This document shows positions 1 through 40,154 of a DNA stretch of 40,154 nt, piece after piece. The stretch comes from Lachnospiraceae bacterium. Lineage in GTDB: Bacteria > Bacillota > Clostridia > Lachnospirales > Lachnospiraceae. The first letter of the stretch is position 1, and each line of letters starts with the position of its first letter. The notes under the pieces were generated by a model that made no database searches, was not told the origin of the DNA, and saw only the letters and a list, made by a program, of their open reading frames with translations. A program made the translations under genes and the position numbers. The stretch is taken from NCBI GenBank assembly GCA_022796475.1, contig JAAWIS010000027.1:1-40154 (forward strand), given 5' to 3'.

Positions 1-310
1 GGCCGCAGGAGAGGAAAGTCCGGGCTTCACAGGGCAGGATGCCAGATAACGTCTGGTGGAGGCGACTCCAAGGAAAGTGCAACAGAAATATACCGCTGCA
101 GTGTGCAGTAAGGGTGGAAAGGCAGTGTAAGAGACTACCGCCTGCCTGGTAACAGGCAGGGCTCTGTAAACCCCATCCGAAGCAAGACCAAACAGGAAGC
201 ATAAGGCGGCCCGTCTGCTTCCGGGTAGGTTGCTTGAGGCTGCTGGCGACAGCAGCCCTAGATAGATGGCCATTCAACGACATAACCCGGCTTATCGCCT
301 TGCTCATTTT
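1..310 (+). ncRNA. rnpB: RNase P RNA, bacterial class A, 5' end cut by window
   Basis: This is the catalytic RNA of ribonuclease P, which trims tRNA 5' ends. The conserved blocks are in the expected order: GAGGAAAGTCCGGGCTTC near position 11, the AGTAAGGGTGGAAAGGCAG region near 107, CCATCCGAAGCAAGACCAAA near 173, AGATAGATGGCCATTC near 260 and ACATAACCCGGCTTATCG near 279. The first ~60 nt (the P1-P3 5' strands) lie outside the window. The 3' end is placed before the T-run at 307-312, which may serve as its terminator. Confidence 0.95.
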
Positions 311-356
311 TTAATCGATTTTAATTGTTCATTAGAATACTGCAGCGGAGAAGAAG

Positions 357-1256
357 ATGGAACACGAAATTACAGGACATACTACATTGATTGGCCTTTT
401 GGGAAGTCCGGTAGGCCATTCAAAATCACCTATGATGCATAATGAGGCGTTTCAGGCATTAGGACTGGACTATTGTTATCTGGCCTTTGATGTGCAGGAA
501 GCGAATTTAAAGCAGGCTGTAGACGGGTTAAAAGTTTTAGGAGCCAGAGGGATGAATGTTACAATGCCTTGTAAAAATGCCATTGTTTCTCTCTGCGATC
601 GGCTGTCACCGGCGGCCCAGATTAGCGGTGCAGTCAATACCATAGTAATTGAAGAAGATAAAAGGATTACAGGGCATACCACAGACGGCGCTGGCTTTTT
701 CTTGTCCTGCAGGGAAGAGGGCTTTGAAATAAAAGGGAAGAAGATGGTGATTTTAGGTTCCGGCGGTGCGGGAACAGCTATATTGGTGCAGGCTGCCCTG
801 GACGGAGCGGAGGAAATCTCAGTATTTACCAGAAGCAGCAGTGCGTTTGCAGCGAGAACCCATCAGGTGGCAGAAAAGCTCAGAGAACAGACAAAATGCA
901 GGATTCAGATATGCGAATATCAGGATTCCTTGCTAAAGCGCGAAATCCAAAGCAGCCAGCTTCTGGTAAATGCTACTAATGTGGGCATGGCGCCTAAGGT
1001 ATCGGAATGCCTGATTCCAGATGCTTCTTATTTGCATCCGGAACTTACGGTAGCGGATATCATTTATAATCCAAAGGAAACCCGTCTGATAGCAATGGCA
1101 AAAGAAGCCGGATGCCGGGCATTTGGAGGAAGTTATATGCTGCTGTACCAAGGGGCAGAGTCGTTCCGGCTTTGGACAGGGAAGGAAATGCCGGTAGAAT
1201 TGATAAAAAAGAAAATGTTTCAGTACCCCCATGCCCTGCTTAGGGCATCACCATGA
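357..1256 (+). CDS. aroE: Shikimate dehydrogenase
   Basis: The protein reduces 3-dehydroshikimate to shikimate with NADPH in the aromatic amino acid pathway, in the cytoplasm. The N-terminal substrate domain shows SPVGHSKSP (residues 17-25) and NVTMPCK (67-73) with the catalytic lysine; GAVNTI (91-96) and TTDGAGF (108-114) follow. The dinucleotide loop is GSGGAGTA (134-141). The start is an ATG behind GGAGAAG. At 299 residues it is slightly long for the family. Its last ~12 codons and stop lie inside repeat unit A, so the natural C-terminus has been replaced or extended by repeat sequence (the tail reads PHALLRASP). It stands alone after rnpB. Confidence 0.95.
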   Translation: MEHEITGHTTLIGLLGSPVGHSKSPMMHNEAFQALGLDYCYLAFDVQEANLKQAVDGLKVLGARGMNVTMPCKNAIVSLCDRLSPAAQISGAVNTIVIEEDKRITGHTTDGAGFFLSCREEGFEIKGKKMVILGSGGAGTAILVQAALDGAEEISVFTRSSSAFAARTHQVAEKLREQTKCRIQICEYQDSLLKREIQSSQLLVNATNVGMAPKVSECLIPDASYLHPELTVADIIYNPKETRLIAMAKEAGCRAFGGSYMLLYQGAESFRLWTGKEMPVELIKKKMFQYPHALLRASP

Positions 1257-1367
1257 ATGAAAGGGGTTCCTGTAACCCTCCGGGAGGATGTGCAGAAAAC
1301 GGGTATGGAAGATATCGCTTCGCGGCCCCGTTTTCGCACAGCTTGGCGACGGGGCGCCAAGCTTTCA
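1221..1367 (+). repeat. Structured repeat family 1, unit A
   Basis: First of two tandem ~148-bp units. It is a chain of hairpins: ATGCCC-AGGGCAT, GGGGTT-AACCC, CCTCC-GGAGG, AAAACGGG-CCCCGTTTT and GCTTGGCG-CGCCAAGC. Near-identical copies lie at 1368-1517, 13833-13980, 13981-14131 and 18288-18437 (the last three inverted). The 5' end overlaps the aroE 3' end and supplies its stop codon. Confidence 0.92.
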
Positions 1368-1517
1368 CAGTACCCCCCATGCCCTGCTTAGGGCACCACC
1401 ATGAATGAAAGGGGTTCCTGTAACCCTCCGGGAGGATGTGCAGAAAACGGGTATGGAAGTTGCCGCGTTGCGGCCCCGTTTTCGCACAGCTTGGCGACGG
1501 GGCGCTGAGCTTTTACA
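1368..1517 (+). repeat. Structured repeat family 1, unit B
   Basis: Second tandem unit, immediately after unit A and ~90% identical to it. Its last stem pairs CTTGGCG with CGCTGAG through two G-U wobbles, an intermediate between the CTTGGCG/CGCCAAG stems of units A, C and D and the CTCAGC/GCTGAG stem of unit E. Open frames crossing it look like by-products of the repeat, not genes. Confidence 0.92.
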
Positions 1518-1575
1518 ATAATTATAAGAAGCAAATGATGGAAGCAGCTTTAAGAGGCAGACTGTTTCCGTATAT

Positions 1576-1634
1576 AAAAAGCTTCTGCCATGTATCTTAG
1601 AACTATCAAGAGAATACATGACAGAAGCTTTTAT
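1576..1634. terminator. Bidirectional intrinsic terminator between aroE and pyrI
   Basis: A near-perfect ~20-bp stem, AAAAGCTTCTG..CATGTAT paired with ATACATG..CAGAAGCTTTT, has T-rich flanks on both strands. It can end aroE transcripts (+) and pyrB-pyrI transcripts (-). Confidence 0.85.
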
Positions 1635-1637
1635 TTT

Positions 1638-1754
1638 TATAGGAAATAGCTTCCTATAAAGCAATAACCCTCCGGGGGATGCGCACTTCGCGCTTAAGGA
1701 AACTGTCTGCTGGCGCAGACGCGCTCCGGCGCGCGAGTCCGATGTATCAGACTC
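1638..1754. repeat. Structured repeat family 2, copy 1
   Basis: It starts with an inverted TATAGGAA/TTCCTATA and ends with GAGTCCG/CAGACTC. Between lie CTGTCTGCTGGCGCAGACG and GCGCTCCGGCGCG hairpins. A second copy at 10708-10819 shares most of the sequence, including the block TAAGGAAACTGTCTGCTGGC. Both copies begin inside or directly after the T-run of an intrinsic terminator. Confidence 0.85.
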
Positions 1755-1761
1755 TTTGTTC

Positions 1762-2193
1762 CTACATTTTACCGCTGTACTTTTCCTCACAGTACATACA
1801 GCGGTACGTTTCCGTCTTTTCGTCTGCCAGGTAAAAGACATCTGGCAGTTCCTGCTCAATGGAAGTAATGCAGCGGGGATTTTTACAGTGAATTACATTG
1901 GTGATTTTTTTGGGCAGCTTTAACGCCTGCTTTTCTACGATTTTGTTGTCACGGATAATATTTACAGTAATGTTGTGATCGATATATCCTAAGACCTTCA
2001 AATCGATTTTATCCAGTCCGCCTTCGATTTTAATGATATCTTTCCGCCCCATCTTGCTGCTTCTGGCATTTTTTATGATGGCAACCTGGCACTCCAGCTT
2101 GTCAAGGCCTAAATGGTAATAGATGTCCAGGCTTTTTCCTGCTTCAATATGGTCCAGTACAATTCCTTCATTTAATCCGCTGATATTTAACAT
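1762..2193 (-). CDS. pyrI: Aspartate carbamoyltransferase regulatory chain
   Basis: This is the nucleotide-binding regulatory chain that assembles with PyrB and gives allosteric control of the first committed pyrimidine step. It has 143 residues, close to the usual ~150. The N-terminal allosteric domain contains the GxVLDHIxAGKxLxI pattern (residues 10-24). The C-terminal zinc domain carries CKNPRC (about 103-108) and CMYC (about 132-135), the four structural Zn cysteines. It overlaps the pyrB stop codon by a few bases, so the two are translated as an operon. The shared 3' terminator is at 1576-1634, beyond a repeat. Confidence 0.95.
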
Positions 2194-3110
2194 GGCTGCT
2201 GCACCTCCAATAATTTCATAATCAGAGCCATACGAACATAGACTCCGTACTGTGCCTGTTTAAAATAGGCTGCCCTTGGATCCTTGTCCACTTCAACTGA
2301 AATTTCATTTACGCGGGGCAAAGGATGAAGAATAAACATATCCTCTTTTGCCAGCTTCATTTTTTTCGGCGTCAGGATATAGCAGTCCTTTAACCTGATG
2401 TAGTCCTCTTCATTAAAGAAGCGTTCCCGCTGAACCCTGGTCATATAGAGGATATCCAGTTCCGGAAGCGCTTCATCCAGGTTTCCAAGTTCTTTAAATT
2501 CAATATTCTTTGCCCGCAGCACATCTTCCCGGATGTATTCCGGAACACGAAGCTCAGGGGGAGAAATCAGGATAAATTTAATATCCGGATACCGAACCAG
2601 TGCATTGATTAAAGAATGAACAGTACGGCCAAATTTTAAATCGCCACATAATCCTACAGTCAGATGGTTTAGGCGCCCTTTTAGGGAATGGATGGTCAGC
2701 AAGTCTGTTAAGGTTTGGGTGGGATGCTGGTGGCCGCCGTCCCCTGCATTGATAACCGGGATAGTGGAGTGAAGAGATGCAACTAATGCAGAACCTTCTT
2801 TTGGGTGGCGCATAGCACAGATATCTGCATAACAGGAGATTACTCGTATGGTATCAGCAATACTTTCACCTTTAGCAGCAGAGCTGGAATCAGCAGAAGA
2901 AAAGCCAAGAACGCTTCCGCCCAGACTCAGCATAGCTGATTCAAAGCTTAACCGTGTCCGGGTACTAGGTTCGTAAAAGCAGGTTGCCAACTTTTTGCCG
3001 TCGCAAACATGTGCATACTTGGAAGGGTTTTTTTCAATGTCATCGGCCACAGCCAGCAGTTCATCGATTTCCTCCACCGTAAAGTCTAATGGGTTCAGTA
3101 AATGTCTCAT
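2187..3110 (-). CDS. pyrB: Aspartate carbamoyltransferase catalytic chain
   Basis: The enzyme condenses carbamoyl phosphate with aspartate to carbamoyl aspartate. It shows STRTR (about residues 49-53, phosphate binding), the HPTQ motif in the middle and HPLPR near the C-terminus. The start chosen is ATG at 3110 (protein begins [10 protein letters not shown]), because AAGGAGG lies 6 nt upstream; an upstream in-frame ATG at 3131 has no such site. Length is 307 residues, typical for the family. It heads the pyrB-pyrI pair and is divergent from the ABC operon. Confidence 0.96.
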
Positions 3111-3163
3111 GATAGCCTCCTTCGCATTCATGCTTCATAACGATCTGAATTCTAATCTTACCC

Positions 3164-3192
3164 ATTATAAAGCATTTGATCTGATATTTCCA
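3164..3192 (-). promoter_or_regulatory. Sigma-A promoter for pyrB-pyrI
   Basis: On the minus strand, TGGAAA (-35, 3192-3187), a 17-bp spacer and a perfect TATAAT (-10, 3169-3164) lie ~50 bp upstream of the pyrB start. No PyrR-type leader fits in the short gap. Confidence 0.7.
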
Positions 3193-3260
3193 CCTCTTTT
3201 TTATGGTGTAAGGAATATTTAATGAAGTTTAAGAAAAAAGTGCACTCCAGAAAGCCTCCA

Positions 3261-3271
3261 TATGGTATAAT
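3261..3271 (+). promoter_or_regulatory. Extended -10 promoter for the ABC operon
   Basis: TATGGTATAAT (TGnTATAAT type) lies ~43 bp before the ABC gene start at 3315. Its position inside the longer open frame that begins at 3222 argues that 3315 is the real start. Confidence 0.55.
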
Positions 3272-3314
3272 TTTCACGAAAGCAGACGAAAAACAAAATG
3301 TAAGAGGTGATAAG

Positions 3315-4058
3315 ATGGAGTATCCCCCGGTTATGATTCGGGTTAAAAACCTTTACAAAATATATAAAGTTGGCGAAAGTAAGGTCCGCGCTTTAAACGG
3401 CGTGGATTTTACCCTGTACAAGGGTGAATTCTGTGCTATTGTAGGTACATCCGGTTCCGGAAAATCTACCTTGCTGAATATGCTGGCAGGATTGGAAAAA
3501 CCTACAAAGGGTGAAATCGAAATTGCGGGAAAGCGGATCGAAAAACTTTCTGAAAAAGAGCTGGTAACATTCCGAAGAGAGAAAGTAGGGTTTATTTTTC
3601 AATCCTATAATTTGCTGAATACTATGAATGCCATTGAAAATGTAGCCCTTCCTCTGTCTTTTCGGGGAATGAAGCGGAAGGATCGGCTGGCGCGTGCAAA
3701 GAAGTATATGGATTTGGTAGGTGTAGGCAAACAGGCAAATCATATGCCAAACCAGATGTCCGGCGGTCAGCAGCAAAGAGTGGGGATTGCCCGGGCTTTG
3801 GCGGTAAATCCTCAAATTATATTTGCGGACGAGCCTACGGGAAATTTGGATTCTAAAACTACAATGGAAGTGCTGAAGCTGATGCAGAAGATAGTAAGAG
3901 ATCAGAAGCAGACTTTGGTTATGGTTACACATGATAATAATCTGGCTTCTTATGCAGACCGAAGGATTCGGATCATTGACGGAAAGATTGTCAGTATCGA
4001 AGAGGGAGCCATAGAAGCCGGGGAAGAAAATGGAAATCAGGGAGGAATGGCAACATGA
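3315..4058 (+). CDS. ABC transporter ATP-binding protein, MacB/LolD type
   Basis: This is the ATPase of a type VII (mechanotransmission) ABC system. Walker A is GTSGSGKST (about residues 45-53), the signature MSGGQQQRVGIARAL (about 148-162) and Walker B IIFADEPTGNLDS (about 169-181), with the usual H-loop VTHD. The LNGVDF and VGFIFQSYNLL motifs are typical of the MacB/LolD/FtsE branch. The start is set at 3315 behind AGAGGTGA; a 31-codon upstream extension is untypical. The stop overlaps the next ATG by 4 nt (ATGA), so it is tightly coupled to the two genes downstream. Confidence 0.93.
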   Translation: MEYPPVMIRVKNLYKIYKVGESKVRALNGVDFTLYKGEFCAIVGTSGSGKSTLLNMLAGLEKPTKGEIEIAGKRIEKLSEKELVTFRREKVGFIFQSYNLLNTMNAIENVALPLSFRGMKRKDRLARAKKYMDLVGVGKQANHMPNQMSGGQQQRVGIARALAVNPQIIFADEPTGNLDSKTTMEVLKLMQKIVRDQKQTLVMVTHDNNLASYADRRIRIIDGKIVSIEEGAIEAGEENGNQGGMAT

Positions 4059-6025
4059 AGAAACGAAATACATTTAAGGGGCTGATAGCAGCAGCGGCTG
4101 TTTTTATTATGATTTGCAGTATGCTGCCGTGGTGCAGTTTCTGCACAATGGCGGCATATGAGAATGTATTGGACGGCCGGTTGTACAGCAATGATTTTTT
4201 GGTAATTAAAAAGGATCCTTCCGGTAAGGTTGGAAAGGTAATGAGCATTCCGGTAACCATTGAAGCACCTTATGACATGGAAGATGTGTGGATTGGACTT
4301 TCCAGGGATGTAGATGCCTTTTACGTAATGCCTGAGGATGGCGGAGAAGTTGCAGGGCTGCAGAATAATTTTCCATTTGAAATCAGCGAAAATACGTTTG
4401 AACCGCGTAAAGTAGGGGATTTAAAAGAAGGGCGCTCAAAAACAGTAACCTTATCCGCCAGAGTACGCCGGGATATGAAGGAAGGCTACTACTGCATCCC
4501 TATTGCAATCTACCGGGGAGGCAAAGACGGTTCAGAGGAAACCGATTTTATGAATGTGTGGATTTCCACGTCTTCTTCTACCTCTGATTCGGAATCTTCT
4601 GACGATACTACAGAAGAAATTGCCTTTGCACTGGGAGAAGGCCAGTCGACCCCCTACGGAACCTATCCGAATGTAATGAATTTTTCAATTAACCTGCGAA
4701 ATAAAAGCCGGATGCCTGCTTATGATGTTACGGTCAGCATGGTGTTAAATAAAAACAGCGAAGAATTTCCGTTTATGATTCTTGACGGCAATTATGACCG
4801 CTATTTCGATGAAATTGAGTCCGGGCAGACGGTGGAACTGCAGTACAGCATGGCAATCCGCGAGGAAAGTTATACCGGATTTTATCCGATTAAATTTAAA
4901 ATTACATATCGGGAAAGCTTAGACGGGGATAAAAAGATTGCAGAAGGACCTGGGGCGTTCCAAAATCCTTCTACTGGGGAAACTATAAGCAGTGATACCA
5001 GTGTTCAGTCAAAAGACTATGAATTTTATGTACATATTACCAGCAAAGAAAAAGAAGATTCTCTTGGAGATTTTAATGAAAATGATCGGACCAGAGCCAG
5101 GATCATCGTAGACAGTTTTCGAACAGAGCCGGAAAAAATTATGGCCGGGGAAGAATTTGAAATGATTCTGGTTATGAAAAATGCTTCTGCTCAGGTTGCA
5201 GCCAGCAATATTTTATTTACCCTGGAACCGGAAAAAGTAGAAAACGCCTCAGTATTTTCCACAGAATCCGGATCGTCTTCAGTTGTAGTGAATTCTCTGG
5301 GAGCCGGGGCATCCACAGAGATTCGAATGAAATTTTTGTCGAAGGCCGGCATTGATCAGCGCTCCTATACTATGACCATTAAAGAGAAGTATGACAGCCC
5401 GGAATTTAAAAACGCAGAGGAAAGCGTTACAGTGGATATTCCCATTTACCAGCAGTCCCGCTTCAGCACCAGCACATTTGAGATTATGCCAGATTCCATT
5501 GAGGTTGGCGGTGAAACCAATATTATGTTTGGGATTAATAATACCGGGCGTATTCAGCTCTATAACGTAAATGTCCGGTTTGAAGCCGATTCGATCCGGA
5601 CGAATGAGGCATATGTAGGAAACATAAAACCAGGAGAAACCGGGAATGTAGATGTGATGATTACCGGGGAAGCGCCTACAGAAGATGATGGAAAGATAAA
5701 GGTATTGATTTCCTATGAAGATGAGAATGGCGAAGTAACAGAAACGGAAAAAGAGCTTAGCTTATTTGTGTCGGAACCTGTGATGGAAGAAGAATGGATG
5801 CTGGATGGTATGGAAGGCATGGAGAATATGGAAGGCATGGAAACAGGAATGCCTGCAGGTATTGCCGGCTGGCTTGCTGATCCGGTGAAAAAGAAAATAC
5901 TGATTGCGGGAGCGGCTGCTTTGGCAATCGCGCTGCTGGTTGGAATTCGTATGTTTATAAAACATAAGAAACAGAAAAGAAAGCAAAAGGAAGAGGAAGA
6001 AGGAATCGAAGATGAAATTTCATGA
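4055..6025 (+). CDS. Membrane-anchored extracytoplasmic partner of ABC system (CARDB/NEW3-like)
   Basis: This 656-residue surface protein is probably the accessory or adaptor of the ABC system. Residues ~8-33 form a signal sequence. The body is all-beta in character, with several repeated modules resembling CARDB/NEW3 folds (for example NVMNFSINLRNKSRMPAYDV near 207 and SIEVGGETNIMFGINNTG near 480). A Thr/Ser/Asp linker lies near 170-185. A short methionine/glycine tract (MDGMEGMENMEGMETGM-like, about 583-600) precedes a single C-terminal membrane helix (about 616-635) and a Lys/Glu-rich cytoplasmic tail. Start and stop overlap the neighbours by 4 and 14 nt. The substrate is unknown. Compared with classical MacA there is no recognisable biotinyl-lipoyl hairpin. 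Confidence 0.75.
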   Translation: MKKRNTFKGLIAAAAVFIMICSMLPWCSFCTMAAYENVLDGRLYSNDFLVIKKDPSGKVGKVMSIPVTIEAPYDMEDVWIGLSRDVDAFYVMPEDGGEVAGLQNNFPFEISENTFEPRKVGDLKEGRSKTVTLSARVRRDMKEGYYCIPIAIYRGGKDGSEETDFMNVWISTSSSTSDSESSDDTTEEIAFALGEGQSTPYGTYPNVMNFSINLRNKSRMPAYDVTVSMVLNKNSEEFPFMILDGNYDRYFDEIESGQTVELQYSMAIREESYTGFYPIKFKITYRESLDGDKKIAEGPGAFQNPSTGETISSDTSVQSKDYEFYVHITSKEKEDSLGDFNENDRTRARIIVDSFRTEPEKIMAGEEFEMILVMKNASAQVAASNILFTLEPEKVENASVFSTESGSSSVVVNSLGAGASTEIRMKFLSKAGIDQRSYTMTIKEKYDSPEFKNAEESVTVDIPIYQQSRFSTSTFEIMPDSIEVGGETNIMFGINNTGRIQLYNVNVRFEADSIRTNEAYVGNIKPGETGNVDVMITGEAPTEDDGKIKVLISYEDENGEVTETEKELSLFVSEPVMEEEWMLDGMEGMENMEGMETGMPAGIAGWLADPVKKKILIAGAAALAIALLVGIRMFIKHKKQKRKQKEEEEGIEDEIS

Positions 6026-7364
6026 TCTGCTGATTATGAGTATCAATAACCTTCGCCGAAGAAAGCTTCGTACCATTTTAACTGTTCTAGGCGTAGTAAT
6101 CGGCACGGCCTCTATTGTAGTTATGGTTTCACTGGGAATCGGTTTAAACGAGTTAACCACTGAGCAGATTGCTTCTTATGGAAGCCTGACTACAGTGGAA
6201 GTATATTCCAATTCACGGTGGAATTATGACAGTTCTGATTCGAAATCAGAACCGGATTATATTACGGATGATGTAATCAGGGAATTAGGCAGGATTCCCC
6301 ATGTAAGCGGGGTATCCCCTGTCCTTTCTGTGGATGTGATGATGACCCAGGGCGCGTATCAGGCTTATGCGGAATTGTGCGGTGTCAGCGAAGCGTTTTT
6401 AAAGGAAATTCCCATTAAAGAAGGGGAGCTTCCTACCGCTCAGGATAAGGAACTGCGGATGGTAGTGGGAAATATGGTGCATACTAGTTTCTACAATTCC
6501 AAAACTGGTTCAAGCTACTGGGATACATTGGAAATTCCTGTGGATTTTATGAATAAGCCCTTATATGTTATATACGATACAGACGCATATTTTGCCTCTC
6601 AAGGTGTTTCAGAAAGTGGAAATACGGTAAAACCGCCTAAGAAATATATGATTCATACGGCTGCACTGGTAGAAGGCGGAGCAGAAGAGTGGAATAACTA
6701 CAGCTATGAAATTTATGTGGAAATCAGCCAGCTTCAGGAACAGTTAAAACGGATTTTCAAAAAAAAGCCTATTCCCGGGCAGCCTACGAATAAAAAGGGA
6801 AAGGCCCTTCCTTATTTAGTATATAATTCTGCCAGAGTATTTGTAGATGATATGAATCATGTAACAGAGGTACAGAAAGCGATTACGGATCTGGGGTATG
6901 AAGCAAACAGCAATATGGAGTGGCTGGAACAGTCCAAACAGCAGTCCCAGATGGTACAGGCCGTATTAGGCGGAATCGGGGCGGTATCCTTATTCGTAGC
7001 TGCCATAGGCATTGCCAATACTATGATGATGTCTATTTATGAGCGTACAAAGGAAATTGGCGTTATGAAAGTTCTTGGCTGTGATATGAGGAATATACGG
7101 GATATGTTTCTGATGGAATCCGGATTTATAGGATTTATGGGAGGAATTGCAGGTCTGCTGCTCAGTGTGTTTATTTCCGCAGCAGTAAATCATTTTGTAG
7201 GCGGCGAAGCCCTGACCGGGACAGCCGGAGATCTGTCCCGGATCCCGCTGTGGCTAAATTTGGCAGCACTTGGCTTTGCAGTTTTCGTAGGGATGGCAGC
7301 AGGATTTATTCCGGCTACCAGAGCCATGAAATTAAGTCCCTTAGCAGCAATCCGGAATGAATAG
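6012..7364 (+). CDS. ABC transporter permease, MacB/FtsX family
   Basis: This membrane subunit pairs with the ATPase at 3315. The N-terminus has the family hallmark NNLRRRKLRTILTVLGVVIG (about residues 12-31), followed by a ~270-residue extracytoplasmic MacB core domain. Three C-terminal helices of the FtsX domain (about 320-445) include the typical NTMMMSIYERTKEIGVMKVLG stretch and end with P..A.KLSPLAAIRNE. It has 450 residues and overlaps the preceding gene by 14 nt. It is the last gene of the operon. The system may export a peptide or lipid, or act in envelope signalling; the sequence does not decide. Confidence 0.9.
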   Translation: MKFHDLLIMSINNLRRRKLRTILTVLGVVIGTASIVVMVSLGIGLNELTTEQIASYGSLTTVEVYSNSRWNYDSSDSKSEPDYITDDVIRELGRIPHVSGVSPVLSVDVMMTQGAYQAYAELCGVSEAFLKEIPIKEGELPTAQDKELRMVVGNMVHTSFYNSKTGSSYWDTLEIPVDFMNKPLYVIYDTDAYFASQGVSESGNTVKPPKKYMIHTAALVEGGAEEWNNYSYEIYVEISQLQEQLKRIFKKKPIPGQPTNKKGKALPYLVYNSARVFVDDMNHVTEVQKAITDLGYEANSNMEWLEQSKQQSQMVQAVLGGIGAVSLFVAAIGIANTMMMSIYERTKEIGVMKVLGCDMRNIRDMFLMESGFIGFMGGIAGLLLSVFISAAVNHFVGGEALTGTAGDLSRIPLWLNLAALGFAVFVGMAAGFIPATRAMKLSPLAAIRNE

Positions 7365-7376
7365 CAAAAATAAAGC

Positions 7377-7405
7377 TTGCGGTTTTTATCGGGATCCTTT
7401 ATGAT
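7377..7405 (+). promoter_or_regulatory. Promoter of the ZTP riboswitch-purine operon
   Basis: TTGCGG (7377-7382), a 17-bp spacer and TATGAT (7400-7405) would place the transcription start near 7412, exactly at the 5' edge of the riboswitch. Confidence 0.6.
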
Positions 7406-7410
7406 AGGAA

Positions 7411-7517
7411 TATAGGACGTGCAACTGGCGGATAGTGGAAAAAACCACAGGGAGCACGTGCAGATAAACAGCCGACCGCCTGGGCACCTTATGTTTGGCA
7501 TGCCCAGGCGGTTTTTT
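7411..7517 (+). promoter_or_regulatory. ZTP (pfl) riboswitch with intrinsic terminator
   Basis: The aptamer senses ZTP/ZMP (10-formyl-THF shortage). P1 pairs ACGTGC (7417-7422) with GCACGT (7454-7459). The conserved ACTGGCG, the GTGG/CCAC stem (7435-7448) and AGGGAGC follow, then the conserved CCGCCTGGGCA (7476-7486). GGCG (7427-7430) can form the pseudoknot with CGCC. CCGCCTGGGCA is also the 5' arm of a terminator (3' arm TGCCCAGGCGG, 7501-7511, then six T). Ligand binding would free read-through into the two AICAR/IMP genes, the last steps that consume ZMP. Confidence 0.92.
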
Positions 7518-7601
7518 ACGGCTTACAGGAACCTCCTAGAGTGTGTCTGAACAGAGAAAAGTTTTGCAGTTACCATTGAACTGAGAGAAAGGAGAATCAG
7601 G

Positions 7602-8315
7602 ATGCAGAAGCTTTCGTTGGCAGAAGAATTAAAAAATAATTCTTATCCGGGAAGGGGGATAGTAATCGGTAAATCTGAAAATGGCTTACAGGCAGTTACC
7701 GCCTATTTTATTATGGGGCGCAGTGAAAACAGCCGGAACCGTATATTTGTAGAGGATGGGGAGGGGATCCGCACTCAGGCATTTGATCCCTTAAAAGTAA
7801 CCGATCCCAGCTTGATCATTTATTCCCCGGTACGTGTTTTGGGGAATAAAACCATTGTAACTAACGGCGATCAGACGGATACCATCTATAAAGGGATGGA
7901 CAGACAGATGACGTTTGAACAGTCTTTAAGAAGCCGTGAATTTGAACCGGATGATCCTAATTTTACTCCCAGGATTTCCGGCATTATGCATATTGAAAAT
8001 GGAACCTATAATTATGGAATGTCCATTTTAAAGAGCAGCAATGGGAATCCTGAAAGCTGTCTTCGCTATACCTTTGCTTACGAAAATCCGGCAGCCGGGG
8101 AAGGACGATTTCTTCATACATACATGAAGGATCAAAATCCTTTGCCCAGTTTTGAGGGAGAACCGAAATTAGTAGGGATTTCTGGTGATATTGATTCATT
8201 TACTAATCTCATTTGGGAAAGTTTAAATTCGGAGAATAAGGTTTCTCTGTTTGTACGGTTTATTGATATCGCCACTGGAACTTATGAAACCAGAATTGTT
8301 AATAAGAATGGTTAA
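7602..8315 (+). CDS. IMP cyclohydrolase, PurO-like (stand-alone)
   Basis: The protein (237 residues) resembles the IMP cyclohydrolase family first known from archaeal PurO. It would close FAICAR to IMP, the last step of purine synthesis. It shows family features such as a short N-terminus with NxYPGRGIVIG (residues 13-23), YFIMGRSENSRNR (about 36-48) and TNGDQTD (about 87-93). It sits directly before the transformylase gene, 15 nt apart, so the two replace a fused PurH. RBS GAAAGGAG precedes the ATG. Regulated by the ZTP riboswitch upstream. Confidence 0.9.
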   Translation: MQKLSLAEELKNNSYPGRGIVIGKSENGLQAVTAYFIMGRSENSRNRIFVEDGEGIRTQAFDPLKVTDPSLIIYSPVRVLGNKTIVTNGDQTDTIYKGMDRQMTFEQSLRSREFEPDDPNFTPRISGIMHIENGTYNYGMSILKSSNGNPESCLRYTFAYENPAAGEGRFLHTYMKDQNPLPSFEGEPKLVGISGDIDSFTNLIWESLNSENKVSLFVRFIDIATGTYETRIVNKNG

Positions 8316-8330
8316 AAGGAGTGTAGGTTT

Positions 8331-9509
8331 ATGAACGAACTGGAATTAAAATATGGCTGTAATCCCAATCAGAAACCTTCCAGAATTTTTATGAAGGAAG
8401 GTATGGATCTGCCTGTCACAGTCCTAAGCGGACGTCCCGGATATATTAATTTTTTGGATGCCTTTAATGGATGGCAGTTAGTAAAAGAATTAAAGGACGC
8501 TACCGGACTTCCGGCTGCAACCTCGTTTAAACACGTATCGCCTGCAGGTGCAGCGGTAGGACTTCCTTTGGATCCGGTATTAAAAAAGATATACTGGGTA
8601 GACGACATGGGAGAATTATCACCTCTCGCCTGTGCCTATGCAAGGGCCAGAGGTGCAGACCGAATGTCTTCTTTTGGTGATTTTATAGCTCTTTCTGATG
8701 TATGCGATGTATCAACTGCAAATATTATTAAGCGGGAGGTTTCTGACGGCGTAATAGCTCCAGGTTATGAGCCAGAGGCTTTGGAAATTTTAAAAGCAAA
8801 GAAAAACGGAAATTATAATGTTATACAGATTGATCCGGATTACAAGCCAGAGCCTATCGAACGGAAGCAGGTATTTGGAATTGTATTTGAGCAGGGGCGA
8901 AATGAGCTGGTTATTAATCGGGAACTGCTTTCCAATGTAGTGACAGAGAACAAAGAAATTCCGGATTCCGCTAAAATTGATTTGATGATCTCATTAATAA
9001 CATTAAAGTACACCCAGTCGAATTCTGTGTGCTATGTAAAGGGCGGACAAGCTATTGGTATTGGGGCAGGGCAGCAGTCCAGGGTTCACTGTACCAGGCT
9101 GGCGGGACAAAAGGCTGATAATTGGTTTCTCCGCCAGGCACCGAAGGTATTAGAGCTGCAGTTTGTAGATGGAATTAAGCGGGCAGACCGGGACAATGCC
9201 ATTGACGTTTACATTGGTGAAGAATATATGGATGTGCTGGCAGACGGAGTATGGGAAAAGACGTTCCGGGTGAAGCCTTCTGTATTTACCAGAGAAGAGA
9301 AGCAGGCGTGGCTCAGCAAAATGCAGGATGTGGCACTTGGCTCCGATGCATTTTTCCCCTTTGGCGATAACATTGAGCGGGCACATAAAAGCGGCGTAAA
9401 ATACATAGCTGAGCCAGGCGGCTCTGTAAGAGATGATCAGGTAATTGAAACCTGCAATCAATATAACATTGCCATGGCGTTTACGAAAATCCGGCTGTTC
9501 CATCATTAA
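8331..9509 (+). CDS. purH: AICAR formyltransferase (transformylase-only PurH)
   Basis: This 392-residue protein carries only the AICAR transformylase half of PurH; the usual N-terminal MGS-like cyclohydrolase domain is absent. It transfers a formyl group from 10-formyl-THF to AICAR (ZMP). Family marks include LKYGCNPNQKPSR (about 6-18), SFKHVSPAGAAVG (about 65-77, with the catalytic Lys-His pair), SDVCD, LKYTQSNSVCYVKGGQAIGIGAGQQSR region (about 224-248, AICAR/folate site) and FFPFGDNI (about 343-350). It follows the cyclohydrolase gene in the same riboswitch-controlled operon. Confidence 0.95.
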   Translation: MNELELKYGCNPNQKPSRIFMKEGMDLPVTVLSGRPGYINFLDAFNGWQLVKELKDATGLPAATSFKHVSPAGAAVGLPLDPVLKKIYWVDDMGELSPLACAYARARGADRMSSFGDFIALSDVCDVSTANIIKREVSDGVIAPGYEPEALEILKAKKNGNYNVIQIDPDYKPEPIERKQVFGIVFEQGRNELVINRELLSNVVTENKEIPDSAKIDLMISLITLKYTQSNSVCYVKGGQAIGIGAGQQSRVHCTRLAGQKADNWFLRQAPKVLELQFVDGIKRADRDNAIDVYIGEEYMDVLADGVWEKTFRVKPSVFTREEKQAWLSKMQDVALGSDAFFPFGDNIERAHKSGVKYIAEPGGSVRDDQVIETCNQYNIAMAFTKIRLFHH

Positions 9510-9550
9510 TAGAAAAGGTTATCTTTCATTTTCATAGGAGGAAGTGAAAC

Positions 9551-10327
9551 ATGGGGTTAGTTTATGCTCAGGGAAATCGAGAGTATCATATTGGGGTAGC
9601 GCCAGGAGAAGTGGGACGTTACGTAATTCTTCCGGGGGATCCGGGAAGATGTGAGAAAATAGCAGCTCATTTTGAAAATCCTGAAAAAGTGGCTCAGAAC
9701 CGGGAATATGTAACGTTTACAGGAATGCTTGAGGGCCAGAAGGTTAGCGTAATGTCTACCGGAATCGGCGGACCTTCGGCTTCTATTGGTCTGGAAGAAC
9801 TGATCCACTGCGGGGCGGATACATTTATCAGGGTGGGAACTTCCGGGGGAATGCAGCCGGAAGTTTTAGGCGGAGATGTGGTAATTGCCACAGGAGCGAT
9901 CCGGTTTGAAGGAACCAGCAGAGAGTATGCGCCTATGGAGTACCCGGCTGTGGCTGATTTTACAGTAACAGAAGCGTTAAAAGAAAGTGCCAAAACCCTT
10001 GGCCTTTCTTATCATCTGGGGGTGGTTCACTGTAAGGATAATTTTTACGGGCAGCACTCCCCTGATACCATGCCGGCAGCCTATGAATTAAACCAAAAGT
10101 GGGATGCATGGCTGAAATGCGGAGCCTTAGCTTCTGAAATGGAATCTGCCGCCCTTTTTATTGCAGCAAGTGTTCGCCGGGTGCGCTGCGGCAGTGTACT
10201 ATTAGTGGTAGCAAACCAGACCAGACGCGCTATGGGACTTCCCGATCAGCAGGTTCATGACACGGAAGCGGCAATTAAAGCAGCAGTGGAAGCAATTCGG
10301 AATTTAATCCGGAAGGAAAAGGCATGA
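9551..10327 (+). CDS. udp: Uridine phosphorylase
   Basis: The enzyme splits uridine with phosphate to uracil and ribose 1-phosphate. It is 258 residues, the usual size for the NP-I family. Phosphate-site features are LPGDPGR (about 28-34), [15 protein letters not shown] (about 72-86) and RVGTSGGMQ (about 94-102). The ribose-binding EMES motif is at about 197-200. It follows purH by 41 nt behind AGGAGGAAG and may be co-transcribed, which would link base salvage to purine output. Confidence 0.9.
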
Positions 10328-10390
10328 CAAAAAATATAACGGAAAATTAACGGAAAACAGAAAAAAAGAAGTGTTATTTTTTGAAATATG

Positions 10391-10399
10391 TGCTATAAT
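10391..10399 (+). promoter_or_regulatory. Extended -10 promoter for the Mn2+ riboswitch leader
   Basis: TGCTATAAT (TGnTATAAT) lies ~70 nt after udp. No good -35 is seen at 17 bp, as expected for an extended -10. Transcription would begin near 10405 and give a ~460-nt leader. Confidence 0.6.
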
Positions 10400-10404
10400 C
10401 ATTT

Positions 10405-10550
10405 TATATCACAGAGAAATTGCTAAGTTTTCTGTGATGTCAAATGCTCCGCTTATAGATATGCTGCAGCAAAGTGGAGTGATACGGTGAAGCTGGATCC
10501 CTGCAGGCAATTGCCTCACTGAATGAGATCCATTTTCCCAATAAAATTTC
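10405..10550 (+). other. Unexplained structured leader segment
   Basis: Between the promoter and the riboswitch lie a strong hairpin (TCACAGA/TCTGTGA, 10411-10439), a GCTCC/GGAGT pairing (near 10446-10480) and GGATC/GATCC flanking the palindrome GGCAATTGCC (10507-10516). No coding frame was recognised. It could be an upstream regulatory domain or just spacer. Confidence 0.4.
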
Positions 10551-10555
10551 TTTCA

Positions 10556-10670
10556 TAATAAAAGGGAGTAGCTTCCACATATTGTGGATTCTTTGGCGTC
10601 AGAACGATTGCTTGATGGGCCTAGGCCTGACAGGGATCCGCCGGGAATTGAAATAGCAAGACTTTTATTA
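10556..10670 (+). promoter_or_regulatory. yybP-ykoY (Mn2+) riboswitch aptamer
   Basis: The RNA has the family's two metal-binding loops. AAAGGGAGTAGC (10561-10572) stands against AAATAGCAAGAC (10651-10662), closed by a perfect 9-bp P1 (TAATAAAAG, 10556-10564, with CTTTTATTA, 10662-10670). Between them are a TCCACA/TGTGGA hairpin and GGCGTCAG pairing with CTGAC/CGCC. The P1 3' strand is also the terminator 5' arm, so Mn2+ binding should prevent termination (ON switch) for the OadB-family gene. Confidence 0.8.
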
Positions 10671-10708
10671 CAGGACGTTTCGTTGCCCTGTAATAAAAGT
10701 CTTTTTTT
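10659..10708 (+). terminator. Intrinsic terminator of the Mn2+ riboswitch
   Basis: AGACTTTTATTACAGG (10659-10674) pairs with CCTGTAATAAAAGTCT (10687-10702), followed by a run of seven T. It shares nine bases with riboswitch P1, so the two folds exclude each other. Confidence 0.9.
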
Positions 10709-10819
10709 ATAGGAAATTACGTCCTATAAAGCAAAAACCCTCGGGGGGCACTTCGCGCCTAAGGAAACTGTCTGCTGGCGCAGACGCGCTCCGGCGCGAG
10801 AGTCCGGTAAGCCGGACTC
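10708..10819. repeat. Structured repeat family 2, copy 2
   Basis: It is bounded by TATAGGA/TCCTATA and GAGTCCGG/CCGGACTC and closely matches copy 1 (1638-1754), including the GCGCAGACGCGCTCCGGCGCG block. It sits between the riboswitch terminator and the OadB-family gene, 44 bp before its start, and so would be part of that mRNA. Confidence 0.85.
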
Positions 10820-10863
10820 TTTATACTTCCCTTTTCACACCACTTCAGAAAGGAAGGTAATGT

Positions 10864-12000
10864 ATGGAGTATTTATTAGAAGGAATCAGAAATGTAACTT
10901 GGCAGCAGCTTATTATGTATGGAATCGGGATTTTCCTGATTTGGCTGGCTGTGAAAAAGGAGTATGAACCCTCACTTTTGCTGCCTATGGGATTTGGGGC
11001 AATTTTAGTAAACTTGCCTTCCAGCGGAGTGATAAATCAGGTAATGTCAGGCGTAGGGGAGATTAACGGAATTATCCAATGGCTTTTCGAAGTCGGGATA
11101 GAGGCAGCGGAAGCAATGCCTGTACTGCTGTTTATCGGGATAGGGGCAATGATTGATTTTGGCCCGCTTTTATCGCAGCCCATTATGTTTCTCTTTGGCG
11201 CTGCTGCCCAGTTCGGAATCTTCTTTGCAATCAGCGCAGCCGCTTTAATGGGATTTGATTTAAAGGATGCCGCATCCATTGGAATTATCGGTGCAGCAGA
11301 CGGACCTACTTCGATTTTAGTATCTCAAATCCTTCATTCAAAATATGTAGGAGCAATTGCTGTGGCGGCTTACTCCTATATGGCTCTAGTGCCGATTGTG
11401 CAGCCTTTTGCTATTAAGCTGGTTACTACAAAAAAGGAACGGACTATCCATATGGAGTATCAGCCTGGAAGCGTATCCAAATCTATGAGAATTGCATTTC
11501 CTGTGATTGTTACTATTATTGTAGGGTTTATTGCTCCAGCTTCTGTGGCGCTGGTTGGCTTTCTGATGTTTGGAAACTTGCTTCGGGAATGCGGCGTTTT
11601 AAAAAATCTGTCGGATACCGCTCAAAATGATTTGGCTAACTTGATTACATTGCTTTTAGGCATTACGATTTCCTTTAGTATGCAGGCAGAGGCCTTTGTA
11701 AATAAGGAAACGATTATGATAATGGCAATCGGGCTTTTGGCTTTTGTATTTGATACTATTGGCGGGGTAATGTTTGCAAAGTTTGTAAACTTGTTCCGGA
11801 AAAACAAGCTGAATCCGATGATTGGCGCTGCGGGAATTTCTGCATTCCCCATGTCGTCCCGTGTAGTTCAAAAACTGGCAGCCCAAGAAGAGCCAGGGAA
11901 TATTATCCTGATGCATGCGGCAGGCGCAAATGTATCAGGGCAGATAGCATCCGTTATTGCAGGAGGGATTGTAATTAATCTGGTAAGCCAGTTTTTATAG
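10864..12000 (+). CDS. Sodium ion-translocating decarboxylase beta subunit family (OadB/GcdB)
   Basis: This 378-residue integral membrane protein belongs to the beta subunits that couple decarboxylation of a biotin-bound carboxyl group to Na+ export. Conserved stretches are FIGIGAMIDFGPLL (about 91-104), IGIIGAADGPTSILVS (about 140-155, with the ion-pathway Asp) and AAGISAFPMSSRVVQ, HAAGANVSGQIASVIAGG near the C-terminus. About ten membrane helices are visible. The start is the ATG behind AAGGAAGG. No alpha (carboxyltransferase) or biotin carrier gene is nearby; only a tiny membrane ORF follows. Control by an Mn2+ riboswitch is unusual for this family. Confidence 0.88.
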   Translation: MEYLLEGIRNVTWQQLIMYGIGIFLIWLAVKKEYEPSLLLPMGFGAILVNLPSSGVINQVMSGVGEINGIIQWLFEVGIEAAEAMPVLLFIGIGAMIDFGPLLSQPIMFLFGAAAQFGIFFAISAAALMGFDLKDAASIGIIGAADGPTSILVSQILHSKYVGAIAVAAYSYMALVPIVQPFAIKLVTTKKERTIHMEYQPGSVSKSMRIAFPVIVTIIVGFIAPASVALVGFLMFGNLLRECGVLKNLSDTAQNDLANLITLLLGITISFSMQAEAFVNKETIMIMAIGLLAFVFDTIGGVMFAKFVNLFRKNKLNPMIGAAGISAFPMSSRVVQKLAAQEEPGNIILMHAAGANVSGQIASVIAGGIVINLVSQFL

Positions 12001-12041
12001 TTTTCAGTCAGAATATATTATTATAACAAGGAGGACTGTTT

Positions 12042-12164
12042 ATGTACGATAATTTTTTGATCTCTCTTGAGATTATGATGAAAGGAATGGGCGGTATTTT
12101 TGCGGCCTGCCTGATCATTATGGCAGCAGTATGGATTATGGGAAAAATAAGCAGTAAAAAATAA
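12042..12164 (+). CDS. Small membrane peptide, OadG-like candidate
   Basis: This 40-residue protein begins at an ATG behind a perfect AAGGAGG (12028-12034). It has one membrane helix (about residues 18-34, GIFAACLIIMAAVWIMG) and a short basic tail. It follows the OadB-family gene by 41 nt, so it is probably co-transcribed. Position and size suggest a minimal gamma-type (OadG) partner; sequence alone is too short to prove homology. Confidence 0.7.
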   Translation: MYDNFLISLEIMMKGMGGIFAACLIIMAAVWIMGKISSKK

Positions 12165-12262
12165 TTATTAAATTTCTGTAAAAGTTTTGTTTCCTCTTTC
12201 TTTTTAAATTGTTTAGTAGTAAGATAGCAGCGTATATCTTAAATTACAGGGAGGAAATAAAC

Positions 12263-13306
12263 ATGAAAAGAAAAGCATTGCTGATTGGATGTGCCACTGC
12301 TGCCGCAGTAATAATGGCAGGATGCGGAGGAAAAGCATCGGATACGGCAGTAACCACAGAAGCTGCCAGTGAGGGGACTGCAGGTGTCAGTGAAGAAGAA
12401 ACTGTAGATGAGGCAGCGTTAGAAGAGCTGGAAGGAGATCTCTATAATGCGTATATTGAGATTAATAATGACATGGTAGATCGGTTTGATGAAGTAATTG
12501 CCAGCTATTTTAAATATGTGGATTTTCAGGAGGAATTTACCCTGCTGGATGATGACTATTGGTGTTTATCTATGACTAGTTCATTTTATGACCAGATGGA
12601 AACAGCAAATGAACTTCTTAGCCAAAAGCAGGAGAAGGACGAACTGGATCAGTCCTTCCTGGCTCTGTATCCGGTAATGAAAGAACTGGCAGAAACCCTT
12701 GATGAAGTATATGATTATACGGATTTAGAGTCCTATAAAGATGACGAGTATGCTAAGGGAAAAGAACTGCATGCTGTTATCTGGAAAGACTATGAAGAAT
12801 ATGAAACCTTAGGTCAGGACTTTTTGGACAAACTGGGCGCAAAAGCAGATCAGCAGAATACTGAAAATTTAGAAAAGCTGAAAGAAGAAGGACTGGAGGC
12901 TACTTATGCATTTAATGTACTAATTAATACGGCTCAGGAGATACAGAGTGCGATTTATGACCAGGAGATAGATGATTCCCAGGTAATAAATCTGGATATT
13001 GAGGCCCTTCAGCCGCTGTATGATCAGTATGTAGAAAATGTACAGACTTGTCTGGATTATTTAGCAGACGAAGATGCCATGTACAAGGAAGGCTATCCAA
13101 CAAATTCTGCTTATTACCATTCGTTTGAATCTTCTATCCGGGATTCGAAAAAGGATTTAACCGATTTGTTTGAGCGTGTCAGAAACCAGGAAGCAGTAGA
13201 TGAATTTCACCTAGACTTTGCATTCCCTGATGATGGAACCATCCGAAAATTTGAAGATTCCATATCTGCAATTATTGACGACTATAATAAGCTAATAAGT
13301 TACTAA
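12263..13306 (+). CDS. Lipoprotein, DUF3829-like
   Basis: The 347-residue protein starts at an ATG behind GGGAGGAAA and has a lipoprotein signal: MKRK, a hydrophobic stretch and the lipobox IMAGC (Cys near residue 20). A Thr/Ser/Glu-rich linker follows. The mature part is highly acidic and mostly helical, with the pattern YNAYIEINNDMVDRFDEVI (about 60-78) and an FKYVD segment as in DUF3829 lipoproteins. The function is not known. It stands alone, with a hairpin behind it and the small HTH gene convergent to it. Confidence 0.75.
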   Translation: MKRKALLIGCATAAAVIMAGCGGKASDTAVTTEAASEGTAGVSEEETVDEAALEELEGDLYNAYIEINNDMVDRFDEVIASYFKYVDFQEEFTLLDDDYWCLSMTSSFYDQMETANELLSQKQEKDELDQSFLALYPVMKELAETLDEVYDYTDLESYKDDEYAKGKELHAVIWKDYEEYETLGQDFLDKLGAKADQQNTENLEKLKEEGLEATYAFNVLINTAQEIQSAIYDQEIDDSQVINLDIEALQPLYDQYVENVQTCLDYLADEDAMYKEGYPTNSAYYHSFESSIRDSKKDLTDLFERVRNQEAVDEFHLDFAFPDDGTIRKFEDSISAIIDDYNKLISY

Positions 13307-13349
13307 TTTCCGGAAATTACATCAATTCCTCAAAAAATTCTTTCAAAAT

Positions 13350-13419
13350 TTCCCAGCAGGCTGATGCAAAAAAAGACATTTTGCTCATTTGAAAAGATGT
13401 AGGAAACGCCTGCTGGGAA
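13350..13419. terminator. Long hairpin between convergent genes
   Basis: TTCCCAGCAGG (13350-13360) pairs exactly with CCTGCTGGGAA (13409-13419), with a 48-nt loop. There is no T-run, so it may be a weak or factor-assisted terminator. It lies between the convergent lipoprotein and HTH genes and touches the HTH stop codon. Confidence 0.45.
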
Positions 13420-13638
13420 TTACAGATCTTCACTGTTATCCGGTATATAGGTTGCTATATCAGAAAGATCATTGCATTGAAGAATGCGGCACAGCATGTC
13501 TAACGTACTGGTATAAACCACCTGATTATGCTTTAATCGATGGATTTGTGCCCGGCTGATGCCGTGTTCTTTATATAAACGGTTCTGGGAAATCCCCTTT
13601 TCTTTCAGTACATCCCACAATTTATTATATACTATCAT
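13420..13638 (-). CDS. Small Xre/Cro-type HTH regulator
   Basis: This 72-residue protein is almost entirely one helix-turn-helix domain. It has LWDVLKEKGISQNRLYKEHGISRAQIHRLKHN (about residues 7-38), with the two HTH helices near 18-36, and TLDMLCRILQC (about 44-54), as in YozG-type Cro/C1 regulators. No effector domain is present. It is convergent with the lipoprotein gene; its targets are not evident. Confidence 0.8.
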   Translation of the reverse strand: MIVYNKLWDVLKEKGISQNRLYKEHGISRAQIHRLKHNQVVYTSTLDMLCRILQCNDLSDIATYIPDNSEDL

Positions 13639-13832
13639 AGAATTCTCACAATCTAAAAAAGAAATTCTTGCATTTCTTTCATTATCCCATTATTATGAAT
13701 AGGAAAGAAGTTTCCGCATTCGGAGGTACTTGCGGAAAGAAGTGAACTGCTAGTTAAATGACATTTGCGGTGAAATATAGTAAAATAGTATCAGCTTAGA
13801 TCACTCTGTCAGGTAACCTTCATTTTCTGTAC

Positions 13833-13980
13833 TGTGAAAGCTTGGCGCTCCGTCGCCAAGCTGTGGGAAAACGGGGCCGCGAAGCGGCATCTTCCATGCC
13901 CGTTTTCTGCACATCCTCCCGGAGGGTTCACAGGAACCCCTTTCATTTATGGTGATACCCTAGCGGGGCATGGGGGTTAC
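13833..13980 (-). repeat. Structured repeat family 1, unit C (inverted)
   Basis: One of two tandem units in the opposite orientation to units A and B. It starts (on +) with GTGAAAGCTTGGCG and ends with the CATGGGGGTTACTG edge. The gene-free stretch 13639-14244 consists of this unit, unit D and ~200 nt of AT-rich flank in which no other feature was seen. Confidence 0.92.
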
Positions 13981-14131
13981 TGTGAAAGCTTGGCGCCTCG
14001 TCGCCAAGCTGTGGGAAAACGGGGCCGCAACGCGGCAACTTCCACTCCCGTTTTCTGCACATCCTCCCGGAGGGTTCACAGGAACCCCCTTTCATTTATA
14101 GTGGTGCCCTAAGCGGGGCATGGGGGGTTAC
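13981..14131 (-). repeat. Structured repeat family 1, unit D (inverted)
   Basis: Second unit of the inverted tandem pair, ~90% identical to unit C. The open frame that runs through both units (13834-14112) follows from the repeat lacking stops in that frame; it has no ribosome site or family resemblance. Confidence 0.92.
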
Positions 14132-14244
14132 TGGAACACTGCTGTATATGGAATACCGCAACATAGTTGGAAAACCTGGATTCAGACAGTCTGCCAGAGG
14201 ATGAAGTTTCATAGAGTGCTCTCATAATAAAGGGGGTGGAACAA

Positions 14245-14787
14245 ATGATTTCAACTAAGGAAACCGGAAAACGGATCCGAAAGCTTTTGGCAGACGGAGG
14301 GATATCTGTTCGGGAAGTTCAGGAAAGAATGGGACTGGAAAGCTCCCAGGCGGTTTATAAGTGGCTTCATGGAAAATCACTGCCGACACTTGAAAATACA
14401 CTGCTTCTCAGTAGAATGCTAGGTGTAAACATGGAGGAGCTGTTAATTGGCTCCCCAAAAGAGGATAGGTTAAAGCCGCCTGTTTATCTTTTCGAAATTG
14501 GCAGTCCTGGAGCAGACAAAAAACGGTATGCTGTGTATCAGCAGGAGCTGTCCCGAAAAGTTTTGACAGGAGAAGCCGACAGGAAACTGATTCGGCGGCG
14601 AGAGTTAAAACATATGCCAAGCTATACCCGCAGGCTTTTGCTGAGTTTTGGAGCAGCAGGTGAAAACCTGCTGATTCTGAAACAAAATCAGGTACAGGAT
14701 GGAAGAAGGTCAATGATGCAAGGAGGAAAAGATGGAAGGAACCGAAAGAGAACGAATCGAAGATATATTACTGCAGTTAATGACTAG
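14245..14787 (+). CDS. HTH-domain regulator (Xre family)
   Basis: The N-terminus is a Cro/C1-type helix-turn-helix: ETGKRIRKLLADGGISVREVQ, then LESSQAVYKWLHGKSLPTLENTLLLSRMLGV (about residues 24-60). The ~115-residue remainder is basic and not recognised, with RKLIRRRELKHMPSYTRRLLLSFG near 115-138. ATG at 14245 is chosen over an in-frame GTG 9 nt upstream because GGGGGTGG lies at the right distance for the ATG. Its 3' end overlaps the next gene by 56 nt. Confidence 0.75.
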   Translation: MISTKETGKRIRKLLADGGISVREVQERMGLESSQAVYKWLHGKSLPTLENTLLLSRMLGVNMEELLIGSPKEDRLKPPVYLFEIGSPGADKKRYAVYQQELSRKVLTGEADRKLIRRRELKHMPSYTRRLLLSFGAAGENLLILKQNQVQDGRRSMMQGGKDGRNRKRTNRRYITAVND

Positions 14788-15070
14788 ATGCCGTGAACGG
14801 GCCTTTTGCAGGTATATGCAGGACAACGCAGAATATAAACGATTGCTGAAAATATCCTGTGAAGCAGATAAGAATTATTATAAGATGGAACTTACCAAGC
14901 AGCAGCGGGAACAGATTGATTTTTTGCTGAACAGCCGGTTGGATGCTACAGACTGCGAACTGACCCTTACTTATATAGCCGGAATTCTGGATGGGGTGCT
15001 GCTGCTTCAGCGAATGGGATTTCTGGACATGTATGTTTCTGAGGATCGCTGGACAGAAAACGAAGAGTAA
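14732..15070 (+). CDS. Hypothetical protein (DUF6809-like size and pattern)
   Basis: This is a 112-residue helical protein behind a perfect AGGAGG (14721-14726). It starts inside the 3' end of the HTH gene, in a different frame, so the two are translationally linked. The sequence contains YMQDNAEYKRLL and LTKQQREQIDFLL, which recall small uncharacterised Clostridia proteins (DUF6809-like). No enzyme motif is visible. It lies directly before the sigK promoter. Confidence 0.6.
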   Translation: MEGTERERIEDILLQLMTRCRERAFCRYMQDNAEYKRLLKISCEADKNYYKMELTKQQREQIDFLLNSRLDATDCELTLTYIAGILDGVLLLQRMGFLDMYVSEDRWTENEE

Positions 15071-15093
15071 TCAGAAAATAAAAATTGTAAAAG

Positions 15094-15122
15094 CACAGAG
15101 AAAGCCGCCTTCGCATAGACTA
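15094..15122 (+). promoter_or_regulatory. Sigma-K-type promoter of sigK
   Basis: CACA (15094-15097, fits -35 mACm), a 16-bp spacer and CATAGACTA (15114-15122, exact -10 CATAnnnTA) lie 31 bp upstream of the sigK start. This is the pattern of SigK-dependent promoters and suggests positive autoregulation. Partial use by SigE, whose -10 also begins CATA, is possible. Confidence 0.65.
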
Positions 15123-15153
15123 ATATAAAGTATATGCAGTCAGGTGGCTTTCT

Positions 15154-15747
15154 TTGAAGACTTTTCCAAAACCATTATCCGCCAGCGAAGAGAAGGAATA
15201 TCTGGAACGCTGCAAAGAGGGCGACCAGGAGGCAAAGGGTATTCTGATTCTCAGGAATATGCGTTTAGTGGCTCACGTGGTAAAAAAATACCAGGGAACA
15301 GATTATGACATGGAAGATTTAATCAGTGTAGGTACAATCGGTTTGATTAAAGCAATCAATACATTTAAAGTAGATAAGGGTTCCAGACTGGCAACTTATG
15401 CTGCCAAGTGCGTGGAAAATGAGATTCTGATGCTTTTGCGGGCCGGGAAAAAATACAGCAGAGAAGTTTCTTTATTTGAACCAATCGGGGTGGATAAGGA
15501 CGGGGAAACCGTCAGCCTTGTTGATGTGATTGAAATGGAGAATCGGGAAACCATAGAAGATCTTATATTGGAACAGGATGTAAGGGATTTGTATCAATCA
15601 TATGAAAAATGTTTAAAAGGAACAGAAAAGACCGTGGTAGGAATGCGGTATGGCCTTTACGGAAAAAAAGAGCATACTCAAAGAGAGATTGCAGAAAAGC
15701 TGGGAATTTCACGGTCTTACGCTGCTGTTATTTTAGGGCATATCTGA
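15154..15747 (+). CDS. sigK: RNA polymerase sigma-K, 5' part, interrupted by a skin-like element
   Basis: This encodes residues 1-189 of the late mother-cell sporulation sigma factor, plus eight codons read from the element (AAVILGHI, then stop). FPKPLS (4-9), LRNMRLVAHVVKKY (33-46), MEDLISVGTIGLIKAINTF (53-71) and LATYAAKCVENEILMLLR (79-96) are region 2. VSLFEPIGVDKDG (105-117) is a SigK rather than SigE signature. Region 4.2 begins at TQREIAEKLGISRSY (175-189) and is cut in its recognition helix. The remaining 20 codons are at 21021-21084. The start is TTG behind AGGTGG. The protein begins right at the conserved FPKPLS, so there is no pro-sequence. Unrearranged, it should not bind the -35 element. 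Confidence 0.93.
   Translation: MKTFPKPLSASEEKEYLERCKEGDQEAKGILILRNMRLVAHVVKKYQGTDYDMEDLISVGTIGLIKAINTFKVDKGSRLATYAAKCVENEILMLLRAGKKYSREVSLFEPIGVDKDGETVSLVDVIEMENRETIEDLILEQDVRDLYQSYEKCLKGTEKTVVGMRYGLYGKKEHTQREIAEKLGISRSYAAVILGHI
15698..15739 (+). other. attL of the skin-like element (TA core at 15718-15719)
   Basis: The left flank is sigK coding sequence (ATTTCACGGTCT). The right arm, CG, C-GCTGTT (15722-15729) and TAGGGC (15734-15739), mirrors the arm at attR. Sigma-K homology stops exactly after the Tyr codon containing TA. Confidence 0.85.
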
Positions 15748-15787
15748 TTGTGATTTCCTTCAGCGATATGTTTGATAATGGATAGGA

Positions 15788-16468
15788 TTACATGCTGTCA
15801 ATAGAAAGAATGCCAGATAATTTCGAAAGTTCTTCTAAATAGACATCTTTCTTGAATTTTCTGGAAATGCGGACGGTTGACAGGATTGTAAAAGGCTGCC
15901 CGCCTGCTTTCGGGCGTTCAATATCATACATATCAATTTGGCATCCGTCTGTTTTTAACTTATGCAAAAGAGAGGATGCAGTTCGGCTGTCCTCGGCTTC
16001 TATGTATAAAGTTACATACAGAGAATTATGATAAAAACGTTCTTCAATCAGCGGAAGAATATGAAGCCCAACCATTAGGATCAAAGTAACCAATATGGCT
16101 CCATCTATAAATCCGATTCCGGCAGCCAGACCAATGCAGGCACAGATCCAAACTCCGGCAGCAGATGTCAGTCCTTTAATCTGATGACGGGATACGATGA
16201 TGGATCCAGCTCCTAAAAAGCCAACTCCACTGATCACTTGAGCAGCCATCCGGGAAATGTCAGTACCGCCTGGAAAATAAATATCCATATATTGAGCTGT
16301 CATCATCACCATAGCAGCACCTAAACAGACGGAAGCATCTGTCCGGGCGCCTCCGCCCCTTCGTTTGACTCCCCGATCGATTCCGATTAAAGCCCCTAAA
16401 AGAAAAGCAACTAACATCCGAATAACAATATTTTGAATGTTCCATTGAGTTAATGATGTAAAAAACAT
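15788..16468 (-). CDS. MgtC/SapB family membrane protein (skin cargo)
   Basis: This 226-residue protein has 4-5 membrane helices in the first ~140 residues and a soluble ACT-like C-terminal domain. Family marks are LLGALIGIDRGVKRRGGGARTD (about 18-39, read as GxERxxxxxxAGLRTH-type), QVISGVGFLGAGSII (about 77-91) and GLTSAAGVWICACIGLAAG (about 99-117). MgtC proteins modulate Mg2+/acid stress and ATP synthase in some bacteria; a role in spores is unproven. The start ATG has AAGGTGGAG upstream on the minus strand. It is the only minus-strand gene in the element. Confidence 0.88.
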   Translation of the reverse strand: MFFTSLTQWNIQNIVIRMLVAFLLGALIGIDRGVKRRGGGARTDASVCLGAAMVMMTAQYMDIYFPGGTDISRMAAQVISGVGFLGAGSIIVSRHQIKGLTSAAGVWICACIGLAAGIGFIDGAILVTLILMVGLHILPLIEERFYHNSLYVTLYIEAEDSRTASSLLHKLKTDGCQIDMYDIERPKAGGQPFTILSTVRISRKFKKDVYLEELSKLSGILSIDSM

Positions 16469-16569
16469 AAAATCTCCACCTTATATTTTGCTTTCTGCAG
16501 GATGCGTTCCATCTTGTCTTAAGAAGGAATGCAAACATAAAAGAAACGTGCCTGTTTCAGCAGCAATGT

Positions 16570-16591
16570 TACCAAAAGTATAACATACCTT
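16570..16591 (+). promoter_or_regulatory. Candidate sigma-E-like promoter of the recombinase operon
   Basis: CATACCTT (16584-16591) matches the SigE -10 CATACAnT at seven of eight positions. The -35 is weaker, with CAATGTT-type sequence near 16563-16569. It would drive 16656-21025 in the mother cell; tentative. Confidence 0.35.
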
Positions 16592-16655
16592 TTTGCATAG
16601 GACAATCCAAAAGGTGCGTAAGCTATAGAAAAATAAGTCCCAAGGAGTTCTGTTT

Positions 16656-16910
16656 ATGGACGAAAAGCAGTCACAAAAAGGACATGAAAACAGGTGGCAT
16701 GAATCATCAAATATAGATGATTTATTTGATATTCAAAAGCTTCACATTGATACTAATCTGCCAAGAGAAGAACGGATCCGGCAATTTTTAGATCAAATCA
16801 AGAATCCTTATCAGTTTCGGTATGGCGATATGGTAATCCGGGTACGTTTTGCGGACAATGGCATTTCACTAAGGGATCGAATCCAGCAGTATTTCAGGCT
16901 GACAGAATAA
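16656..16910 (+). CDS. DUF6870-like small protein; candidate directionality factor
   Basis: This 84-residue soluble protein starts at an ATG behind AAGGAG (16642-16647). The region SNIDDLFDIQKLHIDTNLP (about residues 18-36) and EERIRQFLDQIKNPYQFRYGDMVIRVRF (about 38-65) resemble the DUF6870 family found beside clostridial mobile elements. It lies 43 nt before the first recombinase and is probably in the same operon. Small genes next to large serine recombinases often encode excision (directionality) factors; that role is inferred from position only. Confidence 0.65.
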   Translation: MDEKQSQKGHENRWHESSNIDDLFDIQKLHIDTNLPREERIRQFLDQIKNPYQFRYGDMVIRVRFADNGISLRDRIQQYFRLTE

Positions 16911-16953
16911 ACTGTTTCAAAATAATCAGAGATTAGGAAAGAGGTTTAATAGG

Positions 16954-18315
16954 TTGGAATCTGAAAAAAAAACAATTTATCACGGAGCAATTTATATCCG
17001 CCTTTCTAAAGAAGACAGGGAAAAGGGAGAAAGTAATAGTATTGCAAACCAGAGAACTCTGCTGAAAGCGTTTTTGAAATCCAAGCCAGAGATTATACTG
17101 TGCGGCGAATGGGTAGATGACGGTTACAGCGGAGTTAATTTTCAGCGTCCCGGAGTACAGGGGCTGCTTGGAAAGGTAAAGGCAGGGGAGATTGACTGTA
17201 TTGTAGTAAAGGATTTGTCTCGGTTTGGAAGAAATTATATTGAAACAGGGCGTTATATGGAGCAAATGTTCCCTTTTTTAGGGGTAAGATTTATTGCAGT
17301 TAATGATGGTTATGACAGTACAGAAAAAGGGGATCAGTGGAATAAGATGCTGATTCCCTTTAAAAATTTGATTAACGACGCTTACAGCCGGGATATTTCT
17401 ATAAAAGTAAGAAGCCAGCTTCAGGCCAGATATCAGCAAGGAGATTATGTAGGTTCCTTTCCGGCATATGGATATATCCGCTCAGAAGCGGATAAGCACA
17501 AACTTCTAATTGACTATCCTGCCGCTGCTGTTGTGCAGGCTATTTTCAGGAAGAGGATCGGAGGCTGGGGATGCCGCCGGATAGCCGGCTGGCTGAATGA
17601 AGAAGGGATTTTATCGCCTTTGGAATATAAAAAGCAGCAGGGGTTGGCTTATTTTACTCCATTTCAGCAAAATTCACAGGCAAGATGGTCTGCACAGTCT
17701 GTAGCCCGTATTCTAAAAAGTGAATTATATACCGGAACCATGGTGCAGGGAAAGGAAAGCTCGCCCAACTATAAAATAAAAAAGAAAAAGAAAATACCTT
17801 CTTCCCAGTGGATCCGGGTAGCGGATACTCATGAAGCAATTATTACAAAAGAAGATTTTGAATTGACTTCAAGAATTCTTGCAATGGATACCAGAACTTC
17901 TCCGGAACATTCGGAAATATGCCTGTTTTCCGGTTTTTTGAAATGTGCAGATTGTGGTAAAAATATGATACGCCGGCCGGTAAAAACGAAAGAAAGCTGC
18001 AGGCATTACTATATCTGCAGAATAAGAAAAGAAGATTGTTCCAAATGTCAAAATCGATGCCGTATAAGTGAAACTAAAATTTATGACTGCGTGGAAACGG
18101 TATTCGAAAAACTGCTTATGGCTGGTGAGATGAATGGATGGGAAATTTTAAAAAAAAGAAAAGATAACGATTCTAATTTTTTATCGCTAAATAGGACGCT
18201 TCTTGCTGTGCTGGTAGAAACGATCCTGATTAAGGAAGAAAACGAAAGAAAAGAAGTCAGGATAAATTTTAGCTGTCAGGATTTTTTTTGTGAAGACTCA
18301 GCGTCCCGTTGCTGA
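16954..18315 (+). CDS. Large serine recombinase 1 (skin element)
   Basis: This 453-residue site-specific recombinase has three parts. The resolvase catalytic domain (about 8-150) has YIRLS with nucleophile Ser18, DDGYSGVNFQRPG and DLSRFGRNY. The recombinase DNA-binding domain is at about 165-290. A zinc ribbon follows (CADCGK near 330; CSKCQNRC near 362). The start is TTG behind AGGAAAGAGG, 9 nt upstream. The final codons and stop (EDSASRC) come from repeat unit E, so the C-terminus was altered by that insertion. All key catalytic residues are present. Confidence 0.93.
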   Translation: MESEKKTIYHGAIYIRLSKEDREKGESNSIANQRTLLKAFLKSKPEIILCGEWVDDGYSGVNFQRPGVQGLLGKVKAGEIDCIVVKDLSRFGRNYIETGRYMEQMFPFLGVRFIAVNDGYDSTEKGDQWNKMLIPFKNLINDAYSRDISIKVRSQLQARYQQGDYVGSFPAYGYIRSEADKHKLLIDYPAAAVVQAIFRKRIGGWGCRRIAGWLNEEGILSPLEYKKQQGLAYFTPFQQNSQARWSAQSVARILKSELYTGTMVQGKESSPNYKIKKKKKIPSSQWIRVADTHEAIITKEDFELTSRILAMDTRTSPEHSEICLFSGFLKCADCGKNMIRRPVKTKESCRHYYICRIRKEDCSKCQNRCRISETKIYDCVETVFEKLLMAGEMNGWEILKKRKDNDSNFLSLNRTLLAVLVETILIKEENERKEVRINFSCQDFFCEDSASRC

Positions 18316-18437
18316 GCAGTGGGAAAACGGGGTTGCAAAGCGACATCTTCCATACCCGTTTTCTGCACATCCCCCGGAGGGTTCACAGGAACCGCGTTCA
18401 TTCATGGCGGTGCCCTAAGCGGAACATAGGGGTTGCT
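18288..18437 (-). repeat. Structured repeat family 1, unit E (inverted, inside the skin element)
   Basis: This is a more diverged single unit between recombinases 1 and 2. Its outer stem is CTCAGC/GCTGAG where units A, C and D have CTTGGCG/CGCCAAG, a compensatory change. It supplies the stop codon of recombinase 1 and would be the intercistronic spacer of the operon. Confidence 0.85.
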
Positions 18438-18467
18438 ATGAAAAGCCAGAAGAAAGGATATGAGAAG

Positions 18468-20018
18468 ATGGCAAGGCCAAATCGGAATAACCGGGAATCT
18501 AAGTTAGAATCAGAGATAGGATTTAAGCAGACATACCGTACCGCCATTTATGCCAGGCTTTCCATTGAGGACAATGGAAAAAATACGGATTCTATTAAGA
18601 ATCAGATTTTGTATCTGAAAAAATATATAAAAAAGACGCCGGATTTAGAGTTTACTGCCTGCTATCAGGACAACGGGATCTCAGGAACCCATTTTGAACG
18701 TGCCGGATTTCAGGCTATGATGGAAACAGCAAAAAGAAGGAAGATTGACTGTATTGTAGTAAAAGATTTATCAAGGTTCGGAAGAAATTATATGGAAACT
18801 GGTGCGTATCTGGAAACCATTTTCCCGTGTCTTGGGATCCGTTTTATATCAGTTAACGACGACTATGACAGCATGACGGCAACGGGAAATGAACTCTTGG
18901 CGCTTTCTGTGAAAAATATCGCACATCACTTCTATGCAAAGGATATTTCTGAAAAGATCCGGACACATTTGGCGATCAAGAAAAAGCAAGGATGCTATCT
19001 GGGCAGATATGGGCCTTATGGTTATAAAAAATCACTGGATAATCCGCATCGATTAGAGATCGATGAAGAAACAGCCCCGGTGGTCAGAGAAATCTATTTC
19101 ATGAGCTTAAAAGGTGACGGTGCGGCAAAGATTGCCAGGACTTTAAATGACAAAGGAGTAGTATCACCTGCATCCAGACGATGCCAAATGGGGCTTTTAA
19201 AAGGAACAAACGGGGAAAAAAACGCTCTCTGGAGCGGTTCCACAATTTTGGAAATACTGCAAAACCCGATATACTGCGGATACCTCCTGGAGCGCAAAAC
19301 AGAAGCGGTAGCTTTTACAGAAGATGGAAGACAGAAGCGGCGCAAGCTTTCAAAAAAAGAATGGAATTTTATTAAGGGGATTCATGATGCAATTATTGAC
19401 CAGGAAACATTTTTACAGATTCAGGATAAAATGGGATTAAAAGGGAAGCAGACAACAGAAAAAAACAAAAAAAAGACCGAAAACAAATTCAAGGGACTGG
19501 TTTTCTGTGGCATCTGCGGTTCTGCAATGAACCGGGATCAAGGATATTGCAGTAAAAAAACAAAAGAGATTACATACCGCTATATCTGCGGCAGAAAATA
19601 TAAAAATTCAACAGGATGCCCCGTACCTAATATACCGGAAGTTAAGCTGCGAAACGCGATAACAGAATTTTTAAATCAATTGATTCAGGCTTTTGAACAA
19701 CAGGAAGAATGGATGAAGCCTTATTTTCAAAATTTAGATTTAAGGGATTCTTTGGATTTAGAAGATTCCTTACGTCTACAGGACGCTCAAAAGCTGCCAG
19801 ATGCTTTAAAGGTAAGAGATTCCTCAAAGCTGCAAGATTCCCGGAATTTACCTTGGAATTTCTGCAAAAGTTTAATCGATAGGATTTGGGTCTTTCCAAA
19901 ACAAATTGAAATCCGGCTTTCGTTCTGCCTGCAAAACGAAAAACAAAATGTTTTTGAAAATATTTTAGAAACTGTCTGTGCGGAAAAGGAAGGGGAAGAT
20001 TTATGGAAAAACAATTAA
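18468..20018 (+). CDS. Large serine recombinase 2 (skin element)
   Basis: This 516-residue recombinase starts at ATG 18468 behind AAAGGA; in-frame ATGs at 18309 and 18438 lie in or at the edge of the repeat and lack a site. Catalytic domain: YARLS with Ser32, DNGISGTHFERAG, DLSRFGRNYMETG. The recombinase domain follows, then a zinc ribbon (FCGICGSAMN near residue 345; CP near 382). After it, six tandem hexapeptides of the type [LV]xD[SA]xx occupy about residues 425-460, an unusual insertion. The stop overlaps recombinase 3 by 16 nt, so the two are translationally coupled. Confidence 0.93.
   Translation: MARPNRNNRESKLESEIGFKQTYRTAIYARLSIEDNGKNTDSIKNQILYLKKYIKKTPDLEFTACYQDNGISGTHFERAGFQAMMETAKRRKIDCIVVKDLSRFGRNYMETGAYLETIFPCLGIRFISVNDDYDSMTATGNELLALSVKNIAHHFYAKDISEKIRTHLAIKKKQGCYLGRYGPYGYKKSLDNPHRLEIDEETAPVVREIYFMSLKGDGAAKIARTLNDKGVVSPASRRCQMGLLKGTNGEKNALWSGSTILEILQNPIYCGYLLERKTEAVAFTEDGRQKRRKLSKKEWNFIKGIHDAIIDQETFLQIQDKMGLKGKQTTEKNKKKTENKFKGLVFCGICGSAMNRDQGYCSKKTKEITYRYICGRKYKNSTGCPVPNIPEVKLRNAITEFLNQLIQAFEQQEEWMKPYFQNLDLRDSLDLEDSLRLQDAQKLPDALKVRDSSKLQDSRNLPWNFCKSLIDRIWVFPKQIEIRLSFCLQNEKQNVFENILETVCAEKEGEDLWKNN
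19740..19847 (+). repeat. Six 18-bp tandem repeats in recombinase 2 (hexapeptide LxDSxx)
   Basis: Six consecutive 18-bp units encode LRDSLD, LEDSLR, LQDAQK, LPDALK, VRDSSK and LQDSRN. The DNA units have diverged, but the Asp-Ser/Ala core is kept. They lie after the zinc ribbon, where coiled-coil or synapsis-control segments occur in other large serine recombinases. Confidence 0.8.
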
Positions 20019-21025
20019 TAACGGCAATCTATTTAAGGATTTCCGATGAAGACAGGACGCTTAAGGCAGTCAGTGAAAGCAGCAGCATTACAGGACAGAG
20101 AATGCTGCTGCGCCGCTTTATTAGCCGGCATCCGGAACTGTCAAACAGCAAAATTCTTGAGTTTATTGATGATGGATACAGCGGCACAAATTTTCAACGT
20201 CCCGGAATTCAATCACTGTTAAAAATGGCAGAAAAAAAAGAGATTAACTGCATTGTGGTAAAGGATTTCTCACGGTTTGGGCGGAATTACCTGGAAACAG
20301 GAAATTATTTGGAGCAAGTGTTTCCAATGCTTGGAATTCGGTTTTTATCAGTAAATGACTGTTTTGACAGCTTTGACCAGATAGGAGCGGCAGGCTCCAT
20401 TGATGTAGGATTTAAAAATATAATCCATGATTTTTACAGCCGGGATCTTTCTGTTAAAATCCGAACCGGACGGAAAACAAAGGCAGAGCAGGGCAAGTTT
20501 ACAACTGGTTTTGCACCTTACGGATATTTAAAAGACTGTCAAGATCCAGGAAGATTAATCGTGGATCCGGAATGCGCTGCCTGCGTGCGCCGGATTTTTC
20601 AGCTTTATCTGAATGGAAAAGGAACAGGCACAATTGCCAAAATTCTGAATCAGGATGGAATCTTAAGTCCCAAGATGATACGCTGTGTTCGGTCGCTGCC
20701 TCAAAGAAAAAATGAGAATCATGAGAAGCAATGGGGCTGCAATGATGTTCAAAATGGCATCAAACGTACCTGTTTTTGGACAGCAGGCACCATTTCCCGA
20801 ATTTTGTCTGACCAGCGATATACCGGATGTGCTGTTTTTGGAAAAACAAAACCAGCAGCAGTAGGAAGCAAAAAAGAACAGGCAGTTTCACAGGAACAGT
20901 GGATTCTGGTTCCTAATGCACATCCCGCCATTATATCACAAAAGGAATTTGACTGTACAAAAGCAAGAATGAAAAAGCGCCTTAAGGCTGGAAAGAAAGC
21001 CCTATTGGAACAGCCGAATATGTAA
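20003..21025 (+). CDS. Large serine recombinase 3, short (no zinc ribbon)
   Basis: This 340-residue recombinase has the catalytic domain (YLRIS with Ser14, DDGYSGTNFQRPG, DFSRFGRNYLETG) and the recombinase domain (about 150-330). It stops before any zinc ribbon. Its last codons run through attR: the stop TAA is made by sigK sequence beyond the TA core. After excision the frame would read a few different codons (ending TLLLF) in the circle. RBS AAGGAAGGGGAAG lies within the end of recombinase 2. The short form may be native, or a loss at the element edge; all catalytic residues are kept. Confidence 0.88.
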   Translation: MEKQLITAIYLRISDEDRTLKAVSESSSITGQRMLLRRFISRHPELSNSKILEFIDDGYSGTNFQRPGIQSLLKMAEKKEINCIVVKDFSRFGRNYLETGNYLEQVFPMLGIRFLSVNDCFDSFDQIGAAGSIDVGFKNIIHDFYSRDLSVKIRTGRKTKAEQGKFTTGFAPYGYLKDCQDPGRLIVDPECAACVRRIFQLYLNGKGTGTIAKILNQDGILSPKMIRCVRSLPQRKNENHEKQWGCNDVQNGIKRTCFWTAGTISRILSDQRYTGCAVFGKTKPAAVGSKKEQAVSQEQWILVPNAHPAIISQKEFDCTKARMKKRLKAGKKALLEQPNM

Positions 21026-21040
21026 GCCGAATTGAGAAAA
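20999..21040 (+). other. attR of the skin-like element (TA core at 21019-21020)
   Basis: The left arm is GCCCTA (20999-21004), AACAGC-G (21009-21016), AA, then TA. The right flank TGTAAGCCGAATTGAG resumes sigK coding (V-S-R-I-E). Its left arm is the inverted partner of the attL right arm. Confidence 0.85.
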
Positions 21041-21084
21041 AAGCATTGGAAAAATTAAGAAGGGAAATGGAAGCTTCTATATAA
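21021..21084 (+). CDS. sigK: sigK 3' part (last 20 codons), displaced by the element
   Basis: Read after the TA core, this gives VSRIEKKALEKLRREMEASI and stop. It directly continues ISRSY of the 5' part and matches the SYVSRIEKRAL pattern that ends region 4.2 in SigK. It has no start or ribosome site of its own and makes sense only after excision. The rejoined gene would have 209 codons. Confidence 0.9.
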
Positions 21085-21100
21085 ATAGTTAGAGAAAAGG

Positions 21101-21193
21101 CGTGCTGCAAAACGCCGGTATCATTCCACAATGGCAGCGACAGACTGCAGCTTGCTGTATCTTGTGGAATTGCCGGAAACTGCAGCACGTTTT
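21101..21193 (+). terminator. Long-stem terminator behind sigK 3' part
   Basis: CGTGCTGCA/TGCAGCACG, CCGG/CCGG and ATTCCACA/TGTGGAAT form a three-segment stem with a 40-nt loop, followed by TTTTC. It probably ends the sigK (or recombinase) transcript. The rest of the gene-free stretch 21194-21492 holds only the mtlA promoter and AT-rich leader. Confidence 0.65.
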
Positions 21194-21363
21194 CTTTGGG
21201 AAACATAGTGCTGCCTCTTAGTGTGCTGTCTGCCTTATATCGGCAACCTTCCTCTTCTGAATTTTCCAAATAATTTCTATGCAGTATTCGCTGTTGCGCC
21301 AGTTGCCTTGTGAAAGTTGGATTCTGTCATCAATTCCTGGCGCCAAATCCGAATTTCTATCGG

Positions 21364-21393
21364 TTGAAAAAAATCCGCTTATTAGCGTATAAT
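21364..21393 (+). promoter_or_regulatory. Sigma-A promoter of the mannitol PTS gene
   Basis: TTGAAA (21364-21369), an 18-bp spacer and a perfect TATAAT (21388-21393) lie ~100 nt before mtlA. An AGAAAGCGGTTGGCC sequence just downstream is only a weak cre-like match. Confidence 0.75.
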
Positions 21394-21492
21394 AAAAACT
21401 ATCAAGAGAAAGCGGTTGGCCAATCCGTTTCTAAATCAGAGAAAGAAATCGGAACGTAAAATCGAAATGAACATTAAGGAAGGAATGTGAAA

Positions 21493-22920
21493 ATGAAACA
21501 AAACGTACAGCTATTTGGCCGCACATTAAGTGCGATGGTAATGCCTAATATCGGCGCATTTATCACATGGGGATTTATTGCTGCACTGTTTATTGCAACG
21601 GGATGGCTTCCCAATGAAAAATTTGCTTCTCTGGTAGGCCCGATGTCTTCTCAGCTTCTTCCGCTGTTAATTGCATTTACTGGCGGATATAATGTAAGCG
21701 GGCACAGGGGAGGGGTTTTAGCTGCCATAACAACGATGGGACTGATTGTAGGATCTGATATTCCCATGTTTCTGGGTGCTATGATTATGGGACCCCTATG
21801 CGGTTTCCTCATGAAAAAATTTGATTCATTTATAGAAGGAAAAGTAAAGGCTGGATTTGAAATGCTGGTGAATAATTTTTCAATCGGCATTATTGGCCTG
21901 GTTTTAGTTTTGCTGGCAGTTCAGGTAATCTCACCAGTGGTTCAGGTACTTAATCATGTGCTGGCTGCTGGAGTAAATTTCTTTGTAACGAATCATCTTC
22001 TTCCATTTACAAGTGTGCTGATTGAGCCGGCAAAAATTTTATTTTTAAATAATGCGATTAATCACGGCATTTTAACGCCTATGGGTTCCCAGCAGGTAAA
22101 TGAGGCAGGGAAATCCATACTGTTTTTGCTGGAAGCAAATCCTGGTCCCGGACTTGGGATTTTGCTGGCCTACTGTCTGGCCGGAAAGGGTTCTGCTAAA
22201 GGGAGTGCTCCGGGGGCCGTGATTATTCACTTTTTCGGCGGCATCCATGAAATCTATTTTCCCTATATTTTGATGAATCCGCTGCTTGTTGTATCAGCAG
22301 TCTGCGGCGGAGCAGCAGGGATTTTAGTAGAAACGATTTTCGGGGCAGGCTTAACCGGTGCAGCAGCCCCCGGAAGCATCTTGGCTATTTTAGCTATGAC
22401 AGCCCAGGATTCCTATTTTGGCGTTCTCTTAGGCGTGGCGGCTGCTGCGGCTGTATCATTTGCTCTTTCCATGGTAATTTTAAAGGTTGCAGGAAAAGAG
22501 GAGGATTTAGAGGCAGCAGCAGCCCAGACGAAAGCGATGAAGGCTTCTTCAAAAGGCCTTAAGACAGAAGACGCGAAAAGCACTTCTTCCGTTTCCGGAC
22601 AGAAAACTGCAGGCAGCAAAAGCGGCATGGAAAAGGTGGGATTTATCGTATTTGCCTGTGATGCAGGTATGGGTTCCAGTGCTATGGGAGCTACTGTTTT
22701 AAAGAAAAAACTAAAAGAAGCCGGATTAGAGGATATAAAAGTACAGCACGCTCCGGTATCCTCAATTCCGAAGGAGGCTCAAGTTGTGGTGACCCATGAA
22801 GAACTTGGCCCCCGTGCAGCATCAAGCAATCCAACGGCAGAATTAATATTAATCCATAATTTTCTTGCTGCTCCGGAGTATGATGTGCTGGTAGAGAATT
22901 TAAAGAAAAGAAACCGCTGA
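21493..22920 (+). CDS. mtlA: PTS mannitol-type transporter EIICB
   Basis: This membrane transporter takes up and phosphorylates mannitol, or a related hexitol, to the 1-phosphate. The EIIC part (about 1-345) has helices with NIGAFITWGFIAALFIATGW, AINHGILTPMGSQQ (about 196-209) and the FFGGIHEIYFPY substrate motif (about 252-263). After an Ala/Lys/Ser linker, the EIIB domain has FACDAGMGSSAMG with phospho-Cys389. The EIIA domain, fused in E. coli MtlA, is separate here (25425). ATG 21493 is chosen behind AAGGAAGG; a GTG at 21487 is too close. Confidence 0.93.
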   Translation: MKQNVQLFGRTLSAMVMPNIGAFITWGFIAALFIATGWLPNEKFASLVGPMSSQLLPLLIAFTGGYNVSGHRGGVLAAITTMGLIVGSDIPMFLGAMIMGPLCGFLMKKFDSFIEGKVKAGFEMLVNNFSIGIIGLVLVLLAVQVISPVVQVLNHVLAAGVNFFVTNHLLPFTSVLIEPAKILFLNNAINHGILTPMGSQQVNEAGKSILFLLEANPGPGLGILLAYCLAGKGSAKGSAPGAVIIHFFGGIHEIYFPYILMNPLLVVSAVCGGAAGILVETIFGAGLTGAAAPGSILAILAMTAQDSYFGVLLGVAAAAAVSFALSMVILKVAGKEEDLEAAAAQTKAMKASSKGLKTEDAKSTSSVSGQKTAGSKSGMEKVGFIVFACDAGMGSSAMGATVLKKKLKEAGLEDIKVQHAPVSSIPKEAQVVVTHEELGPRAASSNPTAELILIHNFLAAPEYDVLVENLKKRNR

Positions 22921-23061
22921 CCTTTGAATCTGACAGGGGTGCTGCAAAGGTGCTGAAACTACACAACATATAATCCAGCCAGTGTGATTTTTGTTATATA
23001 ATTGCAGGAATATGGAATTTTGCAGCGCCTTCTATAAAAATTTATGCAGTATAAACAGCCA

Positions 23062-23094
23062 CCGTCCCGTGGATTTTATAATGGGACGGGTTTT
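23062..23094 (+). terminator. Intrinsic terminator between mtlA and mtlR
   Basis: CCGTCCC (23062-23068) pairs with GGGACGG (23083-23089), followed by GTTTT. It lies 35 nt before the mtlR start, so it could attenuate mtlR. Confidence 0.6.
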
Positions 23095-23128
23095 GGCATT
23101 TTGGGATATAGCAGGGGTGGAGTACAGA

Positions 23129-25297
23129 ATGAAAGAAATTAAAATAGATTTTTCTTCCAGAATGCAGCAGATTCTGAAGATTCTTTTGAATCAGGAAGGA
23201 GCGGTTCCAGTTAAGCTTTTGGCGGATCAGATGGGGATCAGTAAGAGAACCGTTCAAAGGGAACTGGAATCCGTGGCCCGTCCGCTTAAAAAATATGGTT
23301 TGGAATTTTGTTCAAAAGCTGGAAGCGGAGTGTGGCTGGAAGGCGAAACTGCTGATAAGGCTGAGCTGCTGTCACGTTTAGAAGCGGAAGACGGGCTGGA
23401 TATAACGGATAAAGCAGAGCGGAGAAAACGTTTGGTTTTGGAAATCTTAAGGGATAAAACAGTAAAAAAACTTTACTATTACAGTCAGCTTTTTGGCGTC
23501 AGCGAGGCCACAATCAGTACAGATTTAGAATCAGCAGAAGGATGGCTTTCTGATTTCGGATTAAAAGTAGTTCGCAAGCCAGGGCTTGGAATCTGTATAG
23601 AAGGAAGAGAAGGGAATTTTCGGCAGGCGCTCCGGGCTTTTATTGGTGAGAATATGAATTCTGCTATTATCCGTAATCTATACACTGGTACAAGGGAAGA
23701 TGGTGGAAAATCTGAAGAACTGATACTGTCAGAAATGGGACAAGGCAGCCAGATTCTAAAACTGGCACAGAATCAAAGCAATAAAAACATTTACCGGGTG
23801 CTGGATGAAGGGATTATGAGGCGGGTCGTTTCCAGCCTTCACCGGGTCACTGAGAAGCGGCTCAGAAATTTGACAGAACAGTCTTACACAGGACTGGTAA
23901 TTCATGTAACAATAGCAGTTAACCGGATTTTAAATCAGGAATTGATGGAGGAAAATCCAAAGCTTTTAGAACATATGGAGCGGGATGAGGACTTTCAACT
24001 GGCAGGAGAGATTATCCGTCAGTTGGAACAGGAATTTCAAGTATCGATCCCCCAAGAGGAAACGGCTTATATTTGTCTGCATCTAAAAGGCGCTAAGGTG
24101 CAGCAGTATGAGGGGGACAGCGCTTCCAGAGAAATGATTAAGGAATACCGGGAACTTTGGGTTCTGGTAAATGAGATGATTGATCGATACGATCCGGAAA
24201 TCGCCTATGCTTTAAAACAGGATGAGGAATTTGTTGTTTGGGGGTTAGTGGCCCATTTGCAGCCTACGTTAGTTCGGCTGTCAAATCATATGACGATTCA
24301 AAATCCTCTGCTGGAACATATTAAAACGGAATATCATGAAATTTATGAGCGGTGTACAGAAGTAGCGAAGGTTATCCAGGAGCGGTACGGCTATGAAGTT
24401 CCGGAAGCAGAAATTGGCTTTTTAGCGATTCATTTCGGTGCAGCTCTTGTACGGCTGGAAAACCGCCACGAAAATAAGAGAAAGGTATTGATCGGTGTAG
24501 TCTGTGCCAGCGGAATCGGCATTTCCAGGCTAATGGTATCAAAGCTGGATCGCTATTTTTCAGACAGGGCAGAGATTCAGGCATTTGGAACCTTTGATTT
24601 AAATCCTTATGTGCTGGAACGGCTTGATTTTCTGATTTCTACCCTGCCGCTTCAGGAAGAGATTGAAAGTATTTTGGTGAGTCCCCTTTTGACAGATGAC
24701 GACATTGAGCGGATCCGAAGGCGGGTAGTCTATTACGAGAGAATGCCAAAAAAGCAGTCTGTAGAAGACGGGTTTACCAGACAACTGGAGCAGGTAAATT
24801 TTATTGCCACGCAGATAAAACGGATGATTCAGGAAATGGGATATCTTTTGGTCAGTCCGGAAATTTCGTTTCAGGAATTGCTGCTGGCAGTCAGCGAAAT
24901 GCTGTCACCATACCATGACAGACGCCATCAGATTCAGGAAGATCTGAAAAAAAGGGAACGCCTTGGCAGCCAGGTGTTTGCACAGTTTGGATTTGCCCTT
25001 CTCCATGCGAAAACAAAAGGGGTAGGAAAACCAAGTTTTTCAGTATGCCAGACTAAGGGATTTCATCCCTTTCAAGATGCTTATTTTCAGGGAATTTCCG
25101 TGGTAATTGTTATGCTGCTGCCAGAAGATGAACATATTGAAGAAAACCGGCAGATTCTTGGCTTTTTAAGCGAAACATTGGTAGAAGAATACGAATTTTT
25201 AGAAACTGTGTCAGGAGGCAGCAAAGAAGAGATTCAAAGCATCCTGTCAAAATATTTGAAAAAGTTTTTCAACCAATATTTAGATCGGGTATCGTAA
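23129..25297 (+). CDS. mtlR: Mannitol operon activator, BglG/MtlR type with PRDs
   Basis: This 722-residue PTS-controlled activator contains, in order: N-terminal HTH (VKLLADQMGISKRTVQREL, about 31-49); a second HTH (about 110-150); PRD1 (about 190-290) and PRD2 (about 300-420), with conserved His as in YICLHLKGA and GFLAIHFGAAL; an EIIB-like domain starting KVLIGVVCASGIGIS; and a C-terminal EIIA-like domain with FALLHAKTKG. The start is set at 23129 behind AGGGGTGGAG; a longer frame to 22991 crosses the terminator and is unlikely. It should respond to phosphorylation by HPr and mannitol EII. Confidence 0.9.
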   Translation: MKEIKIDFSSRMQQILKILLNQEGAVPVKLLADQMGISKRTVQRELESVARPLKKYGLEFCSKAGSGVWLEGETADKAELLSRLEAEDGLDITDKAERRKRLVLEILRDKTVKKLYYYSQLFGVSEATISTDLESAEGWLSDFGLKVVRKPGLGICIEGREGNFRQALRAFIGENMNSAIIRNLYTGTREDGGKSEELILSEMGQGSQILKLAQNQSNKNIYRVLDEGIMRRVVSSLHRVTEKRLRNLTEQSYTGLVIHVTIAVNRILNQELMEENPKLLEHMERDEDFQLAGEIIRQLEQEFQVSIPQEETAYICLHLKGAKVQQYEGDSASREMIKEYRELWVLVNEMIDRYDPEIAYALKQDEEFVVWGLVAHLQPTLVRLSNHMTIQNPLLEHIKTEYHEIYERCTEVAKVIQERYGYEVPEAEIGFLAIHFGAALVRLENRHENKRKVLIGVVCASGIGISRLMVSKLDRYFSDRAEIQAFGTFDLNPYVLERLDFLISTLPLQEEIESILVSPLLTDDDIERIRRRVVYYERMPKKQSVEDGFTRQLEQVNFIATQIKRMIQEMGYLLVSPEISFQELLLAVSEMLSPYHDRRHQIQEDLKKRERLGSQVFAQFGFALLHAKTKGVGKPSFSVCQTKGFHPFQDAYFQGISVVIVMLLPEDEHIEENRQILGFLSETLVEEYEFLETVSGGSKEEIQSILSKYLKKFFNQYLDRVS

Positions 25298-25424
25298 CTG
25301 CAGGTTCACAGAATTTGTCACGATCGGCTGACGTCAAATGCCGGTTTCTTTTCATTGAAACCCAGAAGCAGTAATTTTATAATAAAAAGCATAAAGTCAA
25401 CGGCAGAATTTAAGGAGGTTATGT

Positions 25425-25946
25425 ATGTTCGGTTTCGGGAAAAAGAAAAAAGAAGAAAGCCAATCAGAAAAAAAAGGGACTTGTCCAGGAGCAGTTTTGC
25501 CAGAAGCAGAAAAGCCACAGCTTTTGGAAATGAAGAATATTTTGCTGGACTGCAGGGCAAAATCGAAAGAGCAGGTAATCCGGGAAATGGGACAGCTTCT
25601 TTGTGATAGTGGTTATGTAAATGAGTCATATGGAGAAGCTATGCTGAAGCGCGAGCTGTCCTTTCCGACTAATATCGGAAATGGTATTGCTCTTCCCCAC
25701 GGGGTAGAAGAAGCCAAGAAGGACATTAAACACTCTGGAATTGCAGTTATGGTATTTCCGGAAGGAACAAACTGGGGCAGTGAGGATGTGAAACTGGTAA
25801 TCGGAATTGCAGGCGTGGGAGAAGAGCATCTGGAAATTTTAAGTATTATTGCAGAGCGGATGTCCGATCCGGATGCAGTTTTAAAGGTGGTATCCGGCAG
25901 CAAAGAAGAAATTTACCGCACCTTTACGGGGAAAGGAGAAGTGTAA
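25425..25946 (+). CDS. mtlF: PTS mannitol EIIA component
   Basis: This 173-residue cytoplasmic phosphocarrier passes phosphate from HPr to the EIIB of the transporter. The N-terminal ~28 residues are a charged extension (GFGKKKKEESQ). The EIIA domain has NGIALPHGVEEAKK with active-site His92 and the C-terminal HLEILSIIAERMSD. ATG 25425 is 6 nt behind AAGGAGG. The stop TAA abuts the next start (TAAATG), a close coupling to the kinase. Confidence 0.92.
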   Translation: MFGFGKKKKEESQSEKKGTCPGAVLPEAEKPQLLEMKNILLDCRAKSKEQVIREMGQLLCDSGYVNESYGEAMLKRELSFPTNIGNGIALPHGVEEAKKDIKHSGIAVMVFPEGTNWGSEDVKLVIGIAGVGEEHLEILSIIAERMSDPDAVLKVVSGSKEEIYRTFTGKGEV

Positions 25947-26879
25947 ATGATTATTACAGTAACAATGAATCCAGCTATTGATAAAACCATAGATATTGAA
26001 CGGCTGGAGCGGGGCGGACTGAATCGGATTAAAAATGTGGAGATGGATGCAGGTGGAAAAGGGATCAATGTTTCAAAAACGATCCATGCCCTTGGGGGAA
26101 GCAGCCTGGCAACAGGATTTTTAGGTGGTAAAGCCGGAGAGATGATTGAAAGCGTTTTATGTGAGTATGGAATCAAAACGGATTTTATCCATGTAGACGG
26201 AGAAACCAGAACCAATACGAAAGTAGTAGAAGCGTTAGGGGAGGTTACCGAGTTAAATGAGCCGGGGCCTGTGGTAACAAAAGAGCAGGTGGAAGCGCTG
26301 CTTGAAAAATTAGAGGGCTATGGAGGGGCAGACACTCTGGTAGTATTAGCAGGAAGCATTCCAAAAGGTGTGGATCCGACAATTTATAAAGAAATTACGG
26401 AACGTGTCCACAAAAAAGGCGGGAAGGTTTTAATGGATGCAGATGGGGAGCTGTTTATCCATGGACTGGAGGCATATCCGGATATGATTAAGCCAAATCG
26501 GATGGAGCTGGAGGCTTATTATCATCTGGACTACCGGGCATCGGAAAGTGAACTGGTATCGATGGGAAAAAGGCTGCTGGCAAAGGGGAGCACGCTGGCA
26601 GCAATTTCACTTGGACAGATGGGCGCCTTATTTTTAAGGGAAGATAAGGCAGTGCGCTGTCCGGGGCTTACTGTAAAAGCCCACTCTACTGTAGGGGCTG
26701 GAGATGCTATGGTAGCAGCGCTGGCATATAGCTGGGATCAGAAACTGCCTTTTGAAGAAACCATTCGCCTTGCCATGGCAGCTTCTGCAGGAGCGGTTAC
26801 CACCATAGGAACCAAGCCGCCTGCAAGAGAAGTGGTAGACGAATTAGCAAAGCAGGTAACAGTCGAACCAGTTTTATAA
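25947..26879 (+). CDS. 1-phosphofructokinase family kinase (FruK/LacC)
   Basis: This PfkB-family sugar-phosphate kinase (310 residues) probably makes fructose 1,6-bisphosphate from fructose 1-phosphate. It begins TVTMNPAIDKT as in FruK, has the DAGGKGINVS substrate motif (about 31-40) and VVLAGSIPKGVDP. The C-terminal STVGAGDAMVAALAY contains the catalytic Asp. Its place behind mtlF and before a SorE-like dehydrogenase suggests that a 1-phosphate ketose is produced from the hexitol phosphate. Tagatose-6-phosphate kinase is an alternative. Confidence 0.85.
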   Translation: MIITVTMNPAIDKTIDIERLERGGLNRIKNVEMDAGGKGINVSKTIHALGGSSLATGFLGGKAGEMIESVLCEYGIKTDFIHVDGETRTNTKVVEALGEVTELNEPGPVVTKEQVEALLEKLEGYGGADTLVVLAGSIPKGVDPTIYKEITERVHKKGGKVLMDADGELFIHGLEAYPDMIKPNRMELEAYYHLDYRASESELVSMGKRLLAKGSTLAAISLGQMGALFLREDKAVRCPGLTVKAHSTVGAGDAMVAALAYSWDQKLPFEETIRLAMAASAGAVTTIGTKPPAREVVDELAKQVTVEPVL

Positions 26880-27026
26880 TCTAAAACGAAGCAGCAACAC
26901 AGATGTTGTCCGATAAGGGCTTATATGAGGGAGTATTTTATATAGAAACCAACAGTTTCGTCAGAATAAGCATTAAAATAAACATTTGAACAGGGAGAAA
27001 GAGAATTAAAAAGGAGAATGGAAAAA

Positions 27027-28286
27027 ATGAAAACAAGAGCAGTGAGAATGTATGGGGAAATGGATCTTCGGCTGGAAGAGTTTGAACTTCCGGAAATAAA
27101 AGATGATGAAATTTTAGTAAAAGTAATAAGTGACAGTATCTGCATGTCTACCTATAAACTGGTAAAGCAAGGGAAAAAGCATAAACGTGCGCCGCAGAAT
27201 ATTGATACGAATCCAATTATTATTGGCCATGAATTTGCAGGTGACATTGTTAAAGTAGGGAAGAAGTGGCAGGATCAGTTTAAGCCCGGACAAAAATTTG
27301 CACAGCAGCCGGCACTGAATTATAAGGGAAGCCTGGCGTCTCCGGGTTATTCCTATGAATTTTTTGGCGGGGCCTGTACGTACTGCATTATCCCTCAGGA
27401 AGTAATGGAGTTAGGATGCCTTCTTCCCTATGATGGAGAAAGCTATTTTGAAGCGTCTTTAGGTGAACCTATGAGCTGCATCATTGGAGGCTACCATGCA
27501 AATTACCACACAAATAAACAGAATTATCATCATGCAATGGGAACAAAAGAAGGCGGAAACATTTTAATTATGGGCGGATGCGGGCCTATGGGGTTAGGTG
27601 CAGTCAGCTATGGCATCCAGTTTGAAAACCGGCCTAAGAAAATTGTAGTGACTGATGTGGACGATGCAAAAATAGAGCGGGCCAAAGAAGTGATTCCAGA
27701 AGAAGGGGCAAAGGCAAAAGGTGTGGAACTGTTATATGTAAATACGGCAAAGATGGAAGACCCATTAAAAGAACTAATGGAAATCAGCGAAGGCCATGGA
27801 TATGATGATGTATTCGTATACGTTCCCATTAAGCCTGTTGCAGAATTAGGAGATAAGCTTCTGGCTTTTGACGGCTGCATGAATTTCTTTGCAGGTCCTA
27901 CAGACAACCAGTTTAAGGCAGAGATTAATTTGTACAATGTACATTATACAAGTTCTCATATACTTGGAACTACTGGCGGAAATACGGATGATTTAATTGA
28001 AGCGAACCGATTAGCGGCAAAAGGTGAAATTGAACCGGCAGTTATGGTAACTCATGTAGGAGGCATTGACAGCATTATCGATGCAACCAAGAGCCTGCCT
28101 TCTATTCCCGGCGGAAAGAAGCTGACATATACCCAGTTTGAGATGCCTCTGACAGCAATAGAAGATTTCGAAAGGTTAGGAACAACAGATCCGTTGTTTA
28201 AGAAATTATCAGATTCCTGCAAGAAGCACAGAGGTTTATGGAATGCGGAAGCAGAAAAAATTTTGTTTGACCATTTTGGAGTTTAA
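27027..28286 (+). CDS. Zinc-type dehydrogenase related to L-sorbose-1-phosphate reductase (SorE)
   Basis: This 419-residue medium-chain dehydrogenase aligns by pattern with SorE: MYGEMDLRLEEFELPEIKDDEIL (start), SDSICMSTYK with the zinc Cys, PIIIGHEFAGDIVKVGKKWQ, and MGGCGPMGLGAV as the nucleotide loop. The C-terminal part has FFAGPTDNQF, HYTSSHILGTTGGNTDD and PGGKKL. SorE acts on the carbonyl next to the phosphorylated carbon. Start 27027 is used because AAGGAG (27011) is 1 nt from the upstream ATG but 10 nt from this one. It follows the kinase by ~150 nt and likely belongs to the hexitol locus, taking the place of MtlD. Confidence 0.8.
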   Translation: MKTRAVRMYGEMDLRLEEFELPEIKDDEILVKVISDSICMSTYKLVKQGKKHKRAPQNIDTNPIIIGHEFAGDIVKVGKKWQDQFKPGQKFAQQPALNYKGSLASPGYSYEFFGGACTYCIIPQEVMELGCLLPYDGESYFEASLGEPMSCIIGGYHANYHTNKQNYHHAMGTKEGGNILIMGGCGPMGLGAVSYGIQFENRPKKIVVTDVDDAKIERAKEVIPEEGAKAKGVELLYVNTAKMEDPLKELMEISEGHGYDDVFVYVPIKPVAELGDKLLAFDGCMNFFAGPTDNQFKAEINLYNVHYTSSHILGTTGGNTDDLIEANRLAAKGEIEPAVMVTHVGGIDSIIDATKSLPSIPGGKKLTYTQFEMPLTAIEDFERLGTTDPLFKKLSDSCKKHRGLWNAEAEKILFDHFGV

Positions 28287-28351
28287 ACACCAGTACAGTT
28301 ATGGTGGCAAAGCAAATAAACATATCAGCAGAATAATTTAACAAAATTATA

Positions 28352-28380
28352 TTGCATTTTTTAATGTCTTTTTGTATGAT
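28352..28380 (+). promoter_or_regulatory. Sigma-A promoter of galE
   Basis: TTGCAT (28352-28357), a 17-bp spacer and TATGAT (28375-28380). The ~145-nt leader holds an inverted CTTAAAAT/ATTTTAAG (28460-28501) close to the start codon, of unknown role. Confidence 0.6.
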
Positions 28381-28532
28381 TAATGAAACAAGTAAATCCG
28401 TTTCCGGTAAGCAGAATCATGAAAGCGTGTTTGCTTGAAATCATTGTAACCGGGCGCTCTTAAAATTTCACCTATTTTTGTTTTTGCAGCAGATTTTAAG
28501 GGTACTCTAATCGTATAAAGGAGGAAGTGCAG

Positions 28533-29552
28533 ATGTCTATTTTAGTTGCCGGAGGTGCCGGTTATATCGGCAGCCATACCTGTGTGGAGCTGTTGCAGGC
28601 AGGTTATGATGTGGTGGTTGTGGATAATTTATATAATTCCAGCAAAGAGGCCATAAAGAGGGTAGAACAGATTTCAGGAAAGCCAGTGAAATTTTATCAA
28701 GTAGATTTGCTGGACAAAGATGGGTTAAATCAAGTATTTAATCAGGAAAAAGTGGAGTCAGTTATTAACTTTGCCGGGCTGAAGGCAGTAGGAGAGTCGG
28801 TTCACAAACCGCTGGAATACTACCATAATAACATTACCGGAACCTTAATTCTCTGTGATGTAATGCGCAGTCATGGAATTAAAAATATTATCTTTAGTTC
28901 TTCCGCTACGGTTTACGGTGATCCTGCATTTGTTCCGATTACTGAAGAGTGTCCAAAAGGTTTGATTACGAATCCCTATGGCCAGACCAAGGGGATGCTG
29001 GAACAGATATTAACCGATTTAAATGTGGCGGATCCAGAGTGGAATGTTGTGCTCCTTCGCTACTTTAACCCCATAGGAGCTCATGAAAGCGGCTTAATTG
29101 GCGAGGATCCAAAGGGAATCCCCAATAATTTAGTTCCCTATATTGCACAGGTAGCAGTAGGGAAGCTGGAAAAGCTTGGAGTATTCGGGGATGATTACCC
29201 CACTCATGACGGCACAGGTGTTCGTGACTATATCCATGTAGTTGATTTGGCAAAAGGCCATGTAAAGGCTTTAAAGAAACTGGCTCCCGGTTCCGGCGTC
29301 AGCATTTATAATCTGGGCACAGGCAATGGCTACAGTGTTTTAGATGTGCTTCATGCGTATGAGAAAGCATGTAAGAAAACGCTGCCTTATGAGATTAAGC
29401 CCAGAAGAGCCGGAGATATTGCTACTTGCTATTGTGACGCTTCCAAGGCAAGGGAGGAACTTGGATGGGCTGCTGAAAAAGGCATCGAGGAAATGTGTGC
29501 TGATTCCTGGAAATGGCAGTCTATGAATCCAGATGGATATTCAAACGTATAA
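28533..29552 (+). CDS. galE: UDP-glucose 4-epimerase
   Basis: This SDR-family epimerase interconverts UDP-glucose and UDP-galactose with bound NAD+. It has VAGGAGYIGSHT (about 5-16), DNLYNSS and FAGLKAVGESV. The catalytic Ser-Tyr-Lys are SSSATVYGDP (about 121-130) and NPYGQTK (about 146-152). LLRYFNPIGAHESG and RDYIHVVDLA follow. Length 339 residues, normal. ATG 28533 lies 8 nt behind AAAGGAGG; a GTG at 28527 is too close. It has its own promoter. Confidence 0.96.
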   Translation: MSILVAGGAGYIGSHTCVELLQAGYDVVVVDNLYNSSKEAIKRVEQISGKPVKFYQVDLLDKDGLNQVFNQEKVESVINFAGLKAVGESVHKPLEYYHNNITGTLILCDVMRSHGIKNIIFSSSATVYGDPAFVPITEECPKGLITNPYGQTKGMLEQILTDLNVADPEWNVVLLRYFNPIGAHESGLIGEDPKGIPNNLVPYIAQVAVGKLEKLGVFGDDYPTHDGTGVRDYIHVVDLAKGHVKALKKLAPGSGVSIYNLGTGNGYSVLDVLHAYEKACKKTLPYEIKPRRAGDIATCYCDASKAREELGWAAEKGIEEMCADSWKWQSMNPDGYSNV

Positions 29553-29561
29553 AAGAAAGCA

Positions 29562-30992
29562 ATGAAGATTAAAAAAATACGTTTTATTGAACCAGGAGAG
29601 CGTCCTTATAAAAGAACGGTTTTGAATCATTTCGTATATGACCGATATATCCGGACGCCCTCTGTGGGGCTGAATCTTTTGGCCACCATTGTAAAAAAAG
29701 AGTATGATGATACGTATATGTACAGTGAAGCCATATCAAAAATCCTTCGGAAAGATGTAGTCGATGCAGATGTAATCTTTATCGGTATTTTTACATTTCA
29801 GGCAAATCGCGGATATCAGATTGCACGGTATTTTAAGAAACATACCAATGCAATCGTGGTAATGGGTGGCCTCCATGCCTCTATGAATTATACAGAGGCA
29901 GTAAAATACTGTGACTATGTGCTGCTTGGCGAGGGAGATGAGTCTATTTTAGAACTGCTTCACAGCCTGGAAAAGGAGGAGCCCATTTCCTTTCCAGGAG
30001 TGGCCTACCGTCAAAATAAGCGTATCATTGTTACCGGAAAGCGGAAGCCGCCAGAAAACATAGACGGGATACCGGATCGGAGTTTAGTGTATCAATATCA
30101 AAACAGGGTTCACTATAATACCATCTGGCCGCAGATCCATGGGTCCAGAGGATGTCCTCATAATTGCGATTACTGTGCTTTGGTCCGGCATTTTGGTAGG
30201 AAAGTCAGAACGAGATCGGTAGAAGATGTATTAGAAGATATCCGCAGTTCCATTGCGTTTTTTAATTCCGGGCCATTTCCCCGACTTTTGAAAGGGGTAT
30301 GGCTTACGGATGACAACTTTTTTGCAGATCGGGAATGGGCGATGAACGTCCTTCATGGGATTATTGACAGCGGGATTCGTGTACCATTTACTGTTCAGGC
30401 CAGATATGAAGTGGGATTTGACCATGAAATGCTGGCTCTTTTGAAACAGGCTGGATTTTTTGAGCTTGCTCTTGGAATTGAGTTCATTGATGACAGTGAT
30501 TTCGAAGCCTATCACAAGAAAAGTACAGTAGAAGAAATTAAGCAGGCAATCAAAAATATTCAGAGCTGCGGTTTAAGCGTCAGGGGCCTGTTTATTCTGG
30601 GGGCGGATAACAACACACCTGGAATTGGAGATAAACTGGCTGATTTTGTAATCGAAAATCATATCCAGGGCGTTTTAATTCAATCTATGTATTTTGTGCC
30701 TGGAACGCCGGTATACCAGCAGAACCGGCACCGGCTTCTGCATCATAACTGGTCTAAATATAATGGGCAGGTAGTGCATTATCCCAAACAAATCAGCCCT
30801 TATCAGCTCCAACTGGAACATATCCGGGCAAGCAGACGGATCTATTCCGTTAAACGTTTGGCAAAGTCTTTGATTTTTGATGATCCGATTCATAAAATGC
30901 TGTTTATCGGGGAAATGTTTTGGCATAAAAGTATTTGCATGGATTTAAAAAAGGAGCTGCCCTATTTAAAGGAGCGTTCAAAGGAATATTAG
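29562..30992 (+). CDS. B12-binding-domain radical SAM protein
   Basis: This 476-residue protein has an N-terminal cobalamin-binding-like Rossmann part (DVIFIGIFTFQANRGYQ, VVMGGLHASMNY, YVLLGEGDESIL, about 70-130). A radical SAM domain follows with HGSRGCPHNCDYCALV (CxxxCxxC, about 188-203) and the later LTDDNFF and GIEFIDDSD. The C-terminal ~80 residues are unassigned. It starts 9 nt after galE without a strong ribosome site. The substrate is unknown; relatives are methyltransferases or hopanoid/tetrapyrrole-modifying enzymes. Confidence 0.85.
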   Translation: MKIKKIRFIEPGERPYKRTVLNHFVYDRYIRTPSVGLNLLATIVKKEYDDTYMYSEAISKILRKDVVDADVIFIGIFTFQANRGYQIARYFKKHTNAIVVMGGLHASMNYTEAVKYCDYVLLGEGDESILELLHSLEKEEPISFPGVAYRQNKRIIVTGKRKPPENIDGIPDRSLVYQYQNRVHYNTIWPQIHGSRGCPHNCDYCALVRHFGRKVRTRSVEDVLEDIRSSIAFFNSGPFPRLLKGVWLTDDNFFADREWAMNVLHGIIDSGIRVPFTVQARYEVGFDHEMLALLKQAGFFELALGIEFIDDSDFEAYHKKSTVEEIKQAIKNIQSCGLSVRGLFILGADNNTPGIGDKLADFVIENHIQGVLIQSMYFVPGTPVYQQNRHRLLHHNWSKYNGQVVHYPKQISPYQLQLEHIRASRRIYSVKRLAKSLIFDDPIHKMLFIGEMFWHKSICMDLKKELPYLKERSKEY

Positions 30993-31039
30993 ATCATAAA
31001 GCTTATTCTTGCTGCATGAAATACGTTTCTGTTTCCAGC

Positions 31040-31068
31040 GCATTTTGCCTGTTTCAATGCATATATTA
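31040..31068 (+). promoter_or_regulatory. Candidate sporulation (sigma-E/K type) promoter
   Basis: GCATTTT (31040-31046), a 13-bp spacer and CATATATTA (31060-31068) fit SigE spacing and the SigK -10 CATAnnnTA. Its position 32 nt before the LysM-GH18 gene is right. Confidence 0.45.
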
Positions 31069-31099
31069 AAAGTAAGATATGTGAGCACAGGGAAGTTTT

Positions 31100-32242
31100 A
31101 TGGAAATTTATGTGGTGAAGCAGGGAGATAATGTAGATCAGATTGCAGCAAACTACAATATTTCAGCAGAAACTCTTACAAAGGACAATCAAATCGAATA
31201 TCCTTACCGCCTGGCCGTAGGCCAGGCTCTTTTTATACGCGGAACTCTGGAAGGAGAAGAACCATTATATTCATTTGGATATGCCTATCCGTTTATCAAT
31301 TCCAGAACTTTAACCAGTACTCTGCCATTTTTAACAGATCTTTACGTGTTTTCTTATGGATTTACGGAAGAAGGAAACTTAGTCCCTCCAGCCAGCAAAG
31401 ACGACTGGATGATTGCAGCGGCACGAAATGCCGGAGTCCGTCCCGTTCTGACATTAACGCCTCTGGGGACGGATGGCAAGTTTAATAATAATCTGGTTTC
31501 AGCATTGGTGAGAAATCCAGACGTCCAGCAGCGTCTGATTTGGGAGCTGGGTCAAACCATGTTGGAGAAAGGGTTTTTAGGGCTGGATATTGATTTTGAG
31601 TATGTATTGGGAGAAGACAGAACAAGATTTGCACAGTTTGTAGCGAAAATACGATCCGTAATGAATATTTTCGGCTATTCGGTAACAGTAGCCCTTGCGC
31701 CTAAGACCTCTGCAAATCAAAAAGGACTGTTATATGAGGGAATTGACTACAGGCTTCTTGGAGAGGCAGCAGACAGGGTGATGCTGATGACGTATGAGTG
31801 GGGGTATTCACAAGGCCCGCCTATGGCAGTAGCCCCTATCAATATGGTTCGAAAAGTGGTAAACTATGCTGTGACAGAAATTCCAAAAGAAAAAATCAGT
31901 CTTGGAATTCCAAATTATGGATATGACTGGCCTCTTCCCTTTGAAAAAGGAATTACCAGGGCTCAGACAATCCATAACCTGGAAGCTGTGCAGATTGCAA
32001 TTGACCACGGTGCGGAAATTCATTTTGATTCGGTTGCCATGTCGCCATATTTTAATTACTGGCAGTATGGAATCCGTCATGAGGTATGGTTTGAAGATGT
32101 AAGAAGCATTCTTGCAAAATTTGAATTAATAAAAGAATACGGATTGTCTGGTGCCGGATATTGGCAGCTAATGAATTTTTTTAAACCAAATTGGCTGATG
32201 ATGGAAACATTATTTCAGATAGAAAAGGAGGGAAGAGGATAA
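31100..32242 (+). CDS. LysM-GH18 spore cortex/cell-wall hydrolase, SleL/YaaH type
   Basis: This 380-residue protein has one LysM peptidoglycan-binding module (residues ~2-48, YVVKQGDNVDQIAANYNIS). A family 18 glycosidase domain follows, with the catalytic DIDFE (Asp163, Asp165, Glu167), MTYEWGYSQGPPMAVAP and GYWQLMNFF. SleL/YaaH-type enzymes cleave N-acetylglucosamine links in spore cortex and lack a signal peptide, as here. The start is ATG behind CAGGGAAG. A candidate sporulation promoter upstream supports mother-cell expression. Confidence 0.88.
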   Translation: MEIYVVKQGDNVDQIAANYNISAETLTKDNQIEYPYRLAVGQALFIRGTLEGEEPLYSFGYAYPFINSRTLTSTLPFLTDLYVFSYGFTEEGNLVPPASKDDWMIAAARNAGVRPVLTLTPLGTDGKFNNNLVSALVRNPDVQQRLIWELGQTMLEKGFLGLDIDFEYVLGEDRTRFAQFVAKIRSVMNIFGYSVTVALAPKTSANQKGLLYEGIDYRLLGEAADRVMLMTYEWGYSQGPPMAVAPINMVRKVVNYAVTEIPKEKISLGIPNYGYDWPLPFEKGITRAQTIHNLEAVQIAIDHGAEIHFDSVAMSPYFNYWQYGIRHEVWFEDVRSILAKFELIKEYGLSGAGYWQLMNFFKPNWLMMETLFQIEKEGRG

Positions 32243-32345
32243 AACGTATAAAAATTCAATGACTATTGGGGGAATTTATGTTACAATCAAATAGGCAAAG
32301 CTTAAAAAGCACACAAAATAAAATAAATTCTGGAGGAAGCGGAGT

Positions 32346-33656
32346 ATGGGACATTTGACCACTCGGGATGCCTATAAGAATCTGGAAGAAAGGATTAACT
32401 GGTTTACTCAGGGAGCTCCGCCATCCGAAACCTTATATAAGATTCTTCAGGTGCTGTATACAGAAAAAGAAGCAAAATGGGTTTCCCTTCTTCCGGTCCG
32501 TCCATTTACGCTGAAGCGGGCGGCAAAGATTTGGAGAACTACAGAAGCAAAAGCGGAAAAACTTTTGGATCACCTCTGCGAAAAGGCGCTGCTGGTAGAT
32601 TCCTGTTATCATGGGGAACGGCAGTTTGTAATGCCGCCGCCTATGGCCGGATTTATTGAATTTGCACTGATGCGGACCAGAGGTGATATTGACCAGAAAT
32701 ATTTAAGCCAGCTTTATTTTCAGTATATGAATGTGGAAGAGGATTTCGTAAAGGACTTGTTTTTCGCTACTGAAACAAAGCTGGGCCGGGTTTTTGTACA
32801 GGAACCGGTGCTGACCAGTGATAAGATGACTCATATTCTGGATTACGAGCGGGCCACGCATATTGTGGAAGAAGCAAGTTATATTGGTCTTGGAACTTGT
32901 TACTGCCGTCATAAGGCGTACCATGCAGGGCATCCCTGCAAAATGGATGCACCATGGGATGTGTGTCTGACCTTTGATAACGTAGCCCGCTCTCTGGCAG
33001 AGCATGGGGCATATACAAGATTAATTTCCAAAGAAGAAGCACTGGAAGCATTGGAACGCTCCTATGCCTGCAATCTGGTACAGATAGGGGAAAATGTGCG
33101 GGAACATCCTGCTTTTATCTGTAACTGCTGCGGCTGCTGCTGTGAAGCGCTGCAGGCAGCAAGAAGGTTTAGCCCTATGCAGCCAATGGCAACAACCAAT
33201 TATATTCCGGAGGTATCAAAAGAAACTTGTATTGGCTGTGGAAAATGTGCAAAAATCTGCCCGATACTGGCGGTTACAATGGAGGAGGGGAGCAGGCAGG
33301 AAAGGCCAGAGGGCACAGTTGGAAAAAGAATAGCCAAAATTGATATGGAAATCTGTTTAGGCTGCGGCATTTGTGCAAGAAATTGTCCGGCTAAGGCAAT
33401 TGAACTAAAGCGCCGCCCTATCCAGGTAATTACGCCGGTTAACAGTACCCATCGTTTCGTCCTTCAGGCGATTGAAAAGGGAACACTGCAGAACCTGATC
33501 TTTGATAATCAGGCATTTGCCAGTCATCGTGCCATGGCGGCAGTATTTGGAACCATACTAAAGCTGCCGCCAGTCAAACAGGCATTGGCAAGCAAACAGT
33601 TTCAATCGGTGTATCTGGACAAGCTGCTGTCAATGCAGAAGAAACAAACAGAATAA
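32346..33656 (+). CDS. 4Fe-4S ferredoxin-type protein with winged-helix-like N-terminus
   Basis: This 436-residue iron-sulfur protein has several Cys clusters: CYCRHKAYHAGHPC (about 195-208), CNCCGCCC (about 260-267), and two classical 4Fe-4S motifs, CIGCGKCAKICP (about 296-307) and CLGCGICARNCP (about 337-348). The N-terminal ~100 residues look like a DNA- or protein-binding helical domain, with a LKRAAKIWRTTEAKAEKLLDHLCEKALL pattern. Its partner is unknown. GGAGG precedes the ATG. Confidence 0.85.
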   Translation: MGHLTTRDAYKNLEERINWFTQGAPPSETLYKILQVLYTEKEAKWVSLLPVRPFTLKRAAKIWRTTEAKAEKLLDHLCEKALLVDSCYHGERQFVMPPPMAGFIEFALMRTRGDIDQKYLSQLYFQYMNVEEDFVKDLFFATETKLGRVFVQEPVLTSDKMTHILDYERATHIVEEASYIGLGTCYCRHKAYHAGHPCKMDAPWDVCLTFDNVARSLAEHGAYTRLISKEEALEALERSYACNLVQIGENVREHPAFICNCCGCCCEALQAARRFSPMQPMATTNYIPEVSKETCIGCGKCAKICPILAVTMEEGSRQERPEGTVGKRIAKIDMEICLGCGICARNCPAKAIELKRRPIQVITPVNSTHRFVLQAIEKGTLQNLIFDNQAFASHRAMAAVFGTILKLPPVKQALASKQFQSVYLDKLLSMQKKQTE

Positions 33657-33676
33657 GGCTTTGATGAAATTTATCT

Positions 33677-33712
33677 GCCGGCAATGATAAATGCAGCTAT
33701 TTTATTGCCGGC
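33677..33712. terminator. Hairpin behind the ferredoxin gene
   Basis: GCCGGCAAT (33677-33685) pairs with ATTGCCGGC (33704-33712). No T-run follows, so termination is uncertain. Confidence 0.45.
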
Positions 33713-33759
33713 TCTAAATGTAAAAAGATGGAATATGTACAGGTGTCAGGAGGTTTTTT

Positions 33760-34620
33760 ATGGAAAATTCAAAAATGTATTCTTATACTTATGAAGAGCA
33801 TGAAAATGAAGACAAAGGAGCTCACACCATGGTTGCCGATATTTTGGCGGATCCAAGTTTTCCCGATCAGACCGAACTGATCATCGGAAGCTGGGGATGG
33901 GCCTGTGAAGATAGCTGCCAGCCTATTTTAGATGGAATCATCCAGCATGCCGAGGAGTTTTCTCATATCAAAAAACTTTTTATCGGTGATATGGACTTCG
34001 AAGAGTGTGAGGTATCCTGGATTATCCAGGGTGACTACAGCAAGCTTTGGGAAGCAATGCCAGGATTAAAGGAATTAACCATAAAGGGGAGCTGTGAATT
34101 AAGACTGGGGCAGATTTGCCATGAAGGTTTGGAATCCTTAACGATTATCTGCGGCGGTCTTCCTACAGGTGTATTTCGGGAAATTCAGGAAGCTAAGCTT
34201 CCAAACTTAAAAAAGCTTCTTCTCTATGTTGGAATTGAGAATTACGGTTTTAATGGAGATGCAGATACAATACGTACTTTGTTAGAAAAGGGAGATTTCC
34301 CGAAATTAGAATATTTAGGTATTGCAGACAGTGAGATTCAGGATGAACTGGCCAAAGTAGTTTTGGAAAGCAAGTTTATGGGGCAGCTACATACCTTAGA
34401 TTTGTCCTGCGGTACTTTAACGGATAAGGGCGGAGAAGCGCTGCTTGAAGCACTCCCTTCCTATCCCAACATAAAGGTATTGGATCTTCATTATCATTAT
34501 CTTAGCGATTCCATGATGGAAAAACTGAAAAAGCTGCCTGTTGAGCTGAATGTTGACGAACAGAACGAGGCAGATGTCTATCGGGGAGAAATCTGGATGA
34601 ATGCAATGCTGACAGAATGA
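33760..34620 (+). CDS. STM4015-family leucine-rich-repeat protein
   Basis: This 286-residue protein opens the STM401x cassette. The C-terminal two thirds show leucine-rich repeats of irregular spacing (for example LKELTIKGSCEL, LESLTIICGGL, LKKLLLYVGIENYG, LEYLGIADSEI, LHTLDLSCGTL, IKVLDLHYHYLS). It probably acts as a protein-binding or scaffold subunit. It has a perfect AGGAGG and ends in ATGA, shared with the next start. Function unknown. Confidence 0.85.
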   Translation: MENSKMYSYTYEEHENEDKGAHTMVADILADPSFPDQTELIIGSWGWACEDSCQPILDGIIQHAEEFSHIKKLFIGDMDFEECEVSWIIQGDYSKLWEAMPGLKELTIKGSCELRLGQICHEGLESLTIICGGLPTGVFREIQEAKLPNLKKLLLYVGIENYGFNGDADTIRTLLEKGDFPKLEYLGIADSEIQDELAKVVLESKFMGQLHTLDLSCGTLTDKGGEALLEALPSYPNIKVLDLHYHYLSDSMMEKLKKLPVELNVDEQNEADVYRGEIWMNAMLTE

Positions 34621-35708
34621 TGGGGAAACAACGGGAAAACAGACAGGTAGTTTTGCTGGGAAACCGGGATACCAAGAGGACCATTTATTTTGAACATGCG
34701 GCCCGAAAGGCAGGGCTGCATGTTTTTATGGCAGAATGGAAAAATTGGGAGCAGCTTTTAGGAGAACGCTCGGCACAAGAACGACTGATAAAAATTGATC
34801 CCCCTGTGTGGGATAGCTGTAATTTGGAGGAATTAAACCGGCTCACAAAAGACTATCAAGAGAAATTAACGCGCTTGTCTATACAGGCCGCAAAACCGGT
34901 TCAATTTTTAAATTCACCTGAAGGGATTCTGGAGCTGCTGGATAAAAGAATTTGCAAAAACAGACTTTCAGATGCCAAAATTCCGGTAACAGAACCAGTC
35001 TGCCAGTCTGCTGCAAAGCTGCCGATTCCAAACGCTGACTGCCTTTTAGAAATTATGGACAGCCAAAAGGTGTTTCAGGTTTTTATTAAGCCGGTAAAGG
35101 GTTCTGGAGCTGCCGGAACTGCAGCATTCCGATTTCATCCCAAAACTGGGCGGATGGTTCTCTATACTGCTGCTTTCATACATCCTGACAGCGGCTGCCT
35201 GATCAATACAAAAAAGTTAAGGTGCTTTTCGGAAAATAGGATGGGGAAAATGGAGAATCAAAAAAACAGCCAGATTCTTTCCCTGTTAGATCGGCTGCTG
35301 GCTTTAGACTGCATCGTGGAACGCTGGTATGCAAAGGAAGAATATGACGGCTGCTCCTTTGATCTCCGGGCTGTGGTGCAGGATGGCTGCCTTGATTTTC
35401 TTTTGGCAAGGCTTTCCAATGGTCCCATTACCAATCTCCACTTAAATAACCATCCTCTTATGGCATCTCAGCTTAACCTGCCCCTTACGGTTATGGAACA
35501 GATAGAAGATTTGTGCCAAAGAGCCAGCGGCTGTTGCCAAGGGATCCGCAGCATCGGGATCGATATTCTGTTAGAAAAAAGAAGCTTGAAACCAAGGATT
35601 ATCGAAATGAATGGTCAGGGGGATTTGATTTATCAGGACATTTATCAAGAAAACCGAATCTATCTTCACCAGGCACAAATGATGAAAGCATGGCTTAACG
35701 AATGCTAA
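34617..35708 (+). CDS. STM4014-family ATP-grasp-like protein
   Basis: This 363-residue protein is ATP-grasp-like. It has FIKPVKGSGAAGTAAFRF (about 158-175, the ATP-binding loop), DCIVERWYAKEEYDGCSFDLRAVV (about 231-254) and RIIEMNGQGD (about 330-339, the metal-binding EMNxxGD type seen in RimK-like ligases). It overlaps the LRR gene by 4 nt. ATP-grasp enzymes join a carboxylate to an amine or thiol; the substrate is unknown. Confidence 0.85.
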   Translation: MMGKQRENRQVVLLGNRDTKRTIYFEHAARKAGLHVFMAEWKNWEQLLGERSAQERLIKIDPPVWDSCNLEELNRLTKDYQEKLTRLSIQAAKPVQFLNSPEGILELLDKRICKNRLSDAKIPVTEPVCQSAAKLPIPNADCLLEIMDSQKVFQVFIKPVKGSGAAGTAAFRFHPKTGRMVLYTAAFIHPDSGCLINTKKLRCFSENRMGKMENQKNSQILSLLDRLLALDCIVERWYAKEEYDGCSFDLRAVVQDGCLDFLLARLSNGPITNLHLNNHPLMASQLNLPLTVMEQIEDLCQRASGCCQGIRSIGIDILLEKRSLKPRIIEMNGQGDLIYQDIYQENRIYLHQAQMMKAWLNEC

Positions 35709-35847
35709 GGATATCGAAGGAGATTGGTGAATCTTAAATGTTCAGAATTGAATGATAGTTGAAAAACTACAGAAATTTTTGCAGTTGGATTTTAAAACCA
35801 TATTTTTAACCGAGTTCAAATGATAAAAGAAATGGAGTGTATCGTTT

Positions 35848-36738
35848 ATGAATATTCCGAATGAGGCTATAGGCGGTCATGCAAAAAGCGACGTACCAAT
35901 TTCTATGTTTGCTGCTTCACGAAAAGCGGCAAAGCCATCAGTTGATATGAATCAAGTTGTGGGTAAACAAGACATTTTATTTATTTGCCTGGATACTCTT
36001 CGCTATGATGTGGCAGTTGCCCAGGAAGCAGCAGGAAATACGCCTGTTTTAAATCAATATGGCCCATGGGAGAAATGCCAGGCGCCGGGAAACTTTACCT
36101 ATCCTTCCCATCACGCCATGTTTGCCGGCTTTTTGCCCTGCCGGTTTGATGCAAAAAATGTGGCAGATCGGGAACTTTTATTTTTTCCGTCCCAGATTGG
36201 TCTGGGAAGAAAAGGACCTGAAGGATCCTATAGCTTTTCTGGAAGCACCATTATGGAGGGACTGGAAAAAGACGGATATGATACCTGGTGTGTAGGCGGA
36301 GTGTCATTTTTTGACAAGCGATCGGATCTTGGAAAAGTATTTCCTGGCTATTTCAAAAAAAGCTTCTGGAATCCTTCCTTCTCTTGTCCTGTGAAGGACA
36401 GCACAAAAAATCAGGTGGACTTTCTGCTGAAACAGATTCAAAGAGCGGATCAAAAACAGCGGATTTTTCTCTATCTGAATGTGGATGCCATCCATTACCC
36501 AAACTATTTTTATTTGGAAGGAGCTTCCCAGGATAATATGGAAAGTCATGGCGCTGCCCTTCGTTATGCAGATGGTGAACTAGGCAGGCTGTTTAAAGAG
36601 TGGAAAAAAATGCGGGGAGATACGTTTGTAATCTGCTGTTCCGATCACGGAACCTGTTACGGGGAAGATGGATGTCAGTTCCACGGCATCAATCATCCTG
36701 TAGTAAATACTGTTCCGTATAAACATTTTTTCTTGTAA
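35848..36738 (+). CDS. STM4013-family sulfatase/alkaline phosphatase-like hydrolase
   Basis: This 296-residue protein of the alkaline phosphatase superfamily has an N-terminal ~40-residue unassigned tail, then ILFICLDTLRYDVA (metal Asp), APGNFTYPSHHAMFAGFLP (the sulfatase-type nucleophile region, with Thr/Ser in place of Cys) and VICCSDHGTCYG (metal Asp-His). A further FHGINHP lies near the C-terminus. It has no signal peptide, so it is probably cytoplasmic. It sits 139 nt after STM4014; no peptide gene was recognised in the gap. Confidence 0.85.
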   Translation: MNIPNEAIGGHAKSDVPISMFAASRKAAKPSVDMNQVVGKQDILFICLDTLRYDVAVAQEAAGNTPVLNQYGPWEKCQAPGNFTYPSHHAMFAGFLPCRFDAKNVADRELLFFPSQIGLGRKGPEGSYSFSGSTIMEGLEKDGYDTWCVGGVSFFDKRSDLGKVFPGYFKKSFWNPSFSCPVKDSTKNQVDFLLKQIQRADQKQRIFLYLNVDAIHYPNYFYLEGASQDNMESHGAALRYADGELGRLFKEWKKMRGDTFVICCSDHGTCYGEDGCQFHGINHPVVNTVPYKHFFL

Positions 36739-36835
36739 CAGCTTTGCAGTAAATAAGATTGCCCCTTTGATTTCAGACCTTTAGACCGATGACTGAGTGA
36801 AACTTAAATGAAACTACAGGAGCTTAGGAGTTGTC

Positions 36836-38164
36836 ATGAATCCATATCTTCAATATATGTACAGTTACCCTCATAAAACAGCATACCGTTCCCTGTCCGG
36901 GGTTTATCTGAAAGACTATGCAGAGCGGCTAAAAGGAAGAGGACACAGCAGCTATCTTCATATCCCATTCTGCCAATCGAAATGCGGATACTGCAATTTA
37001 TTTTCCGTTACTGGCCAAAGTGCAGAAGCAATGGAACGGTATTTGGACGGGATGGAACGTCAGATGAGGCAGTATCAAAGGATTTTGGAGCCATATCACA
37101 CAACTTTTTCGGATCTGGTTATTGGCGGAGGAACTCCGCTGATTTTTTCAGAATCTCTGCTGGACCGTATGTTTGCCATGGTAAAAAAGTACGGTTTCCA
37201 GGGAAATCAGGAGATTGTGATTGAAACGGCGCCAAACCAGACAACTGCAGAAAAACTGCGCCTGCTTCAAGATGCCGGCGTTACCAGAATCAGCATGGGC
37301 ATCCAAAGTTTTTCGGATCAGGAGCTTGCCGCATTGGGGCGGCATCACAGCGCCTGGAAGGCAAGAAAAGCCCTTGAACTTTTAAAAAGCTTTGATTTTT
37401 CCTGCATTAACATTGACTTTATTTACGGAATTCCGGGGCAGAAAACAGAATCTCTGCTGGCTTCTCTGAAAGAAGCGTTAAGGTTTTCGCCAGATGAAAT
37501 TTTTTTGTACCCTTTGTATATCAAGCATGGTGTCAGGATGGAAGAGGATCTGAAAAAAGGGATGGTGCTAAATCCTTCAATGGCATTTTCCCAGTATCAG
37601 GAAGCTTCCGCTTTTTTGCGTTCATCAGGATTTCGTCAAGATTCTATGAGAAGGTTTTTACGGACAACCTCAGAAAATTCTGCCGGAAACAGAAAGAGGC
37701 AGTTTAAAAACTGTGGCTTTGGCACTTCTCTTTCCATTGGCTGTGGGGGGAGAAGCTATTTGGGAAACCTTCATTTTTGTACCCCCTACGCCGTTAACCA
37801 GGAAAGCTGTCTGAATCAGATTCGGGAATATGAGGAAACTAAGGATTATACAGAGGTGAAACACGGGATTTTACTGTCAGAAGAGGAGATGAAACGGCGC
37901 TATGTTATCCGGCACCTTTTGATTCTTCCAGGGCTTCCCATTCATCAATACTATGAGCAGTTTCAAACACAGGCAAAGGAGGACTTTCCTTTGCTGGATC
38001 ACTGGGTGCAGAAGGGACTTTTGGAATGCCGCAAAGAGGAAAATGAATCGTTTCTGTCTTTAACTGAGGAAGGAATGGGACTTTCCGACTATCTTGGCCC
38101 CCAGTTGATTTCAGATGAAGTACGCCGCAGGATGGAAGAGTGGGATGCTGTCTATGGAAACTAA
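36836..38164 (+). CDS. STM4012-family radical SAM protein (HemN-like)
   Basis: This 442-residue protein has LHIPFCQSKCGYCNLFSV (CxxxCxxC about 47-54), VIGGGTPLIF, ISMGIQSFSDQEL and FIYGIPGQ, all of which recall HemN/coproporphyrinogen dehydrogenase relatives. A C-terminal HemN_C-like part is less clear. It starts behind TAGGAG and overlaps the next gene by 11 nt. A heme role is possible but the cassette context points to a different, unknown substrate. Confidence 0.88.
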   Translation: MNPYLQYMYSYPHKTAYRSLSGVYLKDYAERLKGRGHSSYLHIPFCQSKCGYCNLFSVTGQSAEAMERYLDGMERQMRQYQRILEPYHTTFSDLVIGGGTPLIFSESLLDRMFAMVKKYGFQGNQEIVIETAPNQTTAEKLRLLQDAGVTRISMGIQSFSDQELAALGRHHSAWKARKALELLKSFDFSCINIDFIYGIPGQKTESLLASLKEALRFSPDEIFLYPLYIKHGVRMEEDLKKGMVLNPSMAFSQYQEASAFLRSSGFRQDSMRRFLRTTSENSAGNRKRQFKNCGFGTSLSIGCGGRSYLGNLHFCTPYAVNQESCLNQIREYEETKDYTEVKHGILLSEEEMKRRYVIRHLLILPGLPIHQYYEQFQTQAKEDFPLLDHWVQKGLLECRKEENESFLSLTEEGMGLSDYLGPQLISDEVRRRMEEWDAVYGN

Positions 38165-39707
38165 AATGGATCGGAATATGGTGCTTTACCGGGGGGCTTT
38201 AAAAAGCTGTAATTACCGCTGTTCCTACTGTCCCTTTTCTAAGCATCCAATATCAGAACGGGAACGGAAGCGGGATCAGGAGCAGTGGTTTCGCTTTTAC
38301 AAAAATTTGATCCGTCATGCAGGTTTTCGAAATATCCGCGCCATGATGATTGTTCCTTACGGAGAAGCATTGATTCATTCCTGGTACTGGAAAGGATTGG
38401 CAGAATTAAGCCAATCCCCGCTGCTGGATGCGGTAGGTGCACAGACTAATTTAAGCTTTGCGCCAGAAACAGCTTTAAAAGAATTTACCCAGGCTGGAGG
38501 AAATCTGCAGAAACTTAGGCTGTGGGCAACCTTTCATCCGGAAATGGTTTCAGCAGAAGAATTTGCAGAAAAATGCAACCAAGTAAAAGAAGCAGGCGCT
38601 TTACTCTGTGCAGGTGCAGTAGGTGTTCCCCAGCATATTCAACTGATTTGGAAGCTTCGGAAGCTTCTGCCGGATGAGATTTATCTTTGGATTAATAAGC
38701 TGGACGGCGGAAAACGTCCTTATACAAAAGAAGAAAAACAGAGATTTTCAGAAATTGACCCCTTTTTTTATCGGGAGCTTCGTCTGGTTTCTTCCTGCCC
38801 TGCCCTCTGTCAGAACCGTTTTTTCGTGGAAGGGGATGGGAGATACAGGGCCTGCAATATCAGCTCCCCTATGGATACAGAATGGTATCTGCAGGAACAG
38901 GAAGAGCAAAATACTCAGATCCAGTGCCGCCAAAAGTTTTGTTCCTGCTATCTAGCCTATGGCGGACGCCGGGATTTTATGAATTTTGTTCTGTTTGGCC
39001 CATATCCTTTATTCCGCATTCCCCGGAGGCCGAAAGCCGTTTTCCTGGATATTGATGGAACATTGATTCCAGAAAAAAGCAGCCAAGTTCCAGTTTCAGT
39101 AAAAGAAGATTTGACTGCTTTAGCAAAAAGCAAAGAAACATATCTTTTTTTTGCAACGACTCTGCCTTATCGGGAAGCCGTTCTCCGGTGCAGGGACATC
39201 TTCCATTTGTTTCACGGCGGTATTTTTGCAGCAGGTGCCCATTTGCTTTTGGAAAGTATCGTGGATCCAGATACCGGGAATAAGGCAGAAATCAAAGAAG
39301 CATTTCATTTCTTTGAGGGTGACAGGCTGCTTCCTTTTTTGGAACAGCAAAAGCAAAGCCTTCATTTTCGAATTTTAGTTTATCGGCACGGAAAGGATAT
39401 CTATAAGATCAGTTTGATCCGTTCTTCCAGAGCGCCCTGGCAGTTAGCTCAGGCACAGAAGGTATTTCAGTATGCCACAGAAAACAGTTCGGTTAGCGGC
39501 CTTCGCTTTTTTACAGAAGGACATTGTATGCAGATCCTTGCAAAACAGTCTGACAAGGCAAATGGTGTGGAGGTATTCTGCAAGTGGCTGAAGATTTTGC
39601 CGGAAGATGTGGTCTGCGCAGGAAATTCAGAGGAAGATAGAAAAATGACTGATAAATGGAATGGGGTCATCGAACCCACTGTGGAGAAACAACATGAAAA
39701 AAGTTAA
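38154..39707 (+). CDS. STM4011-family radical SAM protein fused to a HAD phosphatase
   Basis: This 517-residue protein is a fusion. Residues ~1-290 form the radical SAM part with KSCNYRCSYCPFSKH (CxxxCxxC) and a Cys-rich SPASM-like end (CPALCQNRFF, ACNISSP, CRQKFCSCYL). Residues ~295-517 form a Cof/HAD-type phosphatase with AVFLDIDGTLIPE (nucleophile Asp) and CAGNSEEDRKM (motif IV). Start 38154 is chosen because an earlier in-frame ATG lies deep in STM4012. The HAD domain may act on the product of the radical enzyme or on a phosphorylated intermediate. Confidence 0.85.
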   Translation: METKMDRNMVLYRGALKSCNYRCSYCPFSKHPISERERKRDQEQWFRFYKNLIRHAGFRNIRAMMIVPYGEALIHSWYWKGLAELSQSPLLDAVGAQTNLSFAPETALKEFTQAGGNLQKLRLWATFHPEMVSAEEFAEKCNQVKEAGALLCAGAVGVPQHIQLIWKLRKLLPDEIYLWINKLDGGKRPYTKEEKQRFSEIDPFFYRELRLVSSCPALCQNRFFVEGDGRYRACNISSPMDTEWYLQEQEEQNTQIQCRQKFCSCYLAYGGRRDFMNFVLFGPYPLFRIPRRPKAVFLDIDGTLIPEKSSQVPVSVKEDLTALAKSKETYLFFATTLPYREAVLRCRDIFHLFHGGIFAAGAHLLLESIVDPDTGNKAEIKEAFHFFEGDRLLPFLEQQKQSLHFRILVYRHGKDIYKISLIRSSRAPWQLAQAQKVFQYATENSSVSGLRFFTEGHCMQILAKQSDKANGVEVFCKWLKILPEDVVCAGNSEEDRKMTDKWNGVIEPTVEKQHEKS

Positions 39708-40041
39708 AACGATCATTTCCATCATATGGTTTTGGTTTGTAAGCTTATTTTCGCCGATTTGGATTGGCTGTATTTACATGAATATCACCGGACATAGCAA
39801 AGGATATGCTTATGATATGGGAGCCGAAGCTGATATCGGGGTATTTTTGGGAGTTATCTTGCTTTTTTTATGGCTGCTTGCATTTCTGCCAGTGACAATC
39901 TCCCTGTGCAAAAAAAGCAGCCGCATAAAGAAATCCTTTGTGTGGCTGCCGATTCTGGCCTTTGCCGGATTGTTTGCAGCCGGAATCTGTATTTTGGGGT
40001 GGAATGAATTTATTAAATTTTTTGGCTTTGGCTACCCTTAA
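39694..40041 (+). CDS. Small membrane protein of unknown function
   Basis: This 115-residue protein has three likely membrane helices (about 4-26, 45-70 and 82-104) and a basic segment CKKSSRIKK between the second and third. The start is ATG 39694 behind TGGAGAAA, overlapping the previous gene's end by 14 nt. It is probably co-expressed with the STM401x cassette. No family recognised. Confidence 0.7.
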   Translation: MKKVKTIISIIWFWFVSLFSPIWIGCIYMNITGHSKGYAYDMGAEADIGVFLGVILLFLWLLAFLPVTISLCKKSSRIKKSFVWLPILAFAGLFAAGICILGWNEFIKFFGFGYP

Positions 40042-40074
40042 TGAACCAAGACGCCAGTGTTCTGTCTGGTTCAT
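40041..40074 (+). terminator. Hairpin behind the membrane protein gene
   Basis: ATGAACCA (40041-40048) with GAC (40050-40052) pairs with GTC (40064-40066) and TGGTTCAT (40067-40074). It has no T-run. It likely marks the end of the STM401x transcript. Confidence 0.45.
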
Positions 40075-40129
40075 ATATGGCAAAATTCCGCCGAATATTT
40101 TTCTGAGAGTGCTGCTCCACAAACGAAGG

Positions 40130-40145
40130 CGTAGCGGTTGCTACG
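40130..40145. other. Short palindrome at window end
   Basis: CGTAGC (40130-40135) and GCTACG (40140-40145) flank a 4-nt loop. On the minus strand the region 40042-40154 reads open in one frame, so it could be the 3' end of a gene that starts beyond the window; not enough sequence to call. Confidence 0.3.
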
Positions 40146-40154
40146 TCGAGGCTT

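Follow-up and report, generated by a model that had tools for sequence, protein, structure and literature searches.

In the window analysed here (40,154 nucleotides of a Lachnospiraceae genome), sigK, which encodes a late regulator of sporulation, is cut in region 4.2 by a 5.3-kb element that carries three large serine recombinases (LSRs) and a DUF6870 protein; that this interruption is real is confirmed. The element is a member of a clade specialised on this one codon of sigK, and it is probably a compact, partly domesticated developmental switch of the skin type. With such a switch, gut Lachnospiraceae would join the sporulating bacteria in which genes are rearranged by programme, and they would do so with another recombination machine.

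The split gene and the element within it

A TTG-start frame of 197 amino acids (15154-15747, plus strand) follows SigK through ...GISRSY, after which come AAVILGHI and a stop. The absent C-terminus of SigK, VSRIEKKALEKLRREMEASI with its stop, is found on the same strand at 21022-21084, and the split point lies after ...ISRSY. The two junctions have only a TA in common (15718-15719 and 21019-21020); joining at these dinucleotides removes 5,301 bp and leaves an uninterrupted SigK frame of 209 amino acids. Against TIGR02846, the split form scores 270.0 bits and the joined form 294.5 (+24.5), and the profile end reached moves from position 213 to 226 of 227. Both forms stay below the cut-off of this model (298.65), the joined one by 4 bits, and both exceed the cut-off of 252 of the SigK subfamily model NF004471. 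The latter is also narrowly passed by the SigE of the same genome (256.8), so that NF004471 alone is not discriminating.

As in skin, then, sigK is interrupted, exact removal gives a full frame, and the element has site-specific recombinases of its own. A preliminary description, made from the sequence alone, had proposed a skin-like element of this length, small and largely made of recombination genes, whose excision at TA would restore the frame. All of this holds: the 3' end lies 5,301 bp downstream on the same strand, the joined frame is that of SigK, and three of the five frames in the element are LSRs. The features are collected in Table 1. For the putative promoter, the same AGCAC ... 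GCATA-like layout is seen by eye 5' of sigK in all five genomes compared, and AC and CATA-type elements are described for P2 of C. difficile sigK (PMC3789822).

Table 1. Features of the split sigK and of the intervening element, in window coordinates.
Feature	Position	Strand	Basis
Putative sigK promoter, AAAGCAC-N16-GCATAGACT, sigma-K-like	15090..15121	+	layout resemblance, by eye
sigK 5' part, 188 codons, TTG start, upstream of core TA	15154..15717	+	frame and profile match
attL: core TA (15718-15719) and left attP arm TACGCTGCTGTTATTTTAGGG	15718..15738	+	
MgtC/SapB-family membrane protein, cargo	15788..16468	-	PF02308, 5.6e-33
Conserved box ATAGGACAA, SpoIIID-like, 50 nt 5' of DUF6870	16597..16605	+	
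DUF6870 protein, 84 aa, candidate accessory or directionality factor	16656..16910	+	PF21757, 2.6e-25
LSR1, Zn ribbon present, coiled coil absent	16954..18315	+	
Dispersed host repeat, copy between LSR1 and LSR2	18295..18440	+	51 matching places in genome, itself included
LSR2, short acidic stretch instead of coiled coil	18468..20018	+	
LSR3, without Zn ribbon and coiled coil, terminates within attR	20003..21025	+	
attR: right attP arm CCCTATTGGAACAGCCGAATA and core TA (21019-21020)	21000..21020	+	
sigK 3' part: final base of the Tyr codon, VSRIEKKALEKLRREMEASI, stop	21021..21084	+	

The three LSRs stand in tandem and in one orientation, adjoining sigK. All of them have Resolvase and Recombinase domains, and a Zn ribbon is present in LSR1 and LSR2 only. 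The frame of LSR2 opens at 18309 and runs through the repeat, its probable start being the ATG at 18468. When the element ends are joined, the resulting attP is an imperfect inverted repeat about the TA; an inverted-repeat attP around the core is what is expected for a serine integrase. NCBIfam searches with the element frames returned mainly distant LSR models, XisF and Ccr, far under cut-off. PHROGs, searched with the five frames, place the LSRs in integrase, invertase or transposase families only, with no match for the MgtC/SapB-family and DUF6870 frames. No phage structural gene, of the kind that would mark a prophage, was found among the element frames scanned, and no relaxase or transfer gene, of the kind that would mark an ICE, was found in them with Pfam, NCBIfam and PHROGs. 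The G+C content is unremarkable (0.395-0.421 per covered kb, against 0.38-0.47 around). As for the dispersed repeat, it is about 145 nt long, several of its 51 matching places in the genome are tandem pairs, and further copies lie in the window at 13850-14126 and 1225-1509.

A second intact sigK, which the preliminary description had named as evidence that would refute the switch, did not appear in the profile search of the genome's own assembly (a draft of 170 contigs, 95.6% complete). The next TIGR02846 match, on contig C11 with 244.8 bits, is SigE, which scores 372.3 bits, above the SigE cut-off, and is preceded by a spoIIGA-like frame, itself below its model cut-off. SpoIVA is present above cut-off, and SpoIIID is partial only, at a contig end. 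The excised junction is absent from this assembly with up to two mismatches allowed. Ten other genomes of the window's genus were compared: in seven the SigK match is nearly full-length (in one of these with an internal TGA), one has a fragment that is intact across the junction, and two give no match at E 1e-50. A practical caution follows for annotation: a sigK recorded as broken or missing may belong to a gut bacterium that possibly still sporulates.

Elements at the same codon in other genomes

A survey of sigK in other genomes gave 80 named loci, the best 80 of a larger number. At the codon where the window's gene is split, 74 of these are uninterrupted; a comparison with uninterrupted relatives is what the preliminary description had proposed. 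Four loci are cut at exactly the same codon (L042, L060, L066 and L073), one a few bases later (L096), and one is uninformative (L093). Same-codon elements are also found in the Lachnospiraceae genomes G330, G251 and G323, which brings the total to eight genomes, the window's included. When the element arm pattern was sought in 397 genomes of the family, two matched, the window's own and G330.

In all seven elements with two known ends, removal between the TAs restores the SigK frame. The lengths removed are 5,301 bp in the window, 7,478 in G409 (L073), 8,279 in G330, 8,162 in G251 and 16,097 in G323; in G407 (L060) the length is 22,652 when counted to the first sigK 3' end. The ends of the same-site element of G406 (L042) lie on two contigs. 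The left attP arm reads TAC-N4-CTGT-N-A-N3-YAGGG and the right one CCYTA-N4-RACAG-NN-GARTA in 7/7 same-site elements, and in each of the seven with both ends known the two arms are inverted repeats. An assembly artefact, by which two unrelated sequences were joined, would be conceivable in a draft of so many contigs, yet the two att arms, the exact 2-bp core and the in-frame restoration, together with the same arrangement and both ends in six other genomes (on a 3.5-Mb contig in the case of G330), leave this explanation with a negligible chance.

A tree of 47 LSR1-type rows unites the LSR1 proteins of the seven same-site elements in a single clade (support 100/99); the 38 rows from other loci are the survey loci that yielded a usable frame, and the spoVD row and three survey rows have long branches. 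Within this clade, the window LSR1 clusters with those of G330, G251 and G323. The LSRs of G406 and G407 are 90-96% identical, and the SigK halves of the same two genomes are 77% identical. Since the recombinases are closer than the interrupted genes, members of this clade have passed from host to host and entered the same codon each time. The preliminary description had regarded the insertion as an independent integration: with respect to the skins of B. subtilis and C. difficile this stands, whereas the idea of an isolated event gives way to a codon-specialised clade in eight genomes.

Several of these loci are elaborate. In G330 (L111/L112, reverse-complement coordinates 15492-28600) two elements split sigK. 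One, of 4.2 kb, lies at a site that shares AATGA, which we take to be the core of the B. subtilis skin; the other is the 8.3-kb same-site triplet element. Removal of both gives a SigK of 210 amino acids. In G107 (L158) the gene is apparently also split twice, by a DUF6870/LSR element in mid-gene and by a single-LSR element directly after SRSYV, and the adjoining sigE frame is broken at an assembly gap. G407 (L113-L117) has one sigK 5' half and, on contig C9, three further copies of attR with a sigK 3' end, one of them degenerate; another 3' end lies on contig C71, and the same right arm precedes all copies. Either the 3' ends are alternatives arranged in an array, or elements have accreted here. 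The locus cut a few bases later (L096, in G410, 437-5995) holds another kind of sigK element, of 5.6 kb and inserted at YVSR, with one LSR and a cargo of two shikimate dehydrogenases, a shikimate kinase and a dehydroquinate dehydratase.

Shortened recombinases and related systems

The coiled-coil segment of LSRs steers their directionality and favours integration. This segment is missing from LSR1 and LSR2 of the window when they are aligned with their counterparts in G330, G406, G407 and G409; both retain the catalytic part, the Recombinase part, the Zn ribbon and the C-terminal strand. LSR3 of the window is without the coiled coil and without the Zn ribbon. G323 shows the same three LSR losses with its frames intact, and in G251 the segment is present in LSR1 and LSR2, whose neighbour LSR3 is short and retains a remnant of the segment. 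One site offers a natural series, from full-length to coiled-coil-less triplets, in which the conversion of a mobile recombinase into a host switch can be studied.

The three window LSRs are open frames in which the catalytic serine motif is retained. On the window branch, the rate at codon positions 1+2 relative to position 3 is 0.33 for LSR1, 0.37 for LSR2 and 0.26 for LSR3 in a test normalised for saturation, the un-normalised version being weak for LSR2 (p 0.2). Other branches give 0.16-0.30, so the window branch is slightly less constrained. The window LSRs have been under purifying selection, which may partly predate the losses or may have ended recently. As to what such proteins could do, phiC31 integrase without its coiled coil is inactive, and LI integrase without it keeps about 2% of its activity in both reactions (PMC10754689). 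An excision-capable, poorly integrating module is plausible, and a dead recombination module is possible.

The latter would mean that the shortened LSRs cannot excise the element and that the lineage is unable to finish sporulation. One could cite for this the Zn ribbon lost from LSR3 and the coiled coils lost from all three LSRs, the host repeat that sits between LSR1 and LSR2, and the missing excised junction; the Zn ribbon, usual as it is in LSRs, is nevertheless missing from 10 integrases (PMC4701971). A dead element is quite improbable in view of the three open frames with their catalytic motifs and the constraint on the window's own branch, the sigK pieces and att arms intact on both sides, the same triple loss with intact frames in G323, and the intact SpoIVA and SigE.

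The skin-like switch, the reading preferred here, has relatives of several kinds. With the skins of B. subtilis and C. difficile the window element shares its place within sigK, a serine recombinase and the in-frame restoration. In C. difficile, skinCd has an LSR and an RDF under sigma-E/SpoIIID, and to this small second factor under mother-cell control (PMC5025042) the candidate counterpart is DUF6870. Both skins differ in having a single recombinase, prophage-like content and other sites, and they are larger (48 kb; 19 genes) than the 5.3 kb seen here; the window element has an LSR triplet with DUF6870 and a cut in region 4.2, a difference of site that the preliminary description had rightly pointed out. 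Like the gin element in gerE of Bacillus cereus ATCC 10987, it is a non-phage element with three serine recombinases that splits a sporulation gene. The excision of gin is carried out by GirC together with the directionality factor GirX; the element has 31 genes, with girC at a distance from girAB, and its three recombinases are only about 22-26% identical (PMC5595907). The target gene and the host class are different, and the accessible part of that paper does not mention DUF6870.

The streptococcal LSR-triplet ICEs also have three LSRs in the same orientation at the element end, a direct repeat of 2-8 bp (2 bp, TA, in the window) and an intragenic position, but they are conjugative and lie in mutT, traG or hsdM (PMC4701971), whereas the window copy has shortened LSRs and no transfer gene was found in its frames. 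Prophages in sigK of Alicyclobacillus and C. tetani, and yin in yabG, are insertions into sporulation genes as well (PMC13141910, PMC5553647, PMC10747680) and are phage or prophage-like, unlike the window element. In the latter, recombination falls to an LSR triplet of the ICE type, partnered by DUF6870, and not to a prophage integrase. No report of such elements in Lachnospiraceae was found in the literature searched, which largely leaves out subscription papers. The kind is known from skin and gin; what is new, as far as this search goes, is that this site, an LSR triplet with DUF6870, a compact size and the loss of the coiled coils come together.

In IMG/VR, no close relative of LSR2 and no exact match to the attP pattern of the circle were found; viral-contig matches to the left-arm pattern (L100-L102) proved, judged by their flanks, to be unrelated DNA.

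DUF6870, its upstream box and the proposed switch

DUF6870, present in a single copy in the window's own genome, occurs in 85 of 397 genomes of the family; no paper naming it was found in the literature searched. It is a candidate helper of recombination, that is, an accessory or directionality factor. Its retention after the loss of the coiled coil makes a role apart from coiled-coil-mediated directionality possible, and it may be something other than a directionality factor.

The box ATAGGACAA 5' of DUF6870 is exact in six of the seven same-site elements and takes the variant form ATGGGACAA in G406, so that all seven have it. In a general sample it is found at 4/29 loci, the window among them, and in a second set of 60 stretches at 12/63 positions, where the background rate of that DNA predicts 0.14. 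Its GGACAA is similar to GGACAAG, which we take to be the SpoIIID consensus of B. subtilis. The C. difficile consensus, KRTAACARK, is unlike the box, and SpoIIID as its regulator is therefore a guess. There is no GGACAA within 1.7 kb around the genome's own spoIIID, and the box was looked for 5' of that gene and not seen.

The first set has three box-bearing elements outside sigK, and a test stated beforehand asked whether they interrupt sporulation genes. Two could be placed in such genes; the third is that of G107 (L142). In G008 (L151/L152), of the window's genus, a box-bearing DUF6870/LSR-triplet element splits spoVB (TIGR02900 profile 1-279 and 277-462), and in G013 (L153), of another genus, one splits spoVD (TIGR02214 profile 3-167 and 201-558). 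In the second set, G251 and G323 contribute two box-bearing loci, which are their sigK elements. The proposed link of the box to sporulation genes is drawn from nine box-bearing elements with an identified gene (seven sigK, spoVB and spoVD). A counter-example is the DUF6870 element at the other site within sigK of G107, which is without the box.

Could this be an ordinary integrative element, with sigK as its attB, that leaves at random or under stress, whose carriers rely on its occasional loss, and whose excision is uncoupled from development? LSR triplets are integration modules of ICEs (PMC4701971), and the G406 and G407 elements show that movement does occur. Moreover, DUF6870 is accompanied by an LSR1-type frame in 29/30 loci of the general sample, the window among them (at L144, DUF6870 itself was not aligned by tblastn), so that this pairing is no peculiarity of sporulation genes. 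It is nonetheless unlikely that nothing more is at work: the element frames have no transfer gene by the three profile collections, the window copy has lost its coiled coils and a Zn ribbon, which speaks against its still being mobile, and the box recurs in every same-site element, far above expectation in the second set, and in spoVB and spoVD.

In the skin-like switch, by contrast with such an element, excision would be tied to development, and its course and timing, as we infer them, would be as follows. In growing cells sigK would be off, because the end of the -35 recognition helix is missing. In the sporulating mother cell, one or more of the LSRs, probably aided by DUF6870, would bring about recombination of attL and attR at their TA core, by which the element would leave as a circle of 5,301 bp and sigK would become intact. 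The box 5' of DUF6870-LSR1-LSR2-LSR3 is a likely site at which a mother-cell regulator (SpoIIID and/or sigma-E/K) would switch the module on. The ancestor would have been a mobile LSR-triplet element, of which the window copy would be a compact descendant whose integration-favouring coiled coils are gone. Against the switch stand the threefold coiled-coil loss, the Zn ribbon lost from LSR3, the lack of an excised junction in the assembly and of an exact match to the circle's attP in IMG/VR, the partial SpoIIID with no GGACAA around its gene, the mismatch with the C. difficile consensus and the box-less element of G107.

A wider proposal, more tentative than the switch itself, is that Lachnospiraceae may have a family of DUF6870/LSR-triplet elements specialised on mother-cell sporulation genes (sigK, spoVB and spoVD), with a shared ATAGGACAA box through which they would be activated, and that in some lineages they, in the window's lineage too, could have become one-way, excision-only switches by loss of the coiled coil. 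As a separate observation, made by eye, box-bearing DUF6870 genes with a single LSR adjoin collagen-like frames of the spore-surface type at three loci (L177, L195 and L214).
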